A stretch of DNA of 57,963 bases from the IMG/VR virus record IMGVR_UViG_3300033997_000554, positions 1 through 57,963 of that record; one strand, given 5' to 3'. Of the stretch, positions 1 to 57,963 are shown in pieces. Position numbers and translations under genes: made by a program. Each line of letters starts with the position of its first letter. Positions within the stretch are counted from its first letter, which is position 1. This DNA comes from a virus. The notes under the pieces were generated by a model. That model saw only the letters and a list, made by a program, of their open reading frames with translations. It did no database searches and was not told the DNA's origin.

Positions 1-59
1 CTTTCTTGCTTTATGCCAAGGACGAATTCTTACGTATCGAGTATGCGCCGTACAAATAA
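1..59 (+). CDS. 3' end of an upstream, probably host, gene
   Basis: An open frame entering from the left edge (codons in phase with base 3) ends in AAYAPYK-like residues, read as KDEFLRIEYAPYK and a TAA stop at 57-59. It is followed at once by a hairpin and then by the integrase, so it is most simply the tail of the gene beside which the phage integrated. Its base composition is lower in GC than the phage. Only 18 residues are visible and I cannot name the protein. It could also be a chance open frame. Confidence 0.35.
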   Translation, partial: FLLYAKDEFLRIEYAPYK

Positions 60-146
60 TTAAAGGGCATAAGCAAATTCCCTAATCGGGATTTCCTTAT
101 GCCCTTTCATTACTGTCAGTTATTTCAACGACTTACGGGATTCCCC
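60..146. other. candidate left attachment region (attL)
   Basis: The integrase gene ends at 147 and reads away from this stretch, and attachment sites usually lie beside the integrase. The stretch contains the 12-bp stem hairpin and no gene. No second copy of any part of it was found at the right end of the window, so the core cannot be defined. The label rests on position only. Confidence 0.25.
62..107. terminator. hairpin with a perfect 12-bp stem, probable terminator
   Basis: Arms AAAGGGCATAAG (62-73) and CTTATGCCCTTT (96-107) are perfect inverted repeats separated by 22 bases, which themselves can pair partly (AAATTCCC with GGGATTT). The A-rich left end and T-rich right end allow it to act as an intrinsic terminator in both directions, between the upstream gene and the integrase. 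It may also lie in or next to the attachment site. Confidence 0.55.
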
Positions 147-1361
147 TTAGGCCACCAGCCGCAGGCTGGGGGACTTTTGGGGGACTTCTTGTTGTCGCCT
201 CTCCCGCATGATGGCCAGCAAGTTGAGCGATTCACCGTCTGCGCCCGGGGCCTGGATAGCCTCGAGAGCGTCGTAAATCTCGCGCAGCTGCGCCACGGCA
301 TAGTGATCCGTCATGCTGCCGGATTTGTGCCATAGGATCTCGTTTTGGGTCCGATCCGAGACCCCGGCAGCCCGCAAGCGCATCCCGAGGGTGTGGCGCA
401 GGTCGTGCAGGTGCAGATCCGCCATGCCAGCAGCCGTCCGAGTCTTACCCCATGCATACTCGAATCGATCCGCGAGCGTCTTGTGAGGCCGCTCGGGCAG
501 CGTCCAGCCCAGCGGGTGTGGGCCTTTAGCGAGCCGCGCCCACTTGGGGAGATCCTTTACGTAGGTGAAAACGAATTCCGGATGCTTGCCCCGCTGGCTG
601 TCAACGATGCCTTGCGCGGTTGTGTTGCAAACGATGATCCTCTCCCGTTTCCGCCCCTTCACGTACTCCCGCGGCACGATGAAGACCGAACGAACCAGGC
701 CAGGGCGGATCTCGAGGGGGAGTTCCCAGGTCCACCGCAGATTCGAAAGGACATTTCGCCGGACGCCGGTATTCAAGTCGAAAAGCAGCACCTTCGCCAA
801 GTAACCTGGCGCGCTGGCCAGGAGCCTGTCCTGCTCGGCCCAGGTTATGGGGCGGGGAGGGCGCTGATCTTCGAGTTTCAGCAGGCTGATGTGGGGAGCG
901 CTCTCCAGCCAGGTCATGCGGTTCGGGAATCTCCATCGCCTTGCGGCGCGGTTGCAGATGGCCCTGACGCATTCCAGGCTGTTGTTGACCGTCTTGTCGG
1001 CCCAGCCGAACGCCTTGCGCTCCTCGATAAATGGCACGAGGGCGTCGTCGTCGAGCTGATCCAATGTTAAAGAGCCAAGGAGGGCCACCAGCGGCTCAAG
1101 CGCGTAGGTTGACGCCGTCGCCGATGGCATGCCTTCCTTCTCCAGCAGATATCTGGCCGCCGCAGCGGCCAGGGTTACCTTTGGCCGAACTCCGTTGGTC
1201 ATGTCGTCACGGATTTCGGCCTTGCGTTGCATCAGGTAGTCGCTGGCGTCCCCCTGATTTTGGAAACCACGTTTGCGAATTCGGTGCCCCCTATATCGGG
1301 CGTCGACCTCGAACGTGCCGTCTTGCGACGGGTAGATGCCACTTGTTCTAGAACGTCCCAT
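147..1361 (-). CDS. int: tyrosine-recombinase phage integrase
   Basis: A 404-residue tyrosine recombinase that would integrate and excise the prophage. Catalytic residues are visible: R201 in the TGVRRNVLSNL box, a lysine in the VKGRKR beta hairpin (about 235-238), HLHDLRH with H319 and R322, H345 in LWHKSG, and nucleophile Y354 in TDHYAV. An SAM-like core-binding domain precedes these (about residues 60-150), and the N-terminus resembles arm-binding domains. It is the last gene of the long leftward operon. Its start lies 130 bases inside the preceding excisionase-like gene, so the two are probably translated together. The usual length for the family is about 350-420 residues, so it appears intact. 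Confidence 0.95.
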   Translation of the reverse strand: MGRSRTSGIYPSQDGTFEVDARYRGHRIRKRGFQNQGDASDYLMQRKAEIRDDMTNGVRPKVTLAAAAARYLLEKEGMPSATASTYALEPLVALLGSLTLDQLDDDALVPFIEERKAFGWADKTVNNSLECVRAICNRAARRWRFPNRMTWLESAPHISLLKLEDQRPPRPITWAEQDRLLASAPGYLAKVLLFDLNTGVRRNVLSNLRWTWELPLEIRPGLVRSVFIVPREYVKGRKRERIIVCNTTAQGIVDSQRGKHPEFVFTYVKDLPKWARLAKGPHPLGWTLPERPHKTLADRFEYAWGKTRTAAGMADLHLHDLRHTLGMRLRAAGVSDRTQNEILWHKSGSMTDHYAVAQLREIYDALEAIQAPGADGESLNLLAIMRERRQQEVPQKSPSLRLVA

Positions 1362-1576
1362 TTGCGTACTCCGTTCTTGGGCGCGGGACGCTCATTGCCC
1401 GCCGTCAGTTTATAGCGGTCCCAGGCCGCGTCGAGATCGGCCCGTTCATAGACAACCGATGTGCCGGCCTGGACTCCCTTGCCAGCGAGCAGCGGGGCGA
1501 GTTTGGCTTCGAAGAACCGGCGCTTGACGCCCAGGTACTGCTGGGCTTCAACGGTGTTGAAGCAGCGCTTTTGCAT
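1232..1576 (-). CDS. excisionase-like / AlpA-type small DNA-binding protein
   Basis: A 114-residue protein starting MQKRCFNTVEAQQYLGVKRR, which resembles the winged-helix HTH_17/excisionase family: a helix-turn-helix near the N-terminus (TVEAQQYLGVKRRFFEAKL) and then a strand with VVYERADLDAAWDRY. I chose this start because AGGAGGA lies at 1582-1588 in the right position; a longer upstream reading frame has random composition. The basic C-terminal tail overlaps the integrase start by 130 bases. Known Xis proteins bind att DNA and direct excision, and the gene order (xis then int) supports this. Function is inferred. Confidence 0.75.
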   Translation of the reverse strand: MQKRCFNTVEAQQYLGVKRRFFEAKLAPLLAGKGVQAGTSVVYERADLDAAWDRYKLTAGNERPAPKNGVRKWDVLEQVASTRRKTARSRSTPDIGGTEFANVVSKIRGTPATT

Positions 1577-1577
1577 G

Positions 1578-2225
1578 TCAGATCCTCCTGAACTCGACGA
1601 TCCAGACCCAGGGGTCGGCGTCCCAGGACTCGGCGCCGTTGATGCTGCTCCACAGTTCGCGGAATGAGCGCTGCGGCCATTGCAGGCGGCGCGCCAGCTC
1701 GTCGGCTGATTCGACGCTGGCGTCGCGGCATTCGTCGCCCACGAACAAGCGCGGGTCGAATGCGCCTTCCGCCAGCGCATCCTCGTAGCTGATGCCTTGC
1801 AACCGCTCTACGCGCACGCCGGTCACTTCCAGCTCAAGCCGACTCGCCCAGCGCGGCATGAACCGGGCGTGGCGATACCTGCCCGGTTGGGGCGGACCGT
1901 CATGGGGTGGCGTGCCGGTGTGCTTCCAGTCACGCCTCGCACCGTCGGCTTCGTACTGGATCGGAGCCCAGGGCACGTTGTAGCCGGCGTCCAGGCACAG
2001 GTCGGCGATCTGGCTGCCGCTGCACCTGTCCAGGTCGGCGGTGCTGCGCCAGGGCTCACGCACCCACAGGCGGTCACCGGGGTGGCCGTAGGGGCATGAC
2101 GTTTTCCCGGGAGCCGCCCACGCGCCGGCCGGCTGCGGCCTCACGACCCGCCGCGTCTGCGTCTTGTTGCCGGCCAGCAACGCCCGCGCCATCGCTCCGT
2201 TGAAAGGGATAGGCCGTTCTTTCAT
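1578..2225 (-). CDS. ASCH/PUA-like domain phage protein
   Basis: About 215 residues. The N-terminus MKERPIPFNGAMARALLAG followed by KTQTRR is the signature of a phage ASCH-like (PUA-fold) family often annotated as morphogenetic or hypothetical. ASCH domains bind RNA or modified nucleobases, but the role in phages is not established. Further visible features are GDRLWVREPW and a C-terminal WDADPWVWIVEFRRI, typical of the family. The start at 2225 (MKERP) overlaps the stop of the DUF5131 gene, and the 3' end abuts the excisionase-like gene. It is part of the leftward early operon. Confidence 0.7.
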   Translation of the reverse strand: MKERPIPFNGAMARALLAGNKTQTRRVVRPQPAGAWAAPGKTSCPYGHPGDRLWVREPWRSTADLDRCSGSQIADLCLDAGYNVPWAPIQYEADGARRDWKHTGTPPHDGPPQPGRYRHARFMPRWASRLELEVTGVRVERLQGISYEDALAEGAFDPRLFVGDECRDASVESADELARRLQWPQRSFRELWSSINGAESWDADPWVWIVEFRRI

Positions 2226-3223
2226 TGCGGCACCTCGTTCCATTCGCGGCCGTCGAGCAGCCGGCCGGCAGCCACCTTGCCCGGTCGATGAACCATCGAC
2301 CAGCCATCGGCGCTCGTTGCGCCGACCGGGTAGTCGTCGCGCGCAACACGACCGTCCCAGGCAACCGCCGCGGTGTCATAGCCGCCGGCGCCGAAATCCC
2401 CAGATCCAGGCGCCCAGTCACCCCACTGCTTGAACAGGAACGGCACTCCAGCGTTCTGGCATTGGTCGCGCAGGCTGGCGGCCCAGGCCGGATGCATGGG
2501 GCGTGCCCCGGGGCCGCTCTCGCCGCCGACGATTACCCAGTCCAGAGCCTCGCCCAGGTGCAACCCAGCGCGCCGGCAGGCGGCGCCCAGGTCGACCGGC
2601 CCGAGTAGCGGTTCCATGCTCAGGAAGCGAACGCGCGCCGGCAACTCGAGCAGCTTGGGGATATCTCGGTCGGCCTCGGCTTGATTCACGATGGTGGCGC
2701 CGATCCAGACGTTGGGATACATCCGGTCGAAGTCGAACGGCACAGGCAGCATGTTGCCTACGTTGCCGATACGTTTCGTCAGCAGCAGCCAGTCCAGGTT
2801 GGGCGTGGCCTCGATCTGCCCGTAAAGATCCTCGCGCCAGGCCGGGTCCACGGCATTGTCGAAGACGTCAGCCAAGCTGGCGCAGAACACCCTCGCTCGA
2901 GCTGGGGCCAGCCTCAGGGAAGCGCATTTCGGCACCGGGCAGACCGGCAGGCCCCCGTTGATCTTGCCCGCGCCGTGTCCACGCCATCCGCAGTCCAGGC
3001 ATTGGTAGAACGGGCTGCCGTTCCAGGACAGCGGCTTGCGCCAGTTGGCGGCGCTGGTCCGCCGGCGCGGCGCGCCCGGCCCCCAGTTGATAGCCCGGCC
3101 GCCGGCGAAGCGGGCGTTGCGCGTCTCTGCGTAGCAGTGGTCACAGCCGGGCCCGACCTTCTGGCAGCCTTCCCACGGGTTGAAAGTATGGTCGGTCCAT
3201 TCGATCTTACTGTTCTCAGCCAC
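2222..3223 (-). CDS. DUF5131 (phage Gp37/Gp68 family) protein
   Basis: About 333 residues. The start SKIEWTDHTFNPWEGC followed by C-x6-C-x2-C (CQKVGPGCDHC) is diagnostic of DUF5131, a radical-SAM-like family; relatives partner with three-Cys-motif proteins, but the reaction is unknown. An inserted zinc-ribbon-like segment (YQCLDCGW ... CPVPKC) lies around residues 65-95. Later blocks LLTKRI, WIGATI, RFLSMEPLLGP and VIVGGESGP are family hallmarks. I use a GTG start at 3223, preceded by AAGGAGG, rather than a longer frame. The 3' end overlaps the ASCH-like gene. Confidence 0.85.
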   Translation of the reverse strand: MAENSKIEWTDHTFNPWEGCQKVGPGCDHCYAETRNARFAGGRAINWGPGAPRRRTSAANWRKPLSWNGSPFYQCLDCGWRGHGAGKINGGLPVCPVPKCASLRLAPARARVFCASLADVFDNAVDPAWREDLYGQIEATPNLDWLLLTKRIGNVGNMLPVPFDFDRMYPNVWIGATIVNQAEADRDIPKLLELPARVRFLSMEPLLGPVDLGAACRRAGLHLGEALDWVIVGGESGPGARPMHPAWAASLRDQCQNAGVPFLFKQWGDWAPGSGDFGAGGYDTAAVAWDGRVARDDYPVGATSADGWSMVHRPGKVAAGRLLDGREWNEVPQ

Positions 3224-3959
3224 TGATGCCTCCTTGTGCGGAAGCCTTGGGCTCGCGCCGGATTTGAATCCCGTAGATGGCCCACTCACCGGGGTGATGC
3301 GTCGCCATGTAGTGGCTGATGCGCCGCGCGCTTTTCAGCAGCCACGCCGGCACAGGCGGCGCTGTGGCGCCCAAGTAAACCAGCTCATCATCGCCCGCCT
3401 CGGCGCTGGCCTGGGGCACGGCATAGACCTTGGTGCCCGCCGGCAGCGGCCGCGAAAGACGGAAGGTATTGCCGTTGGGCTGCACGACGCCCACTGCCTC
3501 CCCGGCTACAGGGGCGCTTGCCAGGGCGGCGCGTCGCAGCACGTCCTCGCGGACCCCGGGGATGCGGCACATGGGCGGCCGCACCCCGTTGGCGCGGTCG
3601 CACTCGTCGTTCGCGCACAGCACGGCATCGGCCTGCCCGGCTTTGCATACGTCGGTAGGGCGTGCAGCCCGCTCTTCGGCTACAGGGGCGGCAATTTCCG
3701 ACACCTCAAAGACACCGAAACCGACCTCCAGTAGGGCCTTGAGCAGCCCCAGCCCTTTGTCGATGAGGTCGCCCGAACTACTGCTGGCTGCCTTTTGCCA
3801 AGCGGCACCGAGGCGGTGCGCCCCGATATTCCCCGGCTGGTGGTGGTACGTAAATGCTCGGTGCGGTCCGGGGAGGTCGAACGCTGCGCCATACGCACCC
3901 AGGGCGCGAGTGAGCGTGACGACAATCGCCGGCTGCGCGATCTTGTTCTGTTCATTCAT
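3216..3959 (-). CDS. hypothetical phage protein
   Basis: A 247-residue protein that I do not recognise. It starts MNEQNKIAQP with AAGGA seven bases upstream, three bases after the preceding gene. The middle contains two cysteine clusters (DVCKAGQADAVLCANDEC and PPMCRIP). The C-terminal part, RPLPAGTKVYAVPQ and a run ending MATHHPGEWAIYGIQIRREP, looks like the conserved tail of phage Ea8.5/Eae-like hypothetical proteins. It belongs to the compact leftward operon and overlaps DUF5131 by eight bases. Confidence 0.6.
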   Translation of the reverse strand: MNEQNKIAQPAIVVTLTRALGAYGAAFDLPGPHRAFTYHHQPGNIGAHRLGAAWQKAASSSSGDLIDKGLGLLKALLEVGFGVFEVSEIAAPVAEERAARPTDVCKAGQADAVLCANDECDRANGVRPPMCRIPGVREDVLRRAALASAPVAGEAVGVVQPNGNTFRLSRPLPAGTKVYAVPQASAEAGDDELVYLGATAPPVPAWLLKSARRISHYMATHHPGEWAIYGIQIRREPKASAQGGISG

Positions 3960-3962
3960 AGT

Positions 3963-4244
3963 TCAGTCCTTTGCGCCCGCTCGCATGTTCCTGGGCACCT
4001 CGTAGACGGTCACCAGGGTTTCGTGGGCAAAAAACCAGATGTGTTCGGCGTGGATGCGGACATTGTTGGCCCTGCGGTGCTGGAGCCAGCACTTGTCCAA
4101 GAAGCGCTTGAGCTTCCCGGCCGCGTCGCCGTGCCGCTTGCCTTGATCGAAGGCGCGCTGCGCGGCAGCAGCGCGGGCCGACTTCGGCAGGCCGAGACGC
4201 TCTTTCAGGCGGGCGTCGGCATGATCGGTGATTGTGACTGCCAT
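3963..4244 (-). CDS. small hypothetical phage protein
   Basis: A 93-residue protein starting MAVTITDHADARLKERLGLP, with GGAGGGG just upstream. It is basic and probably helical, with the pattern ARLKERLGL-x-KSARAAAAQRAFDQG and a C-terminal beta-rich part, IWFFAHETLVTVYEVP. The pattern of an N-terminal helix with ARxKERxG and a final LVTVYxVP resembles RelE/HigB-fold or phage beta-hairpin proteins, but I cannot assign a function. It sits between two overlapping early genes of the same operon. Confidence 0.6.
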   Translation of the reverse strand: MAVTITDHADARLKERLGLPKSARAAAAQRAFDQGKRHGDAAGKLKRFLDKCWLQHRRANNVRIHAEHIWFFAHETLVTVYEVPRNMRAGAKD

Positions 4245-4246
4245 GT

Positions 4247-4720
4247 TCACCCCTCCGCGGCCTGGCGGACCTGCTGGCCGCCGTCCGGCGCCGGCAGGAG
4301 GTTGGCCGCCGCTGCATGCTCCAGCACGGTATGGCCCGTCGGCAGCATGATCTGACCGAGAAACGCGCCTTCGAACGAGAGGATGCCAGTCTCGATGGCC
4401 ATGATCTGGCCTTTGATCCAATCGCGCAGGATCGAATACACGGCGACGCTCGCCACATCCATGGCCTTTTTCTCGTACTGGGCCCGCGTGCCGGTGCGGC
4501 GATGACTCCACGGGTTCTCCTTGAGCCAGGCCGCGGCGTAGCCTTTGGTCGACGCCTTCACGGACACCTGGCGGCCTCGGTATTCGAACTGCACCAGCAG
4601 CTCGCCGGCGCCGTCGTCCACCATGCTGCCGAACTTGCTGCAGCCGAAGGCGCGCAGCAGTTTCTGAATCTCGCCCAGTGCCTTCTCGCCGCTGGTCGCG
4701 GTGCTGTAGGGCAGGGCCAT
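4247..4720 (-). CDS. hypothetical phage protein
   Basis: A 157-residue protein with well-ordered sequence: KALGEIQKLLRAFGCSKFG, then LLVQFEYRGRQVSVKAS, then a conserved-looking helical block around ILRDWIKGQIMAIETGILSF and a proline/glutamine-rich tail. Related proteins occur in many Burkholderiales and Pseudomonas prophages beside recombination genes; no function is known to me. ATG overlaps the TGA of the preceding gene (ATGA at 4717-4720), which indicates translational coupling. Confidence 0.65.
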   Translation of the reverse strand: MALPYSTATSGEKALGEIQKLLRAFGCSKFGSMVDDGAGELLVQFEYRGRQVSVKASTKGYAAAWLKENPWSHRRTGTRAQYEKKAMDVASVAVYSILRDWIKGQIMAIETGILSFEGAFLGQIMLPTGHTVLEHAAAANLLPAPDGGQQVRQAAEG

Positions 4721-5274
4721 CAGGCATCCCCCTTACGTTGTGCTGCAATGGCGTCGAGGGCAGAGCCGGCCGTCTCGCGCCAGTCAGAGCCATGTTGCAG
4801 ATAATGGCCCAGCAGGAAGTGAATCACCGCCGCCTGCTCGTGCTCGGACTTGCGCTTGATCTGTTTGCCATCCGCCCGCAGCAATTCTGCCAAGTCCGCG
4901 CATCTGAAGTTGGGCCGCCCGAGGATGTCGGCAAGATCGTCGTTGAGCGGCGGCAGCACGGGCCGCGCGTCGCCAGCAGCGGCGGGCAGCGGATGCGCCC
5001 CGCTGTAGATGCAGTGCGATCCCTGCCACACGCCAACGCTGACGCCGCGCGGATCATGGTCCACGGTAACGGTGATCGGGGCATCCTGTTCGGTGCTGAC
5101 TGCAGGCGGGGTCGGTGAAGGCTCCGCGGCCGCCAGCAGGTCGGCGAGGCGCTCCAGGCCAGCCATGGCGGTATAGCCTTGGGGAAGAAAGCCGAGGGCG
5201 GCGCGAACCTCGGCCAGCTCGTGCTGAGCAGCGGCCACCGGGGCCAGGCGCCAGGTGTTTTCGATCTTGCTCAT
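4720..5274 (-). CDS. hypothetical phage protein
   Basis: A 184-residue protein starting MSKIENTWRLAPVAAAQHEL. It has an N-terminal helical part, a proline-rich linker (AAAEPSPTPPAVSTEQD), a middle beta-rich part (ITVTVDHDPRGVSVGVWQG) and a C-terminal helical segment with KRKSEHEQAAVIHFLLGHYL. I do not recognise a family. It overlaps the genes on both sides by one to four bases and so belongs to the same translationally coupled operon. Confidence 0.6.
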   Translation of the reverse strand: MSKIENTWRLAPVAAAQHELAEVRAALGFLPQGYTAMAGLERLADLLAAAEPSPTPPAVSTEQDAPITVTVDHDPRGVSVGVWQGSHCIYSGAHPLPAAAGDARPVLPPLNDDLADILGRPNFRCADLAELLRADGKQIKRKSEHEQAAVIHFLLGHYLQHGSDWRETAGSALDAIAAQRKGDA

Positions 5275-5759
5275 GCCTGCGCCTCCATGGCGATCTTGAT
5301 GCGGGTTTGGTGGAACAGGTCGCCCTGGTCGTCGCGCTGGCCCAAGGCGATCACACGGCGCAGTATCGGCAGTGCGTGCCGCAGGCCTTCGATAGTGCGT
5401 TCCTGGATAGGCACCAGGTAGTGCAGCGCGATGTACAGATCACGCAGGGGCTGCAGCGGCAGTTCCTTGGCGTGGCGGATGCTCCACATCTCGAAGTGCC
5501 AGATCAGCCCTTCGATCGCGGGCGCGGCCTCGTACTTGTGGCCGTCGCAGGCCACGAAGGTCGGGTAGCCCTTGGCGTTGACCGACACCTTGCCGGTCCG
5601 GTCCAGCTCATCGAACAGCTGTTCCAGGGGGCGCATCACGATTTCTGAGCCCATAATCATCGGGGCGGCCACGGGACGCGCCATGCGCCCCGCCCGAGGC
5701 CGTCGTCCCTCGGCGCGCCGGGCCTGGCGCCGGTCGTGGCGGTTCATGTAGGGATGCAT
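5271..5759 (-). CDS. hypothetical phage protein with basic N-terminus
   Basis: A 162-residue protein. It begins MHPYMNRHDRRQARRAEG, a motif common in phage early proteins (NRHDRRxA). The remainder is helical, with the conserved-looking block FELMW-like WHFEMWSIRHAKELPLQPL and IALHYLVPIQERTIEGL. I chose the ATG at 5759 because the longer frame upstream is antisense-like and overlaps the exonuclease. The stop of the exonuclease lies three bases upstream of this start. Function unknown. Confidence 0.65.
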   Translation of the reverse strand: MHPYMNRHDRRQARRAEGRRPRAGRMARPVAAPMIMGSEIVMRPLEQLFDELDRTGKVSVNAKGYPTFVACDGHKYEAAPAIEGLIWHFEMWSIRHAKELPLQPLRDLYIALHYLVPIQERTIEGLRHALPILRRVIALGQRDDQGDLFHQTRIKIAMEAQA

Positions 5760-5761
5760 GA

Positions 5762-6376
5762 TTACGCGGCCTCCCTCTGCAGGTCCTGGATGCTGAAATA
5801 GACGTCCATGCAGCCGCGCACGTCCGCCAGGGCACTGTGCGCGTTCTCCAGCGGCTTGCCGGTGAAGTACTGCACCGCTTCGCCCAGCTTGGGCGTCTTG
5901 TGGTGGTGGCGGTTGGCGGCCACCATCTTGGCGGTGGGCGGCAGTTTCAGGATGGGCGTGGCCAGGCGCGCGGTGCACTCGGCCGTGCCGGTTTTCCAGC
6001 GTTCCAGGTCGTGTTCCAGCTCGCCGGCGCGGTGCTGGGCGATGCGGATGATGCGGGCATCGAAGGACTCGTTGTGTGCGATGCGCTTGCGTCCGGCCCA
6101 CATCTCCAGGAACAGCGACAGGGCCAGCGTCTCGGGTACGCCCACCGCCATGGCGTACTCGGTGGTAATGCCGTGGACCTCGGTGCCCTCATCGGGGATG
6201 ATCCAGCCGTCCGGCCGGACGACCAGGTCCAGGCTGGCGACCGTCTCGCGCGAGTCCAGGTCGACCAGCGCCGCGGCCAGCTGCACAATGTGGGGCTGGT
6301 CGGGGTGTTCAGACGGATCCTTGAACAGCGGCAGGCCGGTGGTTTCGGTGTCGTAGAAAAGTGCCAGGTTTTGCAT
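5762..6376 (-). CDS. DEDDh-type 3'-5' exonuclease
   Basis: A 204-residue protein of the DnaQ/RNase T superfamily. ExoI motif FYDTETTGLP (D9, E11) opens the protein; ExoII is HNESFDARI (about 97-105); ExoIII is ENAHSALADVRGC with the H and D of the DEDDh set near the C-terminus. Such enzymes degrade single-stranded DNA or RNA from the 3' end using two metal ions. It follows the SbcC-like ATPase gene by 15 bases in the recombination cluster. A role in phage recombination or replication is inferred; its substrate is not known. Confidence 0.9.
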   Translation of the reverse strand: MQNLALFYDTETTGLPLFKDPSEHPDQPHIVQLAAALVDLDSRETVASLDLVVRPDGWIIPDEGTEVHGITTEYAMAVGVPETLALSLFLEMWAGRKRIAHNESFDARIIRIAQHRAGELEHDLERWKTGTAECTARLATPILKLPPTAKMVAANRHHHKTPKLGEAVQYFTGKPLENAHSALADVRGCMDVYFSIQDLQREAA

Positions 6377-6391
6377 GTCGTGGTCCTTGTG

Positions 6392-8176
6392 TCAGGCGGC
6401 GGCGCGCAGCGCGGGCTGGGCGTTGGTGCCGTGGTCGATCCAGTGGCTGGTGAAAAGGTCGGTGGGGGCGGGCGGGGCGGATTTCAGGGTGCCCAGCACC
6501 AGGGCGGTGTCGAGTTCGCCGTCTGCGGCCAGGGTGTCGAGCAGCCCCAGCAGGTCGCCGCGGCCGGGCTGATCCAGGCAATCGAAGCGGTCCAGCAGCA
6601 CGCAGCGCAGCCCGGACTGGGCGGCCAGCGCCAGCCCGATCAGGGCGTCGGTGCGCCAGCGCTCGGACTCGGACAGGAGCCGATAGGCGCGGCCGCCGTA
6701 GGTGATGGCCATGTCGCCGGCGATCGCCACCGCCGGCCAGTTGGCCAGGCTGGCCAGGTGAGCGAGACGGTCGTTCATCGGCTGCAGGGCTTCGGCCAGG
6801 ATTTCGCCGGGGATGCCGTCGGGCGCCAGCGCGTCGCCGATCTTGGCCCAGGCCTGTACCTCACCGTGGTACTGCGCTGCATTGGCGGTGCGCTGTTTCG
6901 CGCTGTCGGCGGCCTGCTTCGCGTTCAGCAGCGCCTGCACGCGCTCGTGCACTTCCTTGCGCTGCTCCTTGAGGGCGTTGAGTTGCGCGCGCACGGCTTC
7001 GACGTCGGCGGTGTCGATCGCCTCCGGAGCGTTCACGGCTTCCAAGCTGGCTGCGGCTTCTTGGGCGGCGGCGATATCGCGGCGGTCGTTCTCCACGCTG
7101 CGCGCCATCAGCTCGCGGGCATCGATGGCCTTGGGCAGCGCGGCCGCGGCCTCGGCGTCCCCGGGGGCGTCGAGCTTCCCGTACTGGGCCTCGTAGCGCT
7201 CCAGCACCTCGAGGATCCGCATATCGAGCGGCCCGGGCAGCAGCAGGGTCACCTTCTCGCAGTTGTAGACGTCGTCCAAGCAGAGGGCCAGTTCGTGCAC
7301 CAGGCCTGTCCGCGGGCCGGCGCCAGCGCGCAGCTGGAGCGCTTCGACGTGCGCGACTGCCTTGCCATGCTCGGCGAGGTCGTATTCCAGCTTGCGGGTC
7401 AGCTCGGGCAGGCGCGCCGCCTTGGCCTGGCGAGCTGCCACCTGATCGCGCGCCGCCGCGTAGGCCTCGGCCTTCTGCACCAGCTTGCCCAGCGATTGCG
7501 CCGTCGCCTCGATGCGTTCGTCCAGGCCGGCCAGTTCCGCGCCGGCGTTCTCGAGTGCCGCGCGGTCGAACGCGGGCTCGTCGGCCGCCCAGTCCTTGGC
7601 CTTGACCTCGCCGTAGGCTTCTCCGGTGACGGTGCGCCAGGCGCCCTTTGCCTGGGTCGCCTGGTCCTTGGCGTACTTCGAGCCCGCGGCGAATCCGGTA
7701 CGCAGGATGGGCTTGATCTGGGTCACCAGCTCGGCGTTGCATGTCCGGGCCAGCAGGCGGGCGGCGATATCGTCGGGGCGGATCTTCGCGCCGGTCAGCG
7801 TGAACAGCAGGCTGCGCCGGTCGTTGGCCTCGGCCTGGGCGAAGCGTTCGGGCGCCAGGACGAAGGGCAGGGCCGGGCTGGTCGGCACCAGGTCCTGGCC
7901 ATCCGCCACGCCCTTGGGCAGTGTCATCGACACGGCGCCGGCGTCCAGTTCCACGGTCACCGCGCCCAGCTTCGCGCCGTCGCTGACCAGCATGTCGTAC
8001 TCTTTTTTCAGGCCGACCCGTTCCGGCGTGCCCTGCAGCGCCAGGCGGACGGCTTCGGCGACGGTCGACTTGCCGGCGCCATTCAGGCCCGACACCAGCG
8101 CGAGCGGGGTGGGCAACTGCAGGTCCACGGCGCGGGCGCCCTGGAAGTTCTCGACGGTGATACGGTTGATTCGCAA
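6392..8176 (-). CDS. SbcC/RecN-like AAA ATPase with coiled coil
   Basis: A 594-residue P-loop protein of the SMC/Rad50 type. It starts MRINRITVENFQGARAVDLQ, the usual beginning of DNA-repair ATPases, followed by Walker A GLNGAGKST at residues 30-38. Alanine- and glutamate-rich coiled-coil segments cover roughly residues 200-290 and 340-430. The C-terminal half has RLLSESERWRTDALIGLAL, in the position of an ABC signature, and Walker B-like RCVLLDRFDCLD. In other phages such ATPases work with a nuclease partner. Here neighbouring nuclease candidates are the DEDDh exonuclease downstream and the Cas4-like nuclease upstream. Confidence 0.9.
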   Translation of the reverse strand: MRINRITVENFQGARAVDLQLPTPLALVSGLNGAGKSTVAEAVRLALQGTPERVGLKKEYDMLVSDGAKLGAVTVELDAGAVSMTLPKGVADGQDLVPTSPALPFVLAPERFAQAEANDRRSLLFTLTGAKIRPDDIAARLLARTCNAELVTQIKPILRTGFAAGSKYAKDQATQAKGAWRTVTGEAYGEVKAKDWAADEPAFDRAALENAGAELAGLDERIEATAQSLGKLVQKAEAYAAARDQVAARQAKAARLPELTRKLEYDLAEHGKAVAHVEALQLRAGAGPRTGLVHELALCLDDVYNCEKVTLLLPGPLDMRILEVLERYEAQYGKLDAPGDAEAAAALPKAIDARELMARSVENDRRDIAAAQEAAASLEAVNAPEAIDTADVEAVRAQLNALKEQRKEVHERVQALLNAKQAADSAKQRTANAAQYHGEVQAWAKIGDALAPDGIPGEILAEALQPMNDRLAHLASLANWPAVAIAGDMAITYGGRAYRLLSESERWRTDALIGLALAAQSGLRCVLLDRFDCLDQPGRGDLLGLLDTLAADGELDTALVLGTLKSAPPAPTDLFTSHWIDHGTNAQPALRAAA

Positions 8177-8185
8177 GGTTGCTCC

Positions 8186-9346
8186 TCAGGAGATGGCAAG
8201 CAATTCACGGCCACCATCAGGGCGCATGGCCGTCACCACGCCGCGCAGCTCAAGGGCTTCGAGAAGCGACGCGGCGCGGTTGTAGCCAATGCGAAGATGG
8301 CGCTGAACAAGGGAAATGGACGCGCGGCGGTTCTCGACCACCACGCGGCGGGCTTCTGCCAGCAGCGGGTCGTCGCCGTCGTCGTCGGTGTCGTCGGCGC
8401 GCAGGGCCGGGCCTGTGCTGGTGCGGAACATGTCCGCTTGGCGGTCGTCGACGTATTCGCCGCCCAGGGCGTCGACCAGATCGGCCACCAGGCCGCGCAA
8501 GATGGTCGCCATGAGGAAAAAATCAGCCTCGAATTCCTCGGCTTCCGTCTTGGCGGTGCGTTCGACGTCCATCTGCACGACGTCGGCGGGGAGGATGCGT
8601 TTCAGCACCAGTTCGTCATCCAGCACGAACGAGATGCGGTCCTGCCACGTCAGGGCGAGGCGAGTGCACTGCATGCCGCTTTGGATGTGGTGGCGTACCT
8701 CCGCAGGGTCCAGGGGGCGATTGACGTACTGCACAGCGCCCGCACCTTCGCCAGCCGCCCGCAGGTCCGCCAGCGTGTCGATGGTGAAGCCTTCCGGCGC
8801 CTCATCATCGGCGAGCCAGGCAGTCATCGCGCCGGCCGCCGCCGTGCGCACGGACAGGCGGTCAAGCGCGAAGTGGTCGATGCTCTCGCACAGCAGGGCG
8901 ACCGCGGCGTCGCGCGGGCCGCTCGAGGCGCTGTCAATTCCCAGGCGGCCGGCGTAGGTGTCGATCCAGACCAGGACATCATCCTGCTGCCGGAACGCCG
9001 CGGGCAGCATCTGGTCGATGACCTGCTCGCGGATCTCCTTGCGCTGCTTTTTGCCGGGCTTGTAGCCCTGGGCCTCCTCGACCTTCGCCGCAGCTTCTTG
9101 CACCTGCAGGTCGATCGCCTTGGCGGGCATCACGCGCGATTCGGTGCGCTGGCGCAGCAGCAGATGGCCCTGCACCTCGTGCACGAGCCCGTAGCCCTCG
9201 TGAACCGGCGCCCAGCCGGTGGACTCGGCCTGCAGGTCGGTCGTGGGCACGAATTGATGCTGCTCCAGCATGCCGACCAACTGGGGCAGGGATACAGCCC
9301 ACCCGCCGGGCAGGCTGTAGACCGAGAGGTTGCGGAACAAAGCCAT
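8186..9346 (-). CDS. rdgC: RdgC-like protein fused to an FtsK-gamma DNA-binding domain
   Basis: About 386 residues. Residues 1 to about 295 align with RdgC along the whole family: start MALFRNLSVYSLPG, then LLLRQRTESRVMPAKAI, DQMLPAAFRQQDDVLVWIDT, ALTWQDRISFVLDD and a final EADFFLMATILRGLV. RdgC forms a ring around DNA and limits RecA activity. After an acidic linker (DDTDDDGDD), the last 60 or so residues (DNA 8186-8375) match the FtsK gamma winged helix, with RRASISLVQRHLRIGYNRAA, the segment that reads KOPS sites. The start at 9346 gives the canonical N-terminus; a GTG three codons upstream is possible. It lies between RecT and the SbcC-like ATPase. Confidence 0.9.
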   Translation of the reverse strand: MALFRNLSVYSLPGGWAVSLPQLVGMLEQHQFVPTTDLQAESTGWAPVHEGYGLVHEVQGHLLLRQRTESRVMPAKAIDLQVQEAAAKVEEAQGYKPGKKQRKEIREQVIDQMLPAAFRQQDDVLVWIDTYAGRLGIDSASSGPRDAAVALLCESIDHFALDRLSVRTAAAGAMTAWLADDEAPEGFTIDTLADLRAAGEGAGAVQYVNRPLDPAEVRHHIQSGMQCTRLALTWQDRISFVLDDELVLKRILPADVVQMDVERTAKTEAEEFEADFFLMATILRGLVADLVDALGGEYVDDRQADMFRTSTGPALRADDTDDDGDDPLLAEARRVVVENRRASISLVQRHLRIGYNRAASLLEALELRGVVTAMRPDGGRELLAIS

Positions 9347-9361
9347 TTCGGTCACCTGGCC

Positions 9362-10564
9362 TTATTCGGGCGCCTGGACGCTGCGGCGCCGCGTGCTGCC
9401 GCCGCGCTGGGCCTCGGACGTCAGTGACAGGCGCCTCGATTGGTACAGCTGATGCAGCCGGGCCCGCTCGCCAAGGTCGTCTACGCCGTCGATCGAGTCG
9501 CTGGCCAGGTCCAGGACGTCGATGGTCTTGGCGCTCTGGATCTGGTGTTCCACCTTGGCCGGATCCAGGCCGCCGCCTTCGTTGCCAGCGGTGGGGAGTT
9601 CGGCTTGGTTCTGCTCGGTGGGTTTGGCCTGCGGCTCGGATGAGGCCCTGGCCGCCGTCGCCGTGCGGTGCGCCGGGTTACCTGCCTCGGCCTGCGCCTT
9701 CGTGGGCGCGGTGTCGGGTTGGGCAGACTGAGGCGGCTGGCGCGTACCTTCGTCAGCCTGCCGCATCACTTCGCCGGTTTCGCGGTCAATTTCCTCGACC
9801 GGGCGGCCGGTGTCCATGTCGATAACGATGCCTTGTTCGATGTTGACACCGCGGCCCGCCTCGGCAGCGTGGCTGACCGCCAACGCATTGGAAACCTCGA
9901 TCGAGCACGGCATGTACTTGAGCACCTGGAGGAGCGGGACCTTGCGCGCGTACATTTCCCAATCGCGGTAGCTGTAGTGCTTGCGGCCGACCTTGTTGTA
10001 CTTGTCGCGGTGTTTCTCAATTTTCGACACGCGCCAGAGTTCGATGATGGGCATTGCGGCATCGCGCACCCAGCCGATGGCATAGGCATGCGTGATGTCC
10101 TCGGGTGCGTCCAGGTCTGTTTCGTTGTGGATGACCAGGTCGCGGCGCGCTCCGTCGGTGAACGTGTACTCTTGGTCGCGGAAGATCACGCCGGTGAATA
10201 CAGTGCCGCGCCCGCTGCGCGCGACCAGGTCCACCAACCCTTTCCAGCCGGGGACGAATGTGCAGGTGCGACCGTAGGGAATCAGGTAGCCTTGTCCATT
10301 GACGCCGGGCTCAAGGCCCAGCTGGCCGGCGGTCATGATCGAGGCTGCGATGCTGTGCTGGTCGCAGTTCTGCAGCTGAGTGCTGCTGCTGAATGCCGTA
10401 AGAGCGAGACGGGACATGCGGTCGGCAGTCAGATGCTTGGGGAGCGCCAGGGCGAGCTGCGGCTTAAACCTGTCCATAAAGTGGCTGAACGCGGCCAGCG
10501 GCGTTTTGGTAGGCTGGTTCGTCTTCTGCAGGTCTGCCATGCTGGTGGATTGCTGGGCGGTCAT
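9362..10564 (-). CDS. recT: RecT single-strand annealing protein
   Basis: About 400 residues. Core RecT motifs are visible: SIAASIMTAGQLGLEPGV, GYLIPYGRTCTFVPGWKGLV, VFTGVIFRDQEYTF and DWEMYARKVPLLQVLKYMP. RecT anneals complementary single strands and promotes strand exchange in phage recombination. After about residue 265 there is a low-complexity proline/glutamine/alanine linker and then a short C-terminal helical part, so the protein is longer than the usual 270-340 residues. The start ATG at 10564 follows the small gene at 10567 directly. The Cas4/RecB-like nuclease two genes upstream is the likely exonuclease partner. Confidence 0.92.
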   Translation of the reverse strand: MTAQQSTSMADLQKTNQPTKTPLAAFSHFMDRFKPQLALALPKHLTADRMSRLALTAFSSSTQLQNCDQHSIAASIMTAGQLGLEPGVNGQGYLIPYGRTCTFVPGWKGLVDLVARSGRGTVFTGVIFRDQEYTFTDGARRDLVIHNETDLDAPEDITHAYAIGWVRDAAMPIIELWRVSKIEKHRDKYNKVGRKHYSYRDWEMYARKVPLLQVLKYMPCSIEVSNALAVSHAAEAGRGVNIEQGIVIDMDTGRPVEEIDRETGEVMRQADEGTRQPPQSAQPDTAPTKAQAEAGNPAHRTATAARASSEPQAKPTEQNQAELPTAGNEGGGLDPAKVEHQIQSAKTIDVLDLASDSIDGVDDLGERARLHQLYQSRRLSLTSEAQRGGSTRRRSVQAPE

Positions 10565-10566
10565 AA

Positions 10567-10788
10567 TCAGCGTCCTTGCTTGTGGCTGTTGCGGTAGTCG
10601 CGGTACTCCGCGGCGGTGGCGAGCGCGACGGTCTGGCGCTCCTCGGGCTTGGCGTCGCGGTGGTACTGCTCGACCTGACTGACCAGGAACTGGGCGGGAT
10701 CCCAGGCCAGGTGCTGGGTCACTACCGACTTGCCGGCCTGATCGGTGCGCCGGACGAACACGTCGCGGCTGACGGGGTGAAGGGACAT
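10567..10788 (-). CDS. small hypothetical phage protein between recT and nuclease
   Basis: A 73-residue protein: MSLHPVSRDVFVRRTDQAGK then a part rich in charged residues ending EYRDYRNSHKQGR. It begins 15 bases after the nuclease gene and ends two bases before recT. Proteins of this type recur in phage recombination operons, and the N-terminal pattern resembles small anti-RecBCD or single-strand-binding accessory proteins only in size and position. No function can be assigned. Confidence 0.65.
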   Translation of the reverse strand: MSLHPVSRDVFVRRTDQAGKSVVTQHLAWDPAQFLVSQVEQYHRDAKPEERQTVALATAAEYRDYRNSHKQGR

Positions 10789-10803
10789 GCGGGGCTCCTC
10801 TGG

Positions 10804-11607
10804 TTATCGGAAAAGGCAGGAAGACCAGCGCGCGCAGTACTTCGGGCTGCATAGGACGCTGGAGGGGTTGGGAGGGAAGAGGCCGGTGCGGAACATTGCG
10901 GCGGCGTGTTCGAGCAGGCCGGGCTTGTCGGGCTCGCCGACCATCACGCGGCGGGCATCGAAAACGGGGCTTACGGCCGTGGCCGGCCGGCTGCTGGTGG
11001 ACAGGGCGATGATTTGAGAGCCCACTGTCGTGACCTTTTTGGTGGCCTCGTACATGAGCTGGTAGGTGCCCGTCTGTGCGGCGCGGCCCTGGGTCACTGC
11101 CTTGCCGTCGACCAGGACGCGCGTGCCGGTCTTGACGTCGGGCACCACGATGCCGCCCTCGGTCGCAGCCACGCGGGCGCGGTCCATGGTGCCGGTCAGG
11201 CGCACGGTCATGCCGTTGCCGCAGTCGATATTGAGCGGGTCCAACGTCGTCTCGACGTCGATGTACTCGAAGCGGGGCGCGATTTCGGCGCAGTACTTGA
11301 CCAGCACCACCAGGGCGATGCGCTCGGCTTCGTCGATCGACAGGCCGTCCTGCGCCATGTCGACTTCCTGGGCGGGGTTGCGCAGTTCATCAACCAGGAC
11401 GCCGGCGGCGTCGTCGGGCGTGCAGGCCGTGCCGTCCAGGCGGGCGCGGTCGAACGCGGCCGTGCCGGCGTGCACGGCGGTGCCCAGCAGCGCGCGCACG
11501 CCGGCAGGCTTTCTCATGCCCAGGATGTGCGTGCCTTCCCAGGCGTGCGCGCAGTCGAACAGGCGGCCCCAGCTGGAGGCGCGGACGGTGAAAACGTTGG
11601 GTTCCAT
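10804..11607 (-). CDS. PD-(D/E)XK nuclease, Cas4/RecB-like (RecE-type partner)
   Basis: A 267-residue nuclease-fold protein. Motifs fit the Cas4/AddB/RecB C-terminal family: LGTAVHAG (metal-binding H) near residue 45, TGTMDRARV with the catalytic D, VPDVKTG with D-x-K, QTGTYQLMYE with the family Q and Y, and a C-terminal cysteine pair set in VLCSPKYCARWSSC, which with C18 could hold an iron-sulphur cluster. These enzymes resect double-stranded DNA. Linked to recT, it probably plays the RecE/lambda Exo part. Residues are read from sequence; the pairing is inferred. Confidence 0.85.
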   Translation of the reverse strand: MEPNVFTVRASSWGRLFDCAHAWEGTHILGMRKPAGVRALLGTAVHAGTAAFDRARLDGTACTPDDAAGVLVDELRNPAQEVDMAQDGLSIDEAERIALVVLVKYCAEIAPRFEYIDVETTLDPLNIDCGNGMTVRLTGTMDRARVAATEGGIVVPDVKTGTRVLVDGKAVTQGRAAQTGTYQLMYEATKKVTTVGSQIIALSTSSRPATAVSPVFDARRVMVGEPDKPGLLEHAAAMFRTGLFPPNPSSVLCSPKYCARWSSCLFR

Positions 11608-11621
11608 GTCAGCAGCTCCGT

Positions 11622-11810
11622 TCAGCGCGAGGCGTGGCGCTCGGCGCCGGCCGGGTGGTGGCGCGGGGCATCGAGCGTGGGGCCCAGCACGCCCGTCATG
11701 GCGGCCAGGAAGATCACGCCGCCGACGATGCCGGCCGCGTAGGAAGCCGCGTCCAGGTCGCGGCCCGTGCGGCGCGCGCGGCGCCAGACGATGCGGAGAC
11801 GGCGGATCAT
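11622..11810 (-). CDS. small single-pass membrane protein
   Basis: A 62-residue protein with a very basic N-terminus (MIRRLRIVWRRARRTGR) and one hydrophobic helix around residues 24-42 (AAGIVGGVIFLAAMTGVLG). The positive-inside rule predicts N-in orientation. It overlaps the upstream gene by four bases in the leftward operon. It is short, and the overlap is the main reason to call it real. Confidence 0.5.
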   Translation of the reverse strand: MIRRLRIVWRRARRTGRDLDAASYAAGIVGGVIFLAAMTGVLGPTLDAPRHHPAGAERHASR

Positions 11811-12091
11811 GCTTCCCTCGCGTAGTCAGTGTCGGGCACGATCACGACATCGCCGTGGATGGGGCGCGGCTCGCCGCGCGCCGCCTCGTACAGATGGGAC
11901 GCCGCGGCGTTCACCGGTAGGCCCTTGGCGCCGGCCGACTGGTCGATGAGCATGGCGTGCTGGCGTTGGCCCAGGCTGACAATCTCGAGGGCGTCGGCGC
12001 CGATGAGCTGGCGGACGTCGATCAGCGCGTGCGGGCCGTGCAATTCGGTGTCCGTGCCGTCGGCGCGGACCAGCTTGCGGGTGGGCTTCAT
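11807..12091 (-). CDS. DUF3846-like small phage protein
   Basis: A 94-residue protein starting MKPTRKLVRADGTDTEL. The block SLGQRQHAMLIDQSAGAKGLPVNAAAS followed by LYEAARG, IHGDVVIVPDTDY fits the compact DUF3846-type fold found in phages and plasmids: a strand, MxVDDEG-like loop, then GxVVVxP. No biochemical role is known. The start overlaps the stop of the gene upstream (ATGA), indicating coupling. A longer reading frame to the right is an antisense artefact. Confidence 0.6.
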   Translation of the reverse strand: MKPTRKLVRADGTDTELHGPHALIDVRQLIGADALEIVSLGQRQHAMLIDQSAGAKGLPVNAAASHLYEAARGEPRPIHGDVVIVPDTDYAREA

Positions 12092-12297
12092 TGGCGGGGC
12101 TCCAGGGGCAGGCGCTGCCCTGCACGGATCTGGCGGCTGGGCAGGCAGGTAAAGACGGTGGTGATATTTCGGGGGAAGATCGCGCGGACGCGCTCGCATT
12201 CCGCAGCGGTTTCGAACCGCTCGATGCGCATGACCGGCGGGCGGTCGTGGCCGGCCGGCAAGAAGGCGAACAGCACCCAGATGGTGGCGACGGTCAT
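12088..12297 (-). CDS. small hypothetical protein with hydrophobic N-terminus
   Basis: A 69-residue protein beginning MTVATIWVLFAFLPAG, a possible signal anchor, followed by ERFETAAECERVRAIFP with a cysteine and a second cysteine in VFTCLPSRQ. Small secreted or inner-membrane phage proteins with two cysteines of this sort are common, but no role is known. It overlaps both neighbours by four bases. Confidence 0.5.
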   Translation of the reverse strand: MTVATIWVLFAFLPAGHDRPPVMRIERFETAAECERVRAIFPRNITTVFTCLPSRQIRAGQRLPLEPRQ

Positions 12298-12791
12298 TGG
12301 CGCGCCTCGCGTGCGAGACGGCAGACTTCGCCGGCGCGGCCGGCCTGCTGTTCGGTGAACATGCCGAAATGGCAGATGGACGGCGAAATGGCCAAAGCGC
12401 GCGCGAGCCAGGCATAGGCGGCGCTCTGCTTGCCTGCATACCGTTCGCCGACCAGCGCCAGGAAATCGGCCTTGGCGACCTTGCGCGCCTGGATAGTCGC
12501 CTTGGTGGCCATGATGCCCAGCGGCAGATCCGTGTCCGGGTGCAGGCCTACGTAGGCGCCGCATTGGCTGCAGAGATAGGCGAAAGGCCAGGGGCCGTAT
12601 TCGCGGCCGTATATCTCCGCGTTCGAAATGAGGCGCACCTGGCCGCCGCAGCAGTGGCACGCCTTGGGCGGCTCGATGCGATCGCGCACGCGCGCCAGCG
12701 CGCGCCGGGAAACGTAGGGGAGGGGGGCGGGCGCGGTCAGCTGGGTCTTGCTCCGGCTGCGCGGGTCGACGCCAAGGACTTGGATCGTCAT
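12294..12791 (-). CDS. DUF3268-type zinc-finger phage protein
   Basis: A 165-residue protein. CHCCGGQVRLISNAEIYGREYG, then CSQCGAYVGLHPDTDLPLG, is the diagnostic DUF3268 zinc-ribbon pattern with two CxxC pairs. A C-terminal helical part with FTEQQAGRAGEVCRLAREAR follows. The family is found in many phages and has no established role; a nucleic-acid-binding or structural zinc is likely. It is an early gene of the leftward operon with four-base overlaps at each end. Confidence 0.75.
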   Translation of the reverse strand: MTIQVLGVDPRSRSKTQLTAPAPLPYVSRRALARVRDRIEPPKACHCCGGQVRLISNAEIYGREYGPWPFAYLCSQCGAYVGLHPDTDLPLGIMATKATIQARKVAKADFLALVGERYAGKQSAAYAWLARALAISPSICHFGMFTEQQAGRAGEVCRLAREARQ

Positions 12792-12895
12792 ACGGTCGGG
12801 CTCCAGGGATCGGTGCGGCGCAGGACGGCCGCGATGAAGTCGATCGCGCGCGCCATGACATAGGCGACGGGAACGAGGATCAGGGCGCCGGTCAC
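12788..12895 (-). CDS. 35-residue membrane peptide
   Basis: A GTG start at 12895 shares GTGA with the stop of the upstream gene, giving a 35-residue peptide: MTGALILVPVAYVMARAIDF then IAAVLRRTDPW. The N-terminal half is hydrophobic and would form one membrane helix. The stop overlaps the start of the zinc-finger gene. The tight overlaps at both ends argue that it is translated; it was selected over a longer frame of arginine-rich, noncoding-like composition. Confidence 0.4.
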   Translation of the reverse strand: MTGALILVPVAYVMARAIDFIAAVLRRTDPWSPTV

Positions 12896-13260
12896 GGTTG
12901 CACCCCGCGGGCCAGGATCTGGCGGGCGCGCTTGACCAGTTCGGCCTGCAGCTGCTGAACGCCCTCGGCGCCGGCGCGCTGATCGAAGGGCCACTTGCTG
13001 ATCGCCGCCAGCACTACGCCGCCGGCGGCCTCGGCGGCCAGGTCGCACTGAAACGTCTCCGCCCACCACTCCAAGGACTCGCCGAAGGCCGTAGTGGCGC
13101 GGCCAGCGAACAGGTCGCAGAGGACGCTGAGAATGTCGGCGTCAGTCACGTCGTGTGAGCAGAGGCGAACCGGCGAACAGGTGCCGTAGCTGGCAATGGA
13201 GGTGTGGTTGGCGGGTATGCCCGCAGTGGGTGCGATCTTGTCCTGGGTTTGGACTTGCAT
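12892..13260 (-). CDS. first gene of the leftward operon, hypothetical
   Basis: A 122-residue protein starting MQVQTQDKIAPTAG. A middle part with SHDVTDADILSVLCDLFAG is followed by ESLEWWAETFQCDLAAEAAGG and a C-terminal helix VQQLQAELVKRARQILARG. No family is recognised. It is the promoter-proximal gene, beginning about 50 bases downstream of the nearest operator, so it should be expressed first after induction or infection; anti-host or regulatory roles are typical of this position but not shown here. Confidence 0.6.
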   Translation of the reverse strand: MQVQTQDKIAPTAGIPANHTSIASYGTCSPVRLCSHDVTDADILSVLCDLFAGRATTAFGESLEWWAETFQCDLAAEAAGGVVLAAISKWPFDQRAGAEGVQQLQAELVKRARQILARGVQP

Positions 13261-13308
13261 GCCTGTCTCCCTGGTTGAATTCGGCTCCGCCGCGTGCAGC
13301 GGGACTGA

Positions 13309-13358
13309 TTACCAGAAGGTTACCTTCAGGTAATTTTCAGAACAATACCTAAGGGTAA
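13309..13358 (-). promoter_or_regulatory. leftward early promoter (PL) with three repressor operators
   Basis: Three related 14-bp sites occur: TTACC-AGAA-GGTTA (13309-13322), TTACC-TTCA-GGTAA (13320-13333) and ATACC-TAAG-GGTAA (13345-13358). The first two are centred 11 bases apart, one helical turn. On the minus strand a TTGTTC with 17-base spacing to TAACCT overlaps them and could be PL. The same palindrome recurs at the rightward promoter, so these are probably operators of the neighbouring repressor. No binding data; the consensus is read by eye. Confidence 0.65.
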
Positions 13359-13374
13359 ACTTTTTTGTAACAGG

Positions 13375-13399
13375 CAAAGAAAAACCGCCCTGAGGCGGT
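13375..13399 (-). terminator. terminator of the repressor operon
   Basis: ACCGCC-CTGA-GGCGGT (13384-13399) is a perfect 6-bp stem with a four-base loop. On the minus strand it is followed by a T-rich run (complement of AAAGAAAAA). It ends the leftward transcript of repressor and exported protein just before PL, insulating the two. Confidence 0.8.
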
Positions 13400-13434
13400 G
13401 TTGGTGGTTCTTAGGCGACGGGTGTAGCGGTGCG

Positions 13435-14058
13435 CTACAAGGGGGTCATCTTGCGAGGCATCGACTCTATCGGGGGCATCCTGGGCCGGCGCTGCTCAGA
13501 TGGAGGGACTTGCGGCTTACTGAACGAGAGGCACAGGGTATGAGCGCGGTTGAAAGCCTCGGTGAATCCGAACAACGAATACGAGATCGTTGCTGTATCG
13601 TACCCAAAGTCGTACTTGATCCGCACCTTGGAGCCAGCGGACATAGCGCGGAGGATCTCTGTAAATCCAGTAAATTCCTCGAGCTCCACAAATCCGTATC
13701 GGTCCCCCATCGATCCTCTCGAAAAACCCGGGACGAGGAATGGTCGACCACTATCGACACGTATCGTTAGATTAACGGGCACTTCTTTCTTGTCGGCTTG
13801 GAGAGCTTTCCCGTAATCAAAGATCGTGGAGATATCTTGGAGGCACGAAGGCGGGAAAAAGCTGACTGTCAGTACAGCGTCGTCATTCTCACCCGAGGTG
13901 CTGATTCTCGTGATCTTGGCTGGCCCGTCGGTCAACACTATGCTTGTCCAGCGCCCGTGGGTCTGCCGAAGGGAAGTCTGCCCTTGAGTGACTTGCGCCA
14001 TGCCCTGCGCACTAAATCCAATTATCGCGGCCGCACAGAAAAGTATCGGAATTCTCAT
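13435..14058 (-). CDS. exported protein downstream of the repressor (moron candidate)
   Basis: A 207-residue protein with a clear signal peptide, MRIPILFCAAAIIGFSAQGMAQ, probably cleaved after AQ. The mature part has beta-rich blocks (VLTVSFFPPSCLQD, VNLTIRVDSGRPFLVPGFS, GFTEILRAMSAGSKVRIKY) and two cysteines that could pair in the periplasm. The block PVNLTIRVD ... GSKVRIKYD resembles exported IalB-like/invasion-associated folds only loosely. It lies 58 bases after the repressor stop on the same strand and before the repressor terminator, so it would be expressed in lysogens. Its AT content is higher than in the neighbours. Confidence 0.75.
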   Translation of the reverse strand: MRIPILFCAAAIIGFSAQGMAQVTQGQTSLRQTHGRWTSIVLTDGPAKITRISTSGENDDAVLTVSFFPPSCLQDISTIFDYGKALQADKKEVPVNLTIRVDSGRPFLVPGFSRGSMGDRYGFVELEEFTGFTEILRAMSAGSKVRIKYDFGYDTATISYSLFGFTEAFNRAHTLCLSFSKPQVPPSEQRRPRMPPIESMPRKMTPL

Positions 14059-14116
14059 TTGGTCACATTCGGGCTAAAAATTTCCGCAATTCGGTACAAG
14101 TTTGAGGTGCCGGTGC

Positions 14117-14494
14117 TCAGGCAGCCTTTTCGGTCTCGTCTCTTTTGATTGCTGGCTGCTCCGCGTATGCGTCGACTTGGCGCGCTACCCACTGTTCGAT
14201 ACCGCGGCGCTGTTCGGGCGTTAGCCCTTCGTAGGCCTGGCGGCTCACAGTCGCAAATGGCCACGCGCCGAGGTCATCTAGTCCATCAAACCAATAAGCG
14301 GGCAGGTCCAGGACAGACTCGAACTCGCGCACCATTTCCTCACCGAGCTTTTTTGTCCGGTTAAGCACACGCGACACGTAGTTCGCTGGCTTGCCGACAG
14401 CATTGGCGATAGTCGCTTGCTTACCTCCAAAACGCTCATTCATGAGTCGTTGGAAGCGAGCAAGGCGTGTCGCGTAGATATCGTCCATCTTCAT
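14117..14494 (-). CDS. cI-type HTH repressor without peptidase domain
   Basis: A 125-residue protein. An XRE-like helix-turn-helix is visible around residues 24-50: KQATIANAVGKPANYVSRVL. A short C-terminal part with RRGIEQWVARQVDAYAE follows. It reads away from the YdaS/Cro-like gene, with operators on both sides, so it is the likely lysogeny repressor. Typical LexA-like repressors have about 200-240 residues and an S24 serine peptidase; here no S24 region is present, so RecA-triggered self-cleavage is not expected. Start could be the first or third codon (MKMDD). Confidence 0.8.
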   Translation of the reverse strand: MKMDDIYATRLARFQRLMNERFGGKQATIANAVGKPANYVSRVLNRTKKLGEEMVREFESVLDLPAYWFDGLDDLGAWPFATVSRQAYEGLTPEQRRGIEQWVARQVDAYAEQPAIKRDETEKAA

Positions 14495-14531
14495 CGTTTG
14501 GAGTGTGGCCCGCTACGCGCCTAGGGGTAAA

Positions 14532-14584
14532 CAACCTCCAGGTAAACAATCTGCTTGCACTAAAAGATTACCTGAGGGTAAAGT
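14532..14584 (+). promoter_or_regulatory. rightward early promoter (PR) with repressor operators
   Basis: TTACC-TGAG-GGTAA (14568-14581) is the best operator match, and a partial site CAACC-TCCA-GGTAA lies at 14532-14545; a further half-site ends at 14530. TTGCAC (14555-14560) and TAAAGT (14579-14584) with an 18-base spacer form a plausible promoter overlapped by the strong operator. The expected transcription start is at or within a few bases of the ATG at 14592. Confidence 0.6.
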
Positions 14585-14591
14585 TTGGGCT

Positions 14592-14909
14592 ATGAGCACC
14601 TGCCCCAACACTCCTACCCGCATTCCGATTGAGCCGCTCCTCCGCTGGCTGCGCGAAACGCCGAGAGCCGAAGCCGAGGCCAAGTGTGCCGAGCGCGGTA
14701 CTTCGGTCGGATATCTGAGGCAGATAGCTTATGGCTACAAGCTCGCTGGCCTGAACGGTGCCGATATCGAGTTGATAACGGACGGACAATGCCGGCGTCA
14801 GGACCTGCGCCCTAACGACTATGCCCGCATTTGGCCGGAGTTGGCTGCACTGGAAAAGGGAAGGGCGCGGCCGCCTTCTACGCTGGCCGAGGGGGTGGAG
14901 CATGTCTAG
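14592..14909 (+). CDS. Cro/YdaS-like transcription regulator
   Basis: A 105-residue protein whose block AKCAERGTSVGYLRQIAYG and C-terminal RRQDLRPNDYARIWPEL match the YdaS/Cro family of phage antirepressor or Cro analogues. The helix-turn-helix lies about residues 28-60. It is the first gene rightward of the repressor and opens the rightward early transcript. I chose the ATG at 14592 because the upstream extension contains the operators. No good ribosome-binding site precedes it, and the promoter geometry suggests a leaderless message. Confidence 0.8.
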   Translation: MSTCPNTPTRIPIEPLLRWLRETPRAEAEAKCAERGTSVGYLRQIAYGYKLAGLNGADIELITDGQCRRQDLRPNDYARIWPELAALEKGRARPPSTLAEGVEHV

Positions 14910-15291
14910 CACCGCCAGCCGATTCATCCGTGCGATGCGCCAATACGACGCGGCCACGTTTGCTCGCCTCGCGGGGCAAGTCGAGGCAGCGATCGAGAAG
15001 GAACGGCGCAGTCGGGCGCTCAGTCCGACAGGAAGCCAGCTGGCAGCCGGTCGTCCGAATCGAACACTGCTATCAGTAACTCCGGTCGCACCGATACCGC
15101 AGGCGATTGGCCGTCCTCTCCCAGCACAAGGCGGACCAGACCATAGTCCGTGGCCCCGACCTGTGTGCACTTCACCTGCAGCGCTGCAGGCCGGTCCGTC
15201 GTTTCCGGATAAAGCTGCAATGGGTTTTTGCCAAGCAGCGTCGCCGCTGCCGCGAGCATCCGGTGCGTCAACGTCTCCGGGTGAAGCATGA
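14902..15291 (+). CDS. possible small regulator after cro (CII position)
   Basis: ATG at 14902 overlaps the end of the YdaS-like gene. The first 40 residues (MSSTASRFIRAMRQYDAATF then ARLAGQVEAAIEKERRSR) look like a real helical protein. From about residue 45 onward the composition is proline/alanine-rich and lies antisense to the convergent gene at 15020-15310, which also looks real. Either the frame is longer than the functional gene or both genes truly overlap in antisense. The position is that of cII in lambda. Low confidence in the 3' half. Confidence 0.4.
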   Translation: MSSTASRFIRAMRQYDAATFARLAGQVEAAIEKERRSRALSPTGSQLAAGRPNRTLLSVTPVAPIPQAIGRPLPAQGGPDHSPWPRPVCTSPAALQAGPSFPDKAAMGFCQAASPLPRASGASTSPGEA

Positions 15292-15310
15292 CGATTATTT
15301 CCTTGCTCAT
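15020..15310 (-). CDS. small hypothetical phage protein, antisense to the early right operon
   Basis: A 96-residue protein starting MSKEIIVMLHPETLTHRMLA. Good coding character: AAATLLGKNPLQLYPET, VGATDYGLVRLVLGEDGQSP and VRPELLIAVFDSDDRLP. It is read toward the repressor and overlaps the plus-strand frame starting at 14902 by about 270 bases. No family recognised. If transcribed, it would make an antisense message across the 3' part of the cII-position gene. Confidence 0.5.
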   Translation of the reverse strand: MSKEIIVMLHPETLTHRMLAAAATLLGKNPLQLYPETTDRPAALQVKCTQVGATDYGLVRLVLGEDGQSPAVSVRPELLIAVFDSDDRLPAGFLSD

Positions 15311-15393
15311 CGAGAGTTCCCCCAACGTAGGAAAGGGCGGTGTAGGAGCCTCCGATTCTACGTTGCGTGGGAACCCCGTGCGGGGAGGGCGCG

Positions 15394-15624
15394 ATGCCTG
15401 AGCAGCCGCCGCCGGCCGTCGCCGCGTCGCCATCCCGCCGCCGTCTGCTGCTGGGCCTGGCTTCGGCGCCGCTCGCCATTGGCCTGCCGGACCTGCGGCC
15501 GCCCGCGCCCGTGGTGCTGGGCTTCGACCTGGCCGGAGCCGTCGACGTGACCGCCACCTGCATCCGATTTTTCGACGCCGCCGGCCGCCTGCGCTTGGTC
15601 ATCGGCGCTTTTTCTTCCCCTTGA
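15394..15624 (+). CDS. small protein with twin-arginine-like signal
   Basis: About 76 residues starting MPEQPPPAVAASPSRRRLLL with GGGGAGGG upstream. SRRRLLLGLASAPLAIGLP looks like a Tat signal (S-R-R-x-x-L) followed by a hydrophobic core and an A-x-A-like cleavage region. The remaining 50 residues (VVLGFDLAGAVDVTATCIRF) are unknown. A short export-type protein in a phage early region is unusual; a chance signal-like segment is also possible. Confidence 0.45.
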   Translation: MPEQPPPAVAASPSRRRLLLGLASAPLAIGLPDLRPPAPVVLGFDLAGAVDVTATCIRFFDAAGRLRLVIGAFSSP

Positions 15625-15696
15625 GCTGACTGCATGCCGGCATTGTGCCCGCCGCCGCGCGCCAGGCCCAGCCGAGCAATATCCGATAGGTAACCC

Positions 15697-15927
15697 ATGA
15701 CGAACCCGACCCTGCATTCCCTGGAATCCCGCCCCGCCGAATCCTCGACTGGCGGCAAATGCACTGAGCGGCTGGACATTCCCTGCACCGCTGACCTGTA
15801 TGACGCGATCGCGGCGCTGGCCACCATGAGTGGCAAGACGAAGGCCGAGTACGCGCGCGCTGTGCTGGAGCAGCATGCGTTCGGCGCGATCGGCTTTGTG
15901 CGCGCACGCGCCGGCACGGTGGCATGA
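15697..15927 (+). CDS. CopG-like small phage protein
   Basis: A 76-residue protein starting MTNPTLHSLESRPAESS with GATAGG upstream. The second half, CTERLDIPCTADLYDAIAAL followed by MSGKTKAEYARAVLEQH, has the strand-helix-helix pattern of ribbon-helix-helix (CopG/Arc-type) regulators: a short strand ERLDIPC, helix LYDAIAALATMSG, turn, helix KAEYARAVLEQH. It would bind DNA as a dimer. It lies four bases before the cytosine methyltransferase gene and may regulate it; that role is inferred. Confidence 0.65.
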   Translation: MTNPTLHSLESRPAESSTGGKCTERLDIPCTADLYDAIAALATMSGKTKAEYARAVLEQHAFGAIGFVRARAGTVA

Positions 15928-15931
15928 CGCC

Positions 15932-17893
15932 ATGGCCAAGTCGAGAATCAACCATTTCGGCGTCTTTTCGGGATCGGGGATCGGTGCGGCCGGCATGCAG
16001 GACGCCAAGCCGTCCATCCCCGGCCTGGAGGGTGAAATGGTCTGCCTGGGCGGGATCGACGTGGATCCGGCAGGTGCGGCAGACTTCGAGAAATTCACGG
16101 GCGTGCGCTGCACGGTGCGGGACATGTTCAGCCGCAACCAGTACATCGCATTCCACGGCCACGAGCCGCCGGTCGGGTGGGTCGAGGCGATGCCGGCCGA
16201 TATTCGCGCGGCCGCGGGCGGGCATCGGCCGCACATCCTTTTCCTGTCCGCGCCGTGCAAGGGCTTTTCTGGGCTGCTGTCTCACGCCCGCAGTCTCACG
16301 GCCAAGTACCAGGCGCTCAACGAACTGACGCTGCGCGGCATCTGGCTGTGCCTGGAGGCCTGGAAGGACGACCCGGTCGAGGTCATCCTGTTCGAGAACG
16401 TGCCGCGAATTGCCACGCGCGGGCGCCACTTCCTGGACCAGATCGTTCAGCTGCTGCGCCACTATGGCTACGTCGTGCGCGAAACTGCCCATGACTGCGG
16501 CGAGCTGGGCGGCCTGGCCCAAAGCCGCAAGCGCTTCTTGCTGATCGCGCGCCACGCCGAGAAGGTGCCGGCTTTCATCTACGAACCTCCGAAGCGGCCG
16601 CTGCGCGCCGTGGGCGAGATCCTGGGCCGCATGCACCTGCCGGGTGACCTGCGGGCCGGCCCCATGCACCGCATCCCGAACCTGAGCTGGAAAACCTGGG
16701 TGCGGCTGGCGTTCGTCGAAGCTGGCAGCGACTGGCGCAGCCTGAACCGCCTGGCGGTGCAGGACGGCTACCTGCGCGACTACCTGCTGGTGCCGGAAAT
16801 GCGCCGTTGTGCCCTCGGAGTGCATTCGATGCAAGACAGCACCGGCGTGGTGGCCGGGCGGAGCCATCCGCTGAATGGCGCCTTCTCGGTGGCCGATCCT
16901 CGTTTCGATCCGTCGGCGGCGTGGAAGGACGGCCAGGCCTACGGCGTGCGCCGCTGGGATGTGTCGACGGGCGCGATCGCAGGCCAACAGGGTCCGGGAC
17001 AGGGCGCCTACAGCGTTGCCGACCCGCGCCACCATGGCCCGGCCAAGCACAGCAACGAGTTCCGCATCGTCCGCTATGACGAGGTTGCGCGCGCAGTGAC
17101 GGGCGCCCACGGCACCGGCCAGTGTGTGGCCGACCTGCGCGGCTTCGGGGCCGACACCCACAAGAACGTGTTTCGCGTGGTGCCCTGGACCAACAGCGCC
17201 GGCACGGTCAGCAGTGGTCACGGCCCTTCGAGCGGCGGGCAAGCCGTTGCGGATCCGCGCGGCGGTCCGGACGCCAGCAAGCTGCACGGTAAGTTTCACA
17301 CGGCGGACTGGGCGGAACACTCCCATGCAGTGATCGCCGGCTATGCCAATGGCGCGTTCGCCGTAGCCGACCCGCGGCCCGGCCTGGCCCGCGAGCGCGG
17401 CGACCACTACCTGACCGCAGGGCACTACGGTGTCGCTGCCTGGGACAAGCATGTCGGCGCCGTATCGGCGTCAGCCTGCCACGATAACGGCCGATGGACT
17501 GTCGCCGATCCGCGAAATTTCGAAAATTCGCAACTTTCGCTGCCCGCGGCCAACGACAAGCTGGTGTGCCGCATCATCGCCGAGGACGGCACCTGGCACC
17601 GGCCGTTCACCACGCTCGAGCTGGCGGCCCTACAGAGCATCTACGACCCCGACGACTACGCCGAGGCCGAGGAGCGCGGCGAGGTGTTCCAGATGGACGG
17701 CACTTCCGACAGCGCCCACCGGGAGCGCATCGGCAACGCCGTGCCGCGCAAGGCGGCCAAGGCGATGGCCGAGGAAATTGGCCGGGCCATCCTGCTGTCG
17801 CGCGCCGGCGAATCGTTCCAGCTTTCGGCGACGCCCATCTGGGTGCGGCCGATCGCCACGGCGTTGGCCGTGCGCGGCGGGGAGGGCGCATGA
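15932..17893 (+). CDS. C5-cytosine DNA methyltransferase with a repeated VADPR insert
   Basis: A 653-residue enzyme. Motif I FGVFSGSGIGAAG (about 9-21), motif IV APCKGFSG with catalytic C109, motif VI FENVPR (154-159), motif VIII QSRKRFLLIA (197-206) and motif X IGNAVPRKAAKAM (about 598-610) are all present, so it should methylate cytosine at carbon 5 using SAM. Between VIII and X, where the target-recognition region lies, residues about 290-530 hold six 38-45-residue repeats, each ending in VADPR or VADLR. The enzyme is larger than typical single-specificity C5 methylases. It may protect phage DNA from host restriction. Confidence 0.9.
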   Translation: MAKSRINHFGVFSGSGIGAAGMQDAKPSIPGLEGEMVCLGGIDVDPAGAADFEKFTGVRCTVRDMFSRNQYIAFHGHEPPVGWVEAMPADIRAAAGGHRPHILFLSAPCKGFSGLLSHARSLTAKYQALNELTLRGIWLCLEAWKDDPVEVILFENVPRIATRGRHFLDQIVQLLRHYGYVVRETAHDCGELGGLAQSRKRFLLIARHAEKVPAFIYEPPKRPLRAVGEILGRMHLPGDLRAGPMHRIPNLSWKTWVRLAFVEAGSDWRSLNRLAVQDGYLRDYLLVPEMRRCALGVHSMQDSTGVVAGRSHPLNGAFSVADPRFDPSAAWKDGQAYGVRRWDVSTGAIAGQQGPGQGAYSVADPRHHGPAKHSNEFRIVRYDEVARAVTGAHGTGQCVADLRGFGADTHKNVFRVVPWTNSAGTVSSGHGPSSGGQAVADPRGGPDASKLHGKFHTADWAEHSHAVIAGYANGAFAVADPRPGLARERGDHYLTAGHYGVAAWDKHVGAVSASACHDNGRWTVADPRNFENSQLSLPAANDKLVCRIIAEDGTWHRPFTTLELAALQSIYDPDDYAEAEERGEVFQMDGTSDSAHRERIGNAVPRKAAKAMAEEIGRAILLSRAGESFQLSATPIWVRPIATALAVRGGEGA

Positions 17894-18330
17894 CTCAGTC
17901 CATCATCCAACCGAAGCGCCCCAAAGGGGCTGGCTGGACGGAGGTGCCCCGCAACGCCATCCCCGCACAGGTGCTGGCCTTCGGCTACCCCATCACCGCC
18001 TGGCTACACGGGGCCAGCGGCCTTTATGTGCTGTCCGCGGTCGAGGTGGCAGTCGCCGCCGAACCCGGCGAGCCCGAACTGGGACCCGAATACCACCTGA
18101 GCGTCAGCCTCAGCGGCGAGCGCTGCAGCGCTGCGGACGCCGCGTGGGTATTGGACGAGTTTGAACTGATCGACGCGACGGAGGATAACCACGTTCCTTC
18201 CGGCCGTGTGCGCAACTTCTGGCGGCCGGTGGCCGATCGCTGGGCAGGATACGAATGTCCCTGCCAGGAAACCGAGCCGGTCATGCGCGAGGACAAAGGT
18301 GATTTCGTCTGGCGCGGGGTGACCCAATGA
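17890..18330 (+). CDS. hypothetical protein coupled to the methyltransferase
   Basis: A 146-residue protein. ATGA overlap with the methylase stop indicates translational coupling. It starts MTQSIIQPKRPKGAGWTEVP and contains AFGYPITAWLHGASGLYVLS, EYHLSVSLSGERCSAADAAW and a C-terminal WAGYECPCQETEPVM with a CPC cluster. No family recognised. Coupling suggests a shared role or only shared expression. Confidence 0.65.
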   Translation: MTQSIIQPKRPKGAGWTEVPRNAIPAQVLAFGYPITAWLHGASGLYVLSAVEVAVAAEPGEPELGPEYHLSVSLSGERCSAADAAWVLDEFELIDATEDNHVPSGRVRNFWRPVADRWAGYECPCQETEPVMREDKGDFVWRGVTQ

Positions 18331-18347
18331 CTCGCGCCTTATCCACG

Positions 18348-18608
18348 TCAACGCTTCGCGCTGAGCGTGGCAATCACCTTAAGTTTCAGCGCTTTTGCAT
18401 CTTTCATGGCTTGGCGGCTGCTCCCGGTCAGGCCATGCGCGGAACGAAAGGTGGTCTCGTAATACCAGTGCCCCCCCCGTTGAATGGAGTGCCGGATCCG
18501 GACTTTGCCGCGGTACTGCCCATTTCCCAGCGGGTAAGCCCGTGCGCGGACATCAAACGTACCGCCCAGTTTGTGAGGATGTTGCTTGAGCTTGTCGTCG
18601 GGGGTCAT
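18348..18608 (-). CDS. small basic protein on the opposite strand
   Basis: An 86-residue basic protein starting MTPDDKLKQHPHKLGGTFDV with GAGGGA seven bases upstream. GQYRGKVRIRHSIQRGGHWY followed by a lysine-rich C-terminus (KDAKALKLKVIATLSAKR) suggests a small beta-rich, nucleic-acid-binding protein. It reads against its neighbours, and its base composition is lower in GC. It may be a separately acquired gene; function unknown. Confidence 0.5.
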   Translation of the reverse strand: MTPDDKLKQHPHKLGGTFDVRARAYPLGNGQYRGKVRIRHSIQRGGHWYYETTFRSAHGLTGSSRQAMKDAKALKLKVIATLSAKR

Positions 18609-18625
18609 TTTTTTCCCTCAGGTCA

Positions 18626-18832
18626 ATGGTGGTCTCGGAATATAGCCCTCTCAGCACCAATGCGCCAGCGGATTGGTTTTCGGGGCATGTGTGTATGAGG
18701 CAAGCGTCCATGTTCGAAGCCGGCACCTGGCCCGAGGGATGGGATGGCGATGAGCCGCTTGGCGACACCGTGCTGCCCGTGGTCTACCAGAACGGCTGGG
18801 TGCAGCCGCTGCTATTTCTCAACCATCTATGA
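18626..18832 (+). CDS. small hypothetical protein before the replication gene
   Basis: A 68-residue frame ending in ATGA overlap with the replication gene. The conserved-looking part is MFEAGTWPEGWDGDEPLGDT followed by VLPVVYQNGWVQPLLFLNHL, so the true start may be an ATG at 18695 or 18710 rather than at 18626. It lies divergent from the minus-strand gene at 18608, with only 17 bases between if the longest start is used. Confidence 0.45.
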   Translation: MVVSEYSPLSTNAPADWFSGHVCMRQASMFEAGTWPEGWDGDEPLGDTVLPVVYQNGWVQPLLFLNHL

Positions 18833-19911
18833 CAAGACCTGCACCCTACCCGGCCGACACGCGCGCCAAGGGCTGGCGGTTCGAGCTCGACCACGAGCGG
18901 ATCCGACAGTCGGACACGTGGGCCCTCGCGACACCAGAGATCCGTCCGTGGCTGCTGATGCTGTGGATGACCGCCTGGGAGCAAACGCCCTGCGGCAGCC
19001 TGCCCCAGGACGATGAGCTTATCGCCGCACGCATCGGTATGCCTCTGGACCAGTTCCAGGCCTGCAAGGCGCGCCTCATGCGCGGCTGGTGGTTGGCGGG
19101 CGATGGCCGGCTGTACCACGACACGCTGGCCGAACGTGTGCTGGAAATGATTGAACGCCGCGATGGAGAGCGCAACCGCAAAGCTGAATATCGCGAGCGA
19201 AAGAAGGCCGAGCGCGCCGCAGCCCAGAACGGAAGTAGTCCCGGATCGTCCGCTGGTAGTCCTGATTTGTCCCACGGGACAGGCGCGGGACTCCCTGGGG
19301 ATTCCGGAGGGAGTGACGCTACCGGAACCGGAACCGGAACCAGTAATAAAAAAGATATGGCGGCGGCGGCTTTACATCCTCCCGCGCGCGATCCTGCGGA
19401 CGACCTCGCGCCGCCGCTGGCGCTGGAGGACAAACCGCCGTCCGAACAGGCCATGGCCATCGCGGTCTGGCTGCGCCAGCGGGAGAAGAACCGCGGCAAG
19501 CCGCCGCGCGGCGCGCAGAGCAACGACCCTCGCATCGTCCGCTGGGTGCAGGCCGGCATCACCAGCCTGCAGCTGGTGGAGGCGTATGGCCTGGCCGTAG
19601 CGGACCGGGACGCGAGCGGCGATCAGGGAACGATCACGGCCGGGTTTCTCGACGTGTTCGTCGACAAGGTGGTGAACCCGCCCGCGGCCGCCAGCAGGCT
19701 GGACGGCAAGCGCCCCGCTGCCGCGAAGGCGGCCGACCCGCTGGCCTGGGTGACCAGCGCCACCGGCATCACCGAGCAGGGCGCCAAGCTGGGCCTGACC
19801 CAGGGCGGTGCCGAGCCGTTCTGGCAGTTCAAGGACCGAGTGATCGCGCGTGCCGGTCTGACCGACGACGACAAAGCGCGGCTGCGCGCCGACTACGGGG
19901 TGAACCTGTGA
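18829..19911 (+). CDS. phage replication protein with DUF1376-like N-terminal domain
   Basis: A 360-residue protein. Residues about 20-110 match the DUF1376/YdaU-type winged-helix domain of phage replication initiators: TPEIRPWLLMLWMTAWEQTP and LPQDDELIAARIGM. A charged helix (RNRKAEYRERKKAERAAAQ) and a serine/glycine/threonine-rich linker follow (about 135-185). The C-terminal part (residues about 200-360) resembles the helicase-loader-interacting region of DnaT/O-type proteins only in position. It probably binds the origin and recruits host DnaB. The linker DNA itself carries repeats that could be the origin, as in lambda O. ATGA overlap precedes it. Confidence 0.8.
   Translation: MTRPAPYPADTRAKGWRFELDHERIRQSDTWALATPEIRPWLLMLWMTAWEQTPCGSLPQDDELIAARIGMPLDQFQACKARLMRGWWLAGDGRLYHDTLAERVLEMIERRDGERNRKAEYRERKKAERAAAQNGSSPGSSAGSPDLSHGTGAGLPGDSGGSDATGTGTGTSNKKDMAAAALHPPARDPADDLAPPLALEDKPPSEQAMAIAVWLRQREKNRGKPPRGAQSNDPRIVRWVQAGITSLQLVEAYGLAVADRDASGDQGTITAGFLDVFVDKVVNPPAAASRLDGKRPAAAKAADPLAWVTSATGITEQGAKLGLTQGGAEPFWQFKDRVIARAGLTDDDKARLRADYGVNL
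19230..19365 (+). other. candidate replication origin inside the replication gene
   Basis: Within the linker-coding region there are GTCCC-AC-GGGAC (a perfect inverted repeat), ACTCCCT and AGGGAGT arms separated by 11 bases, tandem GGAACC units (three and a half copies near 19321-19341), and then an AT-rich run AGTAATAAAAAAGATATGG. Repeats followed by an AT-rich stretch inside the initiator gene resemble the lambda arrangement. This is position and pattern only; low-complexity coding could also produce it. Confidence 0.25.
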
Positions 19912-20135
19912 ACGCGGCCGTTCAGTGCGTCTACTGCGAGCGCTTCACCCTGCGCCACCCGCACACCGCCATGGCCGCGCAAGGCCTGGGCCGCTGCGCG
20001 CTCATGACCGACCGTCCCGGCAGCTTCGTCAGCCCGTTGTGGCGCCGCAGCTGCGCGACCTACCAACCCGCGCCGACGGCCAAGGCCGAGGCGCGCATCG
20101 AATGGCTGCGCGACCTGCGCAGCGAGGGAGCCTGA
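19908..20135 (+). CDS. small cysteine-containing phage protein
   Basis: A 75-residue protein with a GTG start sharing GTGA with the upstream stop. It carries CVYCERFTLR, GRCALM and RRSCATYQ, four cysteines spaced as a zinc-binding motif. The C-terminus ends EARIEWLRDLRSEGA. Such small proteins between replication protein and RusA are common in Burkholderia and Pseudomonas phages. Function unknown; a zinc-binding nucleic-acid role is a guess. Confidence 0.6.
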   Translation: MNAAVQCVYCERFTLRHPHTAMAAQGLGRCALMTDRPGSFVSPLWRRSCATYQPAPTAKAEARIEWLRDLRSEGA

Positions 20136-20623
20136 TGACCATCCAATCCCACACCCTGGTGCTGCCGTACCCGATCAGCGCGAACCGCTACTGGGCCAGT
20201 CGCACGGTTACCGCGCGCGGCGGCAGGTCGTTCACCAGCACCTACGTCACGCCCGAGGCGAAGGCCTACAAGGCGCAGGTGCTGGCGCTGGCGCGCAAGG
20301 CCGGCGTCGCCCAGCCGATCGCCGGCCGCGTCAAGGTCGAATTCACGCTGTTCCCGAACCGTCCGCAGGACTGGCAAAAGCGCATGCGCAAGGGCGGCAC
20401 CGCGTGGGACGACACCGTGCAGTGCTTGGACCTGGACAACGCCCAGAAAGTCGTCCTGGACAGCCTCAAGGACGTGGTTTTCGAGGACGACCGCTGGGTG
20501 CGCGAGATCCACGCGCGGCGCGCTGAACCGGACGAGCACGGCGCGCGCCTGGTGGCGGTCGTCACGCCGTTGCACACCCACGACCCGCAGTCTGTGCTGT
20601 TCGGCCTGGAGACTGCCGCATGA
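20135..20623 (+). CDS. rusA: RusA-type Holliday-junction resolvase
   Basis: A 162-residue protein that overlaps the previous stop by one base. The RusA signature is clear: PISANRYWASRTV near the N-terminus, and CLDLDNAQKVVLDSLKDVVF followed by EDDRWV, with the catalytic aspartates in DLDN and EDD. RusA is a metal-dependent dimeric nuclease that cuts four-way junctions, resolving recombination intermediates before packaging. Family length is about 120-160 residues, so it is intact. Confidence 0.93.
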   Translation: MTIQSHTLVLPYPISANRYWASRTVTARGGRSFTSTYVTPEAKAYKAQVLALARKAGVAQPIAGRVKVEFTLFPNRPQDWQKRMRKGGTAWDDTVQCLDLDNAQKVVLDSLKDVVFEDDRWVREIHARRAEPDEHGARLVAVVTPLHTHDPQSVLFGLETAA

Positions 20624-21225
20624 AGATCAGCGATCGCAACCTGGAAATCACTCGCCGGCGCGAGGCTGGTGAACCGAGCGCCGAGCTGGCGCGCGCCTAC
20701 GGCATCTCGCCCGAACGCGTGTGGCAGATCGTCACCACGGTTCAGCGCCACCAGCGTGGCGAACCGCCCAAGCAGCGCCGGCGATACCCGGCCAGCACCG
20801 CGGCGCCCACGCGGCCCGTGGTGCGCCCGCGGCTGCGCCTTTGGCCCGATCGCCCGACCGGCTCCGAGTGGTACGAATGCGTCGGCGCCGGCCGCATGGG
20901 GGTGGGGGCCACGAAGCTGGAAGCCTATGCGCGCTGGCAATCTGCGGGGCCCGTCGCCAGCAGCAACACCGACGCCAGCACCCCAACCCGCACGGCCGCC
21001 AGCCTCCCGGTGGAGCGGCAGCCGGAACCGACACCGACGCCGCTCGCGCTCACGCCGGTTCACGCCAGCCAGGTGCAAGTGCTGCCCGGCGTCACCACTC
21101 GCAAGCCCCTGCGCATGACCGCGATGCTGGGCCTGAACGCCGAACGCATCGGCGCCCAGCCGCCCATGCACTCGATGCACGGCGGTAGCCGCGCGCGCAC
21201 CGGTGGGTTCCATGACCAGGAATGA
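20620..21225 (+). CDS. helix-turn-helix protein, possible regulator
   Basis: A 201-residue protein coupled to RusA by ATGA overlap. Residues about 8-35 (ITRRREAGEPSAELARAYGI then SPERVWQIV) are a sigma-region-4/RNAP-like helix-turn-helix. The rest is proline/threonine-rich and basic, with GSEWYECVGAGRMGVGATKLEA as the only ordered block. It could bind DNA as an early regulator or act with the next gene. Function not known. Confidence 0.6.
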   Translation: MKISDRNLEITRRREAGEPSAELARAYGISPERVWQIVTTVQRHQRGEPPKQRRRYPASTAAPTRPVVRPRLRLWPDRPTGSEWYECVGAGRMGVGATKLEAYARWQSAGPVASSNTDASTPTRTAASLPVERQPEPTPTPLALTPVHASQVQVLPGVTTRKPLRMTAMLGLNAERIGAQPPMHSMHGGSRARTGGFHDQE

Positions 21226-21280
21226 CCAGCTGGCCGGGGAGGCCGGCGCACAGAATTTTCACGATTGCCAGGAGCGCACA

Positions 21281-21907
21281 GTGTCCGAACCGCTTTTCAA
21301 GGGTGCCCACCAGGCGCTCACCTACGCCTTCAACTACTCCGCCGGCACCCTGGACCGGCCGGCCATGGTGAAGATGGCCGATCGCACACCGCGCACCGGC
21401 CGCGGCCTGGCCGGCGTCGACGGCGCGGCCCAGGCCGGATTCATCCTGCGCGAGCTGCAGGCGCTGGCGCCGCTGCACCAGCGCATCCTCGAGGCCCGGT
21501 TTCTGCCGCAGACGACGCCGTGTCCGTGCTGCCGTAGCAGCGTGTGGGACCAGGACTGGTTCGCCGCGGTGCGCGCGGTATCCGACGGCGTCATGGCCAG
21601 CGGCATCCTGTCCGGGCACATCGTGCACCGCGCCGTGCGCGACGGCATCGTCGCCCGCTACTTCGCCGCCAAGGCCAACCGCGGCCGCGTCCTGCTGTCT
21701 GACCTGGCCGTGCATGCTGGCGTCAGCGATCGCACCGTCACGGATCAGAACGGAAAAATCACCATCTGGCTGCGCGGTTCGCGCGTAGTGCGCAAGGGCG
21801 CCGGCGTGGTCGAGGAGGGGAAGAAGGGCGAGGAAGCCCGCGCCATGGAGCTTATCGAATCCGTGCTGCGTGGCGCTGGCATCGTAGGGGAAGAGGCCGC
21901 AGCTTGA
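21281..21907 (+). CDS. probable late-gene regulator (antiterminator-like)
   Basis: About 209 residues. I chose the GTG at 21281 because GGAG lies six bases upstream; ATGs at 21203 and 21212 lie within the preceding gene and lack a good site. Visible parts are KGAHQALTYAFNYSAGTLDR, a zinc-like CPCC motif (TPCPCCRSS), and a C-terminal helix-turn-helix with LAVHAGVSDRTVTDQNGKI. These features, and the location immediately before a strong terminator and the terminase genes, fit Q-type (DUF1133-like) antiterminators. The assignment is by position and motif, not by close homology. Confidence 0.6.
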   Translation: MSEPLFKGAHQALTYAFNYSAGTLDRPAMVKMADRTPRTGRGLAGVDGAAQAGFILRELQALAPLHQRILEARFLPQTTPCPCCRSSVWDQDWFAAVRAVSDGVMASGILSGHIVHRAVRDGIVARYFAAKANRGRVLLSDLAVHAGVSDRTVTDQNGKITIWLRGSRVVRKGAGVVEEGKKGEEARAMELIESVLRGAGIVGEEAAA

Positions 21908-21970
21908 CATTTGCGGATCGCACCCGCAAAATCGGCCCCATTCTGTCACTGGTCAACAGTGCGTCTAAGG

Positions 21971-22003
21971 ACCCCGCCGGGAAACCGAGCGGGGTTTTTT
22001 TTT
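21971..22003 (+). terminator. strong terminator between early and late regions
   Basis: ACCCCGC (21971-21977) pairs with GCGGGGT (21989-21995), and nine T residues follow (21995-22003). It would stop the rightward early transcript and is the expected target of a late antiterminator. A further short inverted repeat, CACTG-N5-CAGTG, lies just before it near 21945. Confidence 0.85.
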
Positions 22004-22007
22004 GGTG

Positions 22008-22826
22008 CTATGCAAATAGACCCATCCCCAAATTAACAAGCCACAAGACCCCCGACCAAACCCATCGTAGGAAACGCACGGGGGACCGATATGGGTAGTA
22101 CGCCATGACTAGTTGGATCGTGATCGCAAGAGCTGCAAGGCTTGCAATAACTCTTGGGAACTGAAACTCAAGGTTGAACCAGTCTAATTTGTAGCGAGCA
22201 AGATATTGCTGTCGTCTAAATGATCGGTGTTTTTTTGGAGAAAGCCGGAAGGCGACCGTATGTTTTTTTGAGTCTTTCCATTCAGGCCCTCTGCTCGTGT
22301 TTGTGACGTATGTTGAAAAAAACGCGGAAAGGATGCCATTACCATCTCCAAGCCAAATGACCTGCGGCTGAGCTTCGTCAGTCCCAATTACCGGTTTACC
22401 TTTGGGAAGCGAACTGTGATCTATCTGTATCGATTCAGGGGGGAGCTTTTCGATCAGAACTCTCCGAAAGTCCCGGATCACCTCCGCTTCCATAGCTCTG
22501 GCCACGGGCGTGGTGTATCTAGATTGCCAAGTCGCCTTGCCTTCTCGAAGGTCGGGGGCAAGGTGAAAGCGCGCGGCTAGATAGGCCAGCACTGCTGCTA
22601 CACATAGCCAAAATACTATCGGGGAGGTCGAGTTGGTGACCTTTACTCCGATGACCGTACTGACTATGGAAAGATCTAGTAGTGCAGAACCCAGAATCGC
22701 GGCAGAAAAGACGACGAGATTGCGTCGCGCTTTTTCTTGGACATCGTCCACTTTCAATTCTCCGTAAGTGATATCGACGGCCAAATCGGGCCGCGTCCGG
22801 ATTGTATTGCACCCTGTTACATCCAT
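22008..22826 (-). CDS. membrane protein of low GC on the strand opposite to terminase (moron candidate)
   Basis: About 272 residues if started at MDVTGCNTI. Four hydrophobic segments: around residues 40-65 (LVVFSAAILGSALLDLSIVS), 70-88 (PIVFWLCVAAVLAYLAARF), 222-244 (VIASLAALAITIQLVMAYY) and the C-terminal helix (WVWSGVLWLVNLGMGLF). A soluble domain of about 130 residues lies between helices 2 and 3. Base composition is far richer in AT than the flanks, a sign of recent acquisition. It reads toward the early terminator, and its ATG overlaps the divergent start of the terminase small subunit. Superinfection exclusion or defence is possible but unproven. Confidence 0.65.
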   Translation of the reverse strand: MDVTGCNTIRTRPDLAVDITYGELKVDDVQEKARRNLVVFSAAILGSALLDLSIVSTVIGVKVTNSTSPIVFWLCVAAVLAYLAARFHLAPDLREGKATWQSRYTTPVARAMEAEVIRDFRRVLIEKLPPESIQIDHSSLPKGKPVIGTDEAQPQVIWLGDGNGILSAFFSTYVTNTSRGPEWKDSKKHTVAFRLSPKKHRSFRRQQYLARYKLDWFNLEFQFPRVIASLAALAITIQLVMAYYPYRSPVRFLRWVWSGVLWLVNLGMGLFA

Positions 22827-23550
22827 GCCAAAACCTAAGTCTCGACCCCAAGCGCCCAAGCCGGCGCGGAAATCGCCTGCGCGCTCCAAACGCTCGCTGT
22901 CGACCGCCGCCCGCCGCGTGGTGTCTGCGGATAGCCCGCTGACGCCCCAGCAGCGCCGGTTCGTGGACGAGTTCGCCGCCGGCGGCTTCCAGAACCAGAC
23001 CAAGGCCTACGAGGCGGCCTATCGGGCCCGCGGTGCTGCGGCCATCAGCGGCGCGTCGCGCTTGTTGAACCAGGCTAACGTCGCGGCGGCAGTGCAGGTC
23101 CTGCGCGACAAGCTGTCGGCGAAGCTGGAAGTCACCGCCCAGCGCGTCCTAGAGGAATGGGTGGCCATGGGCTTCTACGACGCGGCGGACCTGGTGGTGA
23201 CGGACGAGCATGGCGTACTGCGCGATATCACCAGCCCGAAGGATCTGCGGCTGTTGCCCGAGCGTGTGCGCCGCTGCATCGTGGGCTGGAGCTGGGACCG
23301 CAACAGCAATTTCACGCTCAAGCTGGCGGCCAAGACCCCGAATCTGGAGCTGATCGCGCGCCACCTGGGCATGTTCGTGGAGCGCAAGGAGCTGCGACTG
23401 GGCGACCTGGACAAGAAGTCCGACGCCGAGCTGGATGCCGCCATCGCGCAGGCCGCCCAGGAGATCGCCCAGGCCGAAGGTATCCCCGTGGAAAAGGTGC
23501 TTGCCCAGCTGCGCGCCGGCGGCGCTGGCGCCGGGCCCACGATGCACTGA
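22825..23550 (+). CDS. terS: terminase small subunit
   Basis: A 241-residue protein. After a basic, proline-rich N-terminal tail (KPKSRPQAPKPARKSPARSK) it contains the Terminase_2 signature LTPQQRRFVDEFAAGGFQNQ then TKAYEAAYRARG, SRLLNQANVAAAVQVLRDKL, and a C-terminal oligomerisation part. It recognises phage DNA and recruits the large subunit for packaging. The family usually has 150-200 residues; the extension is mostly the tail. I chose ATG 22825; an ATG at 22768 is possible but lies over the moron gene. Confidence 0.85.
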   Translation: MPKPKSRPQAPKPARKSPARSKRSLSTAARRVVSADSPLTPQQRRFVDEFAAGGFQNQTKAYEAAYRARGAAAISGASRLLNQANVAAAVQVLRDKLSAKLEVTAQRVLEEWVAMGFYDAADLVVTDEHGVLRDITSPKDLRLLPERVRRCIVGWSWDRNSNFTLKLAAKTPNLELIARHLGMFVERKELRLGDLDKKSDAELDAAIAQAAQEIAQAEGIPVEKVLAQLRAGGAGAGPTMH

Positions 23551-24956
23551 TGTCCAACCCGCGCGTGATGCTGGCCAGGGCGCTGCAGGAGCGTGCGTGG
23601 CGCGCCAAGCGCAACCGGCTCAAGTACTACCGCCCCTACGAGAAACAGAGGGAGTTCCACGCGCAAGGCGCCGCATACCGCGAGCGCCTTTTTTCTGCCG
23701 GCAACCAGCTGGGCAAAACGTTCTCGGGCGCCTACGAGACGGCCATGCACCTGACCGGGCGATACCCGGAATGGTGGGAAGGCAAGGTTTTCCAGAAGCC
23801 CACGGCGGGCTGGGCGGCCTCGGTGTCGTCGGCGCTGACGCGCGACGGCATGCAGCGCCTGCTGCTGGGCCGACCTGGCGTCGACAGCGAACGCGGGACC
23901 GGCGCCATCCCTGGCGACGCCATCAAGGAGGTGGCGCCGCTGGCCGGCGTGCCGGGCGCGGTGTCCATGATCGTGGTGCGCCATGGTGGTGGCGGCGACG
24001 TCCAGGCCGGCGAGAGCGTGCTGGGCTTTCGCAACTACGAGCAGGGCCGGGAGAAGTTCCAGGCCGAAACCCTGGATTTCGTCTGGCTGGACGAGGAGCC
24101 GCCCCACGACATCTACATGGAGGCCATCACCCGGACCAACACGACGCTGGGCCCGGTGTATCTGACCTTCACGCCCCTGATGGGCATGTCGGCGACGGTC
24201 AAGCGGTTCCTGATCGACAAGCACGCCGGCACCGTGGTGGTGTTCATGGGCATCTACGATGCCGAGCACTACACCCGCGAGCAGGCCGACGCGATCCTGG
24301 CCAGCTACCCGGACCACGAGCGCGAGGCGCGCGCCTACGGCAAGCCGGTGCTGGGCTCCGGCGCGGTGTTCCCGGTGCCGGAATCCAGCATCGTGGTGCC
24401 GCCGTTCAACATCCCCGACAGCTGGCCGCGCATCTGCGGCCTGGATCTGGGATGGGACCACCCGACGGCGGCGGCCTGGCTGGCGCACAACCAGGACGCC
24501 GACATCGTCTACGTGTACGACGTCTACGCCGCCAAGAAGCAGCCGGTTTCCGTGCACGCCAGCGCCATCAAGGGGCGCGGCAGCTGGATCCCGGTGGCCT
24601 GGCCGCACGACGCCCTGCAGGCTCAGAAGGACACCGGCACGCCGATGCGGGACGCCTACCTGGCCGAGGGCGTGTCCATGCTGCCGGAGCGCACGCAGTT
24701 CGAGGATGGCTCGAATGGCGTCGAGGCCGGCATCCAGATCATGCTCAACCGCATGGTCACCGGCCGATTCAAGGTCTTTTCTCACCTGGAACTCTGGCTT
24801 TCCGAGTACCGCACCTACCACCGCAAGGACGGCGCCATCGTGAAGATCGATGACGACGTCATTTCCGCATCGCGCTACGGCGTGATGTCCCTTCGCTACG
24901 CGGTCAACAACGTACCGATCAACTTCAAACGACACCGGGAAAACTGGCGCGCATGA
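23550..24956 (+). CDS. terL: terminase large subunit
   Basis: A 468-residue packaging motor. Walker A GNQLGKT (residues 51-57), Walker B FVWLDEEP (about 177-184) and the nuclease acidic motif GLDLGWDHP (D299) are visible, as is the C-terminal nuclease block DDVISASRYGVM. It belongs to the P22 gp2/Terminase_6 type with ATPase and RNase H-like nuclease domains. It starts with TGATG overlap of the small subunit stop and overlaps the portal start at 24953. Confidence 0.93.
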   Translation: MSNPRVMLARALQERAWRAKRNRLKYYRPYEKQREFHAQGAAYRERLFSAGNQLGKTFSGAYETAMHLTGRYPEWWEGKVFQKPTAGWAASVSSALTRDGMQRLLLGRPGVDSERGTGAIPGDAIKEVAPLAGVPGAVSMIVVRHGGGGDVQAGESVLGFRNYEQGREKFQAETLDFVWLDEEPPHDIYMEAITRTNTTLGPVYLTFTPLMGMSATVKRFLIDKHAGTVVVFMGIYDAEHYTREQADAILASYPDHEREARAYGKPVLGSGAVFPVPESSIVVPPFNIPDSWPRICGLDLGWDHPTAAAWLAHNQDADIVYVYDVYAAKKQPVSVHASAIKGRGSWIPVAWPHDALQAQKDTGTPMRDAYLAEGVSMLPERTQFEDGSNGVEAGIQIMLNRMVTGRFKVFSHLELWLSEYRTYHRKDGAIVKIDDDVISASRYGVMSLRYAVNNVPINFKRHRENWRA

Positions 24957-27235
24957 ACACTTCCGTAACCGGCTTCCGCCTTCTCGATGGCAGCGACAGC
25001 GCGACCGCGCACGCCCGCGATCAGGCGCCGGCCGACGCCGGCGCGCTGTCCGTGTCCCAGCTCGAGCGCTGGCTGGACGAGATCCGCAACCAGCCGACCT
25101 GGCGCCGTGAGGCGGACAAGGCCTGCGACTACTACGACGGCAACCAGCTGGACGCCGAGACGCTGGCCCGCCTGGAAGCGAAAGGCCTGGGGCCGCTGGT
25201 CACCAACCTGATCCAGCCGACGGTCAACGCCGTGCTGGGCATGGAGGCCAAGACTCGCACCGACTGGCGCGTCGGGGGCGACGACGACCAGTACCAGGAC
25301 GTGGCCGAGGCGCTGTCGGCAAAGATGCACGAGGCCGAGCGCGAGGCCCAGGCAGATACCGCCACGTCGGACGCCTACGCCAGCCAGATCAAGGCCGGTT
25401 TCGGTGTGGTGGAGGTGTCGCGCAACAGCAACCCCTTCAACTACCCCTACCGCGTCACCAGCGTTCCCCGCTCCGAGATCTACTGGGACTGGCGCAGCCG
25501 CGCCTTGGACTGGACCGATGCCCGCTATGTGGTGCGCAAGAAGCGCTACGACGCCGACCACATCGCCGCGTTTTTCCCCCAGCACCGGGAGATGATCCTG
25601 GCCGCGGCCGGCTGGCGGGACTGGGCGGACTACCTGACGACCGAAGCTCGTATGTCGGCGGACTTCTTCAATGACATCGGGCAGGGCACGCGCACCACCT
25701 GGGACGACCTGGACTGGCGCGACATCGAGCGCAGGGTGGTGACGTGCTTCGAGGTCTGGTATCGGATCTGGGTGCGCGGCCTGGTGCTGGCGCTGCCCGG
25801 GGGGCGCACCCTGGAATTCAACGAGCAGAACCAGGTGCACCGCGCGCTGGTCGCTGCCGGCGCCGTCCAGCCCAAGCTAGCCGTCTACGACAAAATTCGC
25901 TGCGCCTTCCACATCGGCCCGATCCGGGTTCAGGACCGCGCCACGAACCGCCGGCGCTTCCCGTACATCCCGTTCTTCGGCTACCGCGAGGATCTGACCG
26001 GCGTGCCCTATGGGATCATCCGGGCCATGCTGTCCCCGCAGGACGAGGTGAACGCCCGCGCGGCGCGCATGATGTGGCTGATGAACAGCCGGCGCACCTT
26101 CATCGACTCGGACGCCCTGGACGCGAAGTACAACACGATGAGCGACGTCAGCCGGGAGATCGGCCAATCGGACGCCTTCATCGTGACAAACCCGAACGCG
26201 CTGCGGCCTGGCGCCAATATCCGGGTCGAATCGAATTTCGACCTGTCCCAGCAGCAGTTCCAGGTCATGCAGGAGCGCAAGCAAGCCATCCAGGAGGCGG
26301 CCGGCGTGTACGCCGCCATGATGGGCCAGCAATCCAATGCCAGCTCCGGCCTGGCCATCCAGTCGCTGGTGGAGCAGGGCGTCACCACGCTGGCCAAGAT
26401 CAACGACAACTACCGGGTCGCGCGCCGCGGCGTCGGCAATGCGCTGCTGGAGCTCATCAAAGAGGACATGACCGACCAGGCCGAGATCCTGGTGGACAAC
26501 GGCACGGTCAAGCGCAAGGTGGTGGTCAACATCCCTCGCAAGGACCCGGTCACGGGCCAGGCCTACAAGGAGAACGACGTGCAGACGGCGCCGGTCAAAG
26601 TGGCGCTGTCCGACGTCCCCAGCACCCCGACCTACCGCGCCCAGCAGTTCGCGGCCTTCTCGGAAATCCTCAAGTCCATGCCGCCCAACATGCAGGCGCT
26701 GCTGATCCCCTTCGCGCTGGAAATGTCCGACTTCGGCAAGCGCAAGGAGATGGCGGCGTTCCTGCGGGCCCAACTGGGCATCCAGGCCGATCCGAACTCG
26801 CCCGAGGCGCAGGCCGCCAAGCAGCAGGCCGATCAGGCCGCACAGGCCCAGATGCAGACCGCCATGCAGGACGCCCAGTCGAAGATCGCCGAGCGCGAGG
26901 CCAAGACGCAGAAGCTGCTGGCCGAGGCCGAGCGCATCCGCGCCGAGGCGGCCGGCGCTGGCGACACCGATACGGTGGGCCAGGTGGACGGCGCGCTGGC
27001 GCGCTACGAGGAAGAGGTGCAGAAGCTTCGCCAGCAGCTGGCCGATCGCACCACCGAATGGCAGACCCGCCTGCAGCAGACCGAGATGCACGAGGAGGCC
27101 GAGACGGTGCGCGCGCGCATTCGCGCCGAAGCGCAGACCGGCGGCGCCCAGCTGCAGGAGCGGTTCCAGCAGCTGACGGACGAGGTCGACCAGGTGCTGG
27201 CGCGCCTGGGTACCCGTCCAGCCACGGTCGCGTAG
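24953..27235 (+). CDS. portal protein
   Basis: A 760-residue P22-type portal: LERWLDEIRNQPTWRREADK then ACDYYDGNQLD near the N-terminus, QPTVNAVLGMEAKTRTDW (typical of this family), GYREDLTGVPYGIIR and SSGLAIQSLVEQGVTTLAKI in the core. From about residue 610 to the end it is a long glutamine/alanine/glutamate-rich coiled coil, the crown/barrel region. Portal rings sit at one capsid vertex and take up DNA. The start overlaps terL by four bases. Confidence 0.9.
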   Translation: MNTSVTGFRLLDGSDSATAHARDQAPADAGALSVSQLERWLDEIRNQPTWRREADKACDYYDGNQLDAETLARLEAKGLGPLVTNLIQPTVNAVLGMEAKTRTDWRVGGDDDQYQDVAEALSAKMHEAEREAQADTATSDAYASQIKAGFGVVEVSRNSNPFNYPYRVTSVPRSEIYWDWRSRALDWTDARYVVRKKRYDADHIAAFFPQHREMILAAAGWRDWADYLTTEARMSADFFNDIGQGTRTTWDDLDWRDIERRVVTCFEVWYRIWVRGLVLALPGGRTLEFNEQNQVHRALVAAGAVQPKLAVYDKIRCAFHIGPIRVQDRATNRRRFPYIPFFGYREDLTGVPYGIIRAMLSPQDEVNARAARMMWLMNSRRTFIDSDALDAKYNTMSDVSREIGQSDAFIVTNPNALRPGANIRVESNFDLSQQQFQVMQERKQAIQEAAGVYAAMMGQQSNASSGLAIQSLVEQGVTTLAKINDNYRVARRGVGNALLELIKEDMTDQAEILVDNGTVKRKVVVNIPRKDPVTGQAYKENDVQTAPVKVALSDVPSTPTYRAQQFAAFSEILKSMPPNMQALLIPFALEMSDFGKRKEMAAFLRAQLGIQADPNSPEAQAAKQQADQAAQAQMQTAMQDAQSKIAEREAKTQKLLAEAERIRAEAAGAGDTDTVGQVDGALARYEEEVQKLRQQLADRTTEWQTRLQQTEMHEEAETVRARIRAEAQTGGAQLQERFQQLTDEVDQVLARLGTRPATVA

Positions 27236-27279
27236 CGCGCCGACACAGATTCCCCGCCCTGGGATACGGGCAACCACTG

Positions 27280-27310
27280 GCCCCCGCCGAGAAATCGTCG
27301 GGGGCTTTTT
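27280..27310 (+). terminator. terminator after the portal gene
   Basis: GCCCCCG (27280-27286) and CGGGGGC (27299-27305) form a 7-bp stem followed by TTTTT. It lies between portal and scaffold genes, so readthrough or a downstream promoter must supply the scaffold and capsid messages. Confidence 0.85.
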
Positions 27311-27355
27311 CGTTTTCAACCCCCGGACCTATCCGAGAACTAGGAGCAGGAAGAG

Positions 27356-28414
27356 ATGACCACGGACACCACGACGGGCAACCCCATCGACAACCTCGAT
27401 GAAGTCTTGCGCGACCCCCTCAGTTTGACGGACGACGCGCTGGCCGCGCTGGTCGGTGGGCAGGATGCCACCACCAGCGCCGCCGACCAGTCGACCGCCG
27501 ATGACGTCGCGGCCACCGCCGCCGGCGCCAAACCCCAGGGCGATACCAGCGGTGCAACGCCCGGCACCGACGAGGGCGGTAAGCAGCAGGGGGCCACGGC
27601 CGCCGCTGCCCCGCAGGAAGGCGAAGCCGTTGTGTTGGCGAGGGACGGCAAGAACGTCATCCCCTACCAGGTGCTGCAGCAGGAGCGCGAACGCGCAATC
27701 CGTGCCGAGCAGATGGTGCGGGATCTGACGACCAAGCTGGAACAGGATCAGGCTGCCGCCCAGCAGGGAAAGGCAACCAAGTCGCTCGATCTGGACCAGA
27801 TCGTCGACCAGCAACTGCTGGAGCAGCTGCGCGAAGAAGCTCCCGACGTGGCGCGCCGGATGGACAACCTGATCGACCTGGCCAAGAGCCTGAGCGAACA
27901 GGTCGACGCCGGCCGGCCCGCCGCCGAGGAAGCGGAAGCCGCGCGCCGCGAACAGCAGGTGCAGGCACTGGTGACCGTCGAGGACACCATCGTGTCGATC
28001 CCCAAGCTCGCCCACCTCCGTGCCACCGCCCCGGCCGAGTTCAACGAGGTCGCCACCATCGACGCCATGCTGCGCGCCAAGCCGTCATGGCAGGACAAGC
28101 CGCTCGCCGAGCGGTTCGGTGCCGCCCTCCGTATGTACGAAGCCGAACACGGCGAGATCGAGCTACCCGACCCGGCCAGCGCCGCGGCGGGCAAGCAGCC
28201 AGCCGATCCTGCCGCGCGCGTTGCCGAGGCCGTCGCGAAAGCGAAGGCCGAAGCGTCGGGGCCTTCCACGCTTTCTGATATCCCTGGCGGCCAGCCGGCC
28301 GCCACATCCGAGGCAGACGCCATCGCGGCGCTGTCGGGCAGTGCCCTGACGGACCGCTTCATGAACATGTCGCCGGATGAAATCGAAGCGCAGCTGGCGC
28401 GCCTCTCTTCGTAA
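27356..28414 (+). CDS. capsid scaffold protein
   Basis: A 352-residue, acidic, alanine/glutamine-rich protein with little globular character. Coiled-coil stretch around residues 100-190 (VLQQERERAIRAEQMVRDLT, LEQLREEAPDVARRMDNLID), a disordered N-terminus of Asp/Thr/Ala, and a C-terminal helix ending SPDEIEAQLARLSS. Position directly between portal and major capsid protein, and this composition, are those of scaffolds. There is AGGAGGAAGAG upstream. A serine/cysteine protease motif is not evident, so it is probably a non-protease scaffold. Confidence 0.75.
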   Translation: MTTDTTTGNPIDNLDEVLRDPLSLTDDALAALVGGQDATTSAADQSTADDVAATAAGAKPQGDTSGATPGTDEGGKQQGATAAAAPQEGEAVVLARDGKNVIPYQVLQQERERAIRAEQMVRDLTTKLEQDQAAAQQGKATKSLDLDQIVDQQLLEQLREEAPDVARRMDNLIDLAKSLSEQVDAGRPAAEEAEAARREQQVQALVTVEDTIVSIPKLAHLRATAPAEFNEVATIDAMLRAKPSWQDKPLAERFGAALRMYEAEHGEIELPDPASAAAGKQPADPAARVAEAVAKAKAEASGPSTLSDIPGGQPAATSEADAIAALSGSALTDRFMNMSPDEIEAQLARLSS

Positions 28415-28435
28415 ATCCCACGAACTGGAGGCTTT

Positions 28436-29734
28436 ATGTCCCAAACTACTGTTCCCGTTGGCTCGCCGCTCGCGCGCAAGGTTTTCGGCGCGGCGCTGTT
28501 CGCCAACACCCAACGTCAGCCCTCGCTGATGAACAACCTGACCGGGGCGGCGCCGAAGCAATCGGCCGCCGAGGCGAAGCTGAAAGGCCAGACCAGCCCC
28601 GACATGCCGCTCGTGCGCGTCACCGACCTGACGAAGTCCCAGGGCGACCAGGTCAGCGTCGACCTGATCAACCAGACCGGCGGCAAGCCGATCATGGGCG
28701 ACAAGCAGGCCGAGGGCAAGGGCGAGCGCCTGGACATGTCCAGCATGGACATCCGCATCGACCTGGCCACCAAGGTGGTGGACGCCGGCGGCAAGATGAC
28801 CCAGCAGCGCACCGTGCACAACCTGCGCGGCCTGGCCATGGCGAACCTGCAGGGCTGGTTCCGCCGCTTCAACGACCAGTCCACCATCGTGCACCTGGCC
28901 GGCACCCGCGGCTCCCAGGTCGGCACCGACTGGGTGGTGCCCATGGCCAACGATCCGGATTTCGCTGAAATCATGATCAACCCGGTCAAGGCGCCGACCT
29001 ACAACCGCCACTGGGTGGCTGACGGCACGTCGCTGGTGCAGGGCGGCCAGGCGCTGGGCGCGATCGATACCACCGACACCTTCAAGCTGGAACACCTGGA
29101 CCACCTGGGCGCGATCATCGACGACATGGAGTTCAAGCTCCAGCCGATCAAGATCGCGGGCGACGCCGCCGCCGATGACGAGCCGCTGTACCTGCTGCTG
29201 GTGACCAACCGCATGTGGCAGAGCATTCTGACCAACACGGCGGCCAACAGCCTGCAGTGGCGCACGTTCCTGCAGAACGCCTGGAACCGTGCCTCGTCGT
29301 TCACCGGTCCGAAGAAGCACCCGCTGTTCACGGGCGAGGCCGGCATCTGGCACAACATCCTGGTGCGCAAGATGGACCGCGCCATCCGGCTGAACCCGGG
29401 TGATTCGGTGCGCTACTGCACCCAGGCCGGCCAGGCCAGCGCCACCGAGGCGGATGTCACTATCCCGACGTTGCAACCGGGCTTCGCTGTCGACCGCGGC
29501 ATGCTGCTGGGCGCCCAGGCGCTGGCGCACGTCTACGGCAAGAACCAGGGCTCGGACACCTACGCCAACTGGATGGAGAACCGCTACAACTTCGAGCGCA
29601 ACCTCGAAGTCGCGGGCGAAGTCATGTGCGGCAAGGCGAAGCTCCGTTTCTCGGTGCCGGACGCGCGCGGCAACAAGATCCCGACGGACCACGGCGTGAT
29701 GGTGCTGGACACCGTCGTCAACCTCAACACCTGA
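28436..29734 (+). CDS. N4-gp56-type major capsid protein
   Basis: A 432-residue protein with the hallmarks of the N4 gp56 capsid family: SPLARKVFGAALFANTQRQP, MPLVRVTDLTKSQGDQVSVD, QKTVHNL-like QQRTVHNLRGLAMANLQGWF and DIRIDLATKVVDAGGKMTQQ. It forms the HK97-fold shell. It has GGAGG upstream and should be the most heavily expressed late gene. Family members usually have 350-430 residues, so it is complete. Confidence 0.9.
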   Translation: MSQTTVPVGSPLARKVFGAALFANTQRQPSLMNNLTGAAPKQSAAEAKLKGQTSPDMPLVRVTDLTKSQGDQVSVDLINQTGGKPIMGDKQAEGKGERLDMSSMDIRIDLATKVVDAGGKMTQQRTVHNLRGLAMANLQGWFRRFNDQSTIVHLAGTRGSQVGTDWVVPMANDPDFAEIMINPVKAPTYNRHWVADGTSLVQGGQALGAIDTTDTFKLEHLDHLGAIIDDMEFKLQPIKIAGDAAADDEPLYLLLVTNRMWQSILTNTAANSLQWRTFLQNAWNRASSFTGPKKHPLFTGEAGIWHNILVRKMDRAIRLNPGDSVRYCTQAGQASATEADVTIPTLQPGFAVDRGMLLGAQALAHVYGKNQGSDTYANWMENRYNFERNLEVAGEVMCGKAKLRFSVPDARGNKIPTDHGVMVLDTVVNLNT

Positions 29735-29740
29735 TCGGCG

Positions 29741-29764
29741 GCGGGCGGCCGGCTGGCCGCCTGC
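29741..29764 (+). other. stable hairpin after the capsid gene
   Basis: GCGGGCGGCC-GGCT-GGCCGCCTGC forms a 10-bp stem with one G-U pair. No T run follows, so it is probably not a terminator; protection of the capsid message 3' end or a pause site are alternatives. Confidence 0.35.
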
Positions 29765-29786
29765 TCCGGTGGAACTGGAGAACTTC

Positions 29787-30206
29787 ATGGATCGCTACTC
29801 TCCCGACTACAACGCCAAGCCTCTGCACACGCAGGCCTTCGGCAATGCCTGGGTCGAGACCTACGGCTACCGCGGCGCGGCCGGCACCACGGACAAGGTC
29901 TACTTGGGCGTCATCCCGGCCGGCGTCGTCGTCACGGCCGTGCGCCTGGTCACCGACGCCGCTGGCGCCGGCGTGAAGGCGGACCTGGGCTTCGAGCCCT
30001 ACGACGCCAGCGACGGTCCGGTCGCCGATCTGGACGCCTGGCTGGCCGGCGCCGACATCGCCGCCGCCGGCAACGTCGATTCGACCGCCCATCCCATCCT
30101 GTTCAAGCGGCCGGTCAAGCTGGTTGCCACGATCAGCGGGGCCGCCTTCACGGGCACGCCGCAGCTGACGGCCGTAGTCAACGGCCAGATGGTGGGCGTC
30201 GCCTAA
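29787..30206 (+). CDS. head protein, decoration-type candidate
   Basis: A 139-residue, beta-rich protein: YLGVIPAGVVVTAVRLVTDA, ADLGFEPYDASDGP and KLVATISGAAFTG. It follows the capsid gene with GGAG upstream of ATG 29787 (a GTG at 29769 gives six more residues). In related phages a protein of this size and type in this slot is a head-stabilising or decoration protein. I read the compact beta structure and position but cannot exclude another head role. Confidence 0.6.
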   Translation: MDRYSPDYNAKPLHTQAFGNAWVETYGYRGAAGTTDKVYLGVIPAGVVVTAVRLVTDAAGAGVKADLGFEPYDASDGPVADLDAWLAGADIAAAGNVDSTAHPILFKRPVKLVATISGAAFTGTPQLTAVVNGQMVGVA

Positions 30207-30244
30207 GCCTTTTCGGGGCTGTCTCGCCGCATTGCGCGGCTTTC

Positions 30245-30280
30245 GGGGCTGGGCGGGAAACCGCCTGGCCCCACCTTTTT
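30245..30280 (+). terminator. terminator with GAAA tetraloop
   Basis: GGGGCTGGGCGG pairs with CCGCCTGGCCCC (two G-U pairs) around a GAAA loop, and TTTTT ends the site at 30276-30280. This very stable stem would reduce transcription from the capsid block into the tail genes. Confidence 0.8.
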
Positions 30281-30290
30281 GGAGTTCCCT

Positions 30291-30716
30291 ATGGAACAGG
30301 ACAACCTCATCCCGATCATGTACATCGGGGCGAAGGAGCAGAAGAAGGACACGGTCGCCGGCACCGGCCTGGTGTGGGAGCGCGGGCAGATTCATTTCGT
30401 ACCGCCGCTGATCGCCATCAAGCTGACGCCCCACAAGGACGTCTGGCGCGAGGCCTGGGAGGAAGCGGACGAGAACCCGGGCAACATTGGCCTGGTCGTG
30501 ACCACGCAGCAGGCGATCGGCGGCCGGAAATTGTCCGAGCAGAGCCAGGTGCCGCCTTTCAACATGCCCAACCTGCAGGGCATGAAGAAGGAAGACCTGG
30601 CGACGTTCGCCCGTGCCCAGTTCAACCATGAACTCGACGCGGCCCTCAAGAAGGACGAGATGATCCAGCAGATCGTCAGCCTGGCCAACTCGCGCGCCGC
30701 GGGCGAACCGACGTAA
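30291..30716 (+). CDS. hypothetical virion-region protein
   Basis: A 141-residue protein starting MEQDNLIPIMYIGAKEQKK with GGAG upstream. The block FVPPLIAIKLTPHKDVWREA resembles a small beta barrel, and the C-terminal part (MKKEDLATFARAQFNHELDA) is helical. Proteins of this type between the capsid and head-tail joining genes may be head-completion or connector-type proteins. No family name can be given with confidence. Confidence 0.6.
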   Translation: MEQDNLIPIMYIGAKEQKKDTVAGTGLVWERGQIHFVPPLIAIKLTPHKDVWREAWEEADENPGNIGLVVTTQQAIGGRKLSEQSQVPPFNMPNLQGMKKEDLATFARAQFNHELDAALKKDEMIQQIVSLANSRAAGEPT

Positions 30717-31366
30717 TGGCCGCCCTCGCAGATTTCGAGCGGTTCGTGGTGCCGCTGATCGAAGGCGCGCCCACGCCGGCGGTCGAGGATGCCATCGTCG
30801 ACGCAGCGATCGAATTCTGCACCCGCACCCGCGTGCTGCGCGCGTTCCTCGATCCGGTGACGCTGGTGCCTGGCACGGCCGAGTACGAGCTGGACCCGCC
30901 CGAGGCTGACACGCAGATCGTCGATGTGGTGGCGGCTTGGCTGCCCGAGGGCCCGGTGACGTCGGCCACGCGCGCCGAACTCGAGGAGAAATTCCCCGAC
31001 GGCTGGGCTTGGCGCCAGGTCGGCAGCACCGCCGACGTGCAGCACTTCTACTGCCGGCTGCCGGGCTTCGTGCAGTTGGTGCCGGCGGTGACGGTCAAGG
31101 CGCCGCGGGCGCTGCGGCTCGAGGTGGCCTACGCGCCCACCAGGAACGCGCGCGAGCTGCACGACGTGCTGCTGAATCGGTACGCCGAGAAGTTGGCCAA
31201 CGGCGCGCTGGCGCGCCTGCACCAGCATAAGGCGGGCTACGCGGATCCCGGCCGCGCTGGAGGCTACCAGACGGAGTTCGACCGGGATTGCAACACGCTG
31301 GCCGACGATGGCGCCCGTGGCTTTGCCAAGCGCCGGATGCGCACTGGCGGGGACGAATTCAAATGA
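30716..31366 (+). CDS. head-tail connector candidate
   Basis: A 216-residue protein. TAATG overlap with the previous stop. FERFVVPLIEGAPTPAVEDA and IVDAAIEFCTRTRVLRAFLD form an N-terminal helical bundle typical of head-to-tail adaptor proteins; a beta-rich middle (LVPGTAEYELDPPEADTQIV) and a C-terminal helical tail follow. The following DUF6682-like gene has the same architecture, and both probably form the neck. Confidence 0.65.
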   Translation: MAALADFERFVVPLIEGAPTPAVEDAIVDAAIEFCTRTRVLRAFLDPVTLVPGTAEYELDPPEADTQIVDVVAAWLPEGPVTSATRAELEEKFPDGWAWRQVGSTADVQHFYCRLPGFVQLVPAVTVKAPRALRLEVAYAPTRNARELHDVLLNRYAEKLANGALARLHQHKAGYADPGRAGGYQTEFDRDCNTLADDGARGFAKRRMRTGGDEFK

Positions 31367-32004
31367 AAGTCGGCGAAGTCATCACCCGCGCGCGCACCAT
31401 CCTGCAGGACGACGGCGCCGTTTACTGGGACGACACCGAGCTGCCCATGTGGTTGAGCGACGGCCGCCTGGAGGCGTACCGCCTGCGGCCCGACCTGTAC
31501 GAGGTGTCTGAGGATTTCGCCTGCGCCGAAGGTGCGCGCCAGGCTCTGCCGGGTGGCGCCCGCATGCTGTTCGACGTGCCGCGCAATGTCTCGGCGCCGC
31601 GCCAGCGCGCCATCACGGTGGCCGACGCCGCGGCGCTGGGCCGCGTGCGCCCGAATTGGCGCAGCCAGTCCAAGGCGCAGGAGATCCGCCACTTCCTGTA
31701 CGACGAGCGCAGCCCCGGCCAGTTCGACGTGTATCCGCCGGCGCGAGCTGGGGTGGTGATCGAGTTGTCCTACGCGAAGCCGCCGGCGGCGGTCACGAAG
31801 GACGACGGCGACAAGGAGCTGGCCGAGGAGGGCGCCTACGCGCCGGCGCTGGTGGACTACATCCTCTACCGCGCCTTCCTCAAAGAGGCCGACACGGTGC
31901 CCGCGTTCCACCAGCGCGCCGCCCAGCACCTGGCGGCATGCCAGTCCACCCTGACCAGCGACGTCACCGCCAAGGCGATGACCAGCCCCAACGAGCAGAA
32001 ATAA
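31363..32004 (+). CDS. DUF6682-like neck/adaptor protein
   Basis: A 213-residue protein: MKVGEVITRARTILQDDGAV then YWDDTELPMWLSDGRLEAYR and a DVYPPA-like block. This N-terminus (helix, LQD, W-x(5)-L-x-x-W-x-N/S-D-G) is the DUF6682 signature of podovirus-type phages with N4-like capsids, where it is thought to be an adaptor joining portal and tail. ATGA overlap with the preceding adaptor gene. Confidence 0.7.
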   Translation: MKVGEVITRARTILQDDGAVYWDDTELPMWLSDGRLEAYRLRPDLYEVSEDFACAEGARQALPGGARMLFDVPRNVSAPRQRAITVADAAALGRVRPNWRSQSKAQEIRHFLYDERSPGQFDVYPPARAGVVIELSYAKPPAAVTKDDGDKELAEEGAYAPALVDYILYRAFLKEADTVPAFHQRAAQHLAACQSTLTSDVTAKAMTSPNEQK

Positions 32005-32007
32005 CGC

Positions 32008-32397
32008 ATGGCAACCGACAAAATCCGCCTGGTGCAGGGAGACACCGCGCCCCAGCTGCAGCTGTCACTGACGGATCAGCGCACGCGGCGCCCGCTGGAT
32101 CTGTCCGCACCCGGCACCACCGCCCGGCTGCTGTTCCGCGAGGTGGGGGCCGACGCCGTCAAGGCCACGATGCCGTGCTTTGCGATCGCGGGCTACGTTG
32201 ACCCCGAGACGGGCGACGTCGATTACCGCCCGCCCTATGACGTGGCCGGCCGTGGTGGCCGCCTGGCTATGGATTGGTCGGCCGACGCCCTGGATACGGC
32301 GGGCGAATTCGAAGGCGAGGTCGAGGTGACCTTTCCCGATGGCCGCATCCAGACGGCATTCGCCATCCTGAAATTCCAGGTGCGGGAGCAGTTCTAG
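32008..32397 (+). CDS. BppU-like N-terminal domain virion protein
   Basis: A 129-residue protein starting MATDKIRLVQGDTAPQLQLS, which has the pattern of BppU N-terminal domains and related baseplate/tail domains: charged start, QGDTxPxLxLxLTD, LDLSAPGTTARLLFRE and TFPDGRIQTAF. It probably attaches fibres to the tail or caps the tail. The following gene starts two bases downstream. Confidence 0.6.
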   Translation: MATDKIRLVQGDTAPQLQLSLTDQRTRRPLDLSAPGTTARLLFREVGADAVKATMPCFAIAGYVDPETGDVDYRPPYDVAGRGGRLAMDWSADALDTAGEFEGEVEVTFPDGRIQTAFAILKFQVREQF

Positions 32398-32398
32398 C

Positions 32399-32932
32399 AT
32401 GACCGGCCCCGTTCACCTGGAGCATGAAATTGTCGCCGCCACGGTCGACGCCTCGGGCACCCTGGTGGCGCGCGTGGACGCGGTGGCGGACCCCCTGGGC
32501 CTGAATCCCATCCTGGCGGACCTCGGCCTGGCCGTGGATTACTTCCGCCTGGTGCGGATCCTGAACCGCCATGACCTGGCGGCGGCCGTCGATTGGCGCG
32601 CCGTCGCCGTAGTGGGCCAACGCCGCGATGGCGCGACCGCCTCTGACGTGATCGGCGCCGGCGTTGCCTTCGGCCGGGCCGACGTTGCTGGCGCGCTGGA
32701 CCGGTTTGCCCTTGCGTACGCGCGGCTGTCGGCCGGCACCGCAGTGGATTGGGCCCGGCAGCAGGTGCGCTCCATTCGATTCGACGCCGCGGTGGCGGTC
32801 GACGTCGTCGCGCTGGCGGTGGCCCGCGAGCGCCGTGATGCAGCCGCGTCGCATGACTTCGGCCGTGTGGTGCTGGAGAACTACGCCCTGGACTATGCCG
32901 ACGACTACGTCGGCGACGCCACTTCCTTCTGA
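32399..32932 (+). CDS. repetitive virion-region protein
   Basis: A 177-residue protein with internal repetition: AAVDWRAVAVVGQRRDGATA and AVAVDVVALAVARERRDAAA are similar segments, with a further copy between (ALDRFALAYARLSAGTAVDW). Repeats end in short acidic turns. Such regular beta repeats are typical of tail-fibre shafts or capsid spikes. It sits between the BppU-like and the tail-fibre genes, so a fibre-associated role is likely. Not recognised by name. Confidence 0.55.
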   Translation: MTGPVHLEHEIVAATVDASGTLVARVDAVADPLGLNPILADLGLAVDYFRLVRILNRHDLAAAVDWRAVAVVGQRRDGATASDVIGAGVAFGRADVAGALDRFALAYARLSAGTAVDWARQQVRSIRFDAAVAVDVVALAVARERRDAAASHDFGRVVLENYALDYADDYVGDATSF

Positions 32933-32944
32933 AAGGACTTTCCC

Positions 32945-33406
32945 ATGAGCAACATGCTGAACAGCTCCGGCGCCCTGAACCGGGGTGACCTGGAAATCAT
33001 CGTCCACCGCGGGCGCACCGGGCAAATCGAGCGCTTCGTCATCAAGAACTTGTTCACCGATGACGGCCTGGCTTATCTGGCCGCCCGCGCCGCTGGCGAA
33101 GCGGTGGGGGTGATTTCCCATATGGCGCTGGGCACCGGCACGACGCCGGCGGCGGGTGCAGAAAAGACCCTGGAGGCGGAAATCGCTGGCAGCCGTGTGC
33201 CGGTCACCATCTCCGGCACCGGCGCGCAGCGCCTCTATACCGCGACTTTCGGCGAAGGCGTGGGGTCGGGCCCCGTCACCGAGGCCGGTCTTTTCAATGC
33301 GGCCACTGCCGGCACGATGACGAATCGCTCTGTGTTCGGCGTCAAGAACAAGGAGCCCGAGGACGTGTTCACCATCAACTGGACGCTGGCCCAGCAGCGC
33401 GGGTAA
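32945..33406 (+). CDS. tail-region virion protein
   Basis: A 153-residue protein: MSNMLNSSGALNRGDLEIIV, KNLFTDDGLAYLAARAAGEA, HMALGTGTTPAAGAEKTLEA and a C-terminal NWTLAQQRG. The pattern of glycine-rich turns and GTGTTPA is that of small beta-sandwich tail proteins found next to fibre genes in podovirus-type prophages. It has AAGGA upstream. Function unknown. Confidence 0.6.
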   Translation: MSNMLNSSGALNRGDLEIIVHRGRTGQIERFVIKNLFTDDGLAYLAARAAGEAVGVISHMALGTGTTPAAGAEKTLEAEIAGSRVPVTISGTGAQRLYTATFGEGVGSGPVTEAGLFNAATAGTMTNRSVFGVKNKEPEDVFTINWTLAQQRG

Positions 33407-33409
33407 GCC

Positions 33410-34702
33410 ATGGCCCGATTGCTCACCCTGCGCCGCAACCTGGCGCGCCTGCTGACCCGCGACGAGGTCGACGACAACTTCGTCAACGTCGCTTCGGACT
33501 TCTCCGGCGCCGTGGACCCCGCGACGTTGACGGGTGCCTACGTCGCACCGTATATGCGCTGGGCGGACATCGGATCCGGGTGGCTCAAGCGCCGCAATGC
33601 GGCCAACAATGCCTGGGAGCCGGAGCAGCGCTTGCTTCGCCGCACGGTGCAACCGTTCAACACGAGCGAGCTGCCCACGGCTGACGGCGGGCCCATCTAT
33701 GTCAACGGGCAAGGCATGGCCGAGTTCGACACAGCGGCGGGCATGTATCGCGTGAAGTCGCCTGTTCCTGTGGGGGCAGTGGCCTGGTGGCCGCTGCGTT
33801 CGTCCATCCCGGCAGGCCGGATCCCCGCCGATGGCCAGACCATTTCGCGCGCCACCTTTCCTGACCTTGCCGCCATGGTGGTGGCCGGCACGGTGCCAGT
33901 GGTGCCGGAAGCCGACTGGCTGGCCGACCCGCTCAAGCGCGGCAGCTACACGCTTGGCGATGGCTCCACTACCATCCGGGTGCCTGATCTCAATGGTAAG
34001 TCTGCTGGGGCGGTTGGCGCAGTGTTTCTCCGCGGCGACGGGGCGCTTTCGGGTGGCGTGAATGGGAGTGTTCAGCGTGATGCGTTGCAGAACATCACCG
34101 CTTCGGTGGGGCTTGCATACGGTAATGTGCAGTTGCCTTCAGATGGCGCATTTAACAACACCGCTTATACCAGCGGCTCGGCCCCCGAATATCCGTATTC
34201 AAATGCGACTCAGCGGCTCACGTTCGACGCTTCGCGCGTTGCGCGAACTGCTACCGAGACGCGGCCGACGAACGTCACGGGCGTTTGGACCATCCAGGCG
34301 TTCGGTGCCATCACCAATCCTGGAAGCGCCGATGCCGCCCAGCTGGCTAGCGACTATGCCGCACTCAATGCCGGCTTCCAGACGTTGAATGCCAGCTTTC
34401 AGACGTTGCGTGCCCAGGCGTTCGGCGTTGGCCAGAGCATGCAGAACGTCGCGGGAAGTCGCACCATCGGTGTGGCCTACACGAATACGACCGGTCGCCC
34501 CATCGTGGTTTACGTCTCGGGGGACACGAATACAAGCGCAGGCGGGAACCTGGGCATTACGATTGGCGGCCTTTTCGTCACGCGGGCCGTCTGGGCGTCG
34601 CAAGGTATCGCTCTGGCGGTGACGGCGGTGATTCCACCCGGTATTGCGTATGTGGCGAACGCCTCCGGAATTTCTCTCAGCCAATGGCAGGAGTACAGGT
34701 AA
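33410..34702 (+). CDS. tail fibre with collar-type domain
   Basis: A 430-residue protein. N-terminal MARLLTLRRNLARLLTRDEV is an attachment segment. The middle shows the tail-collar signature: PVGAVAWWPLRSSIPAGRIP, ADGQTISRATFPDLA and VFLRGDGAL. Before the C-terminus RPTNVTGVWTIQAFGAITN ends the collar fold. A last segment (about residues 300-430) holds a short coiled coil (LASDYAALNAGFQTLNASFQ) and a beta-sandwich tip (VVYVSGDTNTSAGGN). It is the likely receptor-binding fibre, followed by an assembly protein. Confidence 0.78.
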   Translation: MARLLTLRRNLARLLTRDEVDDNFVNVASDFSGAVDPATLTGAYVAPYMRWADIGSGWLKRRNAANNAWEPEQRLLRRTVQPFNTSELPTADGGPIYVNGQGMAEFDTAAGMYRVKSPVPVGAVAWWPLRSSIPAGRIPADGQTISRATFPDLAAMVVAGTVPVVPEADWLADPLKRGSYTLGDGSTTIRVPDLNGKSAGAVGAVFLRGDGALSGGVNGSVQRDALQNITASVGLAYGNVQLPSDGAFNNTAYTSGSAPEYPYSNATQRLTFDASRVARTATETRPTNVTGVWTIQAFGAITNPGSADAAQLASDYAALNAGFQTLNASFQTLRAQAFGVGQSMQNVAGSRTIGVAYTNTTGRPIVVYVSGDTNTSAGGNLGITIGGLFVTRAVWASQGIALAVTAVIPPGIAYVANASGISLSQWQEYR

Positions 34703-35142
34703 TGAGAACATTCAAGGACACCGCGAGCGGGCAGTTCTATCAGTTCGACGACGACGTGATCGCGGATAACTCGGCCGGTCACTATGTATTCCGTTCGCCG
34801 TTCGGACTGGTCGATGCGCCGCTTACCCTGGTGCCCGCCTCTTTGGAGGAAATGCCCGAGCCGCCGGCAGGACCGCCGGTGTCGGTCTCGCGCTATCAGG
34901 GCCGCGAGGCGATGCGCCTGACTCGTTTCCCCGCGGAGGGGCACCCTGATCGAACCCTGTTCGAAGCCTTCGAGGAGCTACTGAACGATCCGACGACGCC
35001 AGCGTACTACCGGCGAGCCTGGGATGAACTGCAGATATTCGAGCGTGGGAGCGCCATGCTCAACGCCGCGGCTGACGTCCTCGGCCTTACCCAGGCGAAG
35101 CGGGATGACCTTTTCCGTCTCGCCGCGGCCATCAAGGCCTAG
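34702..35142 (+). CDS. tail-fibre assembly-like protein
   Basis: A 146-residue protein starting MRTFKDTASGQFYQFDDDVI. Start ATG overlaps the fibre stop; GGAG lies upstream. The family signature is FKDTASGQFYxFDDDV, a proline stretch (PPAGPPVSVSRYQGREAM) and a C-terminal helix (YYRRAWDELQIFERGSAML). Proteins of this kind directly after a tail fibre gene act as chaperones or caps for fibre trimerisation. A wholly structural role is also possible. Confidence 0.65.
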   Translation: MRTFKDTASGQFYQFDDDVIADNSAGHYVFRSPFGLVDAPLTLVPASLEEMPEPPAGPPVSVSRYQGREAMRLTRFPAEGHPDRTLFEAFEELLNDPTTPAYYRRAWDELQIFERGSAMLNAAADVLGLTQAKRDDLFRLAAAIKA

Positions 35143-35168
35143 CTGGTAGACCTCACACAGGAGCAAAG

Positions 35169-35516
35169 ATGGCTGAACCTACCAGCGCGATCAGCGCAGC
35201 ACTGCCCACGGCGTCGGCACTGCTTTTCGGTGCGATGCTGCCCGGGGTGGATGGCGGCGCGCTGATCGGCGCGTTCGCCGGCGCCGCCTTGTTCATCGTT
35301 CACAGCAACGAGTTGGGTGTCGCAAAACGGCTGGTCTACGGTCTGGTGTCCTGGCTGATTGGCTACTTCGCGGCGCCGGAGTTGGGCCGCCTGATCGGCA
35401 TTCAGGAAACCGTGGTGACCGGCTTCGGTGCGGCCGCGGTGGCCGTCACCGTCGCCATCACGGCGATCAAGAAGATCGAGGCGGCAGATTTCACCTTCTG
35501 GAAGCGGGGAGGCTGA
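35169..35516 (+). CDS. small membrane protein, holin candidate 1
   Basis: A 115-residue protein with three hydrophobic segments: LPTASALLFGAMLPGV, ALIGAFAGAALFIVHSNELG and VTGFGAAAVAVTVAITAI, ending in KKIEAADFTFWKRGG. Size, segment number and charged tail fit class I holins. It is not next to the endolysin, which lies 17 kb downstream, but immediately followed by a second small membrane protein of the holin-like type. Confidence 0.55.
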   Translation: MAEPTSAISAALPTASALLFGAMLPGVDGGALIGAFAGAALFIVHSNELGVAKRLVYGLVSWLIGYFAAPELGRLIGIQETVVTGFGAAAVAVTVAITAIKKIEAADFTFWKRGG

Positions 35517-35517
35517 C

Positions 35518-35826
35518 ATGCACCCTTGGGACTTCGGCAGTACCGTCACGGGCCACCATCTGGTGGCCCTTCTTTTTGTCGTCGCCAATTTCGCCACCGC
35601 CCTGCGCCTGGCCTGCTACCAGCGCCGCGGCGCGCGGTATCGCGTGGGTATGTCCGTGGTGGCCTATCTCATGGTGGTGCTGACTGGCGGCCAGGCGCTC
35701 GATGTGCTGGCGCGGCAGGGCGCGGTCAGCCCGTGGCAGCTGGGCCTGACGCTGCTGCTGGCCTTCCTGGTGTTCCGGGCCCGCGGCAACGTCGCCAACA
35801 TCGCCAAGCCGGCGCGGGCGAGGTAG
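35518..35826 (+). CDS. small membrane protein, holin candidate 2
   Basis: A 102-residue protein starting MHPWDFGSTVTGHHLVALLF. It has hydrophobic helices at about residues 13-30, 48-65 and 74-92 (PWQLGLTLLLAFLVFRARGN) and a basic tail (KPARAR). It matches the phage holin-3-type (3TM) pattern. The gene starts one base after the first membrane-protein gene. Holin/antiholin or two-part holin is an inference. Confidence 0.55.
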   Translation: MHPWDFGSTVTGHHLVALLFVVANFATALRLACYQRRGARYRVGMSVVAYLMVVLTGGQALDVLARQGAVSPWQLGLTLLLAFLVFRARGNVANIAKPARAR

Positions 35827-35828
35827 CG

Positions 35829-37484
35829 ATGCGGGAAGCGGAAAAGGCGTTCACGGGCATGCTGCCCAGGGTTGAGCCGCACCTGTTGCCGACCGGTGCC
35901 AGCCAGGACGTGCTGAACGCCAGCCTGCAGCGCGGCTCGCTGGTGCCGTACCGGGCACCGGACAAGGTCGCTGACCTGGCCAAGGTCGGCACGAAGCTGG
36001 CGATCTACCGCTTCGGCCGTTCGATCGATGACGACTCGCGCTACTGGTTCCACTGGCTGAACGATACCGATGTGGCGCGCGGCGCCATTCCGGACGACGC
36101 CCAGGAGCGGACCTATTTCACCGAGGCCGGCCAGCCGCCGCGGGTGACGGATTCGACCATGGCCACGACCGACGGCCAGATGCCGTCCGCCTGGTATCGG
36201 CTGGGCATCCCGGCGCCGACGTCGCGGGCCACCGTGACGGTCGCTCTGCAGCCCGATCCTCCCTCGGGCCTGGAGCGCCAGTCGTGCCTGCTGGCGTATA
36301 CCTTCGTGTCGGCCTGGGGCGAGGAGGGCCCGCCCAACGAGGTGAGCGACCCGTTCAATGCCGCCACCAACGACACCCTGAACGTGATCAACATGGAGGG
36401 GCCGCCGGCCGGCGAATACAACATCACGTTGAAGCGGCTCTACATCTCCACCACCGACGCCACTGGCACGGCCGTGCTGCGCTTCTGGAAAGAGGTGCCG
36501 GCGGGCGCCGTGACCTTTTCCGACAAGGTCGACTTCACCGAGCTGGGCGAGGCGCTGCCCGAGCGCGCGCTGGTGCCGCCGCCGGCGGACCTGTTCGGCC
36601 TGATGGCGCACCCCGGCGGGTTCATGATCGGATTTTCTGGCAAGCGGGTGTACCGGTCGGAGGTGTTCAAGCCCTTCGGTTGGCCCTACTACTCGCCGGT
36701 CGCCGACGAGATCGTAGGCGGCGCCATCATGGGCCAGGCCACGGTCGTGTGCACCAAGGGCGACACCTATCTGGCGACCCAGGCGGATCCGGTCACCCTG
36801 ACACCGGTGCGCCTGGACGGCAACCAGCCGTGCGTCGCCAAGCGCACCATCAGGGCGTTCAAGGGCGGCGTTGTCTACGCCTCTCCCGATGGCCTGGTCA
36901 TGGTCGATCAGGCCGGCGGCGTGGGCGTGGTGACCGAGGAGCTGCTGACCCGGGCGCAGTGGCAGGCCTACCGGCCGGCCTCGATGCATGCCAGCGTGCA
37001 CGACAACCGCTACTTCTGCTGGTTCGACACCGGTGCCGAGCGCGGCGGCCTGATTTTCGACCTGACGCGCGGCGCCATGTCGCTGACCCGTACCGATGTG
37101 TATGCCACGGCTTCGTACTCGGACGGCCGGCGCGATGAGCTGTTCCTGGCGCTGCCTGATGGCAACGTGCACAAATGGGACGGAGGCGCGGTGCCGCTGG
37201 CCATGCGCCGGGTGAGCAAACGATTCATCCTCGAGCGCGCCCAGAACATAGGCGCCGCCCAGGTGGTGGCCTCGGCCTATCCGGTGACCTTCCGGCTGCG
37301 GGCCACGATCGAAACGTCCGGCGGGCCGCTGGATGTGGAGGTGCAGCACCAGGTCACGAGCGGCCGGCCGTTCCGGCTGCGCGGAAACTATCGCGCCCGC
37401 AGCTACGAGTTCACCGTGGAAGGCGCCGCGGCTATTTCCGAGGTGACCGTGGCGTCGGTCCTGGGCAACGTCACGGCGGTCTGA
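35829..37484 (+). CDS. tail/virion protein with beta-propeller-like repeats
   Basis: A 551-residue protein. N-terminus MREAEKAFTGMLPRVEPHLL, then blocks with regular Trp/Tyr and Gly spacing: FGRSIDDDSRYWFHWLNDTD, FVSAWGEEGPPNEVSDPF, FGLMAHPGGFMIGFSGKRVY and DGLVMVDQAGGVGVVTEELL. The repeated four-strand pattern suggests a propeller. Such large beta proteins follow the holins in related phages and form tail tube or spike parts. Exact role not established. Confidence 0.65.
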   Translation: MREAEKAFTGMLPRVEPHLLPTGASQDVLNASLQRGSLVPYRAPDKVADLAKVGTKLAIYRFGRSIDDDSRYWFHWLNDTDVARGAIPDDAQERTYFTEAGQPPRVTDSTMATTDGQMPSAWYRLGIPAPTSRATVTVALQPDPPSGLERQSCLLAYTFVSAWGEEGPPNEVSDPFNAATNDTLNVINMEGPPAGEYNITLKRLYISTTDATGTAVLRFWKEVPAGAVTFSDKVDFTELGEALPERALVPPPADLFGLMAHPGGFMIGFSGKRVYRSEVFKPFGWPYYSPVADEIVGGAIMGQATVVCTKGDTYLATQADPVTLTPVRLDGNQPCVAKRTIRAFKGGVVYASPDGLVMVDQAGGVGVVTEELLTRAQWQAYRPASMHASVHDNRYFCWFDTGAERGGLIFDLTRGAMSLTRTDVYATASYSDGRRDELFLALPDGNVHKWDGGAVPLAMRRVSKRFILERAQNIGAAQVVASAYPVTFRLRATIETSGGPLDVEVQHQVTSGRPFRLRGNYRARSYEFTVEGAAAISEVTVASVLGNVTAV

Positions 37485-37486
37485 CG

Positions 37487-38656
37487 ATGGCGACCTCTGC
37501 ACGATCCGGCCTGCGCTACGCGGACCTGCCGGCGATCGAGTCCGCCCGGCTGCCGGACAACCCGGCCGCGACGCGCGCGCTCGAGCAGATGCGCCTGACC
37601 CTGGCGACGCGCTTCGGGAAGGGCGGCCAGGCCGTCGACAAGGCGGTGACCTGGGGCGACCTGGTCGAGAACGGCATCGTCACGATGCGCGGTGCCGATG
37701 GCAGGCCCATCCTCATTAAGAATCCAGGGGGCACGTTCCAGCCCAGCACGCCGCCCGTGGTCGACGGCATCCCGCCGGCGCCGACCGGATTCAAGGCGAC
37801 GCCCGGCCTGGGCACCGTGGTGCTGGAGTGGGACAAGCCGAATTTCGCCTACTTCGGCTATGCGGAAATTTTCCGGGGCACGACCGACAACCAGGCGCAG
37901 GCGCAAAGCGTCGGCCAGACCACCGGCTGGGTGTATGCGGATCCGGTAGGCGGCGCCACCGCCACCACCTATTTCTACTGGGTGCGGTTCGTGTCCGTCG
38001 GCGGCAAGGTGGGGCCGTTCAACGCCGTGGGCGGCACGACCGGCGCCGTCTCGCTGGACCCTGCCTACCTGATCGACGTCCTGTCGGCCGCCGGCGACCC
38101 GAAGGCGCTGCTGTACGAGATCCCCGAGCCGACGGAAATCAACGGCGTGCCGGTGCCGGCCGGCATCTACATGCGCGACCTGTACGTCGCAAACGGCTCC
38201 ATCTCCAACGCCAAGCTGGGCAACGCTTCGATCACCGACGCCAAGATCGCCTACCTGTCGGCGGCCAAGGTCACATTCGGGGAAATGAGCGGTGATCGCA
38301 TCGCCGTGAACAGCCTGAACGCGGACCGGCTGACGGTGGCGTCGCTGTCCGCGCGCCTGGCCGTCATCACGACCGCCTACGTCAAGACGGCCAACATCGA
38401 GGACGCGGCGATCACCAACGCGAAGATCGCCAACCTGAGCGCCGACAAGATCACCGCCGGCGTGCTGAACGCTGCGCGCATCGCCGCGGGTTCCATCACG
38501 GCGGACAAGCTGAATGTGGCCAGCCTGTCGGCCATCACAGCCACGATTGGCCTGCTGCGCACGGCGGTCAGCGGCGCCCGCCTGGAGATCCGCGACAACC
38601 TGCTGCTGGTGTACGACGCCAACAACGTGCTGCGCGTGCGTCTGGGGATCTGGTAA
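37487..38656 (+). CDS. tail protein with fibronectin-like and repeat domains
   Basis: A 389-residue protein. Residues about 95-185 form a fibronectin-type-III fold (PPAPTGFKATPGLGTVVLEW, GYAEIFRGT, YFYWVRFVSVGGKVGP). The C-terminal half (about 230-370) repeats a short motif: GSISNAKLGNASITDAKIAY, ANIEDAAITNAKIANLSADK and GSITADKLNVASLSA, as in gpJ/DUF1983-type central tail tips. It probably forms a tail tip or host-recognition element. Two codons separate it from the preceding gene. Confidence 0.7.
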   Translation: MATSARSGLRYADLPAIESARLPDNPAATRALEQMRLTLATRFGKGGQAVDKAVTWGDLVENGIVTMRGADGRPILIKNPGGTFQPSTPPVVDGIPPAPTGFKATPGLGTVVLEWDKPNFAYFGYAEIFRGTTDNQAQAQSVGQTTGWVYADPVGGATATTYFYWVRFVSVGGKVGPFNAVGGTTGAVSLDPAYLIDVLSAAGDPKALLYEIPEPTEINGVPVPAGIYMRDLYVANGSISNAKLGNASITDAKIAYLSAAKVTFGEMSGDRIAVNSLNADRLTVASLSARLAVITTAYVKTANIEDAAITNAKIANLSADKITAGVLNAARIAAGSITADKLNVASLSAITATIGLLRTAVSGARLEIRDNLLLVYDANNVLRVRLGIW

Positions 38657-38946
38657 TGCCGGCCGGCATCGAAACCTACGGGCCCAATGGGGCGGTCCTG
38701 ACGTCCTACCTGAGCAAGATCAGCCGGCAGTACGGAAAGGTCGCCACAGGCACGTCGGACGGGGCGCACTCCGATGGCCGGCTGGCAGAGGGCGGTGAAC
38801 CCTGGTTTGCGACCCTGCCGCAAGGGAACCCGGCGAGCGTCAATGCCCCATTCGTCTGGCGCGACGGCATCACCCTTCGGTGGAAATTCCTGGAGGACAT
38901 GCCGGGCGACAGGGCGACCGCCACCATCATCTACGGGGTGCGGTGA
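38656..38946 (+). CDS. small tail-region protein
   Basis: A 96-residue, beta-rich protein, MPAGIETYGPNGAVLTSYLS, then ATGTSDGAHSDGRLAEGGEP and WRDGITLRWKFLEDMPG. ATG overlaps the preceding stop by one base. It may be the tip partner of the tail protein upstream; no family recognised. Confidence 0.55.
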   Translation: MPAGIETYGPNGAVLTSYLSKISRQYGKVATGTSDGAHSDGRLAEGGEPWFATLPQGNPASVNAPFVWRDGITLRWKFLEDMPGDRATATIIYGVR

Positions 38947-39591
38947 ATGGCTGCCGGCTTTCAACTGCTTTCCGGCGCCAGCGAGCTGATCGTGGACAGC
39001 TCGTCCATCAACATGTTCCTGCGCCACGCCGGCGTGGCCAGCAACGCGGCAGCGGTGGCGGCCATCGACCCCGTCTTGTTCTTCCGGCCGGTGGGCGAGG
39101 CCTGCTATCTGGCCTGGGCCAATCTCTCGGGCGGCACGCTGGAGTTTGCGTTCAACAATCCGGCCGAATACTACGTGTTCGACCGACCGGTGACCCCGAG
39201 CTACCTGGATGCATTCAACGAGTCGGGATCGCAGATTTTCACGGCGGCGCAGCGCCCGCTGAACGTCATCGGCAGCGTGAACATCCCCGACTACTACACC
39301 GCCTACCGGCTGGCATATCGGGACGGCTGGACCTACAGCGGCCTGGTGTCTGGCAAGTACGCCTACAACCAGGCCTTCGTCCGGCAGGGCTACAACTCGC
39401 TGCCGGGCGTGACGGGCTGGGAGACCTATCTCATGGCCGAAGCGCTGCAGGCGACCGCGAACGGCTTCTGGGCGGGCTTCCCGCAGTTCGGCGTGCGATT
39501 CCTGGGCTGGAGCCCGACCCGCACCAACACCTTTATCTCGTATGCACCCAGCCCGCAGGTGTCGATCATCGACGTGGCCGGGATTCTCTAA
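38947..39591 (+). CDS. tail-region protein of unknown role
   Basis: A 214-residue protein immediately after the stop of the small tail-region gene. It is rich in aromatic residues (FRPVGEACYLAWANLSGGTL, EYYVFDRPVTPSYLDAFN, YRLAYRDGWTYSG) with a beta-rich layout. The aromatic content suggests a carbohydrate- or surface-contacting module. No family recognised. Confidence 0.55.
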   Translation: MAAGFQLLSGASELIVDSSSINMFLRHAGVASNAAAVAAIDPVLFFRPVGEACYLAWANLSGGTLEFAFNNPAEYYVFDRPVTPSYLDAFNESGSQIFTAAQRPLNVIGSVNIPDYYTAYRLAYRDGWTYSGLVSGKYAYNQAFVRQGYNSLPGVTGWETYLMAEALQATANGFWAGFPQFGVRFLGWSPTRTNTFISYAPSPQVSIIDVAGIL

Positions 39592-39612
39592 CCAACCGCT
39601 GGCAAGGACGAC

Positions 39613-39900
39613 ATGCAAAAGGAAATCGAAAACGCGATCTTCTCCAACGTGGGGAACCGCATCACCCAGGAGCTGGCCATGGGCCTGGTGATGAGTCTGC
39701 TGCAGGTGGCGCAGCAGGCCGTCGAGGCCGCCCGCAGCGAGGCGTTGTCGGCCGCGGCGTCCATGGTGCCGCCGGCCGCGGCGGCGCAGGGGGCGGACGA
39801 AGCTGGCGCCATCGACCCGGCCTATGCCCGCAAGGCCGAGGTGCCTGCCCCTCGCCGGCGGGCGACCACGCCCACCAAGACCACGAAGGCGCGCCGATGA
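39613..39900 (+). CDS. small virion-associated protein with basic tail
   Basis: A 95-residue protein: an N-terminal amphipathic helix (MQKEIENAIFSNVGNRITQE then LAMGLVMSLLQVAQQAVEAA), an alanine-rich middle and a basic C-terminus RRRATTPTKTTKARR. ATGA overlap links it to the next gene. It may be an internal head protein that contacts DNA, but this is only suggested by the basic tail. Confidence 0.5.
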   Translation: MQKEIENAIFSNVGNRITQELAMGLVMSLLQVAQQAVEAARSEALSAAASMVPPAAAAQGADEAGAIDPAYARKAEVPAPRRRATTPTKTTKARR

Positions 39901-40370
39901 GCGCGCCTTTTTTTGACCAGGCGACGGCGCTGCGCTGGATGCGCGGCAACGCCAGCGCGGTCGAGTTCCTGCGCACGGCGTTCGACGTGGCGCATTTCTG
40001 GGACGACCTGATCGACCGCGACAGGATTCTCAGCGATGCCGATATCAACCGCGCCATGTTCCAGGCGCTGGTGGTGCTGCCGCGCAATGCGTTCTACCAG
40101 GCCAATTTCGCAAGCCTCAACGCGGTGCTGGCGAACGCCGCGACCAACTGGACGATCGCCACGGATCTGGAGCGCGCTGGCGGCGTGGCCGGCAAGCGCA
40201 CCGCCTATGTCCTGCGCGCCTCCTACGTCGACCTAGTGACCTACTGCGCGCTGCTGCTGGGCGGCATGGATTGGGCGCGCGCGGTGGGGGTGGAGCTGCG
40301 CCAGCTGGCTGAACCGTATCCCGAGTACTTGACCAACCTGGAGGCCGAGAAGGCCGCACGAGGTGACTGA
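39897..40370 (+). CDS. hypothetical virion-region protein
   Basis: A 157-residue helical protein: MSAPFFDQATALRWMRGNAS, AFDVAHFWDDLIDRDRILS, MFQALVVLPRNAFYQANFAS and a C-terminal VTYCALLLGGMDWARAVGVE. Similar helical proteins precede internal/ejection proteins in podovirus-type prophages. Function unknown. Confidence 0.6.
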   Translation: MSAPFFDQATALRWMRGNASAVEFLRTAFDVAHFWDDLIDRDRILSDADINRAMFQALVVLPRNAFYQANFASLNAVLANAATNWTIATDLERAGGVAGKRTAYVLRASYVDLVTYCALLLGGMDWARAVGVELRQLAEPYPEYLTNLEAEKAARGD

Positions 40371-40371
40371 G

Positions 40372-41559
40372 ATGGGCTGCATGTCCACGGAAGTGAAACA
40401 GGATCCGGCCGTCGGCCGGGCCCAGGAAGCCAATGCCCAGATCGGCATGCGCGCCCAGGATCTTGCCGAGCGCAATTTCGAATGGAACCAGCAGCTGACG
40501 GAGCAGTTCGCGCCGATCTACCAGGGGCTGCTGAACAATGCGCTGGGCGAGGCCAACAAGAACGCGCAGCGCGGCGACGATCAATGGAATCAGTACAAGT
40601 CCGTATTCCAGCCGATCGAGAACAAGATGGCCGAGGAGGCCATGAACTACGACAGCCCGGAGGAGATCGCGCGACGCGAAGGCCTGGCCGCGGCGACCGT
40701 GGGCAGGCAGTTCGACAACACCCAGGCGCAGACCTCGCGCGAGATGGCTCGCATGGGCGTTTCGCCCACCAGCAGCTTGGGCAGCACCGCCATGACGGAT
40801 CAGGCCAATGCGCGGGCGCTGGCCACCGCGGGCGCGGTCAACAAGGAGCGCAACGACACCAAGCTGCTGGGCATGAGCCTGCGCGAGAACGCGGCGAAGT
40901 TCGGCCGGAACCAGACCGGCACCGGCATAGCGGCGTCGCAGGCGGCCCTGCAGGCGGGGAACTCCGCCACCGGTGTGATGGGGGCGCAGTCGGCCCAGGG
41001 CAATGCCGCGGGGACGGGGCAGGGGCTGCTGGGGACTGCAAGCGGTGCATTCAATTCCATGGGGCAAATGGGGCTCAACCAGATGCAGATGCAGCAGAAC
41101 GCGAACTCTGCCAGTCAGGCTGGCCTCGGTTCGCTGTTGGGCACTGGGCTGATGGCTGGCGCCATGGCGTTCTCGTCGAAGGAATTGAAAGAGGACGGGG
41201 AACCGCTGGACGACGACGAGGCACTGGCCGGCCTTACGAAAGTACCGGTAGAGCGGTGGAAATATCGCGCCGGCGTGGCGGATGGTGGGGAGCACGTCGG
41301 TCCCTACGCCGAGGACATGCACGCGCAATTTGGTGACGAGGTCGCCCCGGGCGGGGTTGGCCTGGACATGATCAGTGTGAGCGGGCAGCACCACGCCGCG
41401 ATTCGGGCGTTGGCGAAAAAGGTGGATCGACTGGAACGGCGACGTGCCAAGCCCGGCCTGGTGCCCGTTGCGGCGCCCGCGGAAGAAGGGGGCGGTGCAT
41501 TGCCGCCGGCGTTGTCGGGCGACTTGTCGGCCGGCCTGATTGGACTGGAGAGGATCTGA
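40372..41559 (+). CDS. internal virion protein with S74-like chaperone domain
   Basis: A 395-residue protein. I chose ATG 40372 after GAGGTGA. Residues 1-250 are glutamine/alanine-rich helix and low-complexity glycine/alanine (GTGIAASQAALQAGNSATGV), as in DNA-ejection proteins. Residues about 265-365 look like an intramolecular chaperone (peptidase S74) domain: AFSSKELKEDGEPL, KVPVERWKYRAGVADGG, EHVGPYAEDMHAQFGDEVAP, ISVSGQHHAAIRALAKKVDR. S74 domains normally fold and trim fibres; here one is fused to what looks like an internal protein. The two proteins after it are also of the internal type. Confidence 0.65.
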   Translation: MGCMSTEVKQDPAVGRAQEANAQIGMRAQDLAERNFEWNQQLTEQFAPIYQGLLNNALGEANKNAQRGDDQWNQYKSVFQPIENKMAEEAMNYDSPEEIARREGLAAATVGRQFDNTQAQTSREMARMGVSPTSSLGSTAMTDQANARALATAGAVNKERNDTKLLGMSLRENAAKFGRNQTGTGIAASQAALQAGNSATGVMGAQSAQGNAAGTGQGLLGTASGAFNSMGQMGLNQMQMQQNANSASQAGLGSLLGTGLMAGAMAFSSKELKEDGEPLDDDEALAGLTKVPVERWKYRAGVADGGEHVGPYAEDMHAQFGDEVAPGGVGLDMISVSGQHHAAIRALAKKVDRLERRRAKPGLVPVAAPAEEGGGALPPALSGDLSAGLIGLERI

Positions 41560-43340
41560 TGGCGATGAATGGAAGCTTTGCGGGTGGCCTGGCCGATGGC
41601 CTGCGCAATGGGATGGCAATCGCCCAGGCTTATGACGTGTCCAAGGATCGGGCGCGCGAACGTGAGGAGGCCGACCGGCAGAAGCGTGTGAACCGGGAGA
41701 TTGCCGCGGCGATGGGAGGAACCCGCGACCAACTGCAGGCACCTGCGGGGCTGGAGCCGGTGCAGGGACCGCAGGCGGTGGCTGCTGGGGACGCGATGGG
41801 AGGCGGGCCAGGCCTGCAGCCTGTCGCTACCAGCGCTCCGGTAGCGCCGGCCACGGCAACCGCCCAGTCGTTGGGGCTGGCCGATGTATCGACGGGCGGG
41901 GCGGGCTTGGGCGCTACCCAGGCCGGGCTGCCGAGTGCCGGGCAATCGGCCGCAATGGCGCAAAAAAAAAGTCCTTCGCCCGTTGATTACCTCGGGGCGG
42001 GTGATTTCGGAGAGGTCGCGGACGGACTGACGCGGGCATATCGGAAAGCCCTGGAGCTGGGAGAGCCAGGCCGAGCCATGGAACTGCTGGCAGATCGCGA
42101 GAAATACGTCGGCCAGCACCGAGAACAGGCCTTTGCTGCGGCGCAGGGACGCTACCAGCTGACCGGCGATCCGAACGCCTATGTCCCCTTCGTGAACCGC
42201 TTCATGCCGGGAGGCATCGAGGTGAAGGCGATCAATCGCCGTAGTGAACAGGCCGGAGGCGCGCCGGTGTACGACTTTGTCGGCGTGGACACCGTGACCG
42301 GCAAGCCGGTGCAGCAGCCTATCACCGAGAACATGTTGCAGACCTTCGTGCGCAGCATCAGCGACCCGAAGGCGCAGCAAGCGATGGTGGCGCAGCAGGC
42401 GAAGCTGCTTTTCGATGCCGAGCAGAAGCGCCGCGAGCAGGTGCTGGCCAGTCAGCTGCGCAAGGATGAGGAGGCGGCCAAGCCTCGCATTCTGGGGAAA
42501 GACCAGACGCTGTACACGCCCGACGGCCAGGGCGGCCTGCGCGTCGGCGCGCAGGGCAGCGAGGCCGGCAAGCCGAGGATGACGACCTCCGACAAGGATT
42601 TCGCCAACCACGTCATGCGCATTTTCAAGGTGGACAGCTTGGACGGGCTGGGCGATGACCAGCGCAAGTTGGTGAGCGGCATCATCGCCACCGGCGAGAA
42701 CATCAACCGCCTGAATGCCGGCACGCCAGCCGGCGAGGTACTGACGGCGGGGAACCTGGCGGCGCTGGCCCAGCAGGTGCAGGACGGCACCGCCGAAATC
42801 ACGCCTATCCGGCTGGGCGATCGACAGTTCGGCTTTGGTGTTGAGCACGAGGGCCAGCTGGTGCGCCTACCGGTGTCCGTCGTGCCCAAGGCGGTGCAGG
42901 AGCAAATCCGGGCGCGCTTGGTGGCAGCGCCTGCTCAGGGTGAAGGCCAGGCGGCGCCGGCCGCGGCCGCTCCGGCCGATGCATCTCGGCCAGCACAGCC
43001 GGTGCCGAGTGTGGCCAAGCCAGCGCCGGCCGGCCGCGCCGCGCCTGCTGCCGCCAACCCCCGAGCGGCTGCGGCCGACAGCGCAGAGGGGGCTCAGCTT
43101 GATACCGCCCGCGCCGAGCTGCGCCAGGCACAAGCCCTCGTGCGCCAATTGCGCTCCAGCCCGCCCGGATTGAAAGCCGGCCAGGAGGCGCGTGCGAGGC
43201 ACGCTGCGCAGCTGCAGCAGGCCGAGCGCGATGTCGAGCTGGCCCGCGTGGCCGAGCAGGCCGCGGCCGAACGCTGGGCCCGTGCCACCGAGGGATCCGA
43301 ATTCACGCGCGCCGCCATGGGCCGCACCACCGCAGAATAG
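41559..43340 (+). CDS. internal/ejection virion protein
   Basis: A 593-residue protein. ATG overlaps the previous stop. The N-terminus (FAGGLADGLRNGMAIAQAYD then VSKDRAREREEADRQKRVNR) is a charged helix, followed by low-complexity Gln/Ala/Gly, a helical region (about 145-270), and a C-terminal coiled coil of AELRQAQALVRQLRSSPPGL and AQLQQAERDVELARVAEQAA. These features fit inner-core proteins ejected with DNA. A catalytic motif is not evident. Confidence 0.7.
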   Translation: MAMNGSFAGGLADGLRNGMAIAQAYDVSKDRAREREEADRQKRVNREIAAAMGGTRDQLQAPAGLEPVQGPQAVAAGDAMGGGPGLQPVATSAPVAPATATAQSLGLADVSTGGAGLGATQAGLPSAGQSAAMAQKKSPSPVDYLGAGDFGEVADGLTRAYRKALELGEPGRAMELLADREKYVGQHREQAFAAAQGRYQLTGDPNAYVPFVNRFMPGGIEVKAINRRSEQAGGAPVYDFVGVDTVTGKPVQQPITENMLQTFVRSISDPKAQQAMVAQQAKLLFDAEQKRREQVLASQLRKDEEAAKPRILGKDQTLYTPDGQGGLRVGAQGSEAGKPRMTTSDKDFANHVMRIFKVDSLDGLGDDQRKLVSGIIATGENINRLNAGTPAGEVLTAGNLAALAQQVQDGTAEITPIRLGDRQFGFGVEHEGQLVRLPVSVVPKAVQEQIRARLVAAPAQGEGQAAPAAAAPADASRPAQPVPSVAKPAPAGRAAPAAANPRAAAADSAEGAQLDTARAELRQAQALVRQLRSSPPGLKAGQEARARHAAQLQQAERDVELARVAEQAAAERWARATEGSEFTRAAMGRTTAE

Positions 43341-43349
43341 AGGGAATAG

Positions 43350-46300
43350 ATGGAAAACTTTGAAAATCCCGCTGACGGGATCGAGTTCAAAGACAACGTG
43401 GCAGCGCGCCGCGATCAGGTCCGCGCCGACCTGGATGTCCAGTTCTCGGACGCCGGTGCGCCGGCGGGCGCCACCGGCAAGCCCTTGCCGTTCACTTTCC
43501 GCGTAGCCGACTACACGCGGGCGCAGCAGGATGGCGGCGGCATTGAGTTCGTCGACTTCCCCAAGACGCTCGCCGGCGGCGCGATCAAGGGCGCCGGCAG
43601 TGCCGTGCGCGGCGTGGGGAAGGTTGCCGAAGGCCTGGGCCGTGTCGGCGTGACGGCGGTGAACCAGGCCTTTGATGCTGGCCTGGAAATCCCGACCAAC
43701 CCCCTGGAGGGGGCGGCGGATGCAACGCATCGCCTGGGCGAACGCGTGCTGGATTCGCGCACGGCAGAGGCGAAGCGCCGTGAGGCCGACTCGCAGCCGG
43801 GCGGCGACCTGGACAAGCCAGAAACCTGGACGCTGGGCCGCGACCCGTCAGCATCGGGCTTGGCCCTGCAGGCGCTGAACGCCGGCGGTTCCAGCGCGCT
43901 GCCTGTCCTCGCGTCGGTGGCTGCCGGCCCCTTGGGGGTCGGGGCCCGCATGGCCGCAGGCGCTGCTGCTGGCGGCGCCATGGGCGGCGGCAATGCGATC
44001 GAGCAGGCGCGAGAAACGATCGACGGCCTGGACGACCAGCAACTGGCCGCTGCATCGTCCGCATATCGAGATCTGATCGCGCAGGGCGTGACGCCGGAGG
44101 AAGCGCGCGCCCGGGTGCGCGCCGACGCCGAGAATGCCGCATTCGTGCGCACGCTGCCTGTGTCCGCCGTCGGCGGCGCGGCGACCGGCCGGATCCTGTC
44201 GCCGGCGGGCCGCGTGCTTGGCGATCGCGGCGTGGTGGCGCAGACCCTGGGCAAGGCCGCCTTGGCCGGCACCGAGGAAGCCGTCCAGGAGGTCGGCGAG
44301 GGCTATGCCACCCAGAAGGGTATCAACGCCGGCGCGGGCATGGCGCTGGACCCGATGGCCGGGTCTTTCGGCAACGCGGCGCTGGGCTTCGTCGCAGGCA
44401 TGGGGCCGGGCGCTGTGCATGGCGCAACCGAAGGCGTGCGCCACCGCGGCGTGCCGTCGGCGCCGAGCCTCGAGGCGGGCGACGTGATGCACGCCAGCGG
44501 CAAGCCGTTCGTGACGGCCAGCGCCGCGCGCCAGCGTGCCGAGGAGCTGGGGGAGTGGGCGCAGGTGCTGCGCTACGAAAACGGGTTCATCGTGCGGCCT
44601 GGGGCGGCGGTCGACCAGCAGGCCGCTGGCGCCGCGCCGACGGCAGCTGAGGGCAGCGGCGGCACCGAGGGCGCGCCGGCTGCCACGGACACGGCGAATG
44701 CAGACGGCCAGGCCGCAGGCTTCGCGCCGCGCCAGCAGGTCTACCTGCGGCAGAACGGCCGCGAGCTGCCCGTCGAGTTCCTGGGCGTGGAGAGCAACGC
44801 CGCGACCGCGCGCGCCGGCGGTGAACAGCTGGCCCGAATCCGGACGGCCGACGGCCGCGGCCGCTTCGTGCGGCTGTCTGAACTGTTCGCCGAGCCCATG
44901 CCGGGCAACTCGCTGCGCCAGGCCATGGACGGGCCGGCGGCGCTCGAGGGGCCGGAGGCCTTTCCCGTGCTGGACGGGCCGATCCAGCGCGCGGCATTGC
45001 CGGCGCCGGACGGGTATGCCGCTGGCGAGGGCTTCGTCGCCCGCGACTCGTGGCGCATGCCCGCCAACGCGCCGCGCGGGATCCGCAACAACAACCCCGG
45101 CAACATCCAGAGGGGCGCCGGCTTTCAAGGTGAAGTCGAGGGCAATGATCCGCGCTTTGCCACCTTCGCCACGCCGGAGGATGGTATCCGCGCGATCGGG
45201 ATGAACCTGCTGACCTACCAGCGCCAGCACGGTCTGGACACCGTGCGGGGAATCTTGAACCGGTGGGCGCCGCCGTCTGAAAACGACACCGGCGCATATG
45301 TGGGCCAGGTGGCGCGCGCGCTGGGCGTGGAACCCAACCAGCAGCTGGATCTGAGCGACCCGGCGACGCTGACCGGGTTGACCGCCGCCATCATCCGCCA
45401 CGAGAACGCCATGCAGCCTTACAACGCGGCGCAGCTGGAGGCAGCGGTAAGCGCCGCGCTGTCCGGTGCGCCGGTGCGGCGCGCGTTGCCGGCCCCGGTC
45501 TATCAGGTCGACGGCGAGGGCGTGGCGGCCACCGCCGGCCAGCGTGACGCCGAGCTGGCGCGCCAGGCGGCTATGGGCATGACGCCCGATGTCGCGGCCG
45601 CCGGCGAGCGCCACCCCGGCGCGGCAACCGACGCCGCAGCCCACGAGGCGGCCACGTCGCCGACGAACGACCGCCCCGAGCCGACCGACGCCCAGAAGGA
45701 TGCCGGCAACTACAAGGTCGGGCGCACGCGCATCGCCGGCCTGGATATCTCGATCGAGAATCCCGAGGGGTCGGAGCGCCGCGGCACGTCCCCTGACGGC
45801 ACCAGCTGGGCCAACCGGATGGCGGGCCACTATGGTTACATCCGTCGGACTCAGGGCGCCGACGGCGACCAGGTGGACGTATTCGTTCGCCCTGGCACCA
45901 CGCCCGATTTCGCCGGCCCGGTGTTCGTCATTGACCAGGTCGATCCTGCTGGCGGCCGGTTCGATGAAGCGAAGGTGATGCTGGGCTACGACACCCGCGA
46001 GGACGCCGAGCGCGCCTACCGCGACAGCTACACGCCGGACTGGCGTGGCATGGGCAAGATCACCCAGATGGACGTGCCCACGTTCAAGCGCTGGATCGAC
46101 GAAGGCGACACGACGAAGCCCGCGTCGGAATCCGGCCTGGGTACGCTGGTGGCCGAGCCCGACATTACCGCCAAGGGGGGCCGCCCCTTCCTGACCCGTG
46201 GCGCGGCCCAGCGCGCCGCCACGCTGCACGGGAATGCCGACGTCGAACCGGTGGATGGCGGCTTTGTGGCGCGGCCGCGCACCGGCCAACCCCCGCGCGA

Positions 46301-49300
46301 GGCGCCGGCACCTTCTGCGGCCGACTTTGCGCGCGGCGCGCGGCGCGACTTCCTGCAGATGGTGCGCCAGGCCGGAGGCATCCGCCCCGAGCTGGCAGCC
46401 GATATCTACGGCGATCGCGCCCACCTGGCCAACCGGCGGGCGCCCGGCCTGTTCCGCCAGGGTGGCATGGACGCCGACCGCCTGGTGGAAGCCATGCAGC
46501 AGGCCGGTTACCTGCCTATAGAGGGCGACACCGTCGACTTGGCGGGCACGGCTATGGATCGCGTGCGCGAGGCGCTGGAGGGCGAGGCGGTCTATTCGCT
46601 CGAGCAGATGGACGAGGCGGCGCGCCGCGCGTATGCTGAGCGCCAGGCCGAACGGTTCAGCGATGCCAAGGATAAAAACAAGCTGGCCGAGGATCTTTTT
46701 GGCGCGATCGACGCCATGCCGGCCGACACGACCATGCAGGAGCTGGCGGCGCAATTCGATGCCGCGGTCTACCTGAGCGAGCAAGGAATTACCGATGTCC
46801 CTACCCAAGAAGCCATCATCGAGCGAGCCTCAATCCAAGCCGACGGAGACGCCGGAGCATTCGAGCAAGCCGTTAAGTCCCAAGCAGCGGCGCTTGGTCG
46901 GCGGGACGATGGCGATCCTCGGCGCCCTTCGCAACAGCCAGGAGCGGGAAGCGATGGAGCAGGCGCAGGAGGTGATCGCCAAGGCGGCCCGCAAGGACTG
47001 ACCCTCGAAAGCCCGACGCCTGACGGGCTCCGGGCGGCAGCCAGCCAGCAGGCCGCCCAGCAGCAACAAGCCACCATCGAGGCCCGAGAGGCCGACCAGC
47101 GCGGCGCAGCTGATGCCGCGCGCGACGATTTTGTCCTGACCGGCAGCGACCGGGCGGCCGACCAAGCCGCAGCGCGGGGCCAGCAGGAACTGGCACCGGC
47201 CCCGGAAGCCCCCGCCGCGGCCAGCGAGCCGACCGCCCGTCCTGGTGGTCGCATCGAAGATTTCGGCGAGACGCTGCAGGGCGCCCGCAAACACTACGCC
47301 GAGCAGTACGCCGAGCGCATGCGCCAGGCCGAGGCGTTGCCGATCCGCGATCACGCCCTGGCCGAGACGTGGCCGGAGCCGAATTACGGCAAGCTCCTCG
47401 AGGACGGCGCCGACCCGTTCCTGGTGGCGCTCGTGCACGCCAGCCGCGACGAGATTCCCAGCAAGCCGCGCAAGGGATGGAAGCTCAAGGGCTGGGTCGA
47501 CCAGGTGCAGCGGCTGCGTGAATTCTCCGGCGAGCTGCTGGCGGGCAGGATCAGGGGCGCCGACGTGCGCGCCATCCTAGATAAGTCGCAGGATCTGCGC
47601 GACGTCTACGGGCGGGCCCAACTGTACGAGGCCGTGGGTCATGATCGATCCCTGCGCGGCGTGTCCCTGCGGTCGGCAGACTACAGCGTTTTCGCCGGCG
47701 AGAGGTTCGACCCGCCGCGCCGGATCTGGACCGTAGAGCGCAAGGCGTCCACCGGCATGGGCAACTGGCCGCAGATCGCCGCCAAGGGCGACAGCGCCGC
47801 GGCAGCCATCGCCGATTTCAAACGCGAGATGGACAGGCAGGCCGGCGAACCGGCGCCGGCGCGTGAGGTGCGTTTCGATATCTACTCGCGCCCGCGCATG
47901 CCTGGTTTCTACATCGGCAAGAAGGTCGGTCGGACCTACATCGACTTGCAGCACTTCGATGACGTCAAGGCCGCCCGCGCCTACCTGGCCGAGAACAAGG
48001 AGCAGCTGACCCAGCGGCTGGACGAGCTGAAGGACGTCCCGGCGCACCGGCGCGAGACGAACGCGCCGCGGGTTGGCGTGGACCACCGGGATGGCGGTGA
48101 CGTGACGCCGGCGCAGTTCAGCGATGCCTTCGGCTTTCGTGGGGTGCAGTTCGGCAATTATGTCGAGGGCGGCCGCCGCCAGGCTGATCTGAACGAAGCC
48201 TACAATGCCCTGATGGATCTGGCTGGCGTCATCGGCGTGCCGGCGCGTGCGCTGTCGCTCAATGGCGAGCTGGGCCTGGCCTTCGGCGCGCGCGGCGCCG
48301 GCGGGAAGGATGCCCCCATGGCGCACTACGAGCCCGGCCAGGTCGTTATCAACCTGACGAAGAAGCGCGGCGCGGGGTCGCTCGCGCATGAATGGTGGCA
48401 CGGCCTGGACAATTATTTCTCGCGCCGTGGCGGCACGTCGGCCGGGTACGCCTCAGAAGCAGGCGCTGCCACCACCGGCATCCGGCCCGCGATGGCCGAG
48501 GCCTTCGGGGCGCTCAAGCAGACGATCGGCCTGATCGGCATGCGAGAGCGGTCGCGCAAGCTGGATGAGCGCAAGGCGAAAGACTACTGGTCCACCGGCC
48601 GCGAGCTGTCCGCGCGGGCGTTCGAGAGCTATGTGATCGCCAAGCTGGCCGACCAGGGCGCCGCCAACGACTACCTGGCCAACGTGGTGCCGGAGAAGGC
48701 CTTCGGCGACGAGCTGGCCTACCCGTACCCGACCGCCGCCGAGATCCCGCAGATTCGGGCGGCGTTCGATCGCTTTTTTCAGACGGTGGATCAGGTGCCC
48801 GGCGAGGATGGCCGGATTGCGCTCGAGAGTCGGGGCGACGGCGGGCAGGGTGTCGACCCTGCCGAAGCGCGGCGCCTGGCGGCCGACTTCATGGGCAAGC
48901 TGCCGGGCGCAGCCGCCCTACGCGTGTCGGTTGTGGAGCGCGTCGACCAGATTCCCGAGGGGGCGAAACCGTCCGTGATGGCCGAGGGAGCCTACTACCC
49001 GGCGGGCGATGGCGGCCGGATCTACCTGGTGGCTGAAAACGTGCCCACGGCGGAGCGCCTGCAGCAGGTGCTGGCGCATGAGGTTGTCGGCCACTTCGGC
49101 GTCGAGGCGCTTCTGGGCGATCGCTTCCGCGACGTGCTGGCCGACGTGCGCCGTCTGGCTCGCGCGCCGGATGGCGCGCACATCCCGCGCGACGCGGGCC
49201 CGGACCATCCGCACTACGCCACCTTCGAGGCTGTGACGGCGCGCTATCCGGACTATTCGGCCGCCAACCGCGCCCGCGAAGTCCTGGCGCGCATGGCGGA

Positions 49301-52300
49301 GCAGGGCAAGCGCCCGGTGTTCCTGGAACGTCTCTACGGCATGATCCGCGCCGCGCTGCGGCGGCTGGGCCTGAACCTGCAGTTGAACAACGCCGACATC
49401 CGCAAGATGGTCGTCGACGCCGGCCGGTTCTTGCAGCGTGCGCCGGCGGCGCGAGTGAGCGCCGGCATGCAGGAAGCCGCCGCCTCGATGGCGGCCAGCC
49501 GCGGGGCAGACACCTCCGGCGCCGCCGTGACCGTGCTGACCGGCGAGGAGCTGGGCGCGGCCGAGCTGGGCGCCAAGGAGCTGCGCGATGCCGCGCGCAC
49601 CTGGGCGGCGGAGAACCTGAAAGGGAAAAATTTCGTGAACCGCGCGACCGGTTGGGCGGTGCAGGTCAGCCAACGCGGCATCAAGGAATCGCTGTCACGC
49701 AGCGCCCGCATCAGCAAGGTCCAGTCCATGGTGGCATTGCCGGGCCTGATCGAACAGGCCATCCTGGGCCATTCGGAAGCCAACCGCAACAAGCAGCGTG
49801 ATCCCTTTACCAGCCAGGTGCACACGCTGTATGCGCCGGTGGAGATCGCCGGCCAGGACTACCTGGCGCGTCTGGTCGTGAAGGAAAACGCCAACGGTCA
49901 CCTTTTCTACGACCACGATCTTTCCGAGGTGGTGGAAGCAAAACGCCCCGACAACACGTCTGCCGTAAGCATTCCCGCTTCCAAAGCGGGCGCAGATCAG
50001 ACGCCGTCAGGGCGAGGTTTTACGGTAGAAGATATCGCGGCGATCGTCAACAGGGAGGGACGGGCCGGCTGGGTGTTCGATCCTGGCGCGCTCGAGTCGC
50101 GCCGCCGCTACGAGAAAGCCCCGCCAGCCGCGGGGCTTCGTACTTCTGAGCTCGTGGAATCGCGCGCGGCCGCGGCGACCGCAGGCACCCCGCCAGCGCA
50201 GCCCGGCGCGGCCCGCGAGCCCAAGCGCGGCGCCAAGATCGAGCGCCCGGGCGAGACGCTGTCCGACATCGAGCGGCGCCAACGCAACAAATTCTTGGGC
50301 AAGATCGGCGCGTGGGCGGAGCAGGAACCCATCAAGGCGCGCCTGGCCAAGGCGTCCGATCGCTGGCAGGCGAAGCTGGTGCAGGGCATTTTCGATCAGT
50401 TCGCGCCGCTCAAGGGGATCAGCGCCACCGCCTACATGCAGGCGCGCCTATCCAAGGGCGCCGACGGCGCCGCCGAATACCTGGTGCGGCACGGCGCGGT
50501 CAAGCTGCAGGACGGCGCGCTGGACACTGCCGGCGGCAAGGGGCTGGCGGAAATCCTGGCCGGCTTGAACGGCGAACACGACCATTTCATGGCCTGGATC
50601 GCCGCCAACCGGGCCGAGCGCCTGGCTGCCGAATGGCAGGTGCGGTTCGACAACGGCGTGACCGAGCGCTTTGCGAACGAGGCCGCCGCGCGCACCGAGG
50701 CGGCGAAGTGGCCCGGCGCCAAGGCCGAGCCCGCGTCGCGCGAACGGCTTTTCACGCCCGACGATATCGAGGCCGGCAAGCGCCTGGCTCAGGGCAAGAT
50801 GGCCGACGGCCGCGATCGCGCCACCGTCTACCGCGAAGCCCTGGGCCAGTTCAACGAGCTGCAGCGCTCCGTCCTGGACGTGGCGCAGGAGGCCGGCCTG
50901 GTCGACCCCAGCTCGCGCAAGCTGTGGGAGAGCGAGTTCTATGTGCCGTTCTATCGGGTGATGGAGGACGACGCTACCGGCACCATGGGGCCCGGTCAGA
51001 TCGGCGGCCTGGTGGGCCAGCACGCATACAAGCGCCTCAAGGGCGGCACGGACAAGCTGGGCGACCTGGTCGCCAACACGGTGTCGAACTGGTCGCATCT
51101 GCTGTCCGCGAGCATGAAGAACCTGGCCGCGCAGGGCGCGCTGCAGGAGGCGGAAAAGCTGGGTGTCGCCACGCGGGTGCGCCAGGCCGAGCGGGGCAGC
51201 GTGCGCGCCATGTTCGCCGGCCAGGAACGCCACTACCAGGTATCCGATCCGCTGGTGCTGAACGCGCTGACGTCGCTGCATTACGTCGGCTCCAATGACC
51301 CATTCACCAAGGCGGCGCGAAAGTTCAAGCACGCGCTGACGGTGGGGGTGACCATCAGCCCGACCTTCCGCGTGCGCAACTTGCTGCGCGACACGATCCA
51401 GGCCATGGCGATCGACAGCAACCTGTCCACCAATCCGCTGCGGAGCCTGGTGGAAGGGTGGAAGGCAACCGGCGCCGAGAGCGACACCTGGCGCCGGCTC
51501 ATGGCTGGGGGCGGGGCGGTGCGCTTCGGATCCTTCAACGACGGCAACGCCCGCAACGTGAAGCGCCTGGTCGACGAGCTGGGCGCTCATCCCGACGACG
51601 TCATCACGTCGCCGGCCGGCATGGGCCGCGCGCTGCGCAAGGCCTTCGACTGGTATCAGGAAACTGGCGACCGATCCGAGACGATCAACCGCGCGGCGAT
51701 CTACCAGCAGGCACGCAAGGCCGGCCGCAGCCATCTGGAGGCCAGCTATGCCGCCCGCGACCTGATGGACTTCACCGCCGGCGGCACGTTCTCCGCCGTG
51801 CGGATGCTGTCGCAGGTGGTGCCATTCTTCAACGCACGCCTGCAGGGCATGTACAAGCTGGGCCGCGGCGCGGCCGCGGATCCTGCCCGGTTCGCCGCGG
51901 TAACGGGCGCCGTGGCGATGGCGTCGGCGCTGCTGTACCTGGGCATGAAGGACGACGACGACTACAAACAGCTGCCCGACTGGGCGCGCAATTCGTTCTG
52001 GATCACGAAGTTGCCGGGCACGAACCACTTCGTCTACATCCCGAAGCCGTTTGAGATCGGCGCCCTGGGCAGTGTGGTCGAGCGCGGCACCGAGCTGGCC
52101 TTTGGCGGGGACGACTTCCGCCTGCGCGACTTCGGCCGGACGGTGGGCGCCATCCTGAGCGAGCAGCTGTCGATGAACCCGGTCCCGCAGCTGGTCAAGC
52201 CGGCGATGGAAGCGGCGTTCAACTACGACTCCTTCCGCGAGCGCGACATCGACAGCGTCGGTCAGCAGCGCCTGCCGGCCGGCGATCGCTTCACGGCGTC

Positions 52301-52838
52301 GACCTCGGCCGGGGCGGTGGCGCTGGGCAAGGCGCTGGGCCTGTCGCCGCAGCGCCTGGAACACCTGGTGCGCGGCTACTTCGGCTGGCTGGGAACGCAG
52401 GCGCTGAACGTGTCCGATCACCTGGCCAGGCCGCTGTCGGGCCTGCCCGAGAATCCGCGCCGCGACCTGAGCCGCCTGGATAACTGGTTCGTAGTCGGCG
52501 ATTTCGTGAAGGAATCCGACCCGCGCTCGAGCAAGTACATCCAGCGGTTCTATGACGAGCAGCGCGAACTCAACCAGGTCTACGCCGCCTTTTCACAGGC
52601 GCGCGAGCTGGGCGACCTCGAGCGCGCCCGCGAGCTGGCCGGCGACGACCAGATGCGCCTGCGCGCACTGTTCAAGGCTGCCGACAGCCAGCTGCGGGAC
52701 GTCAATCTCAAGATCAAGGCGCTCGAGCGCGCGAGCATCCCGGCCGACGAGAAGCGCGCGCAGCTGGACCTGCTGTACCGCGCCCGTAACCGCCTGGCCG
52801 CGCTGGCCGACCAGCACGCCCGCAGCGCCCGTCCCTGA
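43350..52838 (+). CDS. giant polyvalent ejected protein (3162 residues)
   Basis: A 3162-residue protein with many domains, in order: alanine/glycine-rich possible membrane-inserting segments (about 180-215, 265-285 and 345-360); a repeated GKPF-x-T-type module (about 380-410, again at 940-975); a lysozyme-like domain starting RGIRNNNPGNIQRG (about 575-690); a pyrophosphatase-like domain starting VGRTRIAGLDISIENP (about 787-920); LPD5/LPD1-type domains with zincin motif HEWWH (H1680 to H1684); a second zincin-like motif HEVVGH (about 1910); a PBECR/LPD3-like nuclease fold (about 2095-2200, SRxxIKESLS and FYDHDLSE); and an LPD38-like C-terminal region (about 2660 onward). It is probably injected with the DNA and modifies or protects in the host cell. 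Proteins of this class are known as large polyvalent proteins. Confidence 0.88.
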   Translation: MENFENPADGIEFKDNVAARRDQVRADLDVQFSDAGAPAGATGKPLPFTFRVADYTRAQQDGGGIEFVDFPKTLAGGAIKGAGSAVRGVGKVAEGLGRVGVTAVNQAFDAGLEIPTNPLEGAADATHRLGERVLDSRTAEAKRREADSQPGGDLDKPETWTLGRDPSASGLALQALNAGGSSALPVLASVAAGPLGVGARMAAGAAAGGAMGGGNAIEQARETIDGLDDQQLAAASSAYRDLIAQGVTPEEARARVRADAENAAFVRTLPVSAVGGAATGRILSPAGRVLGDRGVVAQTLGKAALAGTEEAVQEVGEGYATQKGINAGAGMALDPMAGSFGNAALGFVAGMGPGAVHGATEGVRHRGVPSAPSLEAGDVMHASGKPFVTASAARQRAEELGEWAQVLRYENGFIVRPGAAVDQQAAGAAPTAAEGSGGTEGAPAATDTANADGQAAGFAPRQQVYLRQNGRELPVEFLGVESNAATARAGGEQLARIRTADGRGRFVRLSELFAEPMPGNSLRQAMDGPAALEGPEAFPVLDGPIQRAALPAPDGYAAGEGFVARDSWRMPANAPRGIRNNNPGNIQRGAGFQGEVEGNDPRFATFATPEDGIRAIGMNLLTYQRQHGLDTVRGILNRWAPPSENDTGAYVGQVARALGVEPNQQLDLSDPATLTGLTAAIIRHENAMQPYNAAQLEAAVSAALSGAPVRRALPAPVYQVDGEGVAATAGQRDAELARQAAMGMTPDVAAAGERHPGAATDAAAHEAATSPTNDRPEPTDAQKDAGNYKVGRTRIAGLDISIENPEGSERRGTSPDGTSWANRMAGHYGYIRRTQGADGDQVDVFVRPGTTPDFAGPVFVIDQVDPAGGRFDEAKVMLGYDTREDAERAYRDSYTPDWRGMGKITQMDVPTFKRWIDEGDTTKPASESGLGTLVAEPDITAKGGRPFLTRGAAQRAATLHGNADVEPVDGGFVARPRTGQPPREAPAPSAADFARGARRDFLQMVRQAGGIRPELAADIYGDRAHLANRRAPGLFRQGGMDADRLVEAMQQAGYLPIEGDTVDLAGTAMDRVREALEGEAVYSLEQMDEAARRAYAERQAERFSDAKDKNKLAEDLFGAIDAMPADTTMQELAAQFDAAVYLSEQGITDVPTQEAIIERASIQADGDAGAFEQAVKSQAAALGRRDDGDPRRPSQQPGAGSDGAGAGGDRQGGPQGLTLESPTPDGLRAAASQQAAQQQQATIEAREADQRGAADAARDDFVLTGSDRAADQAAARGQQELAPAPEAPAAASEPTARPGGRIEDFGETLQGARKHYAEQYAERMRQAEALPIRDHALAETWPEPNYGKLLEDGADPFLVALVHASRDEIPSKPRKGWKLKGWVDQVQRLREFSGELLAGRIRGADVRAILDKSQDLRDVYGRAQLYEAVGHDRSLRGVSLRSADYSVFAGERFDPPRRIWTVERKASTGMGNWPQIAAKGDSAAAAIADFKREMDRQAGEPAPAREVRFDIYSRPRMPGFYIGKKVGRTYIDLQHFDDVKAARAYLAENKEQLTQRLDELKDVPAHRRETNAPRVGVDHRDGGDVTPAQFSDAFGFRGVQFGNYVEGGRRQADLNEAYNALMDLAGVIGVPARALSLNGELGLAFGARGAGGKDAPMAHYEPGQVVINLTKKRGAGSLAHEWWHGLDNYFSRRGGTSAGYASEAGAATTGIRPAMAEAFGALKQTIGLIGMRERSRKLDERKAKDYWSTGRELSARAFESYVIAKLADQGAANDYLANVVPEKAFGDELAYPYPTAAEIPQIRAAFDRFFQTVDQVPGEDGRIALESRGDGGQGVDPAEARRLAADFMGKLPGAAALRVSVVERVDQIPEGAKPSVMAEGAYYPAGDGGRIYLVAENVPTAERLQQVLAHEVVGHFGVEALLGDRFRDVLADVRRLARAPDGAHIPRDAGPDHPHYATFEAVTARYPDYSAANRAREVLARMAEQGKRPVFLERLYGMIRAALRRLGLNLQLNNADIRKMVVDAGRFLQRAPAARVSAGMQEAAASMAASRGADTSGAAVTVLTGEELGAAELGAKELRDAARTWAAENLKGKNFVNRATGWAVQVSQRGIKESLSRSARISKVQSMVALPGLIEQAILGHSEANRNKQRDPFTSQVHTLYAPVEIAGQDYLARLVVKENANGHLFYDHDLSEVVEAKRPDNTSAVSIPASKAGADQTPSGRGFTVEDIAAIVNREGRAGWVFDPGALESRRRYEKAPPAAGLRTSELVESRAAAATAGTPPAQPGAAREPKRGAKIERPGETLSDIERRQRNKFLGKIGAWAEQEPIKARLAKASDRWQAKLVQGIFDQFAPLKGISATAYMQARLSKGADGAAEYLVRHGAVKLQDGALDTAGGKGLAEILAGLNGEHDHFMAWIAANRAERLAAEWQVRFDNGVTERFANEAAARTEAAKWPGAKAEPASRERLFTPDDIEAGKRLAQGKMADGRDRATVYREALGQFNELQRSVLDVAQEAGLVDPSSRKLWESEFYVPFYRVMEDDATGTMGPGQIGGLVGQHAYKRLKGGTDKLGDLVANTVSNWSHLLSASMKNLAAQGALQEAEKLGVATRVRQAERGSVRAMFAGQERHYQVSDPLVLNALTSLHYVGSNDPFTKAARKFKHALTVGVTISPTFRVRNLLRDTIQAMAIDSNLSTNPLRSLVEGWKATGAESDTWRRLMAGGGAVRFGSFNDGNARNVKRLVDELGAHPDDVITSPAGMGRALRKAFDWYQETGDRSETINRAAIYQQARKAGRSHLEASYAARDLMDFTAGGTFSAVRMLSQVVPFFNARLQGMYKLGRGAAADPARFAAVTGAVAMASALLYLGMKDDDDYKQLPDWARNSFWITKLPGTNHFVYIPKPFEIGALGSVVERGTELAFGGDDFRLRDFGRTVGAILSEQLSMNPVPQLVKPAMEAAFNYDSFRERDIDSVGQQRLPAGDRFTASTSAGAVALGKALGLSPQRLEHLVRGYFGWLGTQALNVSDHLARPLSGLPENPRRDLSRLDNWFVVGDFVKESDPRSSKYIQRFYDEQRELNQVYAAFSQARELGDLERARELAGDDQMRLRALFKAADSQLRDVNLKIKALERASIPADEKRAQLDLLYRARNRLAALADQHARSARP
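46795..47001 (+). CDS. possible nested gene inside the giant protein gene
   Basis: An alternative-frame ORF of 68 residues with AAGGA eight bases before ATG. The product, MSLPKKPSSSEPQSKPTETP then LSPKQRRLVGGTMAILGALR and REAMEQAQEVIAKAARKD, has natural-looking composition and two amphipathic helices. The giant protein in the overlapped stretch (about residues 1149-1217) is instead rich in Gly/Arg/Asp/Gln and seems unstructured (GAGSDGAGAGGDRQGGPQ). So this frame, not the giant frame, may be under selection here. Existence as an expressed protein is not shown. Confidence 0.45.
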   Translation: MSLPKKPSSSEPQSKPTETPEHSSKPLSPKQRRLVGGTMAILGALRNSQEREAMEQAQEVIAKAARKD

Positions 52839-52862
52839 CGCCTACCACCTGATCCAACACCC

Positions 52863-52886
52863 GCGCGCCCTCCGGCGCGCTTTTTT
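52863..52886 (+). terminator. terminator after the giant protein gene
   Basis: GCGCGCC-CTCC-GGCGCGC (52863-52880) is a perfect 7-bp stem followed by TTTTTT. It separates the ejection-protein genes from the lysis genes. The downstream GAGGAG is the ribosome-binding site of the endolysin gene. Confidence 0.88.
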
Positions 52887-52898
52887 CGAGGAGCCATC

Positions 52899-53309
52899 AT
52901 GTTCGCATTCAGCCTTTCGGCGCGCAGCCTGCAGCGCCTGGACGGGGTACACCCCCGACTTGTCGAAATCGTCAAACTGGCGATCCAACGCACCGCGGTC
53001 GATTTCACGGTAGTCGAGGGTCTGCGCTCGCCCGAACGCCAGCGCGAGCTAGTCGCCCAAGGCGCCAGCCAGACGCAGAACAGCCTGCACCTGCGCCAGC
53101 AGGACGGCTATGGCCACGCCGTCGACCTGGCGCCGCTGGTCGGTGGCGCGATTCCGTGGAGCGACTGGGAGCAATTCCGCCGCCTGGCCGACGTGGTGAA
53201 GGCCTGCGCGGCCGAGCAGGGCACGCCGGTGGAGTGGGGCGGGGACTGGAAGTCGCTCAAGGACGGTCCTCACTTTCAGCTGCCGCGCGGCTGGGCGGCA
53301 GCAGCATGA
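52899..53309 (+). CDS. endolysin, L-alanyl-D-glutamate peptidase type (M15)
   Basis: A 136-residue peptidase of the VanY/M15C family. Motifs: DFTVVEGLRSPERQRELVAQ, SLHLRQQDGYGHAVDLAPL with zinc ligands H73 and D76 (H64 may be the other), and DGPHFQLP with H125. It cuts between L-Ala and D-Glu in peptidoglycan stem peptides during host lysis. It has GAGGAG upstream and no signal peptide, so it needs a holin for export. Genes for Rz and Rz1 follow directly. Confidence 0.9.
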   Translation: MFAFSLSARSLQRLDGVHPRLVEIVKLAIQRTAVDFTVVEGLRSPERQRELVAQGASQTQNSLHLRQQDGYGHAVDLAPLVGGAIPWSDWEQFRRLADVVKACAAEQGTPVEWGGDWKSLKDGPHFQLPRGWAAAA

Positions 53310-53830
53310 TGAAGATGACCGGCCTGCTGGTGGGGTGGCGGGGGTATGCCGTTGCGGTGGTGGTGGGGGCGGTTGCTGCTGGTGGCGTGGCCTGGACAGC
53401 CCAGGCCTGGCGCTATACGGCGCAGTTGGCGGAGGTGCGTGCCGACCACGCGGAAGATCAAGCGGCCCAGGCCAAGGCTACGGTGGCCGCCGTCGAGGCT
53501 GTCAGGAATGAAGAAAGGCGGCGTATGGCCGCCGTGGAGATTGCCCGTGATGATGCCCAGAAACAAGCCGCTGCCGCGGCTACTGATGCTGCTGGCGCTC
53601 GTGATGAGCGTGACCGCTTGCGCGCCCGTGCCAACACGCTGGCTCGCGCCGCAGCAGCCGAACACCCCGCCCTTGCCGACGGAAGCCCGTCAGGAGCCGC
53701 TGCCGTCGATCTGCTCGCCTACATGCTCGGCCGCGCTGTCGATCGAGCTGAAGCGCTTGCGGGCATTGCAGACCGTGCCCGCGTCGCGGGACTGACCTGT
53801 GAGCGGGTGTACAACGATTCTCGCCGCTAA
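53306..53830 (+). CDS. Rz-like inner-membrane spanin (DUF2514-type)
   Basis: A 174-residue protein. N-terminal helix MMKMTGLLVGWRGYAVAVVV then GAVAAGGVAWTAQAW anchors it in the inner membrane, followed by a long periplasmic coiled coil (EVRADHAEDQAAQAKATVAA, RRRMAAVEIARDDAQKQAAA). It starts inside the endolysin stop (ATGA). It would fuse the inner and outer membranes with Rz1 at lysis. The Rz1 gene is nested in its 3' part. Confidence 0.8.
   Translation: MMKMTGLLVGWRGYAVAVVVGAVAAGGVAWTAQAWRYTAQLAEVRADHAEDQAAQAKATVAAVEAVRNEERRRMAAVEIARDDAQKQAAAAATDAAGARDERDRLRARANTLARAAAAEHPALADGSPSGAAAVDLLAYMLGRAVDRAEALAGIADRARVAGLTCERVYNDSRR
53550..53795 (+). CDS. Rz1-like outer-membrane lipoprotein nested in Rz
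   Basis: An 81-residue protein in the alternative frame of the Rz gene. It starts MMPRNKPLPRLLMLLALVMS, with lipobox-like VTAC (cleavage before Cys), followed by a proline-rich short mature part (APVPTRWLAPQQPNTPPLPT). GGAGA lies upstream. This is the classic embedded Rz1 arrangement of lambda-like lysis cassettes. Two further cysteines in ICSPTCS could form dimers. Confidence 0.8.
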   Translation: MMPRNKPLPRLLMLLALVMSVTACAPVPTRWLAPQQPNTPPLPTEARQEPLPSICSPTCSAALSIELKRLRALQTVPASRD

Positions 53831-53945
53831 TTTCCCGCGTGAGGTGAGCATCATGCAAAGATCTTCTCGATAGATGCGTGCGACCACCATTGCGGAATAA
53901 TTGTGTAAACTCGATGCGGACACGAATTGAAATATATCTAAACTG
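53831..53945 (+). promoter_or_regulatory. AT-rich intergenic region before the accessory cluster
   Basis: About 115 bases of low-GC sequence (GAATAATTGTGTAAACTC and AATTGAAATATATCTAAAC) between the spanin and Dam-type methylase genes. A promoter for the cluster is expected here; TGTGTAAACT near 53901 resembles an extended -10 element, but no convincing -35 was found. It marks the sharp change from phage composition to AT-rich accessory genes. Confidence 0.35.
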
Positions 53946-54755
53946 ATGATTGAAAAAAAAGAGCTTGTTCCCCCTCTTAAATGGGCGGGGGGGAAGCGAT
54001 GGTTTGTGACCAACTATCGGCATCTAATCCCAGACTCCTACGATGGTTATATAGAGCCATTTGTGGGATCGGGGGCTCTTTTCTTCACGCTGCGTCCGAA
54101 ACAGGCAATTCTCGCTGATGTAAATCCGGAGTTGATTAATCTTTATTCGGTAATACGATCGGATCCGTATGGCATGCAGCGCAAATTGCTTCGCCATCAA
54201 AGGCTGCACTCAAAAGAGTATTTTTATTATATGAGAAAATCTGTCCCTCGCTCTGAGCTGGGGCGGGCGGCCAGATTTCTTTATCTAAATAGAACGTGCT
54301 GGAACGGGCTGTACCGGGTCAATGCTCAGGGAAAATTCAACGTTCCAATTGGGACGAAGACGTCTGTTGTGATGGATACGGATGACTTTGAAGCATTGGG
54401 GGGGGCGCTGAATGGCGTGTCTTTGCTGTGTTCGGACTTCGAGGCTGTTGTTGATCGGGCGCAAAAAAACGATTTTGTATTCGTTGACCCGCCCTATACC
54501 GTAGCTCACAACTTTAACGGCTTTGTGAAATATAACGAGGTGTTGTTTTCATGGGGTGACCAAGAAAGGTTGATGCAGGCGGTGAGTCGGGCGGTGCGTC
54601 GTGGGGCAAAAGTGTTAGTCACCAATGCTGCACACGATTCTGTCCGAGCGCTTTATGCAGGCTTCGAGCAAATGTATGTTTCCCGCAGTGGAGTCATTGC
54701 GGGTAAGGCAAGTGCACGAGGTAATTTCCAAGAGCTTGTGATTCGTTGCTACTAA
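53946..54755 (+). CDS. D12-class (Dam-type) adenine-N6 DNA methyltransferase
   Basis: A 269-residue protein. SAM-binding and catalytic motifs of the D12 family are complete: PPLKWAGGKRWFV (10-22), IEPFVGSGALFF (36-47), FLYLNRTCWNGLYRVN (111-126) and FVDPPY with DPPY at 181-184. It should methylate adenine in a short palindrome such as GATC, though specificity is not readable here. It lies in an AT-rich cluster with two following genes, five bases and then a four-base overlap apart, so they form one operon. A defence, anti-restriction or regulation role is inferred. Confidence 0.88.
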   Translation: MIEKKELVPPLKWAGGKRWFVTNYRHLIPDSYDGYIEPFVGSGALFFTLRPKQAILADVNPELINLYSVIRSDPYGMQRKLLRHQRLHSKEYFYYMRKSVPRSELGRAARFLYLNRTCWNGLYRVNAQGKFNVPIGTKTSVVMDTDDFEALGGALNGVSLLCSDFEAVVDRAQKNDFVFVDPPYTVAHNFNGFVKYNEVLFSWGDQERLMQAVSRAVRRGAKVLVTNAAHDSVRALYAGFEQMYVSRSGVIAGKASARGNFQELVIRCY

Positions 54756-54760
54756 AAAAA

Positions 54761-55306
54761 ATGGACACTTGGGACGAAATAAAATCTAAGATGGCACGAA
54801 AACTGCAGACACCCGGGTGGTCCGCAGCAGGGGAGGTTGTTTTCACTCTTGTTGTGTCGAATCTCTCCTTGGGAATTATGCTGTTCATCGCATTTTTAAT
54901 CGATCGGGATGCCGAGATTTCAATGTGCGGCATATGGGAGCGGTTGGCAAGTAGCATAAATCCCACTGAAGTTTTGATATATATATTGGCGGTAATTACT
55001 CCGACTTTGTGGTATATGGCTGTCAATGTTCGCGCAAGAAAATACTTAAAAGGGTTTACCTGGATCCTGTTCTTGCAATGCGCTCTTATATTGGGGAGTG
55101 CTATTGTTTTTGCTCTCGCAAAAACTGGAATGACGTTGAATCAGCGAGTATTGATTCCGTTTGCTTGGGGAAGCTTTTTGTTTGCGATTGCGATTTGGTA
55201 CGGCGTCCTTGTATTTCAGAAAAGTGTTAAAGAGGGGCCGCATGTTGATGCAAGTGATATTGCGGCTAGAGGCGGCAAGGCAATGGCGCAGGAGCTGGAT
55301 TCATGA
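54761..55306 (+). CDS. four-helix membrane protein in the accessory cluster
   Basis: A 181-residue protein starting MDTWDEIKSKMARKLQT. Four hydrophobic segments: about residues 25-47 (EVVFTLVVSNLSLGIMLFIA), 68-85 (TEVLIYILAVITPTLWYMA), 97-117 (FTWILFLQCALILGSAIVFA) and 128-147 (LIPFAWGSFLFAIAIWYGVL). A short cytosolic tail ends with DIAARGGKAMAQELDS. AT-rich as its neighbours. No SD is seen before the ATG, so translation may depend on coupling to the methylase gene (an upstream TTG at 54746 is an alternative start). Function unknown; a membrane effector or anchor is possible. Confidence 0.7.
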   Translation: MDTWDEIKSKMARKLQTPGWSAAGEVVFTLVVSNLSLGIMLFIAFLIDRDAEISMCGIWERLASSINPTEVLIYILAVITPTLWYMAVNVRARKYLKGFTWILFLQCALILGSAIVFALAKTGMTLNQRVLIPFAWGSFLFAIAIWYGVLVFQKSVKEGPHVDASDIAARGGKAMAQELDS

Positions 55307-56451
55307 AGAATAGAGCGGAGTTAGAGGCTTTTCGAGCCATTCCAGTCGAACAGCCTATAGGTGTTTTTTTTCTCGCCAGTATTCCGGCTCGAGATTTGGT
55401 GGAAATATCTTCTGCAGATTTGCGACACATGGAGCAGGAACTCGATCGCTACGTGGGTATTCAACGGGAGTTGAAGGCGGATCGGGTCGCTGAGATTGGA
55501 AAATTTGTTAATTCGGTTGATGCAACCTTCCCTACTTCCGTAGTGTTGGCGGTAAAAAGTTCGTGCGCTACCTTCGATGAGAAAAGAGGCACGCTAACCC
55601 TGCATGAAGGGATTGACGAAAGTTCGGGTGAGCCTATTCCGCTAGGAAAGGTAGCCAATATCCTGGATGGACAGCATCGCGTCGAAGGCCTGAAAGCGCT
55701 GGTTGAGCACGAGACATTCGATGTGCCAGTTTCAATATTCGTTGATGCTGATATTGCCGACCAGGCGTATATATTCGCAACCGTTAATTTGGCACAGACT
55801 AAGGTCAATAAAAGCTTGGTCTATGATTTATTGGATTATGCTAAGGCTCGAAGTCCTCAGCGCAGCGCGCATGAGATTGTTGTTGCATTAGACGGCGCTC
55901 AGAAAAGTCCGTTGTATCAGAAGATTAAGCGCTTGGGTACTGCTACACCTGGTCGCCAGCCTGGAGTCGAGACCCTCGCCCAAGCCACTGTGGTTAACGC
56001 GATTCTGCCCTTAATCTCCAGAGACCCAGAGACAGATCGTTTTGAGTTGGCGAAAGGAAAAAAGCTGTCGTTGAAGGATGTTCGATATGAAAGCACTCCT
56101 TTGCGTCATTTGTGGATAAAAGAACGAGATACTGATATTGCGAGAATATTGTTTGAATATTTTGCCGCTGTGAAGGAGCAGTGGCCCGAGGCATGGGATT
56201 CTAAAGAGAGGGGCGCAATGTTGGCGCGAACGAACGGGTTTCGTGCATTTTCTAAATTTTTTAAATTGGTTTATCTTCGCGAGCGTCCGGTGGCGGATTT
56301 GGAGAATCCGATCGTTTCGAGATCTAGGTACTCCAAGTACTTTTCCAGGGTCAAGCTGGAGAGTGAGTCGTTTAATTCTATGTATTTTCTTCCTGGCACG
56401 AGCGGTGAGACTTCCCTATTCAACCAACTCCGGAGAGATACCGGCGTCTAG
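55303..56451 (+). CDS. DGQHR-domain (DndB-like) protein
   Basis: A 382-residue protein with the ParB-like signature NILDGQHRVEGL (D122-R126) and the following PVSIFVDADIADQAYIFATV then NLAQTKVNKSL, typical of DGQHR/DndB proteins. In Dnd and DISARM-like systems DndB-type proteins control DNA modification or link to nucleases. The rest is helical with no second catalytic motif. It overlaps the membrane-protein gene by four bases. The three-gene set with a Dam-type methylase has no Dnd partners here, so the DGQHR protein works in another context. Confidence 0.8.
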   Translation: MKNRAELEAFRAIPVEQPIGVFFLASIPARDLVEISSADLRHMEQELDRYVGIQRELKADRVAEIGKFVNSVDATFPTSVVLAVKSSCATFDEKRGTLTLHEGIDESSGEPIPLGKVANILDGQHRVEGLKALVEHETFDVPVSIFVDADIADQAYIFATVNLAQTKVNKSLVYDLLDYAKARSPQRSAHEIVVALDGAQKSPLYQKIKRLGTATPGRQPGVETLAQATVVNAILPLISRDPETDRFELAKGKKLSLKDVRYESTPLRHLWIKERDTDIARILFEYFAAVKEQWPEAWDSKERGAMLARTNGFRAFSKFFKLVYLRERPVADLENPIVSRSRYSKYFSRVKLESESFNSMYFLPGTSGETSLFNQLRRDTGV

Positions 56452-56684
56452 TGAAAGTCAAAGGCGCGCACGTTGTATTTGAGTTCGCGCCGTTTCCTGT
56501 CATGCCGAAAGTATCGTGGCTGTTGTTTGAGTGATTGCGCCACTTCTGAGAGAGCGGAGTTGCGGCCTGAGTTGAAAACGCCCCAGCCCGTGAGGGGCTG
56601 AGGCGAGTGCTCTGCGGCGGCCGGCATGGGCGTCGCGAGCGTGATAAATCTATCATGGCCAATGGCCTCGTGGTGATGTGAGGC
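56452..56684. other. intergenic region after the accessory cluster
   Basis: About 230 bases without a gene I can support. Composition returns to high GC midway. The only feature seen is the hairpin at 56575-56605 that ends the leftward gene from the right end. No tRNA or repeat was seen. Confidence 0.5.
56575..56605 (-). terminator. terminator of the leftward gene at the right end
   Basis: On the minus strand CGCC-T-CAGCCC pairs with GGGCTG-G-GGCG (one mismatch) around a short loop (56579-56605) and is followed by TTTT (complement of AAAA 56575-56578). It lies about 80 bases after the stop of the minus-strand gene at 56685. Confidence 0.7.
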
Positions 56685-56999
56685 TCACTCGGTGACCCAT
56701 TGCATCCACCACCCCTGGTAGTAGCGCACACCGGCGATTTCCTCGAAGCCACAGACCATCATGCCCCGGTCCGATCCAAAGGTCAGCAACACTGGGTCAA
56801 GCAAGTCGGGGATCGCGCTTGGGATCCTGGCGCCAAACTTGGCCAAGCTTTCCATGGTCAGGCGCGGTACGTGGCGATTCAGCCCGTCATGGGGCATCGA
56901 GTACATCCGGACCGTGCCCACGACGGGCTGGCCTGGATCGTTGTCGCGGCGGCGTTCGCCGAGGTGGTGTGTGCGTAGGACGCTGCACTGGAATTGCAC
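56685..56999 (-). CDS. hypothetical phage protein under LexA-type control
   Basis: About 104 residues from a GTG at 56999 (a longer start at 57059 exists but would put the LexA box inside the gene and upstream of its own -35). Sequence: YSMPHDGLNRHVPRLTMESL, then AIPDLLDPVLLTFGSDRGMM and the conserved-looking end VCGFEEIAGVRYYQGWWMQW. It resembles a phage family of unknown role. It is followed by a terminator and preceded by a LexA box, so SOS expression is expected. Confidence 0.6.
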   Translation of the reverse strand: MQFQCSVLRTHHLGERRRDNDPGQPVVGTVRMYSMPHDGLNRHVPRLTMESLAKFGARIPSAIPDLLDPVLLTFGSDRGMMVCGFEEIAGVRYYQGWWMQWVTE

Positions 57000-57014
57000 G
57001 ATCTTGCTCGAAAA

Positions 57015-57036
57015 ATACTGGATATATATCCAGTAT
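57015..57036. promoter_or_regulatory. LexA-type SOS box between divergent genes
   Basis: ATACTGGATATATATCCAGT plus AT is a perfect 22-bp palindrome (57015-57036) containing CTG-N10-CAG. To the left, TTGATG (57049-57044) and TATATC with 17 spacing form a minus-strand promoter under the box; to the right TATAAT (57034-57039) is a perfect -10 element overlapping it. So both divergent genes could be LexA-repressed. Confidence 0.85.
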
Positions 57037-57092
57037 AATTCGCCATCAAAGCGGTGCAATTAGGCCCCGATTTTGGCCTTAGGGGACGGAAC

Positions 57093-57287
57093 ATGGCGGA
57101 TGTGACGGACTGGCAGCAGCGTGACGAATACTACTGGGCAGGGCCTGGCAGCTGGACCATCTGCCGAGTATTCGCACAGAACCGCTGGCAGTATGAGGTG
57201 TGGGCGGTGAATGGCACGCGCCACGGCATGGAGCCGTCCCTGGCCGCCGCGATTACGCTCTATGAGAAGGTCAAGCCGGTGTCATAG
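57093..57287 (+). CDS. small phage protein right of the SOS box
   Basis: A 64-residue protein starting MADVTDWQQRDEYYWAGPGS with AGGGGACGGA upstream (57081-57090). It continues WTICRVFAQNRWQYEVWAVN and MEPSLAAAITLYEKVKPVS. Small acidic/aromatic proteins of this type are common next to SOS-regulated phage genes. It would be transcribed from the perfect -10 at 57034 under LexA control. It converges on the SRAP gene with a 17-base overlap. Confidence 0.6.
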   Translation: MADVTDWQQRDEYYWAGPGSWTICRVFAQNRWQYEVWAVNGTRHGMEPSLAAAITLYEKVKPVS

Positions 57288-57963
57288 GATCGACAGGTTC
57301 GACGGCGTCGGGAAGCTTGTACTTGGAGTTGCCCACTTCCTGGCGCACGGGGTGCCAGCTGAAGGCGGTTTCGGGGAGTCCTTGCGAGAGCATGGCCACC
57401 GCCTGCGCGGTGGGTAGGTCGGGGGCCATCCATTGCAGCGCCAGGTCGGGAGGCAGTGCCACCGGCCGGCGGTCGTGGAGGTCGATCATCCCGCCCGCCG
57501 CGTCGTTGGTGACGATAGCAAAGCCGTGAGCCTCGTCTTTCTCGGCGCCTGGCTTCCAGTCACTCAGGCCTGCGAAGAACAGCGGGGCATCGTCTTTCGA
57601 GTGAATGAAGTAGGGTTGTTTGGGAGGTTTGGTGCTGTCGGCAAGCGGCTTCCATTCGTACCAGCCATCCGCCGGTACGAGGATCCGCCCGCGCCCGATG
57701 AGCATCTTCCACGGCCATGCGCCGGCCAGGATCTTGTCCAGGCGGGCATTCGACATCAGGTGCTTGGAATTGCTGGGGCGCCATCCCCATGGCAGGCGTT
57801 CGACTTCGAACTCGCCCGCAAGCTGGTGCATTGCCAGCGGCTGCCTGCCGGGCGGGATGTTGTAGTCCGGCCCGGCCGGGTCGGAGAAGATTCGGCGGGG
57901 ATTGGGGAACAGGCGCTCCACGTAGTCCATGGGGCCTGACTTCTGGACGATTCGGCCGCACAT
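57271..57963 (-). CDS. SRAP-family (YedK/HMCES-like) abasic-site protein
   Basis: A 230-residue protein with the complete SRAP signature: MCGRIVQ with Cys2 as the crosslinking residue, PDYNIPPGRQ, RILVPADGWYEWKPL and MIDLHDRRPVALP. SRAP proteins form covalent bonds with abasic sites in single-stranded DNA and protect replication forks. The start ATG coincides with the right edge of the window, so upstream sequence is not visible. It is probably phage-borne, as similar genes occur in other phages, but it could be the first host gene. Confidence 0.9.
   Translation of the reverse strand: MCGRIVQKSGPMDYVERLFPNPRRIFSDPAGPDYNIPPGRQPLAMHQLAGEFEVERLPWGWRPSNSKHLMSNARLDKILAGAWPWKMLIGRGRILVPADGWYEWKPLADSTKPPKQPYFIHSKDDAPLFFAGLSDWKPGAEKDEAHGFAIVTNDAAGGMIDLHDRRPVALPPDLALQWMAPDLPTAQAVAMLSQGLPETAFSWHPVRQEVGNSKYKLPDAVEPVDPMTPA

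Follow-up and report, generated by a model that had tools for sequence, protein, structure and literature searches.

Organization of the late operon and the giant gene

The DNA analyzed here (the window) is the whole of the IMG/VR virus record IMGVR_UViG_3300033997_000554, 57,963 bases in length, and the source phage is a prophage of Achromobacter-type bacteria. The nearest annotated record is Achromobacter phage CF418P1, an inducible temperate phage found as a prophage of A. xylosoxidans (PMC10457797), with long stretches of DNA ∼92 to 95% identical to the window. According to the gene annotation of the window, the late genes for terminase, portal, major head, tail fiber, internal virion protein, and virion structural protein lie 5' of a giant gene, which is the final gene of the late structural operon, and an Rz gene is found downstream together with the endolysin. 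Frame translation gave an ATG start, 3162 open codons, and a single terminal stop, confirming the reading frame that had been called in the first-pass annotation. A family search with the 593-aa protein encoded directly upstream gave no match, and neither this protein nor the upstream 395-aa protein showed homology to N4 gp51/gp52. The features of the locus are collected in Table 1.

Table 1. Features of the giant gene and its surroundings (window positions; aa, residues of the giant protein)
Feature	Position	Strand	Basis or remark
Integrase	147-1361		
Portal (separate gene)	24953-27235		4e-152
Internal virion protein (phrog_511), upstream late gene	35829..37484	+	1.5e-114
Virion structural protein (phrog_8003)	40372-41559		C-terminal Peptidase_S74 intramolecular chaperone
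Upstream gene without family match (593 aa)	41559..43340	+	9 bp 5' of giant gene
Giant polyvalent ejection-type protein (putative), whole ORF	43350..52838	+	ATG, 3162 aa; PHROG and Pfam domains
N-terminal domain, aa 66-380	43545..44489	+	Homologous to N4 virion RNA polymerase aa 107-445
Lysozyme-fold muralytic domain (predicted), Enc34/PHA02564 type, aa 569-712	45054..45485	+	Catalytic Glu685
InPase domain, aa 780-916	45687..46097	+	Pfam 3e-53; metal-binding D838, D840, D843
Cassette LPD5-HEWWH zincin-LPD1	47185..48875	+	Missing from CF418P1; within a wider segment replaced by RadC-like JAB in L018
LPD5, aa 1449-1593	47694..48128	+	Pfam 1e-40
Zincin 1, aa 1594-1735	48129..48554	+	H1680, E1681, H1684, E1759; invariant D1687, H1659; MATCAP fold match
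LPD1, aa 1738-1814	48561..48791	+	Pfam 6e-20
Zincin 2, aa 1840-2030	48867..49439	+	HEVVGH 1910-1915, E1977
Slot B, variable cargo position between zincin 2 and C-terminal domain	49440..50372	+	Comparison of relatives
LPD3, aa 2076-2187 (the "nuclease" of the first-pass annotation)	49575..49910	+	Pfam 1e-27
Conserved C-terminal domain, aa 2342-3150	50373..52799	+	In phages and prophages; no PLSDB plasmid match
Conserved hydrophobic helix, aa 2847-2866	51888..51947	+	Hydropathy across relatives
LPD38, aa 2869-3029	51954..52436	+	Pfam 4e-32
Terminator-like hairpin, then T run	52863..52880	+	Directly 3' of giant gene
Endolysin, first gene 3' of giant gene	52899..53309	+	Gene annotation

N-terminal, lysozyme, and InPase domains

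A profile of the N-terminal region from 36 relatives matched residues 107 to 445 of the N4 virion RNA polymerase (vRNAP; PDB 9pnr) at 8e-17, the N-terminal HMM scored 73.8 bits against N4 gp50, and the PHROG of N4-type vRNAP was matched by 26 of the 36 relatives. On the giant protein, the PHROG virion RNA polymerase match covers residues 188 to 500, the N-terminal part only, and the Pfam scan contained no RNA polymerase domain. Since the region is rich in Ala and Gly, composition controls were run, in which the real N4 segment scored 80 to 85 bits and none of 600 shuffles, including shuffles within 20-residue blocks, exceeded 5.4 bits. Judged by these profile matches, the N-terminus of the giant protein is homologous to an ejected protein, the N4 vRNAP. 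A single-sequence similarity to T7 gp14 (E 0.013) was dropped in favor of this stronger match. The same region had been described at first pass as membrane inserting; no 19-residue window in residues 1 to 560 rises above a Kyte-Doolittle mean of 1.5, so a transmembrane region was discarded, and what survives of that claim is the homology to the N-terminal domain of N4 vRNAP, which is described as lipid binding.

The lysozyme domain matched a PHROG endolysin family at 5e-60 and PDB 7q47 at 1e-25. We take the latter entry to be the Enc34 endolysin. The Enc34 endolysin is a muralytic enzyme of lysozyme fold with Glu131 as the catalytic residue (PMC8943055), and Glu131 aligns with E685 of the giant protein, which is kept in all 15 relatives having this domain. 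The InPase domain retains all three aspartates listed in Table 1 and is nearest to the domain found at the end of the Pa193 portal; the deposited Pa193 portal (PDB 9b41) includes the InPase in its sequence, with only residues 94 to 528 built, and therefore provides no InPase structure. Both the lysozyme-like and the pyrophosphatase-like domains of the first-pass annotation were thus borne out.

Some PHROG matches of the giant protein are labeled tail or head (tape measure, 2e-27; minor head protein) and the CF418P1 homologue is annotated as a putative portal, as would be expected if the protein were a structural or tail component, for example a tape measure or portal, instead of an ejected cargo carrier. 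The tail- and head-labeled matches, however, cover only the lysozyme or InPase segment, a separate portal gene is present in the window, and the cargo turnover described below is not expected of a structural protein, all of which makes a structural role very unlikely.

Zincins and the LPD5-HEWWH-LPD1 cassette

The protein carries HEWWH at residues 1680 to 1684 and HEVVGH in the second zincin, the same two motifs that had been noticed at first pass. Shuffled proteins of equal composition contain on average 0.04 HExxH and 0.04 HExxxH motifs. In an alignment of the LPD5-to-zincin-2 stretch from 28 relatives, H1680, E1681, H1684, D1687, H1659, and E1759 of zincin 1 are invariant, as are H1910, E1911, H1915, and E1977 of zincin 2. 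It is possible that E1759 and E1977 act as the third ligands of zincins 1 and 2, respectively. A His before and an Asp after HExxH, as well as the HExxxH variant, have both been described for polyvalent MPTases (PMC5512222). The LPD domains and LPD38 proposed earlier were also recovered by Pfam, and every Pfam match on the protein, InPase included, exceeded the cut-off by a wide margin.

An AlphaFold model of the LPD5-zincin-LPD1-zincin stretch (pLDDT 73) was compared with known folds using Foldseek, and the sole credible family was the MATCAP metallopeptidase (probability 0.99, E 0.02), a match which lends modest support to the zincin fold. A search of solved structures with zincin 2 together with LPD3 gave no useful match. 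With both motifs complete, it is plausible that the two zincins are proteases with putative cleavage activity.

The HEWWH zincin is absent in CF418P1 and is dispensable: CF418P1 lacks window positions 47185 to 48875, with flanks that are 92% and 95% identical, and another relative (L018) has a RadC-like domain in place of the zincin-1 block. LPD1 lies 22 to 57 residues ahead of zincin 2 in 35 of 37 cases, a spacing which implies that the LPD5-zincin 1-LPD1 block has a single docking site. On these alignments, the LPD5-HEWWH-LPD1 block is a cassette.

Constant frame and cargo slots

Searches with the C-terminal domain returned at least 590 viral and 131 genome loci, with members in phages of Vibrio, Bacillus, and Pelagibacter and no match among the 72,556 plasmid records of PLSDB. 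Its conserved helix has a median hydropathy of 1.70 over 122 relatives, the next region reaching 0.83. Compared by hhalign with C2 of N4 (N4 residues 2376 to 3500), using profiles of 11 vRNAPs and ∼120 relatives, the domain gave only 0.4%, and homology to C2 was dropped; solved structures provided no useful match.

Among 130 distinct full-length relatives, which were chosen by C-terminal-domain similarity with near-duplicates included so that the counts are not independent samples, HMMs detected the N4-type N-terminal domain in 66, InPase, zincin 1, and LPD1 in 38 each, LPD5 in 32, LPD3 in 20, and the lysozyme in 15. In 100 of the 130, zincin 2 precedes the C-terminal domain (79 HExxxH and 20 HExxH), and it is not indispensable given that it went undetected in the other 30, 17 of which retain an HExxH-type motif no more than 700 aa upstream. 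The domain order marks the C-terminal domain, usually with this zincin before it, as a constant frame, an arrangement described here for the first time.

Zincin 2 and the C-terminal domain are separated by a stretch of bimodal length, with 59 to 108 aa in 40 relatives, 144 aa in one, and 214 to 513 aa in 59; the variable position in between, slot B, is empty in 40 and filled in 59. Pfam searches on 48 filled slots identified ART-PolyVal (13), MuF_C (11), LPD3 (8), and phosphoribosyltransferase (7) and more rarely LPD37 (3), PBECR3 (2), and PBECR1 (2). All slots were then classified with our own HMMs, shared linker matches being cleaned by hand, which gave 40 empty slots, 13 with phosphoribosyltransferase, 12 with LPD3, 9 with ART, 9 with MuF, and 6 with other domains, the rest being rarer or double; the label LPD3+PRT in the close relatives of the window denotes LPD3 plus a common linker. 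At times two cargo domains stand in tandem in slot B, as LPD3+ART, MuF+ART, or MuF+LPD3 (L129, L146, L099, and L113). Slot A, which in the window holds the lysozyme, InPase, and the LPD5-HEWWH zincin-LPD1 block, contains InPase, methylase, helicase, RadC, ddrB-ParB, ART, and other domains in relatives. A constant delivery part with an interchangeable domain, a feature of polymorphic toxins, is present in this family.

Cargo turnover

In a C-terminal-domain phylogeny built with FastTree for 100 tips, a quick tree with some long branches, slot-B content changed at least 44 times, compared to a mean of 56.6 after shuffling, and the zincin-1 block 24 times (shuffled mean, 30.0), while InPase showed 15 changes (29.3) and the lysozyme a single one (13.4). 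C-terminal-domain identity of 90% or more links 68 pairs of relatives, and 38 of these have different contents in slot B. Two Aeromonas relatives (L162 and L163) are 92% identical in DNA up to the end of zincin 2, have unrelated slots, MuF in one and phosphoribosyltransferase in the other, and are again 91% identical from there to the end. Comparably clean DNA swaps were observed in the parts after slot A (L048/L075 and L044/L048), and L017 has a phosphoribosyltransferase in place of the LPD3 of the window. The giant gene of one close relative (L010, IMGVR_UViG_2718218011_000003) is disrupted and spread across several frames, and intact copies occur in its neighbors.

LPD3 and the nuclease reading

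A PBECR-type nuclease that could act as an anti-host or anti-competitor toxin, and would then need immunity, had been placed at residues 2095 to 2200 in the first-pass annotation. Pfam identifies LPD3 at this position, with no PBECR match, and the LPD3 profile compared with domains taken from relatives gave 5.6% against MuF_C and 0.5% against PBECR1. The AlphaFold model of LPD3 (pLDDT 86) consists of helices followed by four strands, an outline that is compatible with a BECR core. Searched against the PDB, this model found no nuclease or RNase, the best weak matches being NTF2-like, and among viral models it matched essentially just LPD3-bearing and other polyvalent proteins. Moreover, where many LPD3 proteins have the candidate catalytic His of a GVKHT motif, the protein of the window has Glu (GIKES). 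The nuclease as originally stated is therefore rejected. LPD3 nevertheless occupies the slot that in relatives holds BECR nucleases (MuF_C, PBECR1, and PBECR3), ADP-ribosyltransferases, and phosphoribosyltransferases, so its designation as an effector by position survives.

No slot-specific immunity gene was seen next to slot B in the relatives compared. The same endolysin ORF lies downstream whether slot B contains LPD3 or a phosphoribosyltransferase, and the Aeromonas relatives share one 67-aa downstream ORF regardless of whether the slot is empty or filled with MuF_C or phosphoribosyltransferase, which speaks against a matching immunity gene. On balance, we consider a PBECR-type toxin with its own immunity gene at this position unlikely. 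Checked segment by segment for domains and structure, the earlier assignments held for the lysozyme, InPase, zincins, and LPDs and failed for the PBECR-type nuclease as stated.

Comparison with known systems

Phage-type polyvalent proteins are a class known since 2017, and the giant protein belongs there. It shares with the proteins described by Iyer et al. 2017 (PMC5512222) the lysozyme, InPase, LPD1, LPD3, LPD5, LPD38, and zincin MPTase domains and the late-gene context, and also both zincin types, HExxxH and the form with a His before and an Asp three residues after HExxH. Disparate predicted activities in one polypeptide, a late-gene location, and a zincin with a downstream Glu are all found here. 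What distinguishes the present family from that description (PMC5512222) is the constant zincin-to-C-terminal-domain frame, the two countable cargo slots, and an N-terminus tied to N4 vRNAP.

The N4 vRNAP is expelled from the capsid and consists of a lipid-binding N-terminal domain, the polymerase, a zincin-bearing C1, and a large C2 (PMC12633501). The N-terminal domain, the order of N-terminal domain, payload, zincin, and large C-terminal domain, and the late operon are common to N4 gp50 (PMC12633501) and the giant protein, whereas the latter lacks an RNA polymerase, has lysozyme, InPase, and LPD domains as cargo, and contains a C-terminal domain that is not detectably homologous. Zincin 2 and the N4 zincin align over 27 columns around the motif with a probability of 81%; given that the zincins are alike only there and the C-terminal domains are not alike, a frame shared beyond the N-terminus is for now an analogy.

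The CF418P1 homologue (WNO49116.1) is 97% identical over residues 1834 to 3162 and has the same neighbors and the same LPD3 in slot B but is 2684 aa long and lacks the LPD5-HEWWH zincin-LPD1 cassette. In GenBank this homologue (L001, 8822-16876) is named "putative portal"; the true portal lies elsewhere (24953-27235 in the window). Another relative, the giant protein of Stx phages (Traversvirus) such as gp51 of P27, shares the LPD5-zincin-LPD1-zincin stretch with 33% identity (residues 1284 to 1985) and is elsewhere unaligned, save for a very weak C-terminal similarity (21%). Like the MuF polymorphic toxins of temperate phages (PMC5576092), the giant protein is phage borne and has an exchanged effector domain on a constant delivery part, but its variable part is internal rather than C-terminal, there is no N-terminal MuF, and no slot-specific immunity ORF was found; 89% of MuF toxin genes precede a small ORF (PMC5576092).

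Proposed delivery and processing

The giant protein is probably a packaged phage-type polyvalent protein that is ejected with the genome, with a constant carrier, modular cargo, and processing by zincin 2. Delivery with the genome had already been suggested at first pass and is well supported by the domain set, the late-operon position, the N-terminal homology to an ejected protein, and the published descriptions of the class (PMC5512222); the intact motifs and the exchange of cassettes are likewise read directly from the DNA. From these features we infer presence in the virion, ejection, cleavage, and roles of LPD3, LPD5, LPD1, and InPase in the host. The delivery frame would be made up of the N4-vRNAP-like N-terminal domain and, at the other end, the large C-terminal domain with its one conserved hydrophobic helix, and the lysozyme domain would help the ejection apparatus through the peptidoglycan. 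The HExxxH zincin (zincin 2) may then cut the chain during or after delivery, freeing the cargo on both sides, that is, the contents of slot A and the LPD3 of slot B, which would act early in the host.

The N4 vRNAP is packaged unprocessed despite its zincin (PMC5512222), so the presence of a zincin need not mean self-cleavage. The protein may instead be packaged and ejected uncut, with the zincins acting as effectors that cut host proteins, such as defense or envelope factors, or as structural parts for packaging. Plasmid ArdC/TraC1, like the N4 vRNAP, is delivered unprocessed with a zincin, and the zincin region of N4 is required for encapsidation (PMC5512222). The HEWWH zincin, being a removable cargo block, suits an effector better than a processing enzyme, and the nearest solved fold is that of MATCAP, a carboxypeptidase whose substrate is another protein. 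In most relatives, on the other hand, zincin 2 stays beside slot B and the C-terminal domain, which is what a part serving in processing or structure should do. We regard delivery of an uncut chain as a real possibility, short of probable.

Processing by zincin 2 being the reading that we prefer, a broader proposal would be that a general protein for one-shot delivery is common to podovirus-like temperate phages, in which a constant carrier of N4-vRNAP-like N-terminal domain, zincin, and large C-terminal domain with a hydrophobic helix has two cargo sockets whose contents turn over far faster than the carrier, the N4 vRNAP being a version whose cargo is an RNA polymerase. We judge the chances of this generalization to be evenly balanced. 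The socket directly behind the zincin would, as part of the same proposal and with the arguments for and against it of similar weight, receive one or two effectors (ADP-ribosyltransferase, BECR nuclease, phosphoribosyltransferase, LPD3, or LPD37). With near-identical phage pairs differing in one cassette, the injection and cutting predicted for polyvalent proteins in 2017 can now be tested. The slot behind the zincin also offers a frame for finding effectors, its occupants being candidate host-takeover or counter-defense enzymes. If the frame does deliver varied cargo across the Gram-negative envelope, this bears on the passage of podovirus ejection proteins, several thousand residues long, through the tail and also on the role of the large C-terminal domains.

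Other features of the window

At its very end, the window encodes a SRAP (HMCES/YedK-type) protein on the minus strand (57271-57963; 3e-43). No tRNA was found in window positions 1 to 57963, and a tRNA-Val is annotated in CF418P1. Between the lysis genes and the right end, positions 53946 to 56451 encode a D12-class adenine methyltransferase (8e-47), a 186-aa protein, and a 382-aa DndB/DpdB-like protein (Pfam DndB, 5e-12; PADLOC DpdB, 7e-25). This segment is possibly a defense or DNA-modification island, lacking other Dnd/Dpd genes, and CF418P1 carries different genes at this position.

What the first reader, a model, noticed from the sequence alone, without database searches (positions are those of the whole stretch)
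53946..56451. AT-rich three-gene module: Dam-type methylase, four-helix membrane protein, DGQHR/DndB-like protein
Three genes with tight spacing (five bases, then a four-base overlap) lie right after the lysis genes and differ sharply in base composition from the phage. The combination of a D12 adenine methylase with complete motifs, a membrane protein with four helices, and a DGQHR protein without any Dnd partner is not one I recognise as a named system. Known DndB-type proteins regulate DNA modification; a membrane component is typical of abortive-infection or exclusion effectors. A plausible reading is a self-contained defence or anti-superinfection unit in which methylation marks self and the DGQHR protein senses DNA state. 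The assembly into one system is inference from operon structure.
Basis: partly seen in the sequence, partly recalled or inferred. Interest (0 to 1): 0.75.

Follow-up and report, generated by a model that had tools for sequence, protein, structure and literature searches.

The report
Conserved methylase, DNA-sensor, membrane-protein cassette
A bacterial virus carries a three-gene cassette (a DNA-marking enzyme, a membrane protein and a likely DNA-sensing switch) that recurs in many unrelated bacteria and may protect the host cell from other viruses, possibly by acting on the cell membrane instead of cutting DNA.

Summary
The genes at 53946-56451 are a Dam-family adenine methylase (M), a four-helix membrane protein without a known family (T), and a DGQHR protein with a ParB-like domain (D). 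Searching with D alone gave 109 loci including the window. T lies directly upstream of D in 103 of 109 (four of six misses start at a contig end). A Dam-family methylase is within 2.5 kb in 85 of 109; another DNA-methylase family is nearby in 15 more. T and D co-vary tightly; M less so. Nine loci without Dam have a BglII/BstYI restriction enzyme; no Dam locus has one. Similar membrane-protein/DGQHR pairs lie beside phosphorothioate (Dnd) genes. In the window the cassette fills a variable slot between lysis genes and prophage end; 31 related records lack T-D and Dam there, and some carry IetAS, PD-Lambda-2, RmrA or Abi genes, others non-defence genes. Best reading: a modification-linked conflict system in which D senses DNA modification state and T is a membrane effector. 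The unit is well supported; defence is inferred; trigger and membrane action are untested. Ten literature searches found no description of this trio.

The parts
53946..54755 (+). M: Dam-family (D12) DNA adenine-N6 methyltransferase; best match among solved structures is DpnM (DpnII methylase)
54761..55306 (+). T: 181-aa membrane protein with four helices, fast evolving; putative effector
55303..56451 (+). D: DGQHR protein; N-terminal ParB/Srx-like domain (about residues 15-167) plus helical C-terminal part; putative modification sensor
53831..53945 (.). AT-rich leader (GC 0.443) between the Rz-type gene and M. The simple promoter scan found no match here
53806..57270 (.). Variable cargo slot: similarity to Achromobacter phage CF418P1 stops at 53805 and the SRAP gene begins at 57271; holds the trio and small unassigned ORFs
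52899..53309 (+). Context: peptidase M15 endolysin
53303..53830 (+). Context: DUF2514 (Rz-type; 'endopeptidase Rz' in CF418P1)
57271..57963 (-). Context: SRAP-family gene on the far side of the cargo slot
147..1361 (-). Context: phage integrase, which marks the phage as temperate

Best explanation
The cassette is a mobile modification-linked conflict (defence) system in three parts. M methylates adenine, probably in GATC, on the lysogen's own DNA. D is a ParB/Srx-fold nucleotide switch that reads the modification state of DNA. T is its membrane partner and the likely effector: when D meets DNA in the wrong state (an incoming unmethylated phage, or loss of M), it acts through T to disable the membrane or arrest the cell. 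It would be a restriction-modification analogue in which a sensor plus a membrane effector takes the place of the nuclease. Shown here: the conserved three-gene unit, the tight T-D pair, the exchangeable modification partner, the predicted folds and the position in a variable prophage slot. Inferred: GATC specificity, D as reader, T as effector, and the direction of the trigger.
For: Conserved unit: T directly upstream of D in 103 of 109 loci; Dam-family methylase within 2.5 kb in 85 of 109 (82 within 700 nt) and another DNA-methylase family (MT-A70, a second D12 type, N6_N4) in 15 more, counting L003 at about 2.6 kb. After merging D at 90% identity: 79 Dam, 15 other methylase, 9 none of 103 clusters. 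Dam-family ORFs: 87 in 486 kb near D against 3 in 861 kb further out in the same loci. T-D is the core: Mantel r 0.738 for D-T against 0.371 for D-M over 80 loci, although T evolves fastest. Modification partner is exchangeable: BglII/BstYI enzyme within 4 kb in 9 of 24 non-Dam loci and 0 of 85 Dam loci; in 9 of 9 Dnd-type DGQHR loci that I opened a 3-4 TM ORF precedes the DGQHR gene. D fold: ParB-like proteins lead the structural list, PadC and ParB Z 8.2, rmsd 2.9 over 96-99 residues; DGQHR, F158 and N162 invariant and the QR pair at least 90% conserved in 101 sequences. SspE is described as the equivalent of DndB (passage of PMC10853773); SspE and DndI sense phosphorothioate and couple it to NTPase and nickase activity (passages of PMC11662687); a DndB-like protein binds ATP and GTP (passages of PMC12704722). 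Slot: IetAS, PD-Lambda-2_B, RmrA and Abi_alpha in related records at this position, while none of 31 such records has D or a Dam-family gene in the stretch held. Patchy: no D-type match at E 1e-40 in the other 368 of 369 genomes sampled from one class. GATC is not depleted in the window (353 seen, 328 expected), as expected if the phage methylates its own sites.
Against: No experiment. T has no recognised effector family or fold; SLATT/PycTM hits in 3 and 1 of 99 T proteins may be hydrophobic chance. Three loci with full flanks (L031, L046, L077) have T-D without an adjacent methylase and L042 has D without T or methylase. An Acinetobacter phage DGQHR protein has a methylase neighbour but no membrane partner; a Lactiplantibacillus one has a 2-TM neighbour and no modification gene on the stretch. 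Homology between Dam-type and Dnd-type T proteins is undecided (hhalign probability 38%, E 3.3e-4). The D fold evidence is moderate: Foldseek E 0.18 or worse, Z 8.2 is near the level the tool calls common, and SspE (4.0) and BrxU (4.2) score no better than unrelated rows. Most scanned slot genes had no defence match, and the slot also holds acyltransferase and C5-epimerase genes. Co-inheritance of neighbours raises all three Mantel values. Normal GATC frequency is equally expected without any selection.
Confidence: 0.5

Rival explanations
1. DNA-to-membrane tether. D binds entering or replicating foreign DNA and T anchors it at the membrane, blocking injection or replication without killing the cell (superinfection exclusion), in the way Noc, a ParB relative, links DNA to the membrane (Noc's membrane role is recalled).
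For: D resembles ParB, Noc and PadC in its N-terminal part; T-D coupling is tight; in seven loci T-D runs on the same strand as an HTH gene upstream, with Dam downstream on the other strand, and the one tested has HTH and S24 domains like a CI-type repressor (L087), which fits expression in the lysogen.
Against: Does not by itself explain the methylase, restriction-enzyme and Dnd neighbours, unless the tether is modification-selective. No membrane-binding data.
Confidence: 0.2
2. Regulatory or accessory role. D works like DndB or DpdB, controlling expression or helping the modification enzyme, and T is a regulatory membrane partner; there is no separate effector.
For: DndB represses the dnd operon by binding its promoter (PMC4507180, passages); DpdB, called ParB-like, is described as supplying ATPase activity for base insertion (PMC12839542, passages).
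Against: Dnd locus L110 carries DndB as well as the separate TM-DGQHR pair, so there the pair is not that regulator. Dam enzymes need no such helper (recalled). D is far below the DndB (16 of 328 bits) and DpdB (82 of 300 bits) cut-offs. T-D occurs without an adjacent methylase in three loci.
Confidence: 0.15
3. Addiction or prophage-maintenance module. T-D is a toxin held in check by methylation, mainly keeping the element in the host, as restriction-modification systems can; antiphage action is secondary.
For: Found on plasmids and viral contigs and patchy; shares the mechanism of the best explanation.
Against: T-D pairs in two genomes without a Dam/D12 family hit (L031, L046) would be lethal unless another methylase protects them; N6_N4 methylases do occur there.
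Confidence: 0.1
4. Unrelated lysogenic-conversion genes that happen to be neighbours, for example Dam as anti-restriction plus an unrelated pair.
For: Dam sits on the opposite strand downstream of D in 15 of 109 loci, and D-M co-variation is modest.
Against: A Dam-family gene within 700 nt in 82 of 109 loci from many phyla, and strong enrichment near D against the rest of the same loci.
Confidence: 0.05

Closest known systems
Phosphorothioate-sensing systems IscS-DndBCDE-DndI and SspABCD-SspE
   Same: A modification enzyme set paired with an NTPase reader; SspE is described as the DndB equivalent (PMC10853773 passage); membrane-protein plus DGQHR pairs occur next to dnd genes
   Different: The mark here would be adenine methylation by one Dam-type enzyme; DndI and SspE carry their own nickase domain, whereas D has no recognised nuclease domain and comes with a four-helix membrane protein
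DGQHR_dnd_1 (TIGR04172, 'DNA phosphorothioation-associated DGQHR protein 1')
   Same: Full-length similarity to D (199 bits, residues 11-376); also preceded by a 3-4 TM ORF in the loci opened
   Different: D scores far below the curated cut-off of 450 and its relatives are linked to methylases
Type II restriction-modification, DpnII/BglII/BstYI type
   Same: M is closest to DpnM among solved structures; some T-D loci include BglII/BstYI-family nucleases with MT-A70 or D12 methylases
   Different: No BglII-type nuclease in the window; T and D stand where the nuclease would be
DndB and DpdB (DGQHR proteins of the Dnd and Dpd systems)
   Same: DGQHR motif and ParB-like relationship
   Different: D is below both equivalog cut-offs; different gene context

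Membership tests
Dam family DNA adenine methyltransferase (TIGR00571 / Pfam D12) | Score over curated cut-off, with SAM-binding and DPPY motifs | tested here: met
   230 bits, cut-off 114.85; 160 bits, cut-off 22; motifs
Dam family DNA adenine methyltransferase (TIGR00571 / Pfam D12) | Methylates GATC | not testable with these tools
   Best solved relative is DpnM; its GATC specificity is recalled and transfer to M is inferred
DGQHR domain proteins (TIGR03187) | Score over curated cut-off | tested here: met
   188 bits, cut-off 58.85; 101 of 101 members of A5 match the family at E 1e-3 or better
DGQHR_dnd_1 (TIGR04172) | Score over cut-off 450 | tested here: not met
   199 bits
DndB (TIGR03233) | Score over cut-off 328 and dndCDE neighbours | tested here: not met
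   16 bits; no dndC or dndE hit in the window
DpdB (NF041060) | Score over cut-off 300 | tested here: not met
   82 bits
Type II restriction-modification | Cognate restriction endonuclease beside the methylase | tested here: not met
   No nuclease family over cut-off in M, T or D; no BglII-type hit in the window; no other ORF over 147 aa in the cargo slot. Enzymes of other families elsewhere in the phage were not searched for
Phosphorothioate defence (Dnd) | Sulfur-modification genes dndCDE | tested here: not met
   No dndC or dndE hit; dndD hits only the N-terminus of an AAA_23 gene. ssp genes not tested
ParB/Srx fold | ParB-like N-terminal domain in the predicted structure | tested here: met
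   ParB-type proteins (PadC, ParB, Noc and others) fill ranks 1-14 at Z 8.2-6.0 and sulfiredoxins follow at 5.4-4.7; first clearly unrelated row 4.3. Foldseek E-values themselves were weak, best 0.18
SLATT / Pycsar TM effectors | Profile match of T | tested here: inconclusive
   RTasSLATT in 3 and PycTM in 1 of 99 T proteins at E 0.01, best E 0.0022 and 0.00099; window T none

The most novel reading that the evidence does not exclude
A portable sensor-effector pair (ParB-fold DGQHR protein plus four-helix membrane protein) that plugs into different DNA-modification chemistries (Dam-type or MT-A70 methylation, or phosphorothioation) and converts 'unmarked DNA' into membrane disruption: restriction-modification without a nuclease.
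Probability: 0.35. Interest if true: 0.85.

Novelty: new variant of a known kind. Interest (0 to 1): 0.7.

Why it matters
Modification-based immunity is usually understood as mark self, cut non-self. A conserved operon in which the cutting part is replaced by a DNA-state sensor and a membrane protein would show that the self/non-self mark can drive a cell-level response, and would give a function to a DGQHR branch that I know only by association. It could also explain why a temperate phage carries its own Dam enzyme. The prediction is sharp: the outcome should depend on the Dam status of host and infecting phage, which can be tested in ordinary E. coli laboratory strains.

Tried and rejected
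Single-sequence viral scan with D found nothing; the profile scan found 25 loci. T has no tblastn match in phages or plasmids at E 1; it was found in relatives only by position. Foldseek and VIA-align gave no convincing relative for T: scattered helical bundles, best Z 8.4, below the level that the tool calls meaningful for helical bundles; a missing match does not show a new fold. Pfam over 99 T proteins: 22 families, each in one member only. Sequence search of PDB with the D profile: 0 matches up to E 1. PD-Lambda-5 was considered because M matches its B component weakly (35.6 bits against 313 for a type II methylase model) and rejected because T and D match no PD-Lambda-5 part. The greedy gene caller missed some methylases, so counts were redone on six-frame ORFs (one search replaces). 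The promoter/terminator scan found no more than shuffles. The GATC count says nothing decisive about function. Ten literature searches in the open PMC library showed no description of the trio in the listings or in the passages I opened; subscription papers, preprints outside that library and supplements were not searched. Papers: PMC10853773 (abstract, outline, passages); PMC11662687, PMC4619093, PMC12839542, PMC12704722 and PMC4507180 (passages).

Rows left out of counts or calls: the tool kept the best 80 of 151 genome relatives; the Mantel test used 80 of 109 loci (M, T and full-length D all present); structure alignments A5 and A6 held 101 and 99 sequences; of 39 plasmid records 13 were opened, chosen by rank and label; 80 of 133 slot ORFs, from 28 of 31 records, were scanned, and the PADLOC table showed 25 of 43 families; L077's genome is not held, so 11 of 12 asked-for genomes were searched.
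Full report
What is there. The three ORFs are as described: M 53946-54755, T 54761-55306, D 55303-56451, with a five-base gap and then a four-base overlap. The stretch has 47.5% GC against 67.1% before it, and the eight lowest-GC 2.5 kb windows all overlap it. M is a Dam-family D12 methylase over its curated cut-offs with KWAGGK, EPFVGSG and DPPY; its best solved relative is the DpnII methylase DpnM, 188 bits. T has four hydrophobic segments. Modelled from an alignment of 99 sequences it is almost wholly helical (pLDDT 89.7); it has no family in Pfam, PADLOC or NCBIfam. D passes the DGQHR domain cut-off.

Is the trio real? I searched with D only, so neighbours did not influence the choice. With 3 plasmid, 80 genome and 25 viral loci plus the window there are 109 loci. 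An ORF with at least two TM segments ends within 200 nt of the start of D in 103 of 109. Of the six misses, L020, L028, L029 and L098 start at or near a contig end, L083 has a broken D with a 3-TM ORF further upstream, and only L042 has room and no T. A Dam-family methylase lies within 700 nt of the pair in 82 and within 2.5 kb in 85; 65 have it upstream on the same strand, 15 downstream on the other strand. Fifteen more have a different DNA methylase (MT-A70 in 12, a second D12 type in 2, N6_N4 in 1), counting L003 at about 2.6 kb. Nine have none: five with short flanks (L007, L020, L028, L040, L063) and four with full flanks (L031, L042, L046, L077). At 90% identity of D the loci form 103 clusters: 79 Dam, 15 other, 9 none. 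Dam-family ORFs number 87 in 486 kb near D and 3 in 861 kb elsewhere in the same loci. DPPY is intact in 89 of 89 M proteins of the cluster.

Which parts belong most tightly together? Over 80 loci with all three genes, tree distances of D and T correlate at 0.738, M and T at 0.437, D and M at 0.371; permuted maxima were 0.104, 0.223 and 0.154. T evolves about twice as fast by tree length (80 against 34 for D and 40 for M). So T-D is the core, and M is attached but exchangeable. In line with that, 9 of the 24 loci without Dam have a BglII/BstYI-family restriction enzyme within 4 kb and none of the 85 with Dam do (Fisher p 3e-7; family checked for three, and annotated in two more). In three Dam loci (L009, L048, L075), and as a shorter piece in L065, a DGQHR protein with an N-terminal extension lies in the same neighbourhood. 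I read a nuclease-like D...ECKS pattern in that extension by eye; the Pfam nuclease matches were below cut-off.

A wider pattern. Among plasmid hits, DGQHR proteins labelled as phosphorothioation-associated, and unlabelled relatives, sit beside Dnd or Dpt genes. In all nine that I opened (L110, L111, L112, L115-L120) a 172-228 aa ORF with 3-4 TM segments directly precedes the DGQHR gene. In L117 the neighbours are AAA and FtsK-type genes without a Dnd label; L120 carries no annotation, and its dndC, dndD and dndE were found by tblastn. L115 also has a methyltransferase directly downstream. L110 has DndB itself, so there the pair is additional to that regulator. Two contrary cases: L113 has an upstream ORF with two TM segments and no modification gene on the stretch, and the Acinetobacter phage L114 has methylase and DGQHR but no TM partner. 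Profile comparison between the two T groups is undecided (probability 38%, E 3.3e-4), so the shared arrangement may be common descent or convergence.

Structure of D. The model (pLDDT 90.1) has a ParB/Srx-like N-terminal domain: PadC, ParB, Noc and relatives fill the top 14 rows (Z 8.2 to 6.0), then sulfiredoxins; SspE and BrxU appear at Z 4.0 and 4.2, no better than unrelated rows. Foldseek E-values alone were weak, best 0.18. The three hallmarks of DGQHR domains named in PMC4619093 (QR pair, DGQHR, FxxxN; passages) are present: DGQHR, F158 and N162 are invariant and Q54-R55 at least 90% conserved in 101 sequences. The C-terminal half is helical without a clear relative in these lists.

Where it sits. 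The window is a temperate phage with an integrase (147-1361), a large terminase and a P22-like portal. Achromobacter phage CF418P1 is 92-94% identical over three blocks between 35160 and 53805; similarity stops at 53805, 25 bases before the end of the Rz-type gene, and resumes more weakly (77%) in the SRAP gene. I fetched the same position in CF418P1 and in 30 viral records found with the Rz-type protein. None of the 31 has a D, Dam, MT-A70 or BglII-type match in the stretch held, while the same search finds D and Dam in the window. GC just downstream of the Rz-type gene is lower than upstream in 27 of 31. Among 80 slot ORFs from 28 records there are IetAS (L123), PD-Lambda-2_B (three, one of them CF418P1), RmrA (L124, L126) and two Abi_alpha genes, but also acyltransferases, C5-epimerase-type proteins and many ORFs without a match. 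So the cassette lies in a variable cargo site that is used, among other things, for defence genes. In seven loci T-D follows an HTH gene on the same strand and Dam lies opposite; L087's HTH gene has CI-like HTH and S24 domains. These look P2-like to me from the neighbouring sequences, which I did not test. D-type proteins are patchy: no match at E 1e-40 in the other 368 of 369 genomes sampled from one class.

How it most likely works. SspE and DndI sense phosphorothioate and couple it to NTPase and nickase activity; for DndI, unprotected DNA is nicked and marked DNA releases the enzyme (passages of PMC11662687). A DndB-like protein binds ATP and GTP (passages of PMC12704722). D keeps this type of fold and has no recognised nuclease; what accompanies it almost without fail is T. 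I therefore propose that M marks self DNA, D reads the state of DNA using a nucleotide switch, and T is the effector at the membrane. The acidic residue followed by a tyrosine and a proline at T's second TM helix (E70, Y74, P81 in the window; D or E in 79, Y in 67, P in 73 of 99) is a first target for mutation. The direction of the trigger, GATC specificity and membrane damage are inference. The tether model and a regulatory role remain possible.

What is known. PADLOC 2.0.0 has no model for the window's T and matches M and D only to methylase-type and DpdB/DndB models. Ten text searches showed no paper that describes the trio or a membrane partner of DGQHR proteins, as far as listings and opened passages go. 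In the comparative study of Dnd systems PMC10853773 (abstract, outline and passages seen) DndB is discussed as a ParB-superfamily protein with several possible roles, and its two membrane-word hits were a reference title and a remark on phages with internal membranes. A description may still exist in a supplement or a closed paper.

Noticed in passing
L009:1745-4126, L048:5033-7309, L075:4962-7262, L065:3849-4982: Large (758-793 aa) DGQHR proteins with an N-terminal extension that looks nuclease-like (D...ECKS pattern, read by eye) lie beside the trio; L065 holds a shorter piece.
   Followed up: partly
L122:5548-7129 and L135:5608-7153: Another pair at the same slot: a 339-352 aa gene followed by a 173-179 aa gene with 3-4 TM segments; the L122 pair has no PADLOC match at E 1e-5.
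   Followed up: partly
L128:5595-7334, L134:5613-7352, L140:5614-7353: A 579-aa single ORF recurs in the cargo slot; the L128 copy has no PADLOC match at E 1e-5.
   Followed up: partly
L114:4111-6906: Acinetobacter phage MD-2021a has cI repressor, methylase, DGQHR protein and a 294-aa unknown without TM segments in a row: possibly the same logic with a non-membrane third gene.
   Followed up: no
L041:4659-5753 and L003:4123-5217: A 364-aa protein (no Pfam match for the L041 copy) occurs near T-D in two loci with MT-A70 methylases.
   Followed up: no
L115:5694-6713: In a Dnd-type locus a class I SAM-dependent methyltransferase gene directly follows the DGQHR gene, so both chemistries may meet in one locus.
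   Followed up: no
window 2222-3289 (-): DUF5131 gene (292 bits) near the integrase end of the phage.
   Followed up: no
window 43350-52838 (+): A 3162-aa ORF; its counterpart in CF418P1 is annotated 'putative portal', but a P22-like portal is at 24953-27235 in the window, so that label is probably wrong.
   Followed up: no
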